DNA of 64,000 bases from Climacium dendroides (Eukaryota > Streptophyta > Bryopsida > Hypnales > Climaciaceae): positions 2,232,001 through 2,296,000 of the forward strand of contig OX467084.1 of the NCBI GenBank assembly GCA_950106755.1, in the 5' to 3' direction. A model generated the notes under the pieces. It did no database searches, was not told where the DNA came from, and saw nothing but the letters and a program-made list of their open reading frames with translations. This document shows, in pieces, positions 1-64,000 of the stretch. The position numbers and the translations under genes were made by a program. The stretch's first letter is position 1; every line of letters starts with the position of its first letter.

Positions 1-190
1 TTTGAAATCTTTAAGTCACTAACAAGTTGCAAATGAGTCACAGATGGTTCACAATGAAGGTGCAAACAAGTCATAGACAAGTCATAATGAAGTCATAAAC
101 AAGTAGCAATGAAGTCACAAACAAGTTGCAAATGAGTCATACATTAGATGGAAATGAGTTGCCAATAAGTTGTACAAGTCATCAATTGAG
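1..190. repeat. AT-rich minisatellite of short degenerate units
   Basis: Degenerate tandem units of about 12-15 bases alternate around the words acaagt, gcaaatgagtca and aatgaagtca. The array enters from the left edge, so its full size is unknown. No coding sense is seen. From 191 to 393 there is only AT-rich DNA with nothing recognisable. Confidence 0.7.
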
Positions 191-393
191 TGATTAACCT
201 CACATGGCAACAAATACTACATAAGCAACCATGTTATAAAGTGCATCGATGAAGTTCTGAGTAGCTAACAAATAAAAAACACTCTTGTTTCGCCTTATAA
301 CTATAATATGACTAGAAAACTTCTTTTCAACAAATAGGGGCCTCTAAATTCTCACCAGTCACAAATGTCCAATGCAACCCAAAAACTACACTA

Positions 394-2680
394 ATGATGA
401 TATTTAGTGTCTTGTACACTAAATACGAAGGCATACACTAAAAGCCAATTACCCTATGAAAGTAAGTAACATTAAATGTCAATTCAAACTCTAAATGTGA
501 ACTACGGTGATTTGAGAGACTTGCCAAAAAGTTACATGTTTGAATTTAGTGTTTGTGAATTTAGAAAATTCAGGAAATACATGCAAAATAATGACATTCA
601 AAGCGTAGGAAGTTAGAAGTGATTAATTAAAAGTATACAATAAGCATTATCAATGAAAGAGTGGTTTATAACATAAAGAAGATGGAATGTACATTGTGAT
701 TTCTGAAAATCATGGAAGTACAAATTTTAGATTCTCGGAGGCACATGTTGCCCTAGAAAAATCTGCCCATACTTTCCTACTATCTCCTGCAAATGTGGAA
801 AAAATTGCTCCACACTCCAACTGCCATCTAGAGCTAAAGACATACCAGATTTGATCATGGCTTTTCTAGCATAGCTGATATTGTCACAATCAAGTTCCTG
901 GTTGACATCTTCAATAGAATCAACAGCTAACTGTAATGAAAACCTCTTACCCGGATTTGAGAGTTTCCCTGACCAGCCACCATCCGCTCGAGGTGTATTC
1001 TGCCAAGCATTCGATGCTATTAAGTCTGTTTTTTTTGCCTCCCATCTTTTGGTCCATGCATCTTTCACCTTAGAAATAATGAATGTGTCTGTTGGTTGGC
1101 AAAGGTGGGTCGAACAAGGTGGCAAGTATTTCAAGATGACATTTTTGGCTTTCAAAACAGTGCTAAGTCTTGGGGTCATGTTATGACTGGTACAATTATC
1201 TACCCAAATAAATTTTGAGCGGCCATGGACATCAGATTGGAAGGCTCGTGGTTCTACAAAATAATCTGAAAATAGAGTTTGATCCATCCACCTTTTAGGA
1301 CCCATACGATAACATACCCCTGGGATGTTGTCATTCAATCCTCGAATTGGATAACTGCTGTTCGGATTTGTAAATATCAACATAGGAGCTTCGATCATGG
1401 ATCGTCGCCCCCCTGAGATTCTAATGACCATTATCATTGAATCTCCACCCGATACTACCTCGGCATATTTGACTGTTGTGTCACCACGGAAGCCTAATGT
1501 TCTACCGTTGTTCATGTTTAGAACAAAATGGGTTTCGTTTATATTCTTCATTAAATTTTCATCAAAGGTGCCATCCTGAAATCCTCGATTTAAGACTCCT
1601 AGATGGTATGCAACTTGCATCTCAATTTCTTGTTCTTTTTCAGGACTGCAAGTAAGACGACCTCTTTGAGATAAGAGGACAATGTTTTGGATATGCATGA
1701 ATTGTTGGATCCAACAGTGGGTCAGTTTTTTAAGCAATAAAACATTGTCCTTAGGATCTCTGGATAGGGCTGTATAAAGGGATGTAGGGTCCACTAGGAT
1801 CGTTTTTGCTTACTCAATTAGCAAACGGGGAGAGAATTTCACACTAGTTTTTTTGAAATGCTCGAATGCATCAAGTAAGAACGGGTAGAGCCACTGTACC
1901 CATTCGGAGCGTTTGTGACCACGACCGGGTGCTGCCTTTGCACGGAGCTGTTTTTGTCCTCCAGATCGGCTGCTGGTGCATGAAATTGGTGGAAGCTCTT
2001 GGGGCTCTTCTCCTTTGTTGCAATATCGATCATGGAGTGCCCACCAACGCGATGCACGCATCAAATTGGAGCTTCGTTGACCTCGAAAATGCTCGGGGAA
2101 AGCATGGATGGTGCGGTTGTAGAGACCGGGGAGACCATGGATTGATTCGTTTTGCACCATCCATGTGATGATCCGCTTCTGTGTGGCAATGGTAGAAACT
2201 TGCTGGAGACGTCGGGGGATTTCCGCCATGAGTCTGAGCCACAACGTGGAAAAAATAAAAAAATGTCGACAAAAAAAAAACAATATTTTATATAATGTAG
2301 AGGACAACAAGACGATTGCAATGGTGTCGCTAATACCTGAAATGGACCTGTTAGTGAGAAGATGCGAGGACTTGAAAACAGAGCGAGCGGGCTTGCAGCA
2401 AGCGGAGGCGGCAAATTTGAAATGTGCCGGGTGGGCGGGAACGACGAACTATCCCCCCCCCCCCCGAAAAAGCCCGAACTGGAGCGGAGCGGACCTGAAC
2501 TGCAGGAGCCAAAAGAAGTTGGAAGAGAAGATGGCGCAACAAAGGCGAGAAAGCAAGGAAAGCCAGGGAAGAAGGCGGCGCATTCAAGTCTAACACTAAT
2601 TGTGGACAAGTTTAGATTTAGTGTTGTAGCTAGTAGGGGGGTAAAAACACTAAATGCCACTAAACACTAAATATCATCCT
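394..2680 (-). mobile_element. Tc1/mariner-pogo-like DNA transposon flanked by TA
   Basis: The ends are inverted repeats of about 17 bases sharing GATGATATTTAGTGT, and both are directly flanked by the dinucleotide TA (392-393 and 2681-2682), the target duplication expected of Tc1/mariner and pogo elements. Further tagtgt and cactaa words lie just inside both ends. The element is 2,287 bp and carries one minus-strand transposase gene with a DDE_1-type domain. Copies of the TAGTGT word inside the ends may be transposase binding sites. The gene is broken, so the copy is probably immobile on its own. Confidence 0.8.
727..2229 (-). pseudogene. pogo/CENP-B-related DDE_1 transposase with one in-frame stop
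   Basis: This minus-strand gene encodes the transposase of the surrounding TA-flanked element. I start it at the ATG at 2229, which begins MAEIPRRLQQVST and a helical DNA-binding type N-terminus. The reading frame is unbroken to 1813, is stopped by a single TAA at 1810-1812, then continues in the same frame to 727. The second half has the DDE_1 landmarks: GFRGDTTVKYAEVVSGGD, the second acidic site in IWVDNCTSHN, and LPPCSTHLCQPTD with the third. At the expected first acidic position the sequence reads NMNNGRTLG, where relatives usually have NMDNGRTLG, so the first catalytic Asp appears replaced by Asn. Together with the stop this argues for an inactive enzyme. A splice event that removes only the stop would need a 20-base intron, which is too short to be credible. 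Confidence 0.75.
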
Positions 2681-2682
2681 TA

Positions 2683-5522
2683 GGGTAGTTGTTCTTTGTA
2701 GTTGCAAAACCCCTCATTTTCTTCTAGTGGATGTTTTTTCAATCAAGTACCTAGATCAAAAGTTATGTTGCAGTAAACTTTTGAAGTAGCTCAAGCAACT
2801 TCAAGCAAAATGTGCAAAACTCCTTGTCTATTCCAGAAATTTGGCAATTATGTAACTTAGATAATACAAGATGCTAATAAAAGTAAAAAAAATAGATCCA
2901 TACGTAGGAAGAGTTAAAGTTTGCTAGCCTTGTGAACAAGTTTGACAAAAAAAATTCCTTCAAACTTCAAATCAATTGTAACCTTTTAACTGTTGTGATC
3001 AAATTTTTTGAATTTTTTTCTACCCATTTCCACAATAGTCTAGTAAAATTTTATGTAGTTGGATTTTGGAGGAAAACAATCTCTACCCTAAAAAGTAGTA
3101 GTTTTCCACAATTTTTGACCAAAATGTGCCTAGGTCTTGTACAGATTAACTACATGATCATATGCTATACTAGTATAAAAATGTATGCTTGGGAAGAAAT
3201 CTCACAAACTTTGTCCATGCAAATTGCAAGAAATTAGTGTTTCAAGTAGGGAAAACACTTTCTTTTGAATCATTTCATATTCAATCAAAAGACATTAAAC
3301 GCTCCTATCTTGAAAACATATTTTGCATTATAATTCAGATTTTATGATTTTTTGTCAATAAGATGAAAAAAACTTAATCATTCTTTAGAAAAATATTAAG
3401 TAGACGTACGTACAAGATGGAAAAGAACTTATATTGTTGATAAATCTAAAATGAAATTGAAAAATGCCAATCATGTCACAATGGTGAGGTGCTTCTTGCA
3501 AGTGACCTTAGCCTTGCAAGTCTATTTTGAAAGGTAAATTGTAAGAATTGAGTTCAATAACCAAAATCATACATAATATTTTAGGAAGATGCTCTAACTG
3601 CTTGAAAAACAAGATTCTCCATAACTTTTACATTTATAATCAAGAAGGAATAAATCAAAAGTTCTATTTTGTGGAAAAAAATGTATAAAATTTGTTATTG
3701 CAAGTATTTTTGTGGAATTGGTTTTGTCTAGTACTAATACAAATTCATCATGGATTGAAATGGTTTAGTGCTTATAAATTTTATGTATTCACAATGCAAT
3801 CTCTTTGTTAGCTTAAAAACAAATTTGTTCCTAAACCATTTTAGCCCCATTGACTTGAAAAAATATAGGCTTAGGTGTTTTTATTTTGAATGGTAGAGCT
3901 TTAAGATATGGGCATCAATTGAAATAAACTTCTAACTTCATAGAATCAACATGTTCTCCTATTTTGAAAAACGTTTAAGGACTTTAGGATCCTAAGAACT
4001 TGCTTGAATGTTTGTTTGTTCCTTGATTGTGTTTTAGCCCTTAACCAAACGAACACACATAGTTGACTCATGTGAAAGGGCCATATATGGTATTTTCAAT
4101 TGATTAGGAATTCAAAAATGGATATGCATGGGAACAATTTGCCATCAATTCAATGCGAGGACACATGTACCATCCCAAGACAAACTAAATTATGTTGGCA
4201 AAGAACAAGTTTTTATTCTTTTCAAGTTTGCATGTGTGGAACACTTACTAGCGTGTGGACTTACAATTCTTGTTTCTCAAAGGAGTGCCACTTCTTCCAC
4301 CCAAAATAGATGTGAACAAGTGTGACTCACACCTAGTGCCATGCCCATACTTACAATAGGTGTTGCCCCCAATAAAAGGAAATTTATTGGAGAAGTGGGT
4401 ATGAAAGATATACATGGCAATGAGGGGAACGGAGTTTGACAATGTCTTCCCTATTACATTGCACCCATTGTTCCATAATGGAGACTCTAAATCATGATGA
4501 AGAGACAAGTGTTTTGAAAAAGTCTTTTTAGTAAAGAAAATGTAACTTAAGAGTTAGAAGCAATGCATTTCCATAATGTGGTAGCTAGTACTCCTAGCTT
4601 GTCCAACACAGGAAGCATATCTTGGTTGCACAATTACAACGTTTGGGAGCATTGTTTCTTATTATTCAATTTTCAAATTATTTCAAGAACAATAATCAAG
4701 GTTTTCTATTTCAAGTTTTTATTCATGAAGCTTCACTTCAACTCTCCAACTTGAAATGACAAATCTAGTTTAGTTTGATTTATAAAATCCAAATCTACGA
4801 TGCAAATTGAGTCTTGAATTAAATCCTTGTAGGCTTGGTAGGGATCGCATTTACGGTTACATATTTGACTTTTGAAAATAATACAAAATATGTACTAAAA
4901 TATGAAAAGGGACACACTATTGGAATGAAAATGAAACAAATAATATTTTTCATTTGGAGGTCATTTTAGAGTTTAAACATTATCACATTCAAATGCAACA
5001 ATGTACATGACTATACAATAAATGGCCATTTTGCAACTTCTCAAACATTGAGGAGGTCCAACAATGATCTCAAATGGAAGTGCCAACTTTCATTCAATTT
5101 GGCTTAGCATGCATACCAACTTTTGTAATGTGTGTACACATTCATGCACCATGTATGTTGAATACACAAAAAAACATTGTGTTGCAATCCAAATTTGGCT
5201 TCTTAAACCTTGAGGGTTAAGAGCTATCAAAGTCATGCATAATAGAATCTACCTCCTACAAGACGTGAAGCATATTGATGCTTGCTACTTCTGTCCACAT
5301 GAAGGAGGTTGTACCACTACTATCTCCGAAAGACTTTGCATGCAAGTGGATAATTATGGGAACCATCAAGAACTCTTCTATGCCAATACAATAAAACTTC
5401 TCTCAAGCACGAACCCTAAAACCTAGTTAAGTCCCCATGCTCAAGAATCTCAAAGAGCGTCTTGAAAATGTATGTCTAGGATTGGGCCTCGTGTGGGACC
5501 GAGCAATCAGTACTCCATCACT
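2683..5522. other. AT-rich intergenic DNA, no gene seen
   Basis: About 2.8 kb of AT-rich sequence with only short, low-complexity open frames. No domain, terminal repeat or RNA gene was recognised. It lies beyond the 3' end of the minus-strand dirigent gene. Confidence 0.6.
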
Positions 5523-6526
5523 TTAGAGCTCGGTCTTTTCGCTACAAAACTTCTCCACCTTGTCCTCCTTGTGATAATACATCGTGACCTTCACAATTAG
5601 ATCCAGAGTGTCATCGTTAACGTGCACCAATTCGGTCTGAATGTACCCGCGAACCACGTCTTCGTATTCGCCAGTCCCTCCCACACAGTGCAACCTGCTC
5701 TCCCCCGGCTTGTTCAGCATGGAGAATTGGCCGTGGAAGGAGAGGGTGCCACCGGGAAGACGCACGGTATGGGCAATCAGAACACTGGACTCATCCAGAG
5801 CAACCTGCAGGGAACACCCAACAACAAGTGCCCGGAAGGAAGTCAATTTCAGAAGGATCCAAATCCGCGGGAAGAAAGCAATGAACCAAAGGAAGGCTAG
5901 CTAGCGAGAATACGAAATCAGGGACGGGAAGTAAGATTGTATCAACGGTAATTCGACTGACTCAGGGCCTGATTCCATTTGGAGTCGGCTCATGACGCTG
6001 GCCAAGGGAAATTCAGTAGACCTGAAGGATGTTAGACCGGTCCTGCCCCAGACTCTCATTCATCAACACCCTTGTTAATTACCACCAACCAAGACAGTTC
6101 GTGTGAAGGGTCACAGCTACACTCCATTCAACCAAGTGAACGAATGATCCAATTAAGAGGCTCTCCATGGGCCACTGGAATTGGAAGTCGACAGCAGTGA
6201 GCTAGGGTACGTAGGGTGCTCACGACAGCTTGGAAGCCTTGCATTCGGCCCACAGTTTCGGAATTGATGTCCGCCGTGACAGTGAGAGGATCATCAAAAA
6301 CCGAAAGCGCTCCGAATCCTTCGGTGCGGCCATACCCTCGAACTGTGATGAGGTCGGTGAAATTGGGCCTGGACACCTTGTCATGCTGGTAGTAGGGCCC
6401 CAATTTCTCGTAGTACGCCGCGGCCTCGCCCAAGGGAGCACTGAGCAGCACGACGGCCAGGACCGTGCCTGCGAGAACCAAAGCAGAAATGGCCGGGCGA
6501 CGCGGGGAGCTCAAACCGCTGGCCAT
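5523..6526 (-). CDS. Dirigent protein, secreted, two exons
   Basis: Dirigent proteins are secreted plant proteins that steer the stereochemistry of phenoxy-radical coupling in lignan and related pathways, acting in the apoplast. Exon 1 (6526-6224, 101 codons) starts at MASGLSS in a good context (accATGGc). It encodes a hydrophobic signal peptide ending near LGEAAA, then YYEKLGPYYQHDK and the dirigent segment GFGALSVFDDPLT, where GxxxVFDDPLT is typical, and GRMQGF. The intron runs 6223-5805, starting GTGAGC and ending CTGCAG, phase 0. Exon 2 (5804-5523) gives LDESSVLIAHTVRL, GGTLSFHGQF and GGTGEYEDVVRGYIQTE, the usual second half with the GGTG motif. The total of 194 residues matches the family. 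No frameshift or stop interrupts it. It is the only intact host gene recognised, lying alone between transposons. The exact substrate cannot be told from sequence. Confidence 0.92.
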
Positions 6527-6663
6527 GGTGCAACACTGCAGCGAGGAGCTGCCTGCGGACACGAAGACCACTCCAAGATGCTCAAGCTGCGAGTGCAATT
6601 AATGCGGGTGCAATGCGAGTGAAATGCAGGCTCTGGTGAATGGACTGCACAACCACCGGAATG

Positions 6664-6669
6664 TTTATA
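6664..6669 (-). promoter_or_regulatory. TATA box of the dirigent gene
   Basis: On the minus strand the sequence TATAAA lies about 140 bases upstream of the dirigent start codon, in an otherwise GC-richer stretch from about 6640 to 6870. This would give a 5' leader of roughly 110 bases. Confidence 0.6.
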
Positions 6670-6889
6670 TTTAGTGACTGGGATGTGGGGACGCCGTGCA
6701 CCCTGACGAGTCTCCGGGGCTTTGGGTTCATTCCGCAATCCGCATCGATCGGTCAGCCGTTGGACCGAGACTCGACCAGGTTGTTCGCACAAATGGAAGC
6801 TGTCGGAGTCAGCACAGCACCTACACTAGGGTAGAGCCACCCATCACCAACAACACCCCGTGGGCAGTCTATAGGGTGGCAGAAATGTA

Positions 6890-7433
6890 GCCGACTTGGG
6901 GGAGTAATTATCGTTATTTTTTTTTATTGGTCATAATAAGCTTGGCAAGTGAGAGGCTTGGAGTAATGGTACTAGCAATATATAGTAGCCAAGTGTAATG
7001 AAAATATGAACATGGTACATTAAAAAGAGTGGCATGTATTATTCATAATGTAATGAAGTATGCAATAATTTATGATCTTTGACGACTATATTTATAGTTC
7101 ATCCTAGATTAGTGTACACACATGAATGATCTTGGAAGTGCAATTGCCTGAGTAACTTTTGGAACATTGTTGATTTAATTCCCATATTGTTTTGACTGAT
7201 TTTTGATTCTTACAAACAAACATTTCTTCAAGGCTTTCTACTGAAGAAAATGTGCACTATGCTTCCTATATTATTTGAAATAGTCTCTTGAGTACATGAA
7301 TTATATTTACTAGAACAATGAAGTTCATGTAATGTCTTGCCTTATGTTCTCTTGTAGTATAAGTATGTGAGTTTCATTAGTATAGTGTTCAGGGGGGTAT
7401 CGACCACTTGCAAGGAACTCAGTGCCATTCTCA
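6890..7433. other. AT-rich spacer, nothing recognised
   Basis: Upstream of the dirigent promoter region the DNA turns AT-rich, with no coding frame or repeat that I can name, up to the inverted-repeat element. Confidence 0.55.
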
Positions 7434-9848
7434 GTAGAAACAATACATTAGGAGAAAACTGGACCCTCCAAAGGGCCGTCTAAGGGCACCAAGGATATTA
7501 GTTGTTTTTTGTTGTCCTTCCATACGGATTGTCAGCACCTGGGTGGCACCTAATGTGCCAAAGCGGACAAAAGCCAAAACCACGGCGGAGCCAGCAGTGA
7601 CGTTTCGGGGAGTTGTTGGTACCAGCAAAACGCATGATGGTACCAACAGCTTTGTATTTTTTATTTCCACTCCTGTCGTGGTACCTCCAGTGTTCTGTTT
7701 TATTTTAGTGCTCATACTCGATGATTTGTCATTGACTGTACTTGCTTACTCCGTTTAGCAATGGATGGATGAAACTATGTGTTTCAGCAAGAAGTCCACT
7801 CCATTGAATGAAAATTTTGAAGGACGTACATTACGAAATATATTTCCAAGGCAAGAAATAAGCAATTTCACATACAACGTTTGGTACCTTATGCGGTTTG
7901 GGCAACAAATCAGTTGTCAGTGCCGGATCCACGAGTTTACCCGCCTTTTCATGGTCTTGAATACCAAGCCACAAGCCTTTTGTGGGACATCGGCCATGTC
8001 GCATGATGCCAACATTGAATTTGCTCCAATCTTAGCTCCAATTTTCCTCAAGACAGTGTTCGCGATGCTGGTGCCAACAGAACGCATCCTTGGTTCTTCC
8101 ACCAGTGCCGTCACTTCTCGCTTTGATAAAATTCTCGCCAATGCAAGTGAAGTTTTCCTTTGGGTCTTGTCACTTCCCCATAGTCTCTTCTGCCCCCTAC
8201 AAGCCTTGTTTAATTTTTGAATGGAATCAACAGCTTCTGGCTGTAGGACTGATCTCAGCTGCTTTCTCCTTCTCTTGGCTTGTCCGCCACCTTGAGATAG
8301 TTCATCCAAATTTCTCGAATGACGACTACGGAGTCGCGAGCCAACCGGACCCTCTTTCAATATCGACAATCTGGATTCCGCAGCCATCATTTTCTTTTTA
8401 TAGTGTGCTACCTCCACCTCCAATTCATTTACTCTACCTGCACTTGAGGCCTCCATCAGTGTTCTCACAAGTCCCTCCAATTCCTTGTTACATTTCCCGA
8501 ACCCAACGGCTTTCTCCCTCAATTGTCCACATTGCCTTTCTAGCTCCCTACCCTTCTCAATAGTCGTGTGATGTTCTAAAGACTGTCCGCGAAGTATTTC
8601 TACAGCTAATTGGAGTTGACGCTTTGCCTTCTGCAATTGTGAACCCAGGAGGTCCATATGGACCAAGTAGTTCCGAACTGTTTCCTCCAACGCCACATTT
8701 GTCCCCTCCAAACCACTACCGAAATTGGCAAGCCTCTTACAATACCCTAGCAACCCTTCTTCTCTTAGGCAGATGTATTGAAGACACTCTTTGATCGTCC
8801 TAAAAGTTGGAGGCACTCATGTACGAGGATCTCGTGGGTAAATTTCTTCATCTCTTCACAAATCAATGTTGGTGGCACCTCGGGATCTATAGGCGCAAAA
8901 CTCACGTCTGGATACTTGCTCATGCAGTGGACGACCCTTCTTTATCAATGGAGAGAATCGTGGACCAAGCGACACATTCAGAGTGTATGGGTTTGCTGCC
9001 TCCACCCTATTCGTGATCTCACTCAAAGCCATCACCAATTTCTAAAATTGAAGCAATACAACTCTCTGGCATACAAACAGATATGAAAAAAGCCACCTCT
9101 CTAAATTGGAACAATTTGACATGACACGAAATGAAGTCTCGACAAGCCGAAACCCAAGCAGTTGGATTCAACGGAAATTCATGTGGCAATGCTAACTTTC
9201 GCGCCGGCAGAAGATTGGCGCCAAAAACAAGAACGTTAACGAACTCTGGTGTCATGCCGCCCTGATTCATCCAAGTTCATCCTCTTGGTTCATCCGTCAT
9301 CTACAGAAAAGAATAGTCAGTGGATGATGCCTTCACTAAAATAATAGAGGATAATCCACACCTCTATATAGTACTTGGGCAAAATGGGTACTTGACTGCG
9401 AGTTCACTTGGAGTCATAACGACTTTTCAATGTACTCCGTCAACGACTTCCCATATTTATATTGCTTGAAAGTGCAATGTACTGATGAGAAAGGCCGTGT
9501 CCTTGCGGGCCCCCTATTATTTTACTCCGGCCCTCCATTATTTTAAACGTCTTTAATTGGGACATGGGTGCCACCACATCATGTTGCGAAGCCAGCAGTG
9601 ACTCCAGCGAGGCAATTTTGCTGGCTCCGCGACATGGGAAGTGACTTGGAGCCTTTGGTTCAGTCTCTGATTCTGATTCATTTGTCTCCTAGCGGAATTT
9701 TTTATCTTTCCTCCAAAATATTTTATGAATTTCCTGGATCCAGCAGCCAATGGCGTTGACGCATTTCTAGCGTTGGATCCAGTACAGGGAGCCCTTACGC
9801 GGCCCTTTGGAGGGTCCGTTTTTTTTCTAATGCTTAGTCTTTTTCTAC
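7434..9848. mobile_element. Inverted-repeat DNA element, superfamily unresolved
   Basis: Imperfect inverted repeats bound a 2.4-kb segment. The core GGACCCTCCAAAGGGCC occurs at 7461-7477 and, inverted, near 9801-9816. Similarity extends outward through CATTAG to GTAGAAA and inward to TAAGGGC. I could not find a convincing target duplication, so the exact ends and the superfamily stay open. The interior holds one minus-strand gene of unknown kind and no recognisable transposase, so it could be a non-autonomous element carrying captured sequence. Confidence 0.55.
7917..8816 (-). CDS. Unrecognised coiled-coil protein, possibly lacking its true N-terminus
   Basis: A 299-residue open frame on the minus strand, unbroken. 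Residues from about 20 to 155 are rich in heptad-like Leu, Glu, Lys and Gln and should form a coiled coil. They are followed by a basic cluster containing KRRRKQ, which could act as a nuclear localisation signal, and a C-terminal part containing SIANTVLRKIGAKIG. I do not recognise the family. Just upstream (8817-9270) other minus frames look coding, for example one containing MSKYPDVSFAPIDPEVPPTL that runs into the same region in another phase. The real gene may therefore start further upstream with an intron or a frameshift. It lies inside an inverted-repeat element and could be a captured host gene fragment or an element accessory gene. Confidence 0.45.
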   Translation of the reverse strand: MPPTFRTIKECLQYICLREEGLLGYCKRLANFGSGLEGTNVALEETVRNYLVHMDLLGSQLQKAKRQLQLAVEILRGQSLEHHTTIEKGRELERQCGQLREKAVGFGKCNKELEGLVRTLMEASSAGRVNELEVEVAHYKKKMMAAESRLSILKEGPVGSRLRSRHSRNLDELSQGGGQAKRRRKQLRSVLQPEAVDSIQKLNKACRGQKRLWGSDKTQRKTSLALARILSKREVTALVEEPRMRSVGTSIANTVLRKIGAKIGANSMLASCDMADVPQKACGLVFKTMKRRVNSWIRH

Positions 9849-10975
9849 AATTCAATAGAATCATACTTGTAGTTACAAAATTGGAGGGCTACTAATGATT
9901 AGAAGCGGAAGGCCTGCTAGTAGCATGGCTATAGGATGAGCAGGGTTGTCAGATGACAACAACACACATTTCTGAGAGGATGATGAGCAAAGCCAAAGTA
10001 CTGATTCAAATTGCAGCCACTCCATTTTGTCCCAAAGCAGAGAAGATCACGAGGAGTATGACGAGTTGCAGTCATTATACTTGCATCAACGACGGAGAAG
10101 CATCAGACATGATACAATAATGAACCCCACTCACTAGGGAAGTTATACAGTAATTCTGTATGTGTATAATTTTCTGCAGAAATTGAAATCTCCACATTCA
10201 CAATGATTGTGCAAATTAAAAATAACTTCCCATGAATGGCAATTCATGTCAACATCTATACATTCTATACTAGAAATGCACAACTTGCAATTTCTTGTAA
10301 ATTGCCTTCATGTCCTACACATTGAAGCTGCTCTCAAAATTTGAAGAGCATTGTGAACACCAATGACTACAATTCCATGAGAACTATAGCAATAGAATTC
10401 TAGCATGTTCAATTGTGGAGTACCTTCCTATGGGGATCTAGAGATGTAGTCGCCTAAAACAACAGTAATGCGATCATAATAGCTGATTCTAGCTCGCCTT
10501 TATCGATGCTAATGCTCTTTGTGTAGCAACAATTCTGTACGGGAACGGAGTAATGATCAACTGTGATTGAAGATGCGTTAGAAAACAAAATATGATTGTA
10601 TACCATAATGAAAACAAGTGAAATTTTTATAGAGAAGACTTGAAAACAAAATACATTAATCACCCACTGTCTAAAGGCTTATGGATTAGTTCTATATGCT
10701 GCGGAAGAGGCCATAGCTACTCAACTACGGAAAGGCAACGGACTACAATGATGCAGCCAACGAGTTTCATATGCACTAGAAGTCACTCCGTATATAGAAT
10801 GATGGCGATCATATTGATTCCTGAACTGCAATAGTGATGAAATCATATCATGAGGCCGCAAATTGAATCCTCAAGTTTCGAAGGAGACAACGGCGGTAGA
10901 GCTACTGTAACGATGAAGTACTAGAATATTCTAGCAGATGAAGCTTGTTTGACATGATGAGCTTGCCAGCATTGT
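9849..10975. other. Spacer without recognisable gene
   Basis: AT-rich DNA with many stops in all frames. No terminal repeat, tRNA or domain was recognised. Confidence 0.5.
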
Positions 10976-12246
10976 TGTCACGCCCCTATCTTTTTGGGTG
11001 CCCAATGAACTTTAGTGCACAAGGGGGGACCTTGGAGGTGACTTATCAAGCCTTGTAATATACTAAGAAGGGAGATTTGAGAGACTTCCAATCAAACAGA
11101 GCACAATGACATTCTAGTTTTGAAGTTGGCAATAGAATGTTATACATGCTTTGAAAGCTTTTGACAATACGTTTCTAATGGCGCAAAGAATGCATGATTC
11201 AAAGTTGTGAGTTAAAAGTTATAGCTGTTCAAAGTTGACTAGGTCCTAGTGGCATTGAGACACTTGAGGGCTAGGTGTGAGGGGTTTTCAATGAATCCTA
11301 TAAGAAAGTATGGCATGTAGCATATCAATGAAAAGCTATGAATACAAAGAAGCTAAAATAACAAGCATTACGAGGTTTTAAAACATGAGTAAAAAGTTAT
11401 GGCCAGAAGAAGAGCCATCACCTCCCCTAATGAACCTAAATCTTTGGAGGGCCATAACTTTGCAAGAACTTATCTAAATGAGACAAGTGAATAGTCCATT
11501 GACATCTACTAGTTGCGTAGATGTTTAAAAAGGGCTTGCATGTTGGATTTGGATCTTTGAGCGTAAAGTACACCGGCTGAAAGTTTGAAAGTCCAAACGG
11601 TGATGTAACTTGGCGATTTGAATTGAAATTGGGTGGTCTTCTACAACTCAAATGTGTTTGGGGTTCTCCTTTGACTTAGGATGGGGGTTGCGAAAGACCA
11701 TAGAGAGTACTATAGGAGGGGTAGGTCTCCCTCTTCTTTTCTTCTTGGAGCTTTGGTGAGTTTTAGTGACTCATGGTTATTAGTAGTGATTTCATCACCA
11801 CTTCAAGGTACCATGGGACACGTGTGTGTCCCGTGGCATCGGTTGGATGGAATCTTGTTCTTTGCTAAGCCTTCTTGGATGTGGTCCGAGTTGTGAATGT
11901 TAGTTACTTGTAGTGGATGAATAGCAAATGCAAAAGGGCTAGTATAGAGTGAGGTGACACTCAAGGGTGGTTAGGACCATGGTGAGTAGTGCCACTATGG
12001 GTCTTTACACATTAAGGTGGAAGTTCTGCTTCATATTACTAAGTAGTATGCTTGGTGTCACGAAATGAGTGTGTGCTAGTAGTTCCGGTGATTGAAACTT
12101 TGCGAATGAGTTGGAAATGTAGACTAACATTGTATGTACTTAGCATGTGCAGTATTAAGCAGTTTGTAACCAAGTGATGCTATAAGCAAGTTGTGGTGAA
12201 CCTAGTGAGCTGTTAGAAGCTAGAAAATATCATTTGGGTCGCGACA
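10976..12246. mobile_element. Solo LTR, about 1.27 kb
   Basis: The segment starts TGTCACGCCCCTA and ends GGGTCGCGACA, the TG...CA ends of an LTR. It is flanked by ATTGT (10971-10975) and ACTGT (12247-12251), which would be a 5-bp target duplication with one later change. No internal retrotransposon region, primer site or coding frame is present, so a solo LTR left by LTR-LTR recombination fits best. It lies just upstream of a decayed transposase. Confidence 0.6.
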
Positions 12247-12492
12247 ACTGTGGCAGCCAATACTGTAACAGCCAATATTTCTGTACCAGAGGAATCACAG
12301 AGTTAGAGAAGACTGAAACAATACAAGAGATACTTGGGGAATTGTATGAATGAGCACCTTCAAGCAACTCTTGAAGTTGTAGAATTTGGCTGCAATATGA
12401 GGGCAATGTTTCAAAAATTCGACATCCCTTGTTCGACGTTGTAAGAGTGGAGCTATGACCTATACACATTCCATAAGTGCGGATCGCCTTTA

Positions 12493-13160
12493 ATGTTGAC
12501 TGCAGAAGAGGAGCAACATTTCGTAGACTACATTTTAGTTATATGTGACATGGGGTACAGTCTCACCTCCATAGCTTTGAAACTGAAAGTATATGAGATG
12601 ATAAGCAACATGTAGACTCCTTTCACTAATGGGATTCTAGGCAAAAGTTGGATGAAATGGTGGCAGAGACGGCACCCAGAATTGACACTGCGAGTGGTAC
12701 AAGCATTAGAAGCATTACGTGCTCATGGCTTGAATGACATGGGTGCAAACACATTGTACAACAACCTTGACTACATGTACACGACACCCTAATATGCATC
12801 TCATCGAATTTGAAATTGTGATGAAACTGGAGTACAAGCTGGCAAAAATGGAGGCGCACGAGTTATAGCATGCAAAGAGGCACGTTTGGTGCAATTAGTT
12901 GTACTTGACAAAAGAGAATAGTTATCAATGGTTGTATACGTTAATGTAGTAAGAAAAACTATTCCTTCATACTATATTTTTCAAGGCAAACGGGTGAGCA
13001 AAAATTATGTGAAAACTGAAAAGGTGCGAGCCAAGAGCTACTTTGGCAATGTAAGAACATGCATGGATGACTTCTGCTCTATTTGCAGAGTCGCTTAATC
13101 ATTTTATCAAAAATGTGCAAAGAGTGGACAACATTTCATCTGAAACACGTCACACTACAA
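12493..13160 (+). pseudogene. Decayed pogo/Tigger-type transposase, N-terminal half
   Basis: A plus-strand frame starting MLTAEEEQHFVDYI reads as a CENP-B/pogo-type transposase: a helix-turn-helix N-terminus, then ILGKSWMKWWQRRHPE (the CENPB-type DNA-binding part), then NCDETGVQAGKNG, which carries the first catalytic Asp of DDE_1 enzymes. It is interrupted by at least four stops (after ISNM, YTTP, SHRI and DKRE). Homology resumes as MTSALFAESLNHFIKNVQR at 13067 and ends near 13160. The second and third catalytic acids are missing. It is a different lineage from the transposase at 727-2229. Confidence 0.7.
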
Positions 13161-13560
13161 CAATGGCAGTGTTTTATGACTTCAGAATTATAATCGAGAA
13201 TGACTGGCGACCGCTTGTAGTCATATTTTTGAAGGCAAAAAAATATGATTGCAAATATGGCTGCAAGTCATATTTTAGCTTTATACATCATGGCCGTATA
13301 GTGTATGGCCATTGAGAACACCAAAATACTTCATGGAGAATGGTAGGGAGCATATTTAGGGAACGCCTAGTTATATTTTCTAGTCATATGTTTTCTTTAG
13401 TCATATTTCGCAATCACATCTCCATGATAGTAAGATTTTTTCTTTTAAGTCAACCCCAAAAGACAAAAACAATTTGAGTAGGGAATATGTTTAGAAAGTA
13501 CCTAATCATATTTTTCCTCAATCATATTTTGTAGACATATTTTTTAGAGTCCCATCTGTG
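13155..13560. repeat. TCATATTTT-rich repeated segment
   Basis: The word gtcatatttt and near variants recur about ten times in both orientations, starting where the pogo-type pseudogene breaks off. It may be a small non-autonomous element inserted in that gene, but I could not define both ends. Confidence 0.35.
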
Positions 13561-13735
13561 AGGGTCTAACCCTAAATTGCAAGTTCCGTGACAGATCGAA
13601 GCGCACACAATGACATCAGAATCCCCTTCCTTCATGGGAAAGTTTTCAACGACATTTTGGTCTTTGAATTCATCCCCACAACTGAAATGTATGATCAACA
13701 TGAATTACCTACATGACAACTGAAATGTTTTTTGT

Positions 13736-13850
13736 GCCTGGGATGTGGAGATGCCCTGAAGCCTACTCTCAAGGGTTTTGCCCATGCGTCAATCGGTGGC
13801 CCGATTATTTGACTAGGTCGCCACCAGAATGGATGGGTTTGTAGTCAGGG
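13736..13850 (-). promoter_or_regulatory. Decayed copy of the dirigent promoter region
   Basis: On the minus strand this stretch follows the dirigent upstream region (about 6650-6790) at low but colinear similarity, sharing ccacatcccag and the GC-rich block around it. The TATA word has been lost and no dirigent coding sequence follows. It looks like the remnant of a duplicated dirigent locus. Confidence 0.35.
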
Positions 13851-15369
13851 ATGCCAAATCAGGTCTTCAGCTTAAGTGTCTTTCTGAGAATCTGTGATCC
13901 TAGAATTGTTTGATGGACTTTAGAGCACTAATGTGCTACCGCATGTTCAAGACAGCCCAGTCCTCCATTTTGAGAGTGAGTAGTGTCAAAGAAGAGAAAC
14001 AGAAAAGAAAGTATTCTTCAAGTTGAAAATTTGAAGCAACAGTGGAGCAAATTTAGCAAATTTTGTAAGCATTGCTGGGAATAGAGGGAAGTCTTGATGT
14101 TCACATCTACATTGGCCAATAGAGCCTAATTGTCTCCCAAACTTCTTATTGATCCTTTAGACATGTAACTCAAACACTAGAAGTAGGAAATGGAAGTGTT
14201 AAAGGCACTTCCAAATTTCAAAAGATAATTGTATGTATTAGTACTAGGAACTATCAAATATAATAAAAATATTCTTTTTATATCCTTTGGTTATAAATTT
14301 TATTAAGATTGAGCAAAAACGAAAAAATATTTATGAGACTTAAGTGACAACTTTAGAGCTTCCATAGTGAAGTATGCCATAAAAACAAATGTTTGGTTTT
14401 TTTCTTCTTAGTAATAGCCATGGTAGTCTTGGAGTAGTTTTAAATTAAACAAAGCCATGGACTTTAAGGGGTAAGGCACCCAATTTGAATGAAATAAAAT
14501 GTAGCACATGTCAAAGGATAGCAAGTTACTTTTGATTGTATAAGGTTACTTATTAACACGTCTCTCAACTCATTTGCTACAAGCATGTCCACTAGCAAAT
14601 AGTTGAATGGGGCTAGTGATTCAAACTTAATTGACCTGTCAAAAAACAAATGTTGATTCCATTAGCAAATTGGCCCCCTACCAATGTATTACAAGGAAAT
14701 AGAAAACAAGGCTATAGTTAGAATTTTAAGGCACCAAAATTAATTATCTTACGATTGAGGCTCTTTAAAACAGAATCTATTGGGTACCATACCTCTTCCA
14801 AGTTGTCCGCATGGTCAAATTCTAGCTATGGATATTATACAAGCTACCAAGTCTAACATTGATAAGAATGTCTGTGGTAGCTAGATGAACAAAATCCTTT
14901 TTAAATTTGATAAAGGAAATATAACCATATTGCTCATTGGCAATAATACTTGAAACCTAGATCTTTGCATCACACCATAGTGCAAGTCAATGTGGTGGTC
15001 ATGGTAGGTTGAAGTATGAGAACCAAAATTTGTAGAGCTAGGTAGTATTAGAAGGATATCCCCTGGAGCACTGCAATGGTGTGAATTACAAATGCTCATT
15101 TGATGCACTCTTGGAACATCTTAAGCCAATTAATTAAAGCATTAGTTCATTTAACTCAATTCCAAGTAAAGTCAAATGATTTTCTTTCAACATCCAACAC
15201 ACAAGAAGATGTCAAGAAAAGACAACAAATATTAGGATGGTCATAACATAAGTCAAACCAATCCTTATAGAGTCCCTATGCCACCTTCAAACATATATGT
15301 AGGAATCTTCTTCATGAGGTGCAGGTGTTGTGGTCACTTTCATCAAAATTGGTTTCTAGGAATTTTCAT
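13851..15369. other. AT-rich spacer, no gene seen
   Basis: No coding frame longer than chance, no terminal repeats and no RNA gene recognised. Confidence 0.5.
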
Positions 15370-15371
15370 TA

Positions 15372-15939
15372 TTCCCTCCATCCCAAAATGATTTTCATAT
15401 TGGCCTTAATTTTTTGTTCCAAAATGATCTTCTTATTGCACTTTGTGACATTGCAAATTGGTCAAATTTGGTTTTTGAATGCTATTTGGGACCAATAAAA
15501 CAACTCCACGTAGTAGTTTTTCCTTTATCCATGTAATCATCAATCAAAAGGCAAGTGAAATGACTAAAGGGGTTAGTCAACATTGTTCATTCTTATTTTT
15601 TGCATTGCTTGAATATTGCCCAATTAAAGAGGATGAAGTTTCAAGAGGTGAAATAAAGGGCCACACATAATCTTAGGCATATACTAAATGCCTACAAAAT
15701 GATGACTTCACACTCAACAATTGACTCGTGGTGCTCTTTGAAAATGCCCCTCCCCCCCAAACCTACTTTTTAATATTCCAAAACTACATTTTGAGAAGGG
15801 CTCTAAAACTCAATGTTTCTAGAATGCACAGAGTACACCAAACTCTACTTATAGCACAAAAATGATTTTTAAAATGTTACTTTTAGCCTTACTCCAAAAC
15901 ATTTTATTCAAGAGGAAGATCATTTTGAGACAAAGGTAG
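15372..15939. mobile_element. Stowaway-like element (Tc1/mariner class)
   Basis: The left end reads TTCCCTCCATCCCAAAATGA and the right end, inverted, CTACCTTTGTCTCAAAATGA. These are diverged versions of the Stowaway terminus (ctccctccgtcccaaaat type). Both ends are flanked by TA (15370-15371 and 15940-15941). The 568-bp length fits a non-autonomous element, and no transposase frame is present. Confidence 0.7.
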
Positions 15940-15941
15940 TA

Positions 15942-17769
15942 TGACATTTGAGTAAAGTACCTTAAAAGACCTACATAACAATCTAAAGCAATGTTGACCA
16001 CCCACACTTTTCTTTTTAGTTCCATTGTGGTTGTTAGTGATCGTACATGCCTATTCATTGTTGATCAAGTACCAACAATGTTTGAATTCTTGAATTCAAA
16101 ATATGAAAGAATATGTGCCACTCAAGAAAGAAATAAGAAAATTGGGAGTGCCTTGGATACTTTAACTCTACCTTCAATTACCAATTGCCCTCCAAGGCAT
16201 CCATAGTTTCTTTCCAAGAGTTTCTTTGTCATTTCCATACTTCATAAAAAAGAATTGTAATCATTTGAGGTTGGTTGCTAAATTATTTTAAACTTTTGTT
16301 TGTAAATATAATGAATTTACATGATTTCAACAATTTTGAAGAAGATTCTTATATTTCAATTGGGTACAAAGATATTTTCTAAGAAGTTCATAATACTTAG
16401 CACTAAAGCAACATAAGGGAGGGAGGAATTAAGGTAAAACAGTGCATTGTGGTTAGAGTTTGGAGTTTGGCCTCACGCTATTGTTGAAATTTTTCAATTC
16501 TTTCCTCACTTAAAGAAAAGTGTGAGAAATAGCAAGTGCAATTGAAATTATATTTTTTCGACAAAGTATAAATTTGGTAGGAATTTATGAAGTGTTCAAT
16601 GCATCATGGCCCAAAAGAGTTTGTGGACTACCCTATAACCAACAAAATCTAAATCCATAATGCATCTTACTATCTAATGTAGTCACAATATTTTCTAACA
16701 TGGAAGCAACGTCCGGGGAGTTTCAAGGTTTAGTTATGATCTAGCCAAATTTTTTTGAAGATTTCTAAATGACATAAAGAACATTGGGATGAGGTACCAG
16801 CCTCTAAAATGGCATTATAGGAAATTGATTGGGTAGGGTAAAAAAATTCTAGCAATTTTATCGGTTATCCTAACAATATTTAGGATATTTGTTGTTTAAA
16901 TTTTAGTTTTTCTGGTAGGTAGCCGAGGGAAGTGGAGGTAGGATAGAAATTCTTGACTAAGGACTAAGGGACCTTGGAGGCTTAGATCCTTAGTAATTCG
17001 ACTAAGTAGTTAGTATGTTTATTATCCTCTAAAAAATACACTAATACAATGATTTTGGTAAATAGTTGTTAGTTAGTTTGTCAGACTATGAGTCCATTAG
17101 TTCCTCAAAGCTATCACTTCAATTAGGGCTTAGGGTTGTCACTTTCAATCACTTCTGCTCACTTCTTGTCTTACTTAGAATTTTGCTTTTAAATTTCAAT
17201 CTCTTGCCCACCTGTGATTTTGCATACAAAAACGATTGGATTGGATTGGCAGTTGACAATTACTTTACCATCATTGTGACTTAGTTACTCTCACTTGCTC
17301 AATTGTTTTTTTGGCTCTTGGTCTTTCTCGGTGCTATTGAAGGACATTTTGCATTTTGGAGCATTTTTGGGCACTATTTATTTCTTGTTAATGTTTAAGG
17401 GCATTGTGCTTGTAATTTGTGAAGAAACTCACAATGACTACACTTCAAGTATGTTTTTTTTTTTTTTTTTTTTTTTTAATTTTCTTGCTTGATGTTTTGT
17501 TGGGGTGGGGTGGATAGGGCAGTTTTGCTCCCACAACTAAACTAGGATTGTTAAAGGCTAAACCGTTTGCTTGTAATTTTGGATGTATTGTATGAGTTAA
17601 TATGATGCTTTTTTATTACGGTGCTATTTTTTTGTGACAAGATTGTTCGGACAATAGGCTTCTACTATTGTATAGATTGCCACAGGTTGCTTCTTGGGCT
17701 CATTAAGGTATGTTTTTTCTAAATTATTCTTTGTTTCTCTTTTTTGTTTTTTGTAATTTTGGGGGGTAT
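15942..17769. other. AT-rich spacer with a poly-T run
   Basis: No gene recognised. A run of about 23 T lies near 17454-17478. Open frames here are short and hydrophobic and look like chance. Confidence 0.5.
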
Positions 17770-18929
17770 TGTCATACGCATGGTCTAGGTGTTAAAAATA
17801 TCCTTACAACACCCGAACATTAAAAAATGACTCGAAATATCGTCCCAAGGGATCCCAGGATGTTGTTCCAAATGTAGGTATCCGGATTTTCTCATTTCCA
17901 AGACCTACTCACCCGAATATTAATCCGTCCACACTTCTTATACTCTTCTGGATATAAACACTATTTGGATTGCTATCTGGATTGCAATCCGGATCCGGCC
18001 TACTCCGGTTTCCGGAAACAATTTCACCAACTATTAGTTTTCTATACCTCTATTTTGTCCTTAGAGGATCCACTATTGCTCTTTAAAGGGGTAAAGACTC
18101 CACCACTCATAATCCTCACACATTCTTTGCTCTCTCAAAACAAACAAACACCAAAAACACGAGTTGATTCAAGGGGGTGGCACCCTGACAACTTTCCAAA
18201 TGGCCGGGTAGAAAGTAGGTCACATAGGGCCGTTACTACAATGATGGATCTACATACACTTGGAACTAAGAGAGGTCTCTGTTTCTAGTTTCTACACTAA
18301 TCTTGTGGTTGGTAGACCTTCTGGTAGGTAGAAATTTTCCTGTAATGGTTGCTTATCTCCATATAGAATCGGTCTTGGACTTCCAAACTTGCATCCACAC
18401 CACTCCTGGATTCCTACTGAATTACCATTCTAGTAATTTAAAGGCACCGCGCACAAGTCCTCATTCACAAATCTAATTCCCTCTATTAGGTACCTTCTCA
18501 GCCTAATCTGGTTGTTGAAGATCCGGATTCCGTTTCACTTATTCCCTCTTACACTCCAGCACTCATGTGAACAAGCAGATGACACTCTTTGCAAGGAATT
18601 CAACTCAAAGCGATGGCCTGGATGCTCAAATTAAAGAATAGAATGAAAACAGAATGGAATAAACTTAAATGGAATGGAAGGGTAATAAACCTGCCCGCCC
18701 TTAAAAACAAAACAAAGGGGCTTAACAGCCTCCACAAAACTAGGGCAATGGCACAACCGACCGGTCTGGGATTACCGGAATGCCATTGGCTAGTTGTCCC
18801 AAAAAATCGCTCACCTGGACCCACATACGGAAAATCTATTTCAGAAAACTAACTACCTCAAAAACTGCCTAACTACCTATCCTTCTGTGCTTTCTTCAAA
18901 CTGCTTCCGCCTTTTTCCATCAACGTGGA

Positions 18930-19357
18930 TAGTCTTCAAAAAGCAGACTTGGGAGGCGGAGTCAACTTTGTTGTTGACTGGGTCGTCACCTTGGGAGTTG
19001 GCATGGACCGGATTGTCTTGGGTTGCTCTCCGGTCCCCGGAAGAAGGTAAGGAGGCGGTTGGAAGAGGATTGTACCATAAGGGAGCGGTTGAAAGGATGG
19101 TGGGACGTTAAACGAATCGAGCAGGGCGTTGCCAAATTAGTTTGTTTTTGTGCGTTTGATTCTCCCTCCCTGTGGCGGATGTCAGCGGTTCGAGTCCGCT
19201 TGTCTCTAGCCAGCTAATATAATAGCATGAAATAATTCTGATTCTTAGTTAGTAGGTAGACAAATTGATTTATGATTTTTTATTTATGGACGTCGATAAA
19301 ACTTTTTTTATTTAGCACCTTAAGATGATATAGCCTTTAATGGCGAGGTTCAAACGA
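18930..19357 (+). other. Nuclear plastid DNA insert: trnA-UGC 3' part to start of 23S rRNA
   Basis: From 19174 the sequence is the 3' exon of plastid trnA-UGC. The plastid trnA-23S spacer follows (ATTTATGGACGT, GATAAAA, ATTTAGCA, CACCTTAAGATG, ATAGCCTTTAA), ending in GGCGAGGTTCAAACGA, the start of plastid 23S rRNA. The order and spacing match plastid rRNA operons as I recall them. The part from about 18930 to 19173 is GC-richer than the LTR around it and could be the trnA intron, but I am less sure of it. The insert lies in a decayed retrotransposon LTR, so it is a nuclear insertion and not plastid DNA itself. Confidence 0.7.
19174..19208 (+). tRNA. trnA-UGC: 3' exon fragment of plastid trnA-UGC (non-functional)
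   Basis: The 35 bases include the T-arm GCGGTTCGAGTCCGC and most of the acceptor 3' strand of plastid tRNA-Ala(UGC), ending tctcta where plastid genes have tctcca. The 5' exon with the anticodon is absent in this window, so it cannot make a tRNA. Confidence 0.7.
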
Positions 19358-20428
19358 ACTCGGATTCTTCTTCCTCTTTAGTTTCCGTCTTGTAACTCTT
19401 GGCAGACTCCTCCTTGGAATCTTTAATCTCCTGTACGTCACTAGTAGAAAACAGGGTCAAATGTAACCAGTCAAAAAATGACTGGTTACTAAAAGGCTAC
19501 TGAAAAATGACTGACAGTCATGGAAATGGTGCCAAAGATGACCTGTCACAATCAGTAGTCATTTAGTAGTGCTTTCCCAAAGCAGTGGATGGCGACCAGA
19601 TGAAACAAACAACCAGAACTAGTGTCATCCACAGTTCAGTCTGTATTCTGTGGCCTTATTGCTGATGCAGTTTTCGTTGAGTCATATTTGAGTTGTGCTG
19701 TCATAAAATGAGTACAATATATGACTATAGTAAAACTAAAAAATGACTGACAATAGGACACCATGGAAATTGAACTTATTAAATTTATTATTTGCTTCTC
19801 TATAAAATGCTAATTGCATTGTAGTCATTTTTAAGTTACAAACTACTTTTCAAATGGACAGCTTAGATGAATGGATCAGATGGACGGCTTAAATGGAATG
19901 ATGGATGGATCAAATGGACGGTTGAAATGGTGGAATCAGATGGGCAATTTGAAAATGAATAGTTTAGACTTTAAATGGATGGATAAGATTGTATCTTGAT
20001 AGTAAATGGAGGTCTTAGATTTTAGGTCAGCCGCCACATTTTAGGTCAGCCGCCTTTCTATTTCTATGTAGGTTGACATGTGGCATATTGTAATTGCAGC
20101 TGTCTAACACACATTGCAGCTACTGCTGCCTTCTTCTTCAAGATTCATCTCTTCTTATATTTTCCTCCTATTTTTGCTTTCTTCTTCAAGCTTCATCTTC
20201 TTTCATATTTTCTTCTTGCTTTTGCCTCCTCTTTGCTTCTTTTTTCTTCTTGTTTTTGTTTCCTTCTTGCTTCTTGTTCATCAACTTCCTCTCATTTGTT
20301 CCTCTTGCTTGTAAATGAAGGTTTAAGTCTACTTCCAACCTTATCTCTTGAATGTAGCAATTTACTTTTTCTTTAGTGCTTTTTACTATTTACTTCTTGT
20401 TTGTTGTTATTTGTTGTTGTTCAATTTA

Positions 20429-20700
20429 GGCAATTCAAGTAGTTCAGGCAATTCAGGTAGTTCAGGCAATTTAGGCAGTTCAGGCAATTCAGGTAGTTCA
20501 GGCAATTCAAGTAGTTCAGGCAATTCAGGCAGTTCAGGCAATTCAGGTAGTTCAGGCAATTCTGATAGTTCAGGTAATGCAGGTGGTTTAGAAAATTTAA
20601 GCAATTTAAGCAACTTAGGCAATTCCTGATTTCTAGCAACTTAGGCAATTTAAGGAGTTTAGGTAGTTCATGCAATTTAGGCAACTTAAGCAATTCAGAT
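20429..20700. repeat. 18-bp minisatellite inside the small CACTA element
   Basis: Tandem copies of ggcaattcaggtagttca, about 15 in number, become looser towards the right. One frame reads as repeats of Gly-Asn-Ser-Gly-Ser-Ser and the opposite strand as Leu-Pro-Glu repeats. Both are by-products of the repeat unit, not genes. Confidence 0.85.
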
Positions 20701-20834
20701 TTTGACATAGTGCAATTATAGTATAGTCATAGTGTAGTCATAGTGCAAACATAGTGTAGTAATAGTATAAATGTAGTCATTTATGCTTACAATATTGTGA
20801 CCGAACTAATCATTTTTTGGAATGAATATCACTT

Positions 20835-21125
20835 GAAAATGACTACCATAGCTTACATAATAACTACAAAATGATTCCAACAGCCTATATAATGACTCCA
20901 GCAACCTACAAAATGACTTCAGCAACCAGAAAAATGACTACAACAGCCTACTAAATGATTGCAACAGCCTACGAAGTGACTGCAATAGTTTGCGAAATGA
21001 CTGCAACAACCAGCGAAATGACTCCAACAGCTTACAAAATGACTGTAGCAGCTTGCAAACTGATTGCAACAACTTGCAAAATAACTCCAGCAGCCTATAA
21101 TATGACTCCAACAACTTATTTGACA
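20835..21125. repeat. Degenerate aaatgact-n-cagcctac repeats
   Basis: About 14 degenerate units of about 20 bases built on aaatgactgcaacagcctac. They belong to the right subterminal part of the small CACTA element. Confidence 0.75.
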
Positions 21126-23299
21126 TCAAATAGAATCACTTCAATACCAACGAATAAAAAACTGCCAACTCAACATGTTAGATCTGTAGCCACGTGGCAA
21201 ACTGCCATTGGAGGTGCTCCATATAATCACATCCTAATGAAGTTCCACATCAGCATAGGATGAAAAAAAATGGTCTTGTCCCAAATGACTGCCTTGTCCG
21301 TAATTACTTGTCCTAAATGACTCTGAGCCCCAAATCCAATTTTAGTCATTCTATTGACATTAGTGTCCTAAATGACTGGTTACGCAGTTATAAACAGTAG
21401 TCATTGATAGCCTGTTTTCTATTAGTGCGTCCACTTCATCTTCTGGTGAATATTCCACTAGATTCACCATGAAGCTCTCCTATCTTGGTGTTGGAGTTGG
21501 TGTTGTTTGTTTTATATGCACAAAACTTTCCGGATGGATCCGAGCCAGATTCCTCAAGACTCCTATCCGTTGAACCAGATTGGTACGGGTCGAAAGAGGA
21601 GATGTCTTGAAAGTTGTTTGTAAGGGCCAAACACTTAGTGGATCAAAAACTTTTGTCTGTACTGAAACTAATTTCAAGGTCAGTTCTTTGACTGATCCGA
21701 GTGGCATCTTCTTCCTTTTTTTTGAAATCTGTATTGTACTTGAAGAAGGATTTTCAGATTGATCTTTCTGTGGTAAGGGCAAAGAGATGGGAGCCTATTG
21801 GATTGGAGTCGGCTGGATCAGAACCTACTGTGTCGAAGCTTGCAACCTTGGAAACATGGTGGCAGGTACTTCCAAAAAAATTGAAAAATCTATGATTTTG
21901 TCATGATCCAGGTTTCCCAACAATTGACGCATCTCCTTCACTGCCACCTTCAACCGGCTTAGAAATCAACTAGGATTGTTACCACCTTCGTTTTTGTAAC
22001 GCGACCTTCAGCGAGAAACTAGACGTTGAAGAGTTCGGCTCTCAACATGATGTCCTCTGGATATGTGAGTAATCCCTTTAGGTTCCGGACTAGATCAAGA
22101 GCTTCTGTCTCTCATTGTCTTGTAGTATCCATCTCCCTTTCCGTTGAAGTCATTTGGGATCTGAGGTTATCTTGTTCTTTCTCTAGTTTCCGGATCTACT
22201 CCTTCCATTTGTACAAAACATCCAGTTTTGGTCTTCGCTTGATTTCTTCAATGATGCGATCCGGCTCGATGCCTCCCAATGCCTCGTAGACATTGAAAAC
22301 GATTGCCGCCATTCCGTCATGCGCCTCCTTGGCTTGACGCATCCACTGGATTCCAGCCTCGAAAGGATCCGGATCCTCCACCTGAGCCTGAAGTTGGTTG
22401 AGCTCCTCCCCTTCTAACGCCAACAACTTCCTGTGTGAGGCTAGATCCATGCATAGACTTCCTTTGATTCTTTTGTCGCTCGGCAAAATCTTCCTTCACC
22501 TCCAGAACGTCTTCCTCCTCTTCAATTCCGACTGCAGATGTTCTGACTTGTATTCCTTCATGAGTCTGTACTTTAGAATCATCACTCTAGTTTTGTACCA
22601 TCTCCGGATTGCTCAACACCTCATGGTGGTAAAGATGGAATAGGTAACGGCTAATCAAGCTAGGCTTCCTCCTCGAGACATTGTCCGCCAGTTTCACCAC
22701 TATTGTTCCGATCACTTGACCCCAATTTACTACTTCGTCTTCCAAAGTTCCAAAGATTGTATTGGCCACAGTGATTGTGACTCAGGTGGGCTTATCGGGA
22801 TACAGGAGTGGAATCAAGAATTCTAGCACATATCTATGTCTACCATCTTTATAGTCACTAATGGCATACCCCTCTTTTGAGTGGGCCAGGTTGCAGAACT
22901 TCTTGTTGGCGTACTTATCCACCCAGGAGGCAAATCTAGATCTGTCTTTTGTAAATCCGTAGACCTCCGCCCACATATTCGTGGTCTTCGACCCCTCACC
23001 GTCAACTCATACTAATTCGGAATTCCTTCGATGAGTTCTTGAATCATCTCATTATTTTTGAGATTCCATGGCCTCCATATAAGTTCTAGGCATCCCATTC
23101 TAATAAGGTCCTTATCTAATTGTTTCCGGGTGGCTGAGTTGGAAGGGATAGTCAGAGCGACCATCCGTATTGTGACTATAGGTTTACGAAATCTGATAGG
23201 TCGATCCATGACGGAAACTTCTACTCTGGTGCAAACGGCACCGACCTTACCTTTCTCTTCCTAGCACAATCCCTATCTCACCATTCTTTCACTCAAAAG

Positions 23300-24334
23300 G
23301 CCTTATTCGTTAAATTGAGACAAAATGCATATTTTGAGACTTTGAGATTAGGGCGGTGAAGCACGATTGAACCAATACTTAATAAATTCAAAGATAAATA
23401 AAAAGTAGTTTGCAAAAGTTATAGAAATTATTATAGTTGTTCATGGTATTCACAACAAAAAGGAGATGGAAAATACATCGACATAGAAAGACTTAGAATA
23501 CTCTTCTCCATAATGTGGCAAGAAGTTAACAATGCACAAGAAATCAAGTCAATACAATATCATGAAGCTTAATTTATTGAAGAGATTGAACACAAAATGA
23601 TTATGCAACTCTTAATAACCGTAATATCACTTGGAATTATGCTTTGCAAATTGCAACACTAAGTAAAGTATGGATTTAAGAAAATCTCTATATATGAAAA
23701 GAGGCTTTATGTACATGAAGCTCTCAACCTCTCTCAATTTGCCTTTCTATATTTTTTTGGCAATGCTATTAATAGATATTTCATTGGCCATGCTATTTAT
23801 AGAAAAAGACACTTAAAAGCCCATTGCTCCAAAAACTAATATAGCATCCTCAAGCATCGCCATGGTCTGTACAATTGCTATTCGCTGCATGTGATGCTCC
23901 CAATTTGGCAAACCCCTCGTGTCGAGAAAGATGGTAGTGTCCTCCTCCAATGTCCACTCTTCCACTATCAGCGGAAAAGCCTACACTCTGAGAATCACTC
24001 TCCTTCCGCTCTGGCTTCCGCGTACTCTAAGGAGCTTCAGAAGCGGATCGAGATGTTGACCGGGGGGCGTCCGGTTTTCTACATTTGCATTGACACTATT
24101 TATATATGGAATTTCTATTCCAGTTGATCTTGACTGCCGAAGACGTTGTTGCTCTCTTAGAATACTTTGACGATACAAAAAGCTGCCTGAGAGCACTCGC
24201 CTACCTCCAACAGAGCGTGAAGGCCTAGGGCCATTATCCTCAAGTCGAGGTAACTGGGGCGTAGGCTGAGGCCCTACTCGGTCGCTCTTTGTATAACCCT
24301 GCGAGGCGAAGAGCCCCACCACTTCTCGCACATG
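23300..24334. other. Sequence between two LTRs, unclassified
   Basis: About 1 kb separates the point where similarity to the type-X LTR ends from the start of the type-Z LTR. An open minus frame of 116 codons (23981-24331), arginine-rich with RQSILREQQRLRQSRSTGIE, matches nothing I know. Whether this is a remnant internal region of a retroelement or old flanking DNA is unclear. Confidence 0.4.
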
Positions 24335-24614
24335 TGTCGCAACATAAATTTTTGGTTTTGATTAGCTTATCTAGAATTCAGAGCGAAAACTAGTAAAGTG
24401 GAATTGGAACTGAGTACAAGTGGTAGGGAAATCGGATATATACACGCGAAAAATGAAATAGTGGGTAGATTGGATTCCATTCAGTTGGAAATTTCAAATT
24501 GGTCGGGATTGGAAACCCATCCGAAATTAGGGTAGATACCAGATTAGGGTTGGACCGGATGTCAAGCCGTCAAACCGGAATATAGTCATTATGACCACGG
24601 CGGAGTCCTGGGAC

Positions 24615-24622
24615 TATTTAAA
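24615..24622 (+). promoter_or_regulatory. First TATA box of type-Z LTR, ahead of its ORF
   Basis: TATTTAAA in the context ggactatttaaag. The complete type-Z LTR has TATATAAA at the same place (37585-37592), and the ORF-less copy has tatataac at 31190-31197. Confidence 0.55.
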
Positions 24623-24829
24623 GACCAACTCTGCTAGTTTTACCCCTTTCATTTCCTCGTGAGATTGGGCGCTCTTCATGTTGTTTACAGCATTTGGTAC
24701 CCTCGTGTCAGGATAGTGTGATTCAGTAGAATTCTAGTGATTCCAGTTGAGATCGGAGAGAGAAGTAAGGAACGGGACATGCGGCTAGGAGCGGGTGAGG
24801 TAGAATCGGTGAGGAAATCTGTGTGAGAG

Positions 24830-26493
24830 GTGATCCACCCCATGCCGCTGCTACGTCGGAAGAAAACGGGGTCGTTAGGATCCGGTCTGGTCGAGGTGAA
24901 ACTCCGGAAGATATTTCCGGCGATTCCCTCAGACGACCAGGAGAAGGACCAATTCATAGAAGACTTAGCTTCTATGGGTTGCCTGGGGTTCATTGAAAAA
25001 CCTTGGGGATTCCGGGAGGAGAGAATGGTGAAGGAACTTTTGGGCAAATTGTCTAATGAATTCGATAACACCTTGAGAGGGAATCCGTCCCTTTGGACTG
25101 AAGAGGTCTGGAGAGGAGTGTATGATTTCCGGGTAGGGGGTCTTGGGATGGCTGGCCGGAAGGATGAATTCATCCGGGGGAAGTTCCATGGTGTTCCCAA
25201 CCCTAAGGACGGATATGTAGTGGACGATTGCATAATCGACCGACACCGTCGTCTTTTGAGATTTCTCATTCCGATCCTTCATCCGGAGAAACCGACGAGG
25301 GTGACAATCACCTTAGGGAATACCATCTTCGGTTCCCTGAGCGGAACCCGGAACGTGAATTGGGCACGGATCCTTTTTGATCTGGTAACCTAGCTCATCG
25401 GGAGGGTAGGGAAGAGTAGGGCTACACCCATATGCCTGTACTTGTACCACCTGTACCACAACCATCAGCTCCTGACGGTTGATGAGGAGAAGGAGTGGAA
25501 GGCTCAGGGAGCTCTTTTAAAGTATGGCGAATTGGAAGAAGACGATGAAGTGGAATCGGTTCCGGATTCAGATCCGGAAACAAAAGAGGAGGAGGAGGAG
25601 GTAATGCCGCCGATCAAGCGACAGAAGACAACTCCTCCCCATGGGCGAGGGACACCTCCAAGACATGGCCCGTCAACCCCAGAGGAGAAACGGAAGGGTG
25701 TCATGGAGGAAGAAGTAGATCCACGGGATCCATTCAATAATTTGATTGGCATTCTTTCTAGTGTCTGAGCGGATTGGGAGGTGAAGCATCTGACCCTGCA
25801 AGCGATCAGAAGATTGGTGGATGCGCCGCTAGACAGCCAGCTACCATCGAAGGTAGCCGACTGTATCACCAATCCGGTTGAGTACCGGAGGCAGACGAAA
25901 GAATAATCCAACTGCAGACAAAGGCGGATACCCTGAAGGCAAAAAATCTCGTCCTAAAAAAGATGCAGCCGCCACGTTGGAGATAGCAGAGGAAATACGA
26001 CGGGTAGCGAATCAAGTGAAGGATGTTCTTGGAGTACCCGGGGCGGCCACCACCAAGGCCAAGCTATTCGACGACGAAGTCCATAAGGAGAAGAAGCTAT
26101 CCGGTGCTAGGATAGTAAGGATTCTCACGGACTACGCGGAATGGGTTGAGACGGCACTAAAGGAGGTGCGGATTTCAGCGGATCGGATTGAAGAGAGCAG
26201 TCGGAAGCTGATAGGAGCTAAGGAGGTCCCTCTGTCGGAACTCTCACTACCGGAAGAGTTTCCGGATGTGACAGTTGCTGAAGAGGAGAAGAATAAAACT
26301 CCCAAGCCCAAGATGACTACACCGGCATCTAAATTAACAAACACCCTAGAATCCGCCATCGACCTAGAATCCACATCCGATTTTGGTCAGGCCGATCTAG
26401 TTCCGAAACCTGTGGATGGGGAACGGAACCAGAACCTGACTGAAATCTTTGAGGGGATAGAAGCCGAGCTGAAGAGTCCTACCTTAGGGTTAG
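24830..26493 (+). pseudogene. LTR-encoded ORF, type-Z copy
   Basis: The plus-strand frame opens near 24842 (MPLLRRKKTGS) and carries the conserved N-terminal block. This comprises SMGCLGFIEKPWGFREERMV, LSNEFDNTLRGNPSLWTEEV, VYDFRVGGLGMAGRKDEF, NPKDGYVVDDCIIDRHRRLL, then RFLIPILHPEKPTRVTITL and NTIFGSLSG. A TAG at 25391-25393 and a TGA near 25766 interrupt it, and a frameshift near 25900 moves it to the frame that ends at 26493. The second part has GVPGAATTKAKLFDDEVHKE, ARIVRILTDYAEWVE and an acidic tail. The type-Y LTR was inserted a few codons before the original stop. The domain resembles the putative plant transposon protein family found in some plant retroelements. That match is from memory of the pattern. 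Confidence 0.7.
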
Positions 26494-29400
26494 TGTCATA
26501 GCACAAGGAAGCACAAATCCTACCCTTAGGTGTTAAATTGATGTAAAGTACCTTAGATGACTCGTGTATCGTTCCCACAGGATTTCAACGTTAGTTTCCT
26601 CAAGATATCCGGAACAGGATTCGGAAAACACCAAACCCAAACAAAACCAGATCTAAATATTTGCAACATGAAACTCTCTCAATACTCTTTCCTCTCCATA
26701 CTCCAATTCCCTTACGTCCACTCCAAGTCTTCCACCAGTAATCGAACAAGGAGGATTGTCATAATCCTGTGCTTCTCTCTATTCGGATCGACTTAGACAG
26801 ATGCGGAACTGGAAAGAGGATTTCTATCCGATTGCAGTAACTCACAAAATATTAGTTTTACCTCTACCAAGAGGGTTCCGCTCTTTGATTTTAGGAAGGG
26901 AACGTAAACCCTACCCTTCAAACGTGTTTAGAGTGAAATGAAGATCCACTTAGAATAACAACAACAAATATAAAAAAGAAATAGGAAATAATTACTTCCT
27001 TACAACTAATCCGGATGTTGATCCAGACTAGCAGGTCACTCAGGAAACCCCTATTATCCTCCTAGTACTACAACGACAGACCTATCCGGACAGAATTCTA
27101 AAAGCATGATCCGGCACCCGATAACTGAGAGATCCTAACTACCTTCCTGTTCCTCTCTTCCGGATCCAGCAGGACCTCATCAGACATCGGCTAGCATTCG
27201 TTCTCCCTCCTGAAGAATTCACCCAACCTAAGAATGGCTATCCTACTCAGAAGACTCCCAAGGAACTTCAGCAACTAAAATACCCTCTCAGTACACAAAG
27301 TTTTCCTTAACCAAATCCTCAAAGCTCTCAAAATTAGATCCTGGACAGAATCCGGGGGCTACTTGTCTTCCTCCACACCTGCAAACCAGCTACCTGCACT
27401 AAACAATGGTTCTAGCATTGCATGGCATACCAACACAGAACTTAGCCTTTTCAGGCCAACACTTATAAAGTGGAAATCTGAAATCAATTCGCAAAGTGTT
27501 GAAAAACACAAATAAGAAAACACCCGGGGCTTCAAACTAACTTCCACCCCCTAAATACACATTCCAGGGAACCCTAAAGGTCCCAAGGAATAAAACTAAA
27601 GGATAGGAGAATGAGAGGTGTCATTCCTTATCCTTCTAAGTTGACTTTCCTACCAACCCCATCCGATCCGCAAAATGTGGATCTCAAATCCTAAAAATCC
27701 GGAAAGTACAGTCCAAGTGCATGCACCTGAAAAGCACCTCCCAAGCTACTTCCTACCTACCAAAAACTTGGGTTTTTGGTTGACCATGCTAGGGTCGCTT
27801 CCCAGAAACTTCCTAACTACTTTCCTATCTATTTCCTAGCCTTCTTTGGAGAAGGTTCCTCTAACTTTGTTGCCCCCTTTCTAGCTGGCTGTTTCCTACT
27901 GGCTGACGGTTTTCCACTCAAGGGCGGCTTCCCCTTAGACGGTGTTGAAGTTTTCCCTTTGAACTCTGTTGGTGAGATTTGCTCGGGATCCGATTCCTCT
28001 TCTGATCCGGTGTCCTTTTCCGAATCCTCTTTTCCAGATTTCGACAGACTTTGCTCCTGCTCGGATTGGCTTGGAGATTCATCCTCTGCAGATTGTTGAC
28101 TCCTTAGAGGCATTTCTCTTCCTCTGACGGAAGTAACCTTCTTCACAGTCTTCTTGGCGGTTGAGGGTTGAGAGCCTTTACTCTGTGGTGTGCCTAAGTT
28201 GGATTCCGACTTCCGAATTCGAGTCTTCGATCCGGATCCGTGCACTGATCCTTCTTTCCTCCCCTCCATACTCTTAGACGTTGGTGTCAACTCCTCCTCC
28301 TGTCTTTCCTGCTTGGCTGGCGTCTTTGTTGGAGTCTTTGTGGGCGCATCCTTCTTGGTTGGCTCCATCTCTTCATCTATCCTCTTTATTCCGGATTCCA
28401 GAAACTGTTCTGCTTGGTGAAGAACATCTCGGACTTCAAACATGAACTTCTCCATCTCTTCGGAATACTCTGCCAAAACTAAGACAGCCTTATTTGCGGC
28501 TTCCTTCCCTTCTCAATTTGCCGTTGGAGATTCGCATTCCTCTCAGTCAACTCCTTGATGCGGGTCTCCCACTTCCGGTTTTCAATATCTCGGAGCAACC
28601 CTTCTACTTTCTCCGCGAGCTCTGACACGTTGATCCCTCCAAGTAGTCTACATACATTCCTCATTGCTCCTCTCTCCGTGTCAAACTCCTCCCGGACTCT
28701 CCCTAAGTCCGAAATGATCCTCCCCAAAGTATCCTCTCCCAGAACTTCCGGTTCCGGCGAGGCTTTCCCCTTTCCTCTGGATCCCTTCTTTCTCTCTTCT
28801 TCCTCTTCCTCTCGGGGTGAAGTAAGATTAAGTTTCACTAGGGTGGCTGCGGCCTTGTACATGGTCTTCTCTGAAGTTTTCAGAGTACCTAGGGAGTCAT
28901 ACAAGTGAAAGAGGAATGGTCCAATGGGGGTGGCCTTTGCATTTCTTAGGGCGTTCACCATCTTCCCTATCAGATCTTTCACTATTCCTCCCCAAAACAC
29001 TTTCCTTTCCCCACTCAACGCTCCGAAGATCGTATTGGCCCAAGTTACCGTGACCTGGTTTGGCCGTTCCGGATACAGAATCGTTACTACAAATTCTAAC
29101 ATCCTCCTCTCTCTTGCCACCTTGCAATTTGCTACTGTGTAACCATCCTTAGGGTGAGGAGGATTAGAGAATTTACCTTCCGCGAACTTGTGTACCCGCG
29201 AAGCCATCCCTTCTCCAGGTCGAGGAAAGTCGTAGACCCTCTTCCAGATGTCCTCAGTCCACTTTCCGGGCAGAGCTCGGACGGTCTTGATCCATTCGTT
29301 CGACTGCTTATTCATCAACTCCCGGACCATTTCCTCGCTCTTCAAGCTCCATGGTCGGCAGAGGAATCCCACACACCCGAGTTGGCCCAGATCCTCCTCC

Positions 29401-30122
29401 AACTGCTTCCTCTCTCCGTCATCCTTCGGAATCACTGGACAGATGCTTTTGATCTTGAAAGGAGATGACTCGCTTGCTTCTGCCTTCACCATGGTTGCAA
29501 AACTCTCCAAAACACTCACCACTCAAAACCTCCTGTCTTTTCTTGCCACAGCTCCCGGTCAATCCTCTTCCTCTCCACGACAGGATCCGGAAGGTAAGAT
29601 TACCCAATCCTCTCACACCTCTAAAGACAGAACTTGCTCTGAGAGCGCTCCCAAATCACAAAGACACAATGAGGTTTGAGGAACCAAACCCCTACGTATC
29701 CTTTCCTAGCAGTCACAGTCGTTGGGAAAGTAGCCGTTTCCGCAATCATCACAGAGGAATCTAGCCGTTAAACGGTCCTCCGTGATATATGGGATTACCG
29801 TTAGATCCGGGATTTCCTTTTCCCGTCCCGATAATCTTCCGGTAGCGTGCGGATGCGTTTGCTTCCGGCCCCGGTATATTTTTCCGATCCCTGTTTGGTT
29901 CCTTGGATGCGGATCCGGTTCCGGATCTTTAGGAAAACAGGAAACTTACAATATCTTTCTTAACCAAATTATCTATCTACTACTAATCCAATAGTGAGGT
30001 AGAGTTAATATTGGTAATATAATTAGTTTACCATTTTGTAAATAAATTTTTTTTACCAATGTCAACTCTTTACTTCTAAATTCTATATAACCAACCTCAT
30101 CCTCTCATTTTGGTCTACGACA
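26494..30122 (-). mobile_element. Type-Y solo LTR, 3.63 kb, with its own ORF
   Basis: On the plus strand the segment starts TGTCATAGCACAAGG and ends GGTCTACGACA, with a perfect 5-bp target duplication GTTAG (26489-26493 and 30123-30127). It reads as a minus-strand LTR carrying the LTR-encoded ORF (29522-27829). There is no primer site, polypurine tract, gag or pol, so it is a solo LTR. Its 3' edge resembles the type-Z edge (ttgtgctatgaca against ctgtgctgcgaca), which makes Y and Z sister types. Confidence 0.82.
27829..29522 (-). pseudogene. LTR-encoded ORF, type-Y copy, one frameshift
   Basis: This is among the best preserved copies. The minus frame from 29522 to 28479 has 347 codons with no stop. 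It contains MVSVLESFATMV, a Cys-Val-Gly-Phe block (LGQLGCVGFLCRPWSLKSEE), DIWKRVYDFPRPGEGMASRV, NPPHPKDGYTVANCKVARE, MLEFVVTILYPERPNQVTVT, WANTIFGALSGERKVFWGG and PFLFHLYDSLGTLKTSE. A coiled coil follows, ending with ERNANLQRQIEKGRK. A frameshift near 28490 passes to a second frame ending at 27829. That part has LAEYSEEMEKFMFEVRDVLH, long Lys-, Glu- and Ser-rich disordered stretches and a basic tail with KKARK. The function is unknown. A role like a capsid-associated, nucleic-acid-binding or nuclear factor is only a guess. Confidence 0.75.
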
Positions 30123-30283
30123 GTTAGGATTGTAGATAGTAAGAGTTTTTATACATACTAGAGGAGTTAGATCGGAACCGGATTCTATCCGGTGGTTGGT
30201 TGGTAAATAGGATCGGAAGTTTAGCCGGAAAATACGGCTGGATTCCGTGATACTTTTTGCCTTTTTGCGCTTTTGTGGTGTTG

Positions 30284-30291
30284 TATATAAA
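30284..30291 (+). promoter_or_regulatory. Second TATA box of the split type-Z LTR
   Basis: TATATAAA follows a run of ctttttgcgcttttg-type sequence downstream of the ORF. The same arrangement is at 39221-39230 (complete copy) and 31694-31700 (ORF-less copy), so it is conserved between copies. Confidence 0.55.
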
Positions 30292-30918
30292 TCTACCCTG
30301 AGAAGGGAAGAGAGAGAAAAAAAGTCTTCTTTTGCAAAATTCTTTGGTGTCACCTGTTTTTGCTGTTGTATATCTGTACCATGAGAGTTGTGTGCCTGCT
30401 GTATAACTGGAAGTGAAGAGAGCAAAGAGAGAAGCTAAGAAGTTGACATCTTCTCCCCTTGGTGTATTTTATTCTTTAAGTTTCAGTGCATGTGAGTAGG
30501 TATTAAAAGAGTTGGGAGTGCGCTTCAGTTCCTCAACGTGTCTAGAGTTCGAGATTCCGGGTGAGAAAACCGTTGTTAGGCTAGGCGGATAGGGAGGGAT
30601 TCCCTACTTGCGCTAGAACTTCTGGGTGGGAAATCCGGTTGAGTGTCCGATCTTCTGTGAGGTCTTGCTGCCATACTTGGTAAATGGAATAGCTCTAGTA
30701 CATATGGGAATGGACGGGTTCACTTGCAACCACCTAACTTCGCACGGATAGAAGAGAGTGCCCAAGGTCGTTGTAGTATCAGAGGATCGTACGGGCGGGT
30801 CTCTATGTGACCTGCAATCCGGATTAATATCCAAGTTGTTGTGAGAGATCAAACCGAATCCGTAGTAGGTAGGAGAATAGAAGATAGAAGAGTGGGATCT
30901 TCCGCCACTATAAGTTAC

Positions 30919-32746
30919 TGTCGCAACTCAAATTTTTGGTTTTCTTTGAATTAATTAAAATTGGAACGGAAACCAATGCCTAGGTATCCGGATCCGGTTA
31001 AGAAATTGTAGGAAACCGGAAATTATTAGCGACAAAGAGATAGCGGCAAATCGGGTCAGATTCTATCCGGATCGGTGACAGAATGGAAATGGATTCTTAT
31101 CCGTATTTTGGTCTGACCGGATTAGGACGGACCGGATTCATGAACCGGATCGGAAACGGTCATGCTGACGTGTCTTAGGGAATTAGGGGTATATAACGAT
31201 TGGTCACCCCAGTCTTAGTCCCTTTTGCCATCTTCGCCTTCTGTGAATGTTGTGCGCGCACCTTGTGCTTTTCAACCATGTACCTTAAAGTTGGAGCTGG
31301 AGTGTGGTTGTTGGTGCGCCTCTTCTCCTCATGTTTCTATGGCTTGCAGGTTTCTGGTTGAGATCGGAGGGTGAAAAGAGAGGAACGAGACGTGTGGCTA
31401 GGAAAGAGTGAGGTAGAATTGTAAATACTTAGGAGTAGGATTAAAACCGGAATTGTAGATTGGGACTGAAACCGGATTGGGACTGAAACCGGATTGGGAC
31501 TGAAACCGGATCGGGACTGAAACCGGATTGGGACTGAAACCGGATTGGGACTGAAACTGGATTTGTATCTGAAACCGGATTGGTAGGTGAACCGGATTGG
31601 GGATCCGGTTAGGGCTAGTTAGGTCAACCGGAAGTTCTGCCAAAATGACGGCAGTCTTTCGCGGGCTTTTTGCGCCCTTGTAAATTCAAAATGTATATAA
31701 GCCAGTCCCTGCGGGGGTGGCGGGGGCCTTCTTTTGCAAACTTTCTCTCGTCTTCTATTGTTTCCTTTGTGTGTGTACTTCTCTTCCAAGCGTGGCAGTG
31801 GTGTGTGATAGAGAATCAGGTTGGCGCGTGCGAGTGTGTTGGAGGATTGTCCCCTTTGGTATCTTAGTTCCTGGTCTATGTGCATGTGAGTGGGTAGTCA
31901 AGAGTTGGGAGTGAATTCTGGTCCCTCAACATAGCTGGAATTCAGGATTTCTGGGTGAGAAAGTCGTTGTTAGGATTAGGTGGTTAGGGAGGGAGTCCTT
32001 GATCACGCTAAGTCTCCCGGATGGGAATTCCGGTTGAGCATCCGATCTTCTGTGAGGTCTCGCCACCGTGAGTGGTAAAACGGAAAGGATTTTGGTGAGT
32101 GATGGCATGGGCGGATACACTTGCAGCCACCTGATTTCGTACAGATCAGGACGAGTGTTGAGGTCGTTGTAGTATGAGAGGATCGTACGGGGGACCCTTG
32201 TGTGACCTATTATCTGGATTGCTATCAGGGTGATTGTGAGGGGTCAAACCGGATCCGGATTAGAGTAGGAGGATAGGAAGATAGGAAGTGGGTCTCCAGT
32301 CACTATAATCTGCGGGAGGAGTGGTGGGCCTACCACTCTCAAATCCAAGAGGCGACCCCTCTGATGGTGAAACAGAGGCAAAACCAAATCGGGAGAGGAT
32401 AAGAGACTAGAAAGGTGATCCGGAGCGGATTAGTTCGGAGAGGAATTTAGGACCGGATTAGTCTAAGACCGGATATGAGCGGATTCCTGGATAGTGAGAA
32501 TCCGTCTGACGGGCCAAACTGGAAGTAGGAAGTAATCCGGTTTGGGGTTTTCTGGGTGTTTGGGAAGTTTCCGGTTCCTGTGTTAGGACCGGATTTTAGG
32601 AAAGGAAAAGCTGACTGGGCTTAATCGCTTAATAAGGCTAGATACTTCACAGAATCTCGTGGGTTCGATCTTTAGGGTCATCAAGTTATGCTCTAAGGTG
32701 ATTTTTGAGGATATAATAGGGAATTTACTTACTCTGTGCTACGACA
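30919..32746 (+). mobile_element. Type-Z solo LTR lacking the ORF, 1.83 kb
   Basis: It starts TGTCGCAACTCAAATTTTTGG and ends CTGTGCTACGACA, with target duplication GTTAC (30914-30918 and 32747-32751). It keeps both TATA boxes (31190 and 31694), the tRNA-Asp-like motif (32163) and the hairpin pair (32319-32378), but the ORF is missing. An array of 17-bp repeats lies where the ORF should be. It was inserted into another type-Z LTR, immediately before that copy's hairpin pair. Confidence 0.85.
31443..31612 (+). repeat. 17-bp tandem repeat replacing the LTR ORF
   Basis: About nine copies of attgggactgaaaccgg or close variants stand between ggtagaattg, which matches the sequence near the ORF start of other copies, and the post-ORF segment. 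The array marks the scar of the deleted ORF. Confidence 0.8.
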
Positions 32747-32992
32747 GTTACGGAAGGAGTGGTGGGCCTACCACTCTAAAAACTAAGGGGCGAATCCTCT
32801 GATGGTGAAATAGGGGATAAATTAAACCGGGTGATATCGAGAAGAGGACTGTCAGGTTGGAACAGATAGGTCTATAGAGGTACCCAGAGACGGAAATTAT
32901 AAGTCTCCGGGGGTTGTGGTTGTTCAAACCAGATAGCGGGTAGACCCGGAAGTAGTGGAAAGCTAATTCTCCCTTTTTCGGATTTTGTAGTT

Positions 32993-35900
32993 TGTCGTAC
33001 GCGTAGTTAGCCGTAAGTATCCTTACAATGACAATTGGTTGCAAGATGACACGAATTATCGTTCCAGGGAACTTCTAGTAAGATATTGATTGAGTTAGAA
33101 GCATCCGGATTGGGATTATTCACTTAATCCCCCTTCTTTTACTTCCCTACTTTATTCCGGAAACTTAGTACATTCCGGATTCCATTCCGGATCCGGATAC
33201 CTCCGGAACTGGGTTCCGTCTCTCTTCCGTCACTGGTTTTTGTTGCCTCAATTTTATCCTCAGAGGGTCCGCCCTTGATCTAGAAGGGGGTGGGGACTCA
33301 CCACTTGTACAATTATCCTCTCTATACTCTAAATCTACTAAACAACATACCCAAGACAACACCGCTGTAGGAGGAGGGAGGAGTATTCTTTCACAGTTTC
33401 CAGATTGGCCGATCCGGAATCAGGTCACACAAAGAAATTCTCACACCTCTCTTTACTACAATGACGGATCCGAATTCATAGATCCAAAAGAATAGAGTCT
33501 CAAGGGGAAGACAATGTACCAAGGGGGAGGTTGGTAGACTTTCCGGAGTAGCGGGAGTTCCTTTCCTTTGGCGGTTGCTTATCTCCGCACAGAACCCTCT
33601 TGGTTCTGGACTCGCTGGGCCCTCTACCCTCTTACCCAGATTGCCGTTCCGGCAATTTAAAAGCACGTCACACTTACACTTCCTTACTCTGTCCGCATTC
33701 CTCCCACTCAGCTCAACACCAAGAGATCAGTAGCCCAAGATCCGGATTCCTCCTCTCCCTCCCTTCTCTTTCTCTAGTACAAGGTTACACCCACATGTAT
33801 ACACTCAGCCAGAAGACCCTGTCTAAGCAAAAGTGCAGCTAGAGGTATCCTAGCTGACTTAGATTAAGCAAAGAAAATTGTAATACATACGTGAAAGCAC
33901 TAAAACGGAATGGAATAGAATGGAATGGCAGACAACTAACTTGCCTGCCCTTAAAATACTAATACAAAAATCCAAAGTCAACTCCTAAAAGCCTGAAAAC
34001 GAAACCCGGAAATCCAGGCAACCAATCACTAAAAACCCCGGGATATCCGGAAAGATTACTAACTACCGTCCGAGATTGTCGAATTTTCTAATTATCCGCC
34101 TTAGATTCCGGAAATCGGGTCCATGCTCGGAAACCCGTTCCGGATTCTATACTTCTTCTCCTACGAATTCTAATGTTTTGGCTTCCGTCCTTTCCTTGAA
34201 CGGCTCCCCGCTTGGCTGGTAGGCGTCCCCTTCGTATTCTTTGTTGGCGTGGTTTTTGCTGTGGCCCGAGTCTGGATATGGCGCGTTGCGGGAGACGGAT
34301 CGCTGTCGTCTTCAGTTCCGGAAGTGGAGTGGGCACTCTCCTCCTCAGAATCTTGGATGACTTGAACTTCCTTCTCCTTCTCTGGTGTTGTATCCTCCAA
34401 TGTTGCGGATTCGCTTCTTTTCTCCGGTGTGGTCTCTTGCATGTGCACAAATCCTTTCGGATTAGTCCGAGCCAAATTGGTCATTCCACCGATCTGGTTG
34501 ATGAGATCTCCCCTGACTTGTTGTCTCGGAACCTTGAATGATCCGGTCATCAAGTTCGGCATTGTTTGGGACTTGGGAACTTCCGGGGTTGAGAATTTGG
34601 ATGGCACCGGAACCGATTTCGCGCTAGACTCAAGTTTCGGTTCCGAGGTTGGCCTCAAATTCAACTCCGTCATCCGTATTTTGCTGGCGGAAGGCTCAGC
34701 TGGTGTGAGTATCCCCTTCAAACCCTCCATCCGGGTTGCATGATCTGCCACTAGTTTCCCTGGGGTACCTGAGACAAAAGGAAGTTCCGAAAAGGTGGAG
34801 AAATCCATCGCATGGTTTGGGTCGATAGCCGCTAGTAACTACTGGATCTCCTTCAAAACTCGCTAAATCCTCGCGGTGAAGTCTACGATGATGGTAACTA
34901 CCTTGGTTCCGGTAATGTGGCCTTCCGATATCATCTTCGAGTCAAACAATGTAGCTTTTGTGATGATGTCGGCCTTGATGTTGACTGCTCCGGATAGATT
35001 CTTGACCAGAGTGAGAGCCTCTTTCTCTTTCTCTTTTGCAACTGCCATTTCCCCTTCCGCCCAATTCACTCGGGCCTGGAGTTGGTTTCGTTCCGCCTCC
35101 AACTCCTGAATCCGCTCCTCCCTCTTCTTCAGATCCTCCGGTTTGGGCAGTCGCTTGACAGCTTCCACGATTTCATCCGGATCCACCTTCAAAACTTCCG
35201 CAATATCTATCACCAAATCCGATAGACCGTCGTGGAGTACCTTGGCTTCACGTATCCACTCGAGCCCCGCATTGAAAAATGCGGATTCCGTTTCCATTTC
35301 AGGTCCCTTGCTGGACTCCCCCCTCTCCATCGTCTGTGGCTTGATTCGCGACTCCGGATCGGTTGACTTCCTCTTCTTGGTCCTCGGATCGGTCAGACGT
35401 TCCTCGGGAAGTTCCTCCGGATCAGACTCGACCGGATCTTCCGCTTCCTCCCCGGAAAGTCCGTACGACATGATCGCCTTTCCGGTGTCATACTGGATCA
35501 CTTCAGCTGCACTCAAAAGTTCCTGTTGATGGTACAGATGAAATAAGTAGGTGCTAACTGGACTCGCCTTTGCTCGGGTCACGTGATCCGCTAATTTAGC
35601 CACTATCCCGGCTATGACCCTACCCTAGTGCACTACTCGGTTCTCCATAGCCCCAAAGATAGTATTGGCCACCGTAATGGTAACCCGTGTTGGCTTTTCC
35701 GGATACAAGATTGGAATCAGAAACTCTAGTATCCGCCTATGTCTCTCGTCCTTGCATTCACTGATAGCGAATTCGTCCTTAGGGTTTGCAGACCTAGTGA
35801 ACTTCCCAGCTACAAAACGGTCCGTCCTCGATGCTAAACCGTTCCCACTCTTCCGGAACTAATAGACGTCCGCCCAGATGTCCTCGGTCCACGCGACTGG

Positions 35901-36547
35901 CCGCCCTCTCAAGGTGAGCTCATACTGATTCGGAACACCGTGAAGTAGCTCTTGAATCATCTCTTCACTCTTGAGGTTCCATGGTCGGTGTAGTAGACCG
36001 ACACATCCTAACTTAGTTAAGTCCTCCTCTAACTACTTGTGTAGTTCCGAGTTATCCGGAATGGCCGGAGAGATAACCCAGGCAGATACCGCTACCTTCC
36101 GTACTGGTCCGGATGCCATAAGATCTAAGTGAGAACGAGAAAAAGTAGTTCTACTTTAGTCGCTAACTCACCACTCTTTCTCTCAACTACTCACACAAAT
36201 AGTCTCAGGAACACAGAACAGGAAAGTGAAGAGGAAAACCCTAGGAAGACAGCTTAAATACTAAACCGTCTTTTTACGGGCTTAAGGACAACGCTACAGG
36301 TCCATTGTATTAACGGTATCCTACTTCCGTAGCTACGAGACCTATACGGTAGGTTCCTGTGTTCCGGGTGAGTCCGGATTCTGGATTCGGACAAGTTCCG
36401 ATTACGGGTTGTGCCGGAACGCTTATTTCCTAATTCAAGCTATTTGGTCCAAAAATCACGCTCTAACTATAAATTTTTTGATTTTTTTCTATTTTTCGCA
36501 CCTACTTCTTGTATTATTGATCCGTTTCCAAATTCCGGATTCCCACA
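32993..36547 (-). repeat. Type-X LTR at the 3' side (B-like), 3,555 bp
   Basis: The plus strand starts TGTCGTACGCGTAG and ends GGATTCCCACA (TG...CA). Its left two kilobases share many specific bases with the LTR at 62591 and not with that at 58382, for example gaattctaatgttttggc, and gagattgtcgaatt. It carries the LTR-encoded ORF at 36119-34170. Confidence 0.85.
34170..36119 (-). pseudogene. LTR-encoded ORF, type-X copy in the 3' LTR (649 codons)
   Basis: It starts MASGPVRKVAVSAW and keeps one frame for 1,950 bp, the same length as the copy at 59566-61515, but has five TAG stops: codon 29, in VYxFRK, in VVHxGR, in ARIxRV and in IQxLLA. Domains in order: an N-terminal block to about residue 230 with VTITVANTIFGAMENR, a Lys/Arg cluster TKKRKS near 256, a coiled coil near 325-375 and the segment TGTKVVTIIVDFTARI. 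Then come a Pro/Ser/Thr-rich stretch, an acidic Ser-rich stretch, and a basic end RSRKGRKPKH. Most changes leave the rest of the frame intact, which points to selection in the recent past. Confidence 0.75.
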
Positions 36548-36562
36548 TTACCCCTTTTTCAA
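36548..36562 (-). promoter_or_regulatory. Polypurine tract of type-X element
   Basis: On the minus strand tgaaaaaggggtaa directly precedes the LTR start TGTGGGAATCC. This purine run is where plus-strand synthesis is primed in LTR retrotransposons. Confidence 0.7.
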
Positions 36563-37584
36563 CTCTGAGAGTCCCCGCGAACATCTTCATCTTTGTCTTG
36601 GGAATCCGACTCCTGCGCGTACGTCTTGACCCGGGATTTATTCACCCTTGTGTCCATCCAAACCCCTTAAAGATCTTCCAGTTGAATGGATCCATTAGAG
36701 AATAACTGTCGCACTCTATATGGGCCCATCCATCTGGTGTGAAGTTTTCCTGGAAGAATCCGGTAACGGCTATCATATAATAGAACTAACTCCCCTTCCT
36801 TGATCCCGTGGTTGGTTGGTAATTTCTTGTTATGATCTGCCTTTCTTTTTTCCTGTACTCTTTTCGTGTGATCGAGGGCCACCAATCTTGCCTCCTCCAA
36901 ATCTTCGATAGCCATCACCCGGATGTCCGGATCGCTAGTCCGGATAGCGTTCCGGGTCGACATCACTCGGTGTGATTCCACCTCTAATTCAATCCCATGG
37001 GTGGTCTCCTGTCCAAATACAAGAAAGAATGGACTTCTCCCAGTGGTAGTCTTCTGTGAGGTGTTGTACGCATGGACTGCCGATGGAAGTTTCAAATCCC
37101 AATCCGTCTTGTGCTTAGAGATGGTTTTATTCAAAACCTTTTCTACTACTCCATTGGCTCGTTCCGTCAAACCGTTTGCCCTTGGGTTATAAGGAGTGGT
37201 CTTCCGGTGGGTGATCAGATATCTCTTGGTAATATTCTGAATGGTATCATTCAGGAAATGGAGTCCTCGATCACTGACTAACTCTAGTGGGTGCCCAAAC
37301 TGTGACAACTCATATTTTTTATTTTTCTTTGTTTACCTTTTTGAGTGGAACAGAAATTAGAAATAGGTATCTGGATTCATCGAAAGGGAGAAAGATAAAT
37401 CCAAAAATAGTCACAAGAAGATCTTACGGAACTAATCCGGTTTTAGGTAGAAGCGGATCAGATTAGATTTCCAACCGGATTGTATTTCCAACCGGATTCT
37501 CCTTGACCAGATTGGAGAGAACCGGATGTCAAGAACCGAACCGGATATCCGACTGGTCATAAAGATAGTCCAGGGCGTCAGGAC

Positions 37585-37592
37585 TATATAAA
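37585..37592 (+). promoter_or_regulatory. First TATA box of the complete type-Z LTR
   Basis: TATATAAA in ggactatataaagcc, 320 bases upstream of the LTR-encoded ORF and about 285 bases into the LTR. Confidence 0.6.
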
Positions 37593-37904
37593 GCCTGACC
37601 CTGCCCATTTTCAGGTCTCTGGTTTTCACGTGTTGTCGTTTCCTGTCTTAGCGACTTACGTTTTCCCGTTTACCGCGGCAAGGAGGGAAAGTACAAGAGG
37701 GCCCGGTAGTGAGTGAGGGGTGTGAGACGGAGAGATCGCCTCCGGGCACAAGTGGATGAGACATTGAATGCGAGCGGATACGGAACCGTGAGAGACTGAG
37801 AGTGTGAGCGCGCCAGGAGGTTGGTTTGCAAGTGGAGCGGAATATCAGAGTGTAAGCGCTCTCTTGTAGGACCGTAGAGAGCGAAACCGGGTAGAGCTAC
37901 CCTC

Positions 37905-39097
37905 ATGGCGCGGCTGAACCGGAAGAGGCCAGGCTCTAGCACCCCGCCCCCGAGTGAAGTAAAGCTGAGAAAAGTGATTTCGGTCATGCCGACCAAGGAA
38001 CCGGAACAGGGAGAGCTCAGGGAGGATTTATCGTCAATGGGTTGTCAGGGATTATCCTTGAAACCTTGGGGTTTCAAAGACGAGAAGATGGTTAAAGAAC
38101 TCCTGAGTGGCGTATCGAATCAATTCGATAACACCTTGAGAGGGAATCCGGTCCAATGGACCGAGGCTTTGTGGTGGGACGTATACGGATTCCGGCCGGG
38201 AGGACTCGGGCTTGCCAGCCGGAAGGATGATTTTGTCCAGGGCAAGTTCGGAAGTGTTGTAAATCCGAAGGATGACTACGCGGTAGAGAACTGCCTCGAT
38301 GACCGAGAGTGTCGCCTGCTCCAGTTCCTGGTTGGGATCCTCTGCGGAATCCGGGCGGATTGGGAAGTAAGAAGCGGACGCTCGGGGAGATCGCACAATT
38401 AATTGGAGCGGAACGGGACAGTCAGTTGCCGCAACGGGTAGCTGAGAGTATCATCAATCCGGATGAGCTCCGGAAGATGAAGGAGGAAACCAAGCGGCAG
38501 CACGATGAGGTGGATACCCTCAAGGCCGAACTTTTCGCCTTGCTCGAGAACGCCACCGCGACAAAGGAGATGGCAGAGGAAATGAAGAGGCTGGCCGCAG
38601 AGGTGAAGGACGTGCTTGGAGGACCTGGAGCCGCGGTCACCAAGGCGCGCCTATTCGAAGAGGAGGTGCACAAGGACAAGAAGATATCCGGAACCAGGGT
38701 GGTGCACATCTTCACCGATTTTGAGGAGCAGATGGAGAAGCTCCTATCCAAGGCACGGGAATCAGCGGACCGGATCGTCGAGAGCAGCCAGAAATTGATA
38801 GAGGTTCCGATCCGTCTCTCTGAAATTTCTCTTCCGGACTTGTTTCCGGAAGACGCAGCTCACGAACCGGGAAAGGACAAAACGCCCCAGTCCAATAGGG
38901 CACAGAAGAAGACGCCCTCGACCGGACCACAACCGATTAATTTAGACTCCCCGGAAACTAAGGAAGATCACCCGGTTCCACCTACGGATGGGAAACGGAA
39001 CCGGAATCTAAGTGAGGTGTTTGAACAGTTGGAGAGGCCTGACGAGAGCCCTACCATTGGATCCCGAGTGTATGAAACGGAACAAGAAGGGTTGTAA
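37905..39097 (+). pseudogene. LTR-encoded ORF, type-Z copy with central deletion
   Basis: It starts MARLNRKRPGSSTPPP and follows the family through SSMGCQGLSLKPWGFKDEKM, LSNQFDNTLRG-like text, GGLGLASRKDDF and NPKDDYAVENC. At LLQFLV it jumps directly to GILCGIRADWEV. The part holding the VTIT..NTIFG core and the following linker, about 170 residues in the relatives, is missing. A frameshift then leads to the second frame (38309-39097) with ELRKMKEETKRQHDEVD, GGPGAAVTKARLFEEEVHKD, TRVVHIFTDFEEQMEKLLSK and SADRIVESSQKLIE, and a C-terminus unlike the type-X tail. The second half has no stop and is well kept. Confidence 0.7.
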
Positions 39098-39220
39098 AAA
39101 AATAGGATTTATAGAATAGGAACCGGAATAGAATCCGGTTAGGATTTATAGGTAGAACTGGATTGTCAGCGCCTTCAAAGGCGGAAATCATGTATTCACT
39201 TTTTGCTTTTTTGCTTTTTG

Positions 39221-39230
39221 TATATAAAAT
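39221..39230 (+). promoter_or_regulatory. Second TATA box of the complete type-Z LTR, downstream of the ORF
   Basis: TATATAAAAT, 124 bases after the ORF stop, preceded by T-rich ctttttgctttttt. If it drives the genomic RNA, the ORF lies in U3 and has its own promoter at 37585. Confidence 0.55.
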
Positions 39231-39684
39231 AGTCTCTGAGCTGGAGATTGGGGGAGTTCTTTTGGCATTTCCTTGTGTACTTTCCATTGACTTGATTTTG
39301 TGTAATCTTCCCGAGTGTTGGCAGGAGTGTACAGAGTTGGAGTAAGAAGGTAGGTACGGAGGTGTTGGTAGAGTTCTCCCTTTGATGCGTGTTTCCGGTT
39401 CTAAGTACATGTGAGTGGGTTATGAAGAGTTAGAAGTGGATTCCAGTGCCTCAGCAGCTACAGAAGTTTAGTATTCCGGGTAAGAAATCCGTTGATTAGG
39501 CTAGGCGGATAGGGAGGGATTCCTTAGTTGCGCTAGAACTCCTGGGTGGGAAATCCGATCGAGTATCCTGACTCCTGCGAGGTCTTGCCACCGTTGTGGG
39601 TGAACGGAAGAACTTTTGTAGGTGTTGGAACGGACGGGTGCACTTGTAGCCACCTAAATTAGTACGGAACGGATCAGCGTCAAG

Positions 39685-39740
39685 GTCGTTGTAGTATGAG
39701 AGGATCGTACGGGGGGTCTTTGTGTGACCTATGATCCGGA
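39685..39740 (+). other. tRNA-Asp-like relic in the type-Z LTR
   Basis: GTCGTTGTAGTAT equals the first 13 bases of plant tRNA-Asp(GUC) as I recall it. About 40 bases on, GTGACC is followed by gATCCGG, in line with the tRNA's GTGACCCGGG and GATCCCCGG. Equivalent motifs are at 30767, 32163 (plus) and, on the minus strand, at 18245, 27077, 33465, 58852 and 63045. The element primer site also points to tRNA-Asp. Confidence 0.5.
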
Positions 39741-39828
39741 TTGCTGTGAAGGGCCAAACCGGATCCGTGTTAGTTAGGGGATCAATGGATAGGAGAGTGG
39801 GTCTTCAGCCACTATAAGTCACGGAAGG

Positions 39829-39887
39829 AGTGGTGGGCCTACCACTTTCAAAAGCAAGCGGCGAACCCTCTGATGGTAAAACAGAGG
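39829..39887 (+). repeat. Conserved hairpin pair in the type-Z LTR
   Basis: AGTGGT-gggcct-ACCACT is followed by CCTCTG-atggtaaaa-CAGAGG. The pair recurs at 32319-32378 and at about 32757-32817 with similar spacing. It lies about 350-400 bases from the LTR 3' end and would be in the RNA leader. Confidence 0.6.
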
Positions 39888-42822
39888 AAAAACTAAACCG
39901 GGTACGGAAGGGTGGACTGGACCGGATCCACCTAGGAGGGTACTTAGGACCGAAAGTTGCGGAGTCCAGAATTGAGAAGTTAGTCCAAAGACCGTGGAAC
40001 TAGTAAAACCGGAAGTAGGATATAGTCCGGTCGTAGTCTTCCGGTTGGTTTTGGACGTTCTGGTTTTCAGAGGTAGAACCGTAAAGTAGAATTGAAGGGT
40101 TTAATTGGGTTTATCTCCTTGTTAGAGTTAGCTACTTCACAGGATCTCGTAGGTTCGATCTTTACGGTCATTTTGTTATGCTCTAGGGTGATTTTTGTGA
40201 GTATAATAGGGAAATTGCTTACTCTGTGCTGCGACACAAACCTCATCAGAATTTCCGTGAACAGGAACGATGCTGCAGTCTGGGCGGAATTATTTCGGGT
40301 AGCTCGTGCTTCCACCCATTTGGTGGCATAATCCGTCGCCCAGATGATATACTTCTTTCTTCTAGCCGTAACTGGAGAAATGGGACCTATGAAATCTATT
40401 CCCCATTTCTCAAATGGGGCAATAGGCATGATTGGAACGAGTGGCCAATGGTTCCGGAAGGAAGGAGCCCCTATTCGTTGACATTGGTCACAGCTCCCCA
40501 CATGCTTCTTGACGTCCCGGATCAGATATGGCCACCAATATCCGGCTGCTCGGATCCGGTTCACGATGGTGATAGCTGCGAAATGTCCTCGAGAAGGTCC
40601 GGAATGCAAGGCTCGCATTATCTTCTTCTGGTCCTTTGTTTCCACGCATCGCCTTAGCTGATCATCCGCTCCCATTTTGAATAAGGTTCCCTTAATCAAT
40701 GAGTAAGGGCCAACCTTATGGTAGAATATGATTTTCTCCTCCCTATTTAACCCCTCCGGGTATCTTCCGTCTATAAGGAAATCTATGATGTCCTGGTAAT
40801 CCAATCGAGTTCTTTCATGTAGGTGGAACACAGATTCTTCCGGAATTTCCGAAAAGTCATCCGGGAATTCTGTGGAAATGTCTTCAAGTGAAGTCGGTCC
40901 CCTAATTCTAGAGAGGTAGTCCGCATTTGCATTTGACTTTCCGGATTTCACTTTTACTTCATAATTGAATTTTTGGAGCAATAACACCCATCTTGCTATT
41001 TTTCCGAAAAGGTCAGGTTTGTTTACCAGATACTTGAGTGAATCATGATCCGTGTGGAATATTACTCGATACCCAAGCAGGTAATGTCGGAACTTCTTAC
41101 ATGCATAGACCACTGCCAACACCTCCCGCTCCGTGGTGGTGTACTTCCTTTCCGCCAAGCTCATTTGTTTGTTGGAGTAGTAAATGGGGCATTCTCTCTG
41201 GTGACTGTCGTGTTGCCAGAGAATTGCTCCTAAACACCATCTGGAAGCGTCTAGGGTAACATGAAATTCCTTGGTCCAATCCGGTGAAGACAAAATAGGG
41301 GCCTTGACTAACGATGATTTCAAAGTCTCAAAAGCTTCTTGCCGTTCCGCATTCCACAAATACTCAGTATCCCTTTTTAGCAGTTTCGTAAGTGGAGTAG
41401 CTTTCCGGGCATATCCGTCTATAAATCTCCGATAATACCCTACACAACCAAGGAATCCTCGAATCTCTCGTACACAGGTTGGAGCAGAAAGGGTGAGTAT
41501 GGCTTTGACCTTGTCCAGGTCTACCTCTAACCCTTTCCGACTAACCACATGTCCTAAGAGGATTCCGGATTCCATTCCGAAAAAGCACTTTCCGGGGTGC
41601 AGTTTGAGATTTGTCTCCCTGCATCTCTGAAAGGTTTTCCGCAGGTATTCCAGGTGCGCGTCCTTGGAACTGTATATAGCAAAGTCATCGATGAATACCT
41701 CTAGGAAGTGGTGTAGAAAATCCTGGAAGATGTCCATCATGAGTCATTGGAAAGTTCCGGGGGCATTGCATAATCCGAAGGGCATCCGGGTGAATGCAAA
41801 GGTTCCCCATTCCGTCGTGAAGGTGGTCTTCAGCTGGTCTAATAACCGGATGAAAACCTGGTTGCATCCGGAGAAGCCATCGAGAAAGCTCTAACACTCA
41901 TTTCCGGAAACTTGATCAAGAATGATGTCCGTAAAAGGAAGCGGAAAGTAGTCTTTCTGGATTGCATCATTTAATTTCCGGAAGTCTTGGCATACCCGGA
42001 TCTTGATCTTTCCTCCTGGGCCTGGTTTCTTTGGAATGACAACAATGGGTGAAATCCATTCTGAGTTGAAGACAAGGTAAATAAACCCGGCTTCTAACAA
42101 GGCGTCAATTTCCTCCTTCACCATCAGAGAGTATCTTGGGTTTAACCGATGCTGTCGCTGGCGTACCGGAACCGCTCCTTCGATAAGGTCGATCCGGTGT
42201 TCTCCTAGTTCTGCTGGTATCCCACTGGGGTCGGAGGGTGCCCAAGCAAAGACATCGAGATAATCTTCTAGAAGCTTCTTGTATTTAGCTTTCTCCGGAG
42301 CAGACATTGCTTTGTTAACAAAGAAAGTCTTTCTTGTAGTAACACTCACCTCCTCATACTCCACTGGGCTTACTATAGGCTTCCTCCTTTCTGGTTCTGG
42401 TCCATCTTTCTCGTTCCGTAACTCGCTCCAGATGGATCCTTGATTTGTTCGACCCAGTCCTACCGTTGGAAGATTCTCTTTGTTGAGCTGTCGTTTGATC
42501 CATTCGTATGATAACGGAACGCTCATCTCTCCTAATGACCGATCTTCCGGTATTGTTGGTGTCGAGGTTTCTGTTTCTTCCGTCAAAATTTCCAGGATGG
42601 GTTCCGGAAACTCAAAATTTGGTTCCGTAACAGACGTGAAGTAACTAGTTACGGAATCAGAATTCTCCTGATCAGACCAGTCCGTAGTATATCCATCGGA
42701 TTCACTAGTCTCCCCCAAGTGATCAACATGTTTCCAAGGTATTCGTATGGCAGGTTTCCCCACCACGAATTCCTTGGCTCCCCAATCAACCAGCACTCTT
42801 GCTGCATATAACCATGGTCTTC

Positions 42823-43627
42823 CTAATAGCATGGGAAAGGCCTTCCCTTAGATACTCTGATGACTACATAATTTAGCAGATAAGTCTCTTTTCCGATCCG
42901 GGTTGGAATCCGGGCTAGCCTTCCTACTAGATACACTCTTGATTGATCTGCCATCCTCAAGACTTGGTCGGTTTCTTGGAATGTCATATACCCTAGATCA
43001 AAGGCGGTGTCTTCCAACATTAGGTTGACTCCCGATCCGCCATCAATTGGAACCCGGGTGACCGTGCATCCCCCTACTTCGACCTCCAATTTTGGCGCTC
43101 CAAAGTCTTCGATCTAGGAGAAGTTGACTGCGACTGATGGAAGTTTGAATCGCCTAGTTCTTTTCTTCGTCCAAGTGTCTCAGATCAATTTATGATAATT
43201 TGCATTATCATGGAGGAGTTGCCCAAAGGTGACACTAGCTTTCTGATCTTTGATATCTTGCACGATGTCGTACGTATCTAAGTTTGGTATCGGATTGATC
43301 AGAACCGGAACGTCCTCAAACGTAACCTTCTTCTTTCTGGGATCCGGAATCACACCGATATTATCTAGATTCTGTCGGACTTCCGAACTAATGTCAATGG
43401 GAATTGGAAGAGGTCTGACCCCTTTTTCTACTTCTACTGTGGGTCTAATAGGATCCGTTTCTTCCGAGTGATCAGAATCACTCGGATCGGATTCTGGAAT
43501 GGGAGTGCTCACCTGAGGCTTTTCTTTCCGTCTCTGTCTTCTAGTTCTATGCCTATTCCTTTGGTCTTTGGTGGAACTTCGAGTTGACACTCGATGAACG
43601 AGTCTTTCTAAAACTTTTGGAAGTTCC
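42823..43627 (-). pseudogene. Protease and adjoining gag-pol linker of copy A
   Basis: On the minus strand the frame enters from the CACTA insertion as VELPKVLERLVHRVSTRSS. It runs through a charged linker with ESDPSDSDHSEETDPIRP and reaches the retropepsin motif VPIDGGSGVNLML, where the Asp of the D-(S/T)-G-type site is the catalytic residue, followed by RMADQSRVYLVGRLARIPT. Two stops interrupt it, TGA at 43180-43182 after HKLI and TAG near 43117 after VNFS. A one-base frameshift near 42830 separates it from the RT part. Confidence 0.75.
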
Positions 43628-44384
43628 ACCCACTATAAGAAAACTGCGTTTTTGGGGTTGTTTTCCAAAAACATGCAGTTGTTTTTTTAGACATCACTAC
43701 GTCACTTGATTGACAACCAGTGGAGTCTGAATTTTGTGCAATGTCGGAGAAGACGGGCTACGTTTTTAGAAAAACACGTTCACGTCACGAAAAACATGCC
43801 TATTTTGGATGATGTTGAAAAAAACATGACAAAATTTTTCCGGACATCTACAACAACAAGTTAAGTCCACGTCAGCAACTGCGTTTGTTTTCACTGCGTC
43901 AGACGTCGATCCAGTCACTGCTGACTGCGGGTAGACGCTGCCCTAAGCCAAAAAAGGCAGAGAAGGGCAGGTGCTCCCAAGGAAGACCCAATAAAGGGCT
44001 TGGATGAATTGGATGGATGTTTCAAGGTATAGGTGCAGGGCTGATTATGTATTTTTGGGTGTTTCTTATATAGACTTTTATAGTGACCACAACATGTATA
44101 ACAAATTGTAAAATGGATGGGAACATAGTCTACTTCATTCTTAAAAGATGTCAACATAGTTTAAAATTTATTTGGCAAAATTTTCACTAAAAAAATGTAA
44201 TAAAATTACATTTACAAGAGAAAGATGTTTGCAATTATTAATAACATTTGTGGACAACAAAGGTTTGTCAAAGAATGGATGCACTAGGCAAATGATGCTA
44301 ATTGCATCTACAATATCAAACATGGAAGGTTAAATATTTTGCTTTACATTCTTTCACACTCACAGAATTCATCAAATGAATGAC

Positions 44385-45468
44385 TTTTGAAATAATGTGG
44401 TCTTCTTCATTTTTTGGCTTTGGATTCCTTGAATTAGTTTCAAAGGCTTTTTCAAATAAACAAAGTGAACCCTTTTCCCGGGTTTTATCATCCTATACCA
44501 ATTTTTTTTCTGGGTGCATATTTTTTTTGGCTTTCTCTATTTCACTTTTCGATTGAGAATATGCATGTATAGACTAAAGACTTGGCATTTTCTTCCAAGG
44601 CCAAATTGCCATGTACCCTTCATTTTCCCTCTTCCTTGAAAAAAAAATAATGTCACTAGACATGGAGCCCTTTAAAATAATGTAGCCTTCTTCATTTTTT
44701 GGCTTTAGAGTCCTTCAATTAGTTTCAAAATCTTTTTCAAATAAAAAAATTAAAGTGAACCCTTTTCCCGGGTTTTATCATCCTATACCAATTTTTTTTT
44801 GGGGTGCATATTTTTTTTGGCTTTCTCTATTTCACTTTTCGATTGAGAATATGCATGTATAGACTAAAGACTTGGCATTTTCTTCCAAGGCCAAATTGCC
44901 ATGTACCCTTCATTTTCCCTCTTCCTTGAAAAAAAAATAATGCCATTGGACATGGAGCCCTTTGAAATAATGTAGCCTTCTTCATTTTTTGGCTTTAGAG
45001 TCCTTCAATTAGTTTCAAAATCTTTTTCAAATAAAAGAATTAAAGTGAACCGTTTTCCCGGGTTTTACCATCCTATATCATTTTCTTTTCGTTTGCATAT
45101 TTTTTTTGGCTTTCTCTATTTCACTTTTCGATTGAGAATATGCATGTATAGACTAAAGACTTGGCATTTTCTTCCAAGGCCAAATTGCCATGTACCCTTC
45201 ATTTTCCCTCTTCCTTGAAAAAAAAATAATGTCACTGGACATGGAGCCCTTTAAAATAATGTAGCCTTCTTCATTTTTTGGCTTTAGAGTCCTTCAATTA
45301 GTTTCAAAATCTTTTTCAAATAAAAAAATTAAAGTGAACCCTTTTCCCGGGTTTTACCATTCTATACCAATTTTTTTTTTGGTTTGCATATTTTTTTTGG
45401 CTTTCTCTATTTCACTTTTCGATTGAGAATATGCATGTGTAGAATAAAGACATGACATTTTTTTAAAT
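44385..45468. repeat. Tandem array of about 288-bp units in the CACTA element
   Basis: Three full units and a partial fourth start near 44385, 44671, 44961 and 45250. Each carries ataatgtagccttcttc, cccttttcccgggtttta and ttgagaatatgcatgtat. The units are nearly identical, so the array is recent. No gene is seen in it. Confidence 0.9.
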
Positions 45469-45968
45469 TGATTTAATTGTTTTATTTTCCATTATTTTTT
45501 TATATGGATGTCAGTCGTACCTACCTATAGTAGACATCACATGGACTTTTGCATGTCAAATTGATATGTAACATTATTTTTTCTTCATTTCTAACCATAC
45601 CTTTGAGAAACCCTTCTTTCTTAAGTTCATTTTTACAATTTTTTTGTGGACAACTCTTTTCTCTTTTTCTATGGTACAAGAAAAATGTAGAGGCACTTGG
45701 AAGTGAAAATGTCCATGCAAACATGGTGAATTGCTAATGTGGAAGTGGAAATGAACAACAATTTCTCAAACATATCTTACCCTCATAAACATGGAAAATT
45801 AGATGTTATGCTCATTTACAGCATGCATGTCATGCACTAATACTAAACCTGTCAATGAGGATGCCAACTTAGACGTCTCCTGAAATTGTTTTCTTCTCAC
45901 AGAAGACATCTTATGCTACATTCCGCTAGACAAGGCAGCTCTACTTCTGCGATTTCAGTTCTTGAACT

Positions 45969-48900
45969 CTATGCTTCTTCTTCCAATTCTGAAGCTTCCT
46001 TTTCTTCTCTATTGTCCTCCCTTGCTACTGAAACAAAGACGCCACCATCTGCAGCTGCTTGTCTTACGGGATCTAAATCAAGCATCTGCGGTTGGAGCCC
46101 AACAAAGTTTGAGTCCCGACCCACATCTATCACACTAGGAATTGGCTGGTGCACCTCTAATTGCCCACGTCTTCCCCTAACGTCTGTATGGCATACTATT
46201 TTCCAGCCTTGTCTTTCTGGATCATCAGAAAAAAAAACTTGTTGTACATGCAACGGGAATGCAAATGAGTCCGCATACACTCGGCCATCCAAGCGGTTGA
46301 AGTTTGCCATGCTGAAGCCATATTGATCCCTCTTCATGTTTGGAAAGCGAGGATCTTGACTCTGCTGAATCCAATCACACACAAGGATTGTGGTGCAATG
46401 ATTCCTGTAGTCACGCTCTAGAATCTCTTCGATGTAGCCCACGTACTCATTGGTTCTCTCTAGGGGTTGGCCATTGCGAACCCCCCATCGAAGTTGTTGA
46501 GAGAAAGAAGCCACAACACCTGAATCGCGTGTTACTAGTCCAGCTTCTGCACTACGCACGCGCAAGTGCATTCCAAATGCATACATTTGGCGGTGCGCGA
46601 TAGCAAATCTCTGTGGTGGTTGGCTATATTGCACAATATCCAAATGAACATTTTCACCTTCATCTTGAAGCATTTTTACTTTTGTTGTCAACCAATTAGA
46701 GAAAGGAGGCAAGTCAAGCAATTCAATTGGATAATGCACAGCCATTGTAGGGTGTCGTTGCCTGAAGTCCCTTCTAAATATTTCCCTCTCCTGCCATCTT
46801 TGTGTTCTTGCAGCAATGTACTCCCTGCATGCAAGTATACCAAAAATTAGCAAAACTAGTAGAAGAGACGGCTCAGGCGGCTCCTGTCTGCACAGGCGTT
46901 GACATGTATCACCATGTCTGATCTGATGTCCAATTTCTCTATTCTGTGTCATGCCTTATGTCCCCAAATACATCAAAACAGACATCCTCTTTGACAAATG
47001 ACGAGGACATGTTCCTCTGCCTTTGTCTAATACAACATTGACCTGAACAACAAAGGACCTACTGTATGAAAAGGTCATGGACTGCATGATCCCAAGATGC
47101 TTATAGAAGCTACATATATTTTGACTTTGGGAGACAAAGAATTCGTCACACTCACTAGCGCCATTCTTCGAGACATGCTGCATTGTCTAAGACAAAAGCA
47201 TGTGCGAAGCCACGAAACTGATCGGACATCTTACGCTTCCGCTTGCAATTTGAACGCAGAATTTCATCATTCATGGTTGCATCCTCATCTGGGTCCCATA
47301 CGCGATGGGATGTTCCTCTATATTGTCTCATGTACTCTGTGCAAAAACCAAGTGTGTCCTCCATTTGGTACCCTTCTGCAATGCTACCTTCAGGATGCGC
47401 AAATGTTCTTACATAATCCTTCAATGTCTTCATGTAGCGCTCAATAGGGTACATCCACCTGCAATGAACTGGGCCACATTTGAACAACTGTTGAACCAAA
47501 TGTGTCAGAAGGTGAGTCATGATGTTTAGAAACGTTGTTGGGAACTCCTTCTCCAACACGCAAGTGGCCATGACAACATCGCGCATCATTTCCTCCTCAT
47601 CAGCTTCATGTACCTCTTTGGCACAGAGGCGCTGGAAAACTCTACTCATTTTGATTATAGCCAAACGCACGGTTTCATCCAAGACACCACGAACCGCTAG
47701 GGGAAGGATCTACCAATGACATTGCACACATACACAATAATCAGTTTAGATTATGACCAGGGGCAGTGTAGGACAATGATAGAAGTCATTAGGCATTAGC
47801 CCTAACATGCACGAGCATTAGAATCAAAAACATTGGTACCCACGTCAATTGTAATGTTTGAGCAGATCCAGCTACGTGTTTATTTTGACATCACATTTGT
47901 GAGAGTGGTGTCATTTGGTATGTTTGAAGGAACATACTTTTGGATTCTGAGAGTAAAATCTATTTTTTGCGCAATGACCACTTTATCAAAATTTCCAACA
48001 AGAGAGCTTTTTCAAGGTACCTGCTGCATTAGTACATGATAATCATGTGTCTTCATGTATTGTAATTTTCCGTCCACCAAGCGCTTGTAAATGCTTCCCA
48101 CATAGTTTGTGGGAGTTCTAATGTTCGATACAATTGCAATGAACTCCCTTCGTTCGTTAGGATTCAAGATGAATGGGGCATGTGGCATATAGAATTGGTC
48201 TTGCTGTCTTTGTGGGGCTTGCAACCAAATCTCTTCCCGAATGCCTAGGTCCTCAACATCCCTCCGACTTCCTGGACTATCATTCATTCCAAGTAAAGTC
48301 TTGACAATGTTTTCACACAAGTTCTTCTCACAATGCATGGGATCAAGGACGTGGCGTTCCAACAAGTTCTGCAATCACAGACGTAATAATTCAACGCAAA
48401 CATTTGTCAGTGAACTTACATTACAAAGCAACCTAAACTTACAGTTCAAATGCTCATGTCCAAACAATAGCCTCCAATGACGTCCATTCCAGCACTCTCT
48501 GTGACATCATACTAGATTAGACATGCCACATACAACATGTGCATGTCTACACTTGTTGCATGCGTCATCTACCTTGACGTCCTCAGCGTACAAAACATGT
48601 TAGAGACTTTATGTTTTACCTTCCAACAATCAAACTCATAGAAAGCACTCAAACGCTTCACCCTAGTTGTATGCACTGGATCATCAGGTCCATTCTCTTT
48701 TCCGCCCATATCCAAGTATGATTGTCGCCATGCTGCATAGCGAATGACATCTTGCCCCGACATGATCCTTGGCACGCAACGGTGCTCCACCTTGCCATTA
48801 AATCTTCTATTCCGTCGATAAGGGTGGTTGCGAGGTAAATAACGACGGGCTCCACCATATACAATCTTCGAACCCCTTGTGCGTCCATTATGGAGCACAT

Positions 48901-50410
48901 CACCTGTCTTTGCCATGCGTAAATCTGTATCTGGTCCACAAGAAGGGCATCCCCTATAGCCCTTGCAACAAAGTCCTGAAATCAACCCTAAAGCTGGGAA
49001 ATCTGAGATTGTCCAGAACAGCAATGCGCGCAATGTAAAACTTCGACTTCCTATGGGTTGGGAGAAATCTTGGGCTCCAACACCATGCTACAATTCATGC
49101 AACTCATTTAGTAGGGGGCGCATGAAGACGTCTATATTGTTAGAAGTAGGTGACTTCTTCCCTGAAATCAAAATGCACAAAGAGATGAAGAATTTCTTGG
49201 TGACAAACCATGGCTCCAGGTTGTAAATCAAGATTAGCACAGGCCATGTAGACCAATTTGTGTTGTTCAACTTGAAAGGATTGACACCGTCTAAGGCCAA
49301 ACCTAGATGGAGGTTGCGAATCTCAGAACCAAAGTTGCCAAAAGCGATGTCTGTATCAACATGTTTCCATGCAGGGCTGTCCACAACTGAGCGCATGATG
49401 CCGTCATTGCTGACATGTTTTTTATAGCCTGTCAGCATGCGTGCTATCTCAGACGACCTCCACATGTGTTTAAGTCTAGGAATTAAAGGAAAATGCCGAA
49501 TGACCTTGGACGGAACTTTGTTTGTCCCAAAAATCCAACGACCTTGGCCACACTTAGGGCAAGTGTTTAGGCTGGCATATTTGTCTTCAAAAAGTACACA
49601 CCCATTAGGGCATGCGTGAACATTGTTGTAACTCAAGCCTAGGCGGTGAATGCTTCGGCGTGCCTCATAGTGGTTGCCAGGCAACTTGTTCCCCGATGGC
49701 AACAAATCCACATGAAGGAAGCGGAACAACTCATCAGTAAATTTGTTGCTCACATGGAAGACATTGCACATGTTCATTAGGATAATAGTGGCCGAAACAA
49801 TGCTTGTCTTTGAACCTGGAAAGACGGCTGTGGTTGCTTCTTGATACAATTCGTCCAAGCCATCCATTGTGTCCGCAGCAATGTCATCCTCATCAACCCC
49901 TTCTTGCATAGGCCCAGACTCCTCGTGCAACGCATCCCCCCTATCAAAGGCCTCCATCACCTAACGTTGGACCTCATGATATTCATCCAAAGGAGGAGGA
50001 ACGTCTTCTTGCATATCATTTCCAACATCTGCATGAATGTTGCCTATGTCAGGTGCCTCATCTGAACCAACACCTTCTCGAACATCATCGTCAAAAGCAA
50101 CATCCTCCACCCATAGACCTCGAGAGGGGTAGCCATCCGGGGGGTCTCCCCCAAGGATGGATTCTTTGATGAAGCGATCCCGACCCACCGTTGCATGGTG
50201 TCGTCGAATAACTTCAATACTTTTTCGACATGAGCCCTTGCAATCTCTACAAGGACACCTGTAAGAGCGTATGTTGTTCTCAGTGGCCACTCGCAACTCC
50301 GTTTGCAATATCAAGTCACCTATAGGAATGTGGTGTAGTGTGCAACCATCATCCGTAATTCGTATGGTGGTTTGACGTCGACGTGCATCTACATTGGTAC
50401 GGTAGGCCAT
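45969..50410 (-). pseudogene. TNP2-type CACTA transposase, multi-exon with stops
   Basis: The transposase cuts and joins element ends. Exon 1 (50410-48620) starts MAYRTNVDARRRQTT. It has the N-terminal segment CPCRDCKGSCRKSIEVIRRH, the TNP2 zinc-finger-like CPNGCVLFEDKYASLNTCPK, and GLALDGVNPFKLNNTNWSTW and CCKGYRGCPSCGPDTDLR, which are hallmarks of the family. It ends SAFYEFDCWK before a GT donor. Exon 2 (48368-48021) has HVLDPMHCEKNLCENIVKTL. Exon 3 (47709-47156) is the DUF4218-like part, with HLLTHLVQQLFKCGPVHCRW and MYPIERYMKTLKDYVR. Exon 4 (46824-45969) is DUF4216-like, with RDYRNHCTTILVCDWIQQSQ. TAG stops occur after DEYHEVQR (49961) and LNELHEL (near 49085). The exon 3-4 junction as I place it would also make TAG, so another splice choice or a mutation is likely. 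Confidence 0.85.
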
Positions 50411-51211
50411 GGGCACTGTAGAGCTACTGCATGTGTACACAATTCATTTGAACAATTTTCACTTGGGTGGCAGAGCTCCTGCACGAAGACATCATACTTG
50501 TTAATACTTGCTATGCAAACATATTGTCATGAAAGACGTCTTCTCTGACATCCTCCACAACATTCTATATTTTTAGTGACATGATAATATTGTCATGAAA
50601 GACGTCTTCTTTGACATCCTCCACAGCATTTTAGATTATCAGTGACATGATAGTAGATGTCTCTGCAGACGAGGATCATAGAGTGAAAGCCTTATTGTTC
50701 AAGTGTTGTTTGTATACCAAACATGCTTAGTAGGATTCCAAAATTTTCTGTGGTGTTCTCCAGTCTTTGGAAATGAGGAACGACGCAAACTAAGGGGAGT
50801 CATGCCAAGCTTCCTTGTCCATTTGTATCATTAATGCCTTTGCAAGCTCTAATTGACATGTATACCTCCACCTATTATATGACTAGAAATTCTGGTTAGC
50901 TAATTCTCGAAGTGAGAAAAATTTCTTAGGGTCTATGTATTGAAATTTCTCTATCATGCATGTGGTTTTACTAGAAAACATGAAAATTACAAAGCACATG
51001 TTACGACTGATGTCTGCCATGACATCCAAGATGACGGTTTACAGTACGGACCAAGTCAATCCATCATGATAGCTTCTTCTGTACGTGTCTCACGTGGATT
51101 TGGCAAAAAGAAAGGCAAACAGTAGACTCCATAGAACAGTTGATGGGCGTTGCAGACCTCATTTGCCTTCAAGATTTCAATTATTAGAGCTACGTTGTAT
51201 CACTAACCGGA
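50411..51211. promoter_or_regulatory. Shared promoter region of the two CACTA genes
   Basis: The 800 bases between the divergent start codons include two copies of a unit of about 67 bases (near 50518-50583 and 50585-50650) with attgtcatgaaagacgtctt and ctgacatcctccaca. Gacgtc/gacatc words also fill the element ends, so the same protein may bind here and autoregulate, as known for En/Spm. Confidence 0.5.
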
Positions 51212-54200
51212 ATGGCAATTCTCCCTGGACTTCGCAGCCGCACTAGGGTTGTACAGTTTGCAGAGGCACCAACTCCTACTCAATTTGACTCGGATGCTGC
51301 AATAGTTTTGACAAATTTCATCTCGCACGTAATGAGAAGTACTCCCCCGCGCTCGATTTTGAAAAAGCCAACGGAAGCAGGGAGTCGAAGGAGCACGCGC
51401 TTGTCCAAAGGCGATGACGGGCGACAAGCAACAGCAGTTGGAGCAGTAGCTCCCATTTCAGAAGCGGCACTTGCCTCCATGGTTCGTGAAGCGCCGCCTC
51501 CTTTCTTTAATTTCTGATGTGAAGATTGAAATTTTCAATTCCCCCACCAAGATCCAAGCCAGCAACGAGATTGGACCCGGAGCTTCCCTGCGCCCACTTG
51601 CCGCGGTGTTAGGGTGCGCCTGACCCCGGCTATAGGGTCGGGTCCCGGGTATAGGCCACCGTGGCAGCTTTAAGCCCGCCGTCTTGTCGTTGTTTCTCCC
51701 CTGTCCTCTGTGATGTCCTCGTCTTGAATTTGCTGTAGTATGCGACCTCCTCTCCAGCCCCAACTGCCCTTGCAATATTCGGAAGTATCGCAATTTGTTT
51801 GTTTGATTCGTCAATTTCTTGGTGGTTGTCAATGATCATTTGATTGCGAGGGAAATTGCGGCAGGGTACGTCCAAATCAGTGGAGGAGGGCAACATTTCC
51901 GATTGGTGAACCTTTAAACTTTGTAGCGGTTGGTGTTTGGTGGGGGTTTGATTTTCTAGGTCTTGGCTCAATTGACTTGTGCCTTGGGGTTCTTGTAACA
52001 GGAGGGTGAGTTTTTTGTACATTGGCGAGACCCCCCTGGCAACATGACGCGGCCAAGGCAATCGGGAAAGCGGAGGGGGGAGCCGCCTACCGACTTCTAG
52101 GGTTCCGGTTCCGAAGCAGCCGCCCCAGTCATGCGGATGCGCGCTGAAGGGGAGCGGCGGATGAAGGCGCGGGAGGATCTGGGAGCCAGTTCACAGGGGA
52201 AGGAGATCCGACAGCCGCCAACGAAACGAACCAGGGTTTCTTCAATTCCATCGAAGCCAGAAGAGGAGGAAGAGATGGATGCTGGGACGGAGCAGGAGCT
52301 TGAAGTATTTGGCGGCTTAGAACACAGCGTTGGCATGGCTGAACACGAGTAGTCGTGGAGGTAAGCAACCCACGTTATAACTTTTTGTTTGAAATTATTG
52401 GAAGTCGTGATGCAAGACAGTTGCAGGTGTGTTGGATGTCAACGGTGACATTTTCTATAACAGGTATGCGTTTTCTCAGACGTCATTTCTGACATCCCGT
52501 GTGACGCGCGTCCAATGTGATGTCAAAGTAGACGTCAAGCGCGACATCTCTCTGTTTACCATGTTAGGAGGTTGTCACGGAAGATGTCAAACGAGACGTT
52601 TTTCGATTCATTCCAGTACTTAGTGATAGTCATTTGTTTCCATGTTTTCTAAGCCAAAGAAATTGAACTTCAGTATAGTAGTTGACATCCTCCTACCATG
52701 CTTGAGGATTCTTGTGTCTGTAAGGCAATTGCCCTTCTCTTGGTTGTGTGGTGCCACCACAGGTTTCGGTAGTCAATATAGGATTTGACTTTCTTGGTCT
52801 GCTTTTTCCGAATATTTTTAGTTTTGGCTGTGTAATTTGATTGGCCTCCTATTTTAATACTACCAAATAGAAACTGTTCTAATACTACCAACGAATCAGT
52901 ACAGTACTGAATTGGATGTCTCAGCGGACACAATTTTGGATGACTGTCAAGAGCAATGTCAGCCACTACCAAAGCAAGACTTGGCATTTACTGTTCAACC
53001 TTAAACCTTGAACCTCAACTTTGAGAATTGATCTATATTGTTCCCTTCAGAAGTAGGTTTTTATGCTAACTTTGATATCACTTATGCAGCCAAGGCTACA
53101 ACACTGATGACTCCAACTGTGACACCGATGAAGCCATAGAGGCTATGCATCCCACGGAGCAACGTAGAGGTGTGCCCTCTTCGACAATGAAGAAACCAAT
53201 TGAACTAGATGTACAAGGACAACCACATGGATCTATGAGGGACACTTTGGAAAAGGATGTCAAAAAGTATGCGAAGTCCCTTGATCCAACAACCGGATGG
53301 GAAGGACAACCAAAAGAAATGAGGAGGGGATTTTTCAAGCGCCTCTACACGGGTTTGAACCTTTGAACTACCCTTCCCCTATTTTCTGAATGCCATTCTT
53401 TCAAGTTCTCTTACCTTCCTTTGCATATGTCTTTTTGGATGTCCCAATTGACATCTTCTATGACATGATCTTACCTATTTTTGTCCTTTGTCTACAGCAA
53501 CCACCGAATGAATTTCAATGTTGAGTAAAGCAAGTCCTAAGCTGATTACATGTTCTCTCAGACTGGCAGATGGTGGGGGATTCGGATCGAGTTAGCGAGA
53601 AATGGCTTCAGCCCTTCATCACCAAAGTGCTCATTAACATGCGATGGAGAATTGGGCAAATGATTGCTTCAAGTATGGACAGGCCCAAGGATATCAAGAA
53701 TTTTATTGGGACACGATTGAAGCTGCGCGTGGCACTGAGGCAGCCCAGAAAAAGTCAGCCCAGAAAAAGTCAGCCCAAATGCGGTCAATTTCGAGGGGGA
53801 AGGCTTCCACTACAACTCAACTGAAGGTTATTGAGAGAGAGGTGGTTGCTCGCTTGGTGAGTGCGATTCTAAACACAAAACGCTCAATTGACCATGAATT
53901 CATTCCATTTCAGTACATGTGTGTGGATACTTGATGCATTTCATTCCATTTCAGTACATGTGTGTGGATACTTGATACATTTCTAGTTTTGTACCAGCAA
54001 GTTCGATGGTCCCGCTGACGTCTACTTCAACATTCAAGATAGCAGGTTGCCCTATTTTTGCTGACATGAACTCTGTTGTCTTTGTTGACATATTCTTCTT
54101 TGTTTTTACTCTATACCAATTAAATTTACCGTTGACCTGCTTTTGGGATGTCCTTGCGTGTGTCCTTGTGTGCAAACCATGCTGAACAGCAGGAGGCCAT

Positions 54201-55444
54201 TTGACATTGAGATAGATGTAGAAGTTGCTAAGGAATTTGCCCGAATTGAAGAGGAGAAGCGTAGAGCAAAACCAAATATTGGGCAAGAGCTCGAGGACAT
54301 GCGAGCTCGGGTGAGTAACCTTGAAGGTAGCATGGTTGAATTGAAAGGGAGCGTGGCCAAAATGGGAGACGACATGACGACATCACACAAGCGCGTGGAG
54401 GAAATGTTTAAAGAGTTGATGCAGAACTTATCCTCAAGTTCAGCAGATGCATTTCAGCTTGCTTCCAAGAACTTCCTCCAACCTATGCTGCATCTTGTTG
54501 CCATTCCAAAAGTTGTAGCGCCCGTCATTCCCGATGTCCACGAAGACGTCCCCGAAGATGTTGGAGGCAATGTCACTGCGGGAGAGGATGGTATCTCATC
54601 TGACCATAAGGCAGTCCTTCCAGAAGAATCCGGCCACGGCTTAAACCTACAACAGGACAACATCGCACAGGGAGAAGTGGAGGGCGAGAAAGAAGTAGAG
54701 GATGCCTCTGCGTTGGTGGCTAGCGATGCACCAGAGGAGGCAACGGGTGCAGTTGGAGTTGATGCCGCCAAGAGTCCAGGGCAACATGTAAGTTTTTTGT
54801 CCTTCCATCAAAGGCTCAAACTTGAATTAAGTCACAATCTTTTCATAGGCTCTTTTTTTGATTTTTTTTATCTCTATGCTAGAAAACATAGAAATCACTA
54901 TAGTGCTTGGATGTGCTTGAGAACTACATGACTGATCAATAGAATGGCTACGATTTTCATGTTGTATGTGATGTCATAGTAGACGTCTGAGTTGACGTCT
55001 CGAATGACATCCACATTATCATGAGAAAAAAAATATAAAATCTAATTTGCCATGGCTCATGCTGTTTCAGAATGATGAAGACGTCCCAACAGAGTCCATA
55101 GGGCGCCCTCGACGTGCAGTGAAGCCGAATCCAATGTAGAGGGCAGGGAAGGCGGTGGCCAATGCTAGCAAAGCATGTGCTAGCACACCCCTTCCTAAAC
55201 CCTCAGCACCTAAAGCAATTGGACTTCCAAAACCAAACCCGTCTACAGCAAAGGTAGTAAACCATACCTTTTCAATTGTTGTGTATTTTGAATTTTGTCT
55301 TCTTCACCCTCATTTCAAGTGAGATTTCCTTTTAAGCCTTGTTTTTCTTAGAAAAGTCTAAACTTCCATTGAACTCTTCTAAATTGTCTTCCACTGTTTT
55401 AGGCAGCGACCACGAAGAAAGCTGATGCCCCTCGGAAGAAGTGA
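51212..55444 (+). pseudogene. TnpA-like second gene of the CACTA element, multi-exon
   Basis: In En/Spm elements TnpA binds the subterminal repeats and assists TNP2. Exon-like frames run in order on the plus strand. First is MAILPGLRSRTRVVQFAE (51212), with a basic serine-rich part. A basic-acidic segment near 52131-52320 contains PPTKRTRVSSIPSKPEEEEE. The next, near 53090-53356, has TGWEGQPKEMRRGFFKRLY. Near 53565-53870 is SDRVSEKWLQPFITKVLI, then a change of frame to KYGQAQGYQEFYWDTIEAAR with 15-bp repeats coding KSAQ. A coiled coil follows near 54143-54790 (RVSNLEGSMVELKGSVAKM), and a basic end at 55071-55444 has GRPRRAVKPNP, ending APRKK. A TAG after VKPNPM and the frame change suggest decay, though exon limits are approximate. 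The family match rests on position, coiled coil and composition. Confidence 0.6.
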
Positions 55445-56611
55445 AATGGTGTGATACTATTCTGACAACCGACATCAAAGGAGGCTAGCTTTACAACACT
55501 ATGTTTGTCCCATATAGGTACTCAAATGAAATATGTAGCTATTAGTTGTTTTTTCTACCTTAGACCAGAACATTACAATGTGTTCTTCAAAATATTTGTA
55601 GAGGAAAAACATCTTTCTTGTAAAGGATGTCCGGTTTCTATAGATCTTTAAAATTTGTGTCCATGCCTTGTGTGTGAAGTTCTCCCTCATATGCATATGG
55701 AATGCGTCATGTTTCTCTTGATTTGCAATTGGAGAAACAAGACTTGGATGGGGTGGGCAGATCATTCTTGTCTTTTCTTATGTCCTTGGTCATGTCCTTC
55801 AAAATTCAGTCATATATAAGTTGTTGTCTGTAGCAAACGTGGAAGCCATAGTTTGCACTCCGCCTAATGTTGTTCAAAACATGTTTCATTTGTTTCTATG
55901 TCAGCCAAAACATGTTTTTAACATGCCAGTGATGTCCTCGGTGCACACCTGCCTTTTTCTAAATGTTATAGTGAACAGAGCATTAACAGTCACAAGTGGG
56001 AGTGCTTGTCCTTGATGATATCCTGAACAACAACAGGAAGAATACATGCATTTGAACAAATAAGGCCTTGATGTTCTTGTTGACGATTTATGATACTGTC
56101 CTTGTTCCTTTACATGTCTACTGAAACATACAGTATAACACAGAAGACCGACCTTAAAACTCGTGATTGTCACAAATGATGTCACAAAAAACATAGTTGC
56201 GTCTTCAATGATGTCACGCGTAACATCAGATTTTCACTAAAAGAAGAAGTACATAGTCCACATCATCAAATGCCACATCAGATTTTACGTCGTCCACGTC
56301 ACCCTTGAAGGGGTCCACGTCACTATCCACGTCATATGCCACGTCAAGAAGGGAATGGATGAAAAAGAATCCCATGTGGCGCTGCCCGCCAATGTGGCAC
56401 CCACGTGGAGTGCCAAATGGTACATTTTGGGGAACTTGCATTTCCATGTCTCAACCCATGTCAATCCAAAAACAAGCCCAAATTTGCATGTTTTTTGCAA
56501 AACATGGGGACGTTTTTTGCCTGTCCATTATAACGCATTTTAGGTAACATCTACGTTGACAGAAAATGGCGTTTTTTCTGACGTCACAAAACTGCCGGTT
56601 TTTTTATAGTG

Positions 56612-58227
56612 ACCTTTGGTTGTCATTTTTCCATATTCTCAATTTCGGCGGTGGATCCGTAATTGAGTCTGGTTTGGTCACAAGGTGGGACTTCTACATG
56701 TTTGTAAATAGTACGGATCTGTTGCGGCCTGGGACACTCATTCATTCCATGTCCATATTCTAAACAATTCTGGCATGGTAACGCTAGTGGGGCCCCTTGC
56801 CCCTGCCCTTTATGGGGACAGCTATTAGCATAATGTTGGGGACTTCCACACACGAAACAACACCTGGGTGGGAATCTAGAAGTAGAATAAGTACCTTGAC
56901 TAGATCCAGTCAGTGGATGCGTATGAAAATTGGTGCGGATCAACTATTGAGGTGCTTTCCCTCTTCTGTATCCGGTTTGGATCTGGAATACTGGATTCAC
57001 CGGATCTTCACACCCTTCCGGTTCCGGAAGTGTGTAGTACACTCCTTCTTCATCCACAAAATGGATCTGCTTCTGATGTCCCTGGGGGCATTCGCTTGCA
57101 TAATGACCGGATCTTCCACACCTTGTGCACCATACATTAGCTCGGGAAGTCGGTACAATCCGTCAGGGCATCCGATTATCAGCTAGATTGACCTTGATTG
57201 CCTCCAAAGATTCTTGGATGCTTTTCATAAGTTTCTTGGAATCGTCCTCCTCCACCTTCACCTTGACAATTCTTTTGTTAACCTTCTCGTTTTTACCTCG
57301 CGCCACTCGTCTGCTGCTAGAAGTCTCTGCCTCACTATCCGAACTGTCGGCGCTGTCGGATGATTCGTCCGATCCGGTTCCGGAACTCGAGGTTTTGGAA
57401 TCCGAATACCTCCCTCGTCGCTTCATCTTCTTCTCGTACTTTTTGCTCTTCCCTTTCTCTCGTTTCTCGCTCTTCTTGATGGATCGTCGCAGCGATTGAG
57501 CTGAGTTCTCGTAATTTTGGGTTGACTCCATGGCTTCTCTTAACGTTGCGGGTCGGGATTGTCGGATCTGAAAACCCATCTCCTCTAGAAAACCTGCCAC
57601 ATACCATTCCACTTGTATACTCAGGGCTACGTCCGTGGTTAGTTTTTTGATCAGGTCTTTCACCCTCTGACCGTACTTTCGGACCGACTCGTTAGGTCTC
57701 ATGGAGACTTTACTAAGTCTTCCCAAAGCTCTAGCTTCTCCTCCTACTTCTCTAAAGGTCTGCAGGAAGAGTTCTGTCAGATGGTCCTAGTTGTTCCGGG
57801 TACCTTCCGGAACATCCTGATACCATCTAAGGGCTTCACCTTTTAGTAGTCCCTGAAAAATTCTCTATCTGGAAGCGGCATCTTCTTGAATAGCTACAGT
57901 GGTAGCTTCAAATTCTCCCATCCAATCATCTACATCCTTACTGCCATCTCCCCGAAACCTACTGTAACGGAGACGTGTGGTGGTCACCACGCTATCTAGT
58001 TTGTCAGAGAATCGTTCCTCCTCAGAAGTAACTAGTTCCGCCTCTGGTTCCTCAACCGCTTCAGGACTTTGAGAACGTTCTGGAAGTACTTCCGGCCTAG
58101 GAGGAATTATAACCAGATCCTCTACAGACTATAACGCTGGTAACCTGTGCACCACTATTCGCCTATTTTCTTCCTCTTGACGTTCCGTCCGACGTAAAGC
58201 TGTGTTTCTTCTTTGAGGCCTACTCAT
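56612..58227 (-). pseudogene. gag of copy A, with three zinc knuckles and several stops
   Basis: Gag forms the particle and binds the element RNA. It starts MSRPQRRNTALRR at 58227. The core includes DDWMGEFEATTVA, GLLKGEALRWYQDV, FREVGGEARALGRLSKVSM, SVRKYGQRVKDLIKKL and WYVAGFLEEMGFQIRQSRPA, typical of retrotransposon gag. A Lys- and Ser-rich linker follows, then three CCHC knuckles: CTRCGRSGHYASEC, CFVCGSPQHYANSC and CQNCLEYGHGMNEC. TAG stops are at codons 33, 121 and 147. A TGA (57163-57165) and a TAG (56944-56946) lie between the core and the knuckles. After the third knuckle the frame reads into the CACTA element and continues at 43627. Confidence 0.82.
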
Positions 58228-58359
58228 GAAGTTAGAATCAGATTCTCATTCACTAGACCCTCATTTACTTAGTCTACAATCCGGTTTGGCTGAGTCCTAG
58301 CTTACCGTCCTGAACTACCTTTTCTGATCTTCTATTCTATCGATAAGTTTTTCAGTAGC

Positions 58360-58377
58360 TCCCCGGCAGTGGCACCA
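58360..58377 (-). promoter_or_regulatory. Primer binding site of copy A, complementary to tRNA-Asp
   Basis: The minus strand reads TGGTGCCACTGCCGGGGA, four bases after the 5' LTR. It differs by two bases from the exact complement of the 3' end of plant tRNA-Asp (TGGCGCCGTTGCCGGGGA as I recall it), the primer also used by Athila elements. Confidence 0.75.
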
Positions 58378-58381
58378 AAAG

Positions 58382-61300
58382 TGTCGTACGCGCAGTTAGC
58401 CGTAAGTATCCTTACAACGACAAATGGTTGCAAGATGACACGAATTATCGTTCTAGGGAACTCTAGTATGATATCGATTGAATGAGAAGTATCCGGATTG
58501 TGACTACTCACTTAATCTCCCTTATTTCACTTCACTACCTTATTCCGGAAACTTAGTACATTCCGGATTCCGTTCCGGATCCGGACACACCCGGAACTAA
58601 GTTCCGTCTCTCTTCCGTCACTGGTTTTTGTTGCCTTTGTTTTACCCTCAGAGGGTCCGCCCTTGATCTAGAAAGGGGTGGGGACTCACCACTTGTACAA
58701 TTATCCTCTCTGTACTTTAAATCTACTAAACAACACACCCAAGACAACACAGTTGTAGGAGGAGGGAGGAGTATTCTCTCACAGTTTCCGGATTGGCCGA
58801 TCCGGAATCAGGTCACACAGAGCACTTTTCACACCTCTTTTACTACAACGACGGATCAGAACTTATAGACCCAAAAGAATAGAATCTCAAGGAGAAGACA
58901 ATTTACCAAGGGGGAGGTTGGCAGACTTTCCGAAGTAGCGGGAGATCCTTTCCTTTGGCGGTTGTTTAACTCCACACAGAACCCTCCTGGTTCCGGACTC
59001 GCACGGACCTCTACCCTCTATTCCGGATTGCCGTTCCGGCAGATTAAAAGCACGTTGCACTTACACTCCCTTACTTAGCTTTGCATTCCTTCTCACTAGC
59101 TCCACCCCCAGATGATCCGTAGCTCAAGATCTGGATTCCTTCTCTCCCTCCCTTCTCTTTCTCCAGTACCAGATCATACACCCATGCATACACTCAGCCC
59201 AAAAGACCCTGTCTAACCAAAAGTGCAGCTAAAGGTATCCTGGCTGACTTAGATTAAGAAAAGAAAATTGTAATACATACGTGAAAGCACAAAAATCTAA
59301 TGGAGTAGGATGGAATGGAATGACAAACAACTAACTTGCCTGCCTTTAAAATACTAACACAAAAACCCAAAGTCAACTCCTAAAAGCCTGAAAAGGAAAA
59401 CCCGGAAATCCAGGCCACCAATCCCTAAACCTCCCGAAATATCCGGAAAGATTGCTAACAGCCGTCCGAGATAACCGGATTTCCTTACTATCCGCCTAAA
59501 ATTCCGGAAATCAGGTCCAGGCTCAGAATTCCATTCCGGATCCTATACTTCTTCTCCTACCAATCCTAATGTCTTGGCTTCCGTCCTTTCCTTGAACGAC
59601 TCCTCGCTTGGCTGGTAGGCGTCCCCTTCGTGTTCTTGGCTGGCGTAGTTTTTGCTGTGGCCCGAGTCTGGATATGGTGCGTTGTTGGAGACGGATCGCT
59701 GTCGCCTTCGGTTCCGGAAGTGGAGTGGGCACTCTCCTCGTTAGAATCTTCAATGACTTGAACTTCCTTCTCTTTCTCTAGTGTTGTATCCTCCAATGTT
59801 GCGGGTTCGCTTCCTTTCTCCGGCGTGGTCTCTTACATGTGCACAAATCCTTTCGGATTAGTCCGAGCCGGATTGGTCATTCCACCGATCCGGTTGATGA
59901 GATCTCCCCTAACCTGCTGTCCCAGAACCTTGAATGATCCGGTCATCAAATTTGGCATTGTTTGTGCCTTGGGAACTTCCGGAGTTGAGAACTTAGATGG
60001 CACCGGAACCGTTTTCGCGCTAGACTCCGGTTCCGGTTCCGAGGCTGGCCTCAAATTCAACTCCGTCATCCGTATCTTACTAGCGGAAGGCTCGGCTGGT
60101 GTGAGTATCCCTCTCAGGCCCTCCATCCGGGTTGCTTGATCCGCCACTGGCTTCCCTGGGGTACCTGCGACAAAAGGAAGTTCCGGAAAGGTGGAGAAAT
60201 CCATCGCATGGTTTGGATCGATGGCCGCCAACAACTTCTGGATCTCCTTGAAAACTCGCTCTATTCTCGCAGTGAAGTCTACGAGGATGGTAACTACCTT
60301 GGTTCCGGTAATGTGGCCTTCTGATATCATCTTCGAGTCAAACAAGGCAACTTTCGTGATGATATTGGTTTTGATGTTGACTGCCCCGGTTAGATTCTTG
60401 ACCAGAACGAGAGCCTCCTTCTCTTTCTCCTTCGTAGCTACCATTTCCCCTTCCACCCAATTCACCCGGGTCTGGAGTAGGTTCCGTTCCGCCTCCAACT
60501 CCTGAATCCGCTCATCCTTCTTCTTCAGATCCTCTGGCTTGGGCAGTTGCTTGACAGCTTCCACGATCTGATCCGGATCCACCTTCAATACTTCCGCGGT
60601 ATCTATCACCAAATCCGACAACCCGTCGTGAAGTACTTTAGCTTCACGTATCCACTCGAGCCCCGCATTGAAAAATGCAGATTCTGTTTCCATCTCAGGT
60701 CCCTTGCTGGACTCCCCCCTCTCCATTGTTGGTGGCTTGATTCTCGATCCCGGATCAGTTGACTTTCTCTTCTTGGTCCTTGGATCGGTCAGACGTTCCT
60801 CGGGAAGTTCCTCCGGTCCAGACTCGACCGGATCTTCCGCTTCCTCCCCGAAAAGTCCGTATGATAGGAGCGTCTTTCCGGTGTCATACTGAATTATTTC
60901 TGCCGCACTCAAAAGTTCCTGTTGATGGTATAGATGAAACAAATACGTGCTAACTAGACTCGCCTTAGCTCGTGTCACATGATCCACTAATTTAGCCACT
61001 ATCCCGGCTATGACCCTACCCCAGTGCACTACCCGGTTCTCCATAGCCCCAAAGATAGTATTGGCCACCGTAATGGTAACCCGCGTTGGCTTTTCCAGAT
61101 ATAAGATCGGAATCAGAAACTCTAGGATCCGCCTATGTCTCTCGTCTTTACACTCGCTGATAGCAAATCCGTCCTTAGGGTTTATAGACCCGGTGAACTT
61201 CCCAGCTACAAAACGGTCCGTCCTCGATGCTAACCCATTCCCACTCTTCCGGAACTGATAGACGTCCGCCCAGATGTCCTCGGTCCACGCGACTGGTCAT

Positions 61301-61945
61301 CCTCTCAAAGTACGCTCATACTGATTCGGAACATCGTGAAGTAGCTCTTGAATCATCTCCTCACTCTTGAGGTTCCATAGTCGGTGTAGTAAACCGACAC
61401 ATCCTAACCTAGTCAAGTCCTCCTCTAACTACTTGTGTAGTTCCGAGCTATCCGGAATGGCCGGAGAGATAACCCGGGCAGATACCGCTGTCTTCCGTAC
61501 TGGTCCGGATGCCATAAGATCTAAGTGAGAACGAAGGGAAAGTAGTTCTACCTCAGTCGCTAACTCACCACTCTTTCTCTCAACTACTCACACAAACAGT
61601 CTCGGATACACAGAACAGAAAAGTGAAGAGGAAACCCTAGGAAGACGGCTTAAGTACTAAACTGTCTCTCTACGGTCTTCAGGACAATGGCTACAGGTCC
61701 GTTGTATCAACGGTATCCTACTTCCGTAGCTACGGGACCTATACGGTAGGTTCCTGTGTTCCGGATGAGTCCGGATTCCAGATCCGGATAAGTTCCGGTT
61801 ACGGGTTGTGCCGGAACGCTTATTTCCTAATTCAAGTTATTTGGTCCAAAAATCACACTCTAACTATAATTTTTTTTAATTTTTTTTAATTTTTTGCACC
61901 TACTTCTTGTATTATTGATCCGTTTCCGGATTCCGGATTCCCACA
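58382..61945 (-). repeat. Type-X 5' LTR of copy A, 3,564 bp
   Basis: Plus-strand edges are TGTCGTACGCGCAG and GGATTCCCACA. It is adjacent to the primer site and therefore the 5' LTR. It carries the LTR-encoded ORF at 61515-59566 and the tRNA-Asp-like motif at 58852-58841 (minus). Beyond 61945 the sequence is the gag of another copy. Confidence 0.88.
59566..61515 (-). pseudogene. LTR-encoded ORF, type-X copy in the 5' LTR (649 codons)
   Basis: It starts MASGPVRKTAVSARVIS and keeps a single frame to TKNTKGTPTSQARSR-like text and RSRKGRKPRH, with three stops: TAG at codon 29 (61429-61431, in LHKxLEED), a TGA in TLRGxPVAW and a TAA in FVHMxETTP. From 61068 to 59833 there are 411 open codons. Layout: N-terminal globular block (1 to about 230) with DRFVAGKFTGSINPKDGF, RILEFLIPILYLEKPTRVTI and NTIFGAMENRVVHWGR, then STYLFHLYHQQELLSAAEI. 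After that come a Lys/Arg cluster near 256, a coiled coil near 325-375, TGTKVVTILVDFTARIERVF near 395-420, a Pro-rich linker, an acidic stretch and a basic tail. The pattern of the N-terminal block recalls the putative plant transposon protein domain. The function is unknown. Confidence 0.78.
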
Positions 61946-62433
61946 CCTCCTGCTTCTCTAAAGGTCCGTAGGAAGAGTACCGTCAAACGGTCCTAGTTGT
62001 TCCGGGTACCTTGCGGAACATCCTGATACCATCTAAGGGCTTCACCTTTTAGTAGTCCCTGAAAAATTCTTTGTCTGGAAGCAACATCTTCTTGGTTAGC
62101 TACAGTAGTAGCTTCAAATTCTCCCATCCAATCATCTACATCCTTACTACCGTCTTCCCGAAACCTACTGTAACGGAGACATGTGGTGGTCACCATGATA
62201 TCTGGTTCGTCAGAGAATCGTTCCTCTTCAGAAATAACAGGTTCCGCTTCTGGTTCCTCAACCGCTTCAGGGCTTTGGGAACGTTCCGGAAGTACTTCCG
62301 GTCTAGGAGGAATTATAACCAGATCCTCTGCGGACTATGACGTTGGTAAACCGTGCACCACTATTCGCCTATTTTCTTCCTCTTGACGTTCCATCCGACG
62401 TAAAGTTGTATTTCTTTTTTGAGGCCTACTCAT
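61946..62433 (-). pseudogene. gag fragment of copy B
   Basis: On the minus strand from the ATG at 62433 (MSRPQKRNTTL) this is the same gag N-terminal part as in copy A, with VTTTCLRYSRFREDGSKDVD, DDWMGEFEATTVANQEDVAS and GLLKGEALRWYQDVPQGTRN. It ends where copy A begins. TAG is present at codons 33 (62335-62337) and 147 (61993-61995), exactly as in copy A, while codon 121 is Gln here. Confidence 0.82.
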
Positions 62434-62568
62434 GAAGTTAGAATCAAATTCTCATTCACTGGACCCTCATTCACTTAGTCTACAATCCAGCGAATGGCTG
62501 AGTCCTAGCTTACCGTCCTGAATTACCTTTTTTGATCTTCTACTCTATCGATAATTTTTTTCAGTACT

Positions 62569-62586
62569 TCCCTGGCAGCGACGCCA
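62569..62586 (-). promoter_or_regulatory. Primer binding site of copy B
   Basis: The minus strand reads TGGCGTCGCTGCCAGGGA, again close to the tRNA-Asp complement, four bases from the LTR at 62591. Confidence 0.7.
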
Positions 62587-62590
62587 AAAG

Positions 62591-64000
62591 TGTCGTACGC
62601 GTAGTTAGCCGTAAATATCCTTACAACGACAAATGGTTGCAAGATGACACGAATTATCATTCCAGGGAACTCTAGTATGATATCGATTGAATTAGAAGTA
62701 TCCGGATCGTAACTACTCATTTAGTCCCCCTCTTTCACTTCCCTACTTTATTCCGGAAACTTAGTACATTCCGGATTCCGTTCCGGAACTGGGTTCCGTC
62801 TCTCTTCCGTCACTGGTTTTTGTTGCCTCAATTTTATCCTTAGAGGGTCCGCCCTTGATCTAGAAAGGGGTGGGGACTCACCACTTGTGCAATTATTCTC
62901 TCTATACTCTAAATCTACTAAACAACACACCCAAGACAACACAGCTGTAAGAGGAGGGAGAAGTATCCTCTCACAGTTTCCGGATTGGCCGATCCGGAAT
63001 CAAGTCACACAAAGAAATTCTCACACCTCTCTTTACTACAATGACGGATCCGAACTCATAGATCCAAAGGAATAGAGTCTCAAGGGGAAGACAATTTACC
63101 AAGGGGGAGGTTGGTAGATTTTCCGGAGTAGCGAGAGTTCTTTTCCTTTGGCGGTTGCTTATCTCCGCACAGAACCCTCCTGGTTCTGGACTCGCAGGGC
63201 CCTCTACCCTCTTATCCGGATTGCCGTTCCGGCAGATTAAAAACACTTCACACTTACACTCCTTTACTCGGCTTGCAATCCTTCTCACTAGCTCCACCCC
63301 CAGCTGATCCGTAGCTCAAGATCCGGATTCCTCCTCTCCCTCCTTTCTCTTTCCCTAGTACAAGGTTACACACACATGCATACACTCAGCCAAAAGACCC
63401 TGTCTAAGCAAAAGTGCAGCTAGAGGTATCCTAGCTAACTTAGATTAAGCAAAGAAAATTATAATACATACGTGAAAGCACTAAAATCAAATGGAGTAGG
63501 ATGGAATGACGGACAACTAACTTGCCTGCCCTTAAAATACTAACACAAAAATCCAAAGTCAACTCCTAAAAGCCTGAAAAGGAAATCCAGGCAACCAATC
63601 ACTAAAAACCCCGGGATATCCGGAAAGATTACTAACTACCGTTCGAGATTGTCGAATTTCCTAATTATCCGCCTTAGATTCCGGAAACCGAATCCATGCT
63701 CGGAAACCCGTTCCGGATTCTATACTTCTTCTCCTACGAATTCTAATGTTTTGGCTTCCGTCCTTTCCTTGAACGGCTCCCCGCTTGGCTGGTAGGCGTC
63801 TCCTTCGTATTCGTTGCTGGCGTGGTTTTTGCTATGGCCCGAGTCTGGATATGGCGCGTTGTTGGAGACGGATCACTGTCGTCTTCGGTTCCGGAAGTGG
63901 AGTGGGCACTCTCCTCCTCAGAATCTTCGATGACTTGAACTTCCTTCTCCTTCTCTGGTGTTGTATCCTCCAATGTTGCGGGTTCGCTTCTTTTCTCCGG
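62591..64000 (-). repeat. Type-X 5' LTR of copy B, cut by the window edge
   Basis: It starts TGTCGTACGCGTAG on the plus strand. About 1.4 kb of the expected 3.56 kb is in view, including the tRNA-Asp-like motif (63034-63045, one mismatch) and the 3' end of the LTR-encoded ORF. Confidence 0.85.
63743..64000 (-). CDS. LTR-encoded ORF of copy B, C-terminal part only
   Basis: The last 85 or so codons of the LTR-encoded protein are open: an acidic part with DSEEESAHSTSGTEDDSDPS and the basic end RSRKGRKPKH. The rest lies beyond the window. Confidence 0.75.
   Translation of the reverse strand, partial: PEKRSEPATLEDTTPEKEKEVQVIEDSEEESAHSTSGTEDDSDPSPTTRHIQTRAIAKTTPATNTKETPTSQAGSRSRKGRKPKH

Follow-up and report, generated by a model that had tools for sequence, protein, structure and literature searches.

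A conserved open reading frame inside the long terminal repeats of Ty3 retrotransposons in the moss Climacium dendroides

The DNA analysed here, referred to as the window, is a stretch of 64,000 nucleotides of Climacium dendroides contig OX467084.1, and the genome searched for related copies comprised 412.6 Mb in 123 contigs. It gave 51 matches to light-harvesting genes, in keeping with a photosynthetic plant. The window contains a Ty3 (gypsy) element on the minus strand, copy A, with long terminal repeats (LTRs) of about 3.56 kb, here called X-type. The LTRs at 58382-61945 and 32993-36547 are 89.9% identical over 3568 columns and, read on the minus strand, carry TGTGGGAATC at the start and TACGACA at the end, followed by a primer site of the TGGTGCCACTGCCGGGGA type. 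Between them the internal genes follow the order gag, protease-RT, RNase H and integrase, broken up by inserted DNA. The primer site and RT motifs resemble those of the OTA lineage (Athila/Tat), to which the element may belong. The X-type features of the window are as follows.

62591-64000, minus: partial X-type LTR of copy B, the third copy, with the last 85 codons of the LTR ORF at 63746-64000
58382-61945, minus: X-type LTR, 5' LTR of copy A, with TG...CA ends and an adjoining primer site
59566-61515, minus: LTR ORF in the 5' LTR of copy A, from its ATG at 61515 to the stop at 59566-59568, with in-frame stops at codons 29, 73 and 561
56950-58128, minus: gag of copy A, 91% identical to the gag of the complete element L039, which itself matches Retrotrans_gag and zf-CCHC
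41492-43289, minus: protease-RT of copy A
40237-41292, minus: RNase H and the beginning of integrase, copy A
36548-37300, minus: integrase end and internal 3' end of copy A
32993-36547, minus: X-type LTR, 3' LTR of copy A by its match to the 5' LTR, with a polypurine tract ahead
34170-36119, minus: LTR ORF in the 3' LTR of copy A, with in-frame stops at codons 29, 87, 165, 419 and 427

The gag and pol of copy A are parted by a CACTA-like insertion (43290-56875; Transposase_21 at 49088-49960, DUF4216 at 45969-46955). A tandem array lies at 44386-45464 (about 3.7 copies of a 289-290-base unit, 94-97% alike), and a DDE_1 superfamily endonuclease frame at 727-1809 probably belongs to another DNA transposon.

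The ORF of the X-type LTR consists of 649 codons plus a stop, starts 431 bases into the LTR and runs in the same sense as gag-pol; its stop codon is still within the LTR, and the coding sequence therefore lies wholly inside the repeat. An earlier note, made by reading the sequence, had proposed that a protein of about 650 residues is encoded within the LTRs of copies A and B, with related ORFs in Y- and Z-type LTRs and in a decayed LTR whose boundary it put at 17770, seven copies in all. The location, the sense frame and the count were borne out, with the decayed ORF itself at 21507-23188: tblastn placed the ORF at 21507-23188(-), 24890-26171(+), 28824-29444(-), 34173-36119(-), 37959-38746(+), 59569-61515(-) and 63746-64000(-). 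Neither full window copy is intact, the two carrying three and five in-frame stops with zero frameshifts. The codon-29 TAG (61431-61429; 36035-36033) is common to both and to locus L002, that is, to three X copies. The other ORF-bearing features of the window are related to two diverged LTR types, Y and Z, or are decayed.

24335-26493, plus: Z-type LTR, first part, with an ORF start near 24839
26494-30122, minus: Y-type solo LTR of 3629 bases with a GTTAG duplication on both sides; its ORF starts at 29492 and is broken
30123-30537, plus: Z-type LTR, continuation behind the Y insertion, with a provisional end
37959-38746, plus: Z-like ORF relic, within the inserted DNA by which the copy A integrase is split
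21507-23188, minus: decayed relative of the ORF, with about 57% identity over the first 209 residues

Between 24335 and 30537, the Y solo LTR is thus nested in the Z LTR, one ORF-bearing LTR inside another.

Intact natural X ORFs are present elsewhere in the genome, and 6 of the 11 aligned X copies are without an in-frame stop. Two complete X elements were identified. The first, L039/L040, has LTRs 98.6% alike, a CGACT target-site duplication and an open ORF in both LTRs; the primer site follows the first LTR, the polypurine tract precedes the second and the internal order is gag-PR-RT-RH-INT, as in Ty3 (gypsy) elements, with some pol frames broken. The second, L052/L053, which was located through LTR-motif spacing and not through its protein, has a TATTC duplication and an intact ORF in both LTRs. 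In these two elements, with four LTRs, the coding sequence lies wholly in the LTR at both ends. The genome search also supported the earlier reading for Y and Z, in which the ORF is likewise found in the LTRs, adjoining related Ty3 pol; the protein is about 630-650 residues long in X and Y. No ORF copy was found in an internal region within the regions examined.

The exact LTR-start motif was found at the expected distance before at least 18 of 23 X ORFs (contigs C1-C3) and before 54 of 73 Y ORFs (contigs C1-C35); among the 19 Y ORFs without an exact start, four have a mismatched start in the same place and one is truncated. Both LTR ends were present in five of the seven X loci with the top protein matches (L002-L008), two being without one end, and four of these five are solo LTRs with perfect 5-base duplications, the fifth showing 4 of 5 bases. 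Genome-wide, 752 X LTR starts were found with no more than 1 mismatch, against 1 for the reversed motif, and 193 Y LTR starts, against 0 in the control. Polypurine-LTR junctions with no more than 2 mismatches numbered 85 (control, 0), and 75 of these are X-type by reading. If 5' and 3' LTRs are equal in number, some four in every five X LTRs would be solo or truncated, a rough fraction given the different mismatch limits. Many X and Y copies are solo LTRs, some with an intact ORF.

Selection was estimated as dN/dS by the Nei-Gojobori method. Between the ORFs of the window 5' and 3' LTRs the ratio was 0.19, and between L039 and these two 0.19 and 0.14, whereas the other two frames of the same LTR pair gave 1.03 and 1.20, indicating conservation of the ORF beyond chance. 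This pair was not picked by protein similarity, and 12 of its 12 gaps lie outside the ORF (chance about 7e-5 if evenly spread). The expectation that the frames survive better than random decay would allow is therefore upheld. The ratio was also low in the other comparisons within types (0.16 for L003 and L039, 0.26-0.47 for the Y pairs and 0.27 for the Z pair), while between X, Y and Z, where a dN/dS comparison had been suggested, synonymous sites are saturated and dN is 0.56-0.79. For comparison, the element genes gave 0.26 (gag), 0.15 (RNase H) and 0.34 (an integrase piece).

Variants were classed by the number of copies in which they occur and compared with simulated neutral expectation, the X and Y copies having mostly been picked by protein similarity, which lowers dN. 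For Y, the ratio was 0.41 for variants in at least four copies, 0.65 in two or three and 0.89 in one. Over residues 271-630, mostly outside the stretch used to rank the copies, variants in at least four copies gave 0.44, a value reached in 0 of 400 simulations; those in two or three copies gave 0.85, which is near neutral and counts against a selected gene, and those in one copy 0.80. Over residues 1-255 the three values were, in the same order, 0.33, 0.38 and 1.06. The X variants gave 0.22, 0.32 and 0.53, with 9 of 11 copies taken from the protein-similarity list. Differences between the ORFs of three LTR pairs, the third being L054/L055 without a verified duplication, comprised 19 nonsynonymous and 18 synonymous changes (p 0.087 against neutral), which neither show nor exclude relaxed selection after insertion. 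The ORF frame is under purifying selection at the level of the element while elements spread, and the near-neutral single-copy Y variants point to an element gene rather than a host gene.

The two LTRs of copy A, which the earlier note had taken as its own pair, proved to be of different origin. They are flanked by TAGTT and CCTCC, without a common target-site duplication, and their ORF differences show the selected pattern (dN/dS 0.19), which would not come from mutations after insertion; a single insertion's pair is therefore ruled out and copy A is a recombinant. Unequal recombination has been reported to give intact elements without duplications (PMC7251063).

Relatives of the protein in the public collection numbered 18 by single sequence and at least 72 by profile, about 8000 candidates being scored in each search; they share 28-50% identity over the alignment, and neither the 18 nor the 72 carry a precomputed Pfam domain. 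In Pfam scans, neither the putative plant transposon protein domain suggested in the earlier note (PF20167) nor Transposase_28 (PF04195) was among the matches listed for one protein scanned alone with E values up to 1, and neither of them nor a known retroelement domain was among the best 25 of the 35 families for 45 members. The N-terminal 225 residues were modelled with pLDDT 89.8 and pTM 0.86; no PDB match to this model and no solved relative were found. A weaker model of the whole protein has a long helix at 327-379 and a helix at 404-431, followed by a tail of low confidence that is basic at its end; a tail with such an end is present also in P0003, P0004, P0006, P0007 and Y.

From these results, the ORF carried in the LTRs of X, Y and Z, and with them of no fewer than three diverged Ty3 families, is probably an element-selected gene with some role in element propagation. 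How this gene is expressed is less clear, as promoter-like motifs are found on both sides of the ORF. A TATA-like TCTATAAG lies about 700 bases behind the X ORF. The ORF could be placed in U3, as in mouse mammary tumour virus, in which case a spliced or internal transcript of the 3' LTR would express it and genomic RNA would start behind it. Against this arrangement, which we consider possible but doubtful, 6 of 8 Z loci have a TATA-like TATTTAAAG some 225 bases upstream, suggesting a promoter ahead of the ORF and an LTR organized as a gene cassette. A pyrimidine-rich stretch is found roughly 110 bases before the ORF in X, and no clear promoter motif was recognised before the ORF in Y. Since a U3 location bears on expression only, it is compatible with a selected LTR gene.

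A reading of the ORF as an old captured gene or a separate mobile unit, fixed in the LTR and of little role in the element cycle, would fit the lack of a known retroelement domain among the listed Pfam families and the apparent movement of elements with ORF stops, but it is improbable in view of a constraint equal to that of gag and pol and of the retention of the ORF across X, Y and Z despite saturated synonymous sites. The shared stops (codon 29 above; codons 82 and 420 in the two LTRs of L054/L055, C3:28665720-28684235) may indicate that some copies moved with their ORF already broken, or may reflect conversion or recurrent mutation; the ORF may work in trans, or a round may be possible without it. 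A turn to host function, with solo LTR copies kept for the plant, might be read from the many solo copies, some with an intact ORF, yet with single-copy Y variants near neutral (0.80-1.06) and an intact ORF in just 7 of 29 Y copies it is most improbable. An open frame produced by compositional bias and shared recent descent can be dismissed: descent does make the open frames of the copies non-independent, but the off-frame controls, the gap distribution and the database relatives at 28-50% identity contradict it.

For the selected LTR gene, the following mode of action is proposed. Each LTR would be a cassette of promoter, gene and terminator, with transcription starting upstream of the gene and the ORF as the first frame of the LTR-started RNA. 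The protein might enter the nucleus via its basic tail, self-associate by means of its coiled coil and target element DNA or RNA in trans, as the tail and coiled coil suggest. Its most likely molecular role would be, tentatively, to activate LTR transcription or to counter its silencing; export of genomic RNA is a less likely candidate and in itself rather unlikely. Reverse transcription would place the gene at both ends in each round, and solo LTRs would leave extra copies. The full extension of this model, in which every LTR, hundreds of solo ones included, is such a cassette with the RNA start ahead of the ORF, the end behind it and the ORF in an exceptionally long R, and in which solo LTRs, scattered and expressed, supply a nuclear factor that acts in trans (its fold not yet solved) and keeps the family active against silencing, is speculative and on the whole rather unlikely. 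If true, solo LTRs would not be dead remnants. A possible analogue is VANC, the anti-silencing protein of the Arabidopsis VANDAL transposons, an element protein acting in trans on the DNA of its own family, although VANDAL is a DNA transposon; for the RNA-export alternative it would be CERV of the nematode element Cer1, which reportedly directs nuclear export of genomic RNA. Both analogies are by description.

LTRs are usually regarded as non-coding sequence with a regulatory role, and solo LTRs as what is left of an element; a conserved coding gene in them alters both views. The sag gene of mouse mammary tumour virus is a protein gene in the LTR, and thus at both ends, as is the X ORF; sag is located in U3 of an animal retrovirus, whereas the X ORF is probably downstream of the promoter, and the likeness is one of description, not of sequence. 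A phrase search for ORFs in LTRs gave one paper, on this virus, and no earlier plant LTR-encoded gene was found in print, in a literature that takes in few subscription papers. The location in several related families is unusual and may offer elements a new route of self-control. It also affects annotation, LTR gene copies being able to resemble host genes, and makes it testable whether element remnants that still hold the gene help relatives in trans.

Additional ORFs (aORFs) of plant LTR retrotransposons (Grande gene23, RIRE2, Retand ORF4) are likewise accessory frames without an assigned function kept in plant Ty3 families; as described in PMC7264820, they are internal, in most cases downstream of pol and ahead of the 3' LTR, and many run antisense, whereas the ORF described here is in the LTR and in sense, outside the internal location by which aORFs are recognised there. 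Nuclear localisation of the Grande aORF protein is reported in the same account. The Retand ORFs are placed between pol and the 3' LTR in the description consulted (PMC11963269); identity of the LTR ORF with the Retand-type Transposase_28 aORF was rejected, its orientation being sense and PF04195 not being among the matches listed. Retrosat2, RIRE3 and RIRE8 share with X long LTRs (above 3 kb) and an extra sense ORF, but this ORF0 is described, in the section concerned, as upstream of the gag-pol ORF and not in the LTR (PMC3485330). Extra ORFs of OTA elements also figure in a survey of plant elements, the passages on them placing none in LTRs (PMC6317226).

Two LTR pairs differ unevenly along their length. 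In L052/L053 (C3:72880-85960), 3 differences were counted in 3129 bases of the ORF and 3' part and 16 in the 421 bases ahead of the ORF, a pattern that suggests a local conversion tract, and in L054/L055 divergence is 0.8% within the ORF and 5.2% behind it.
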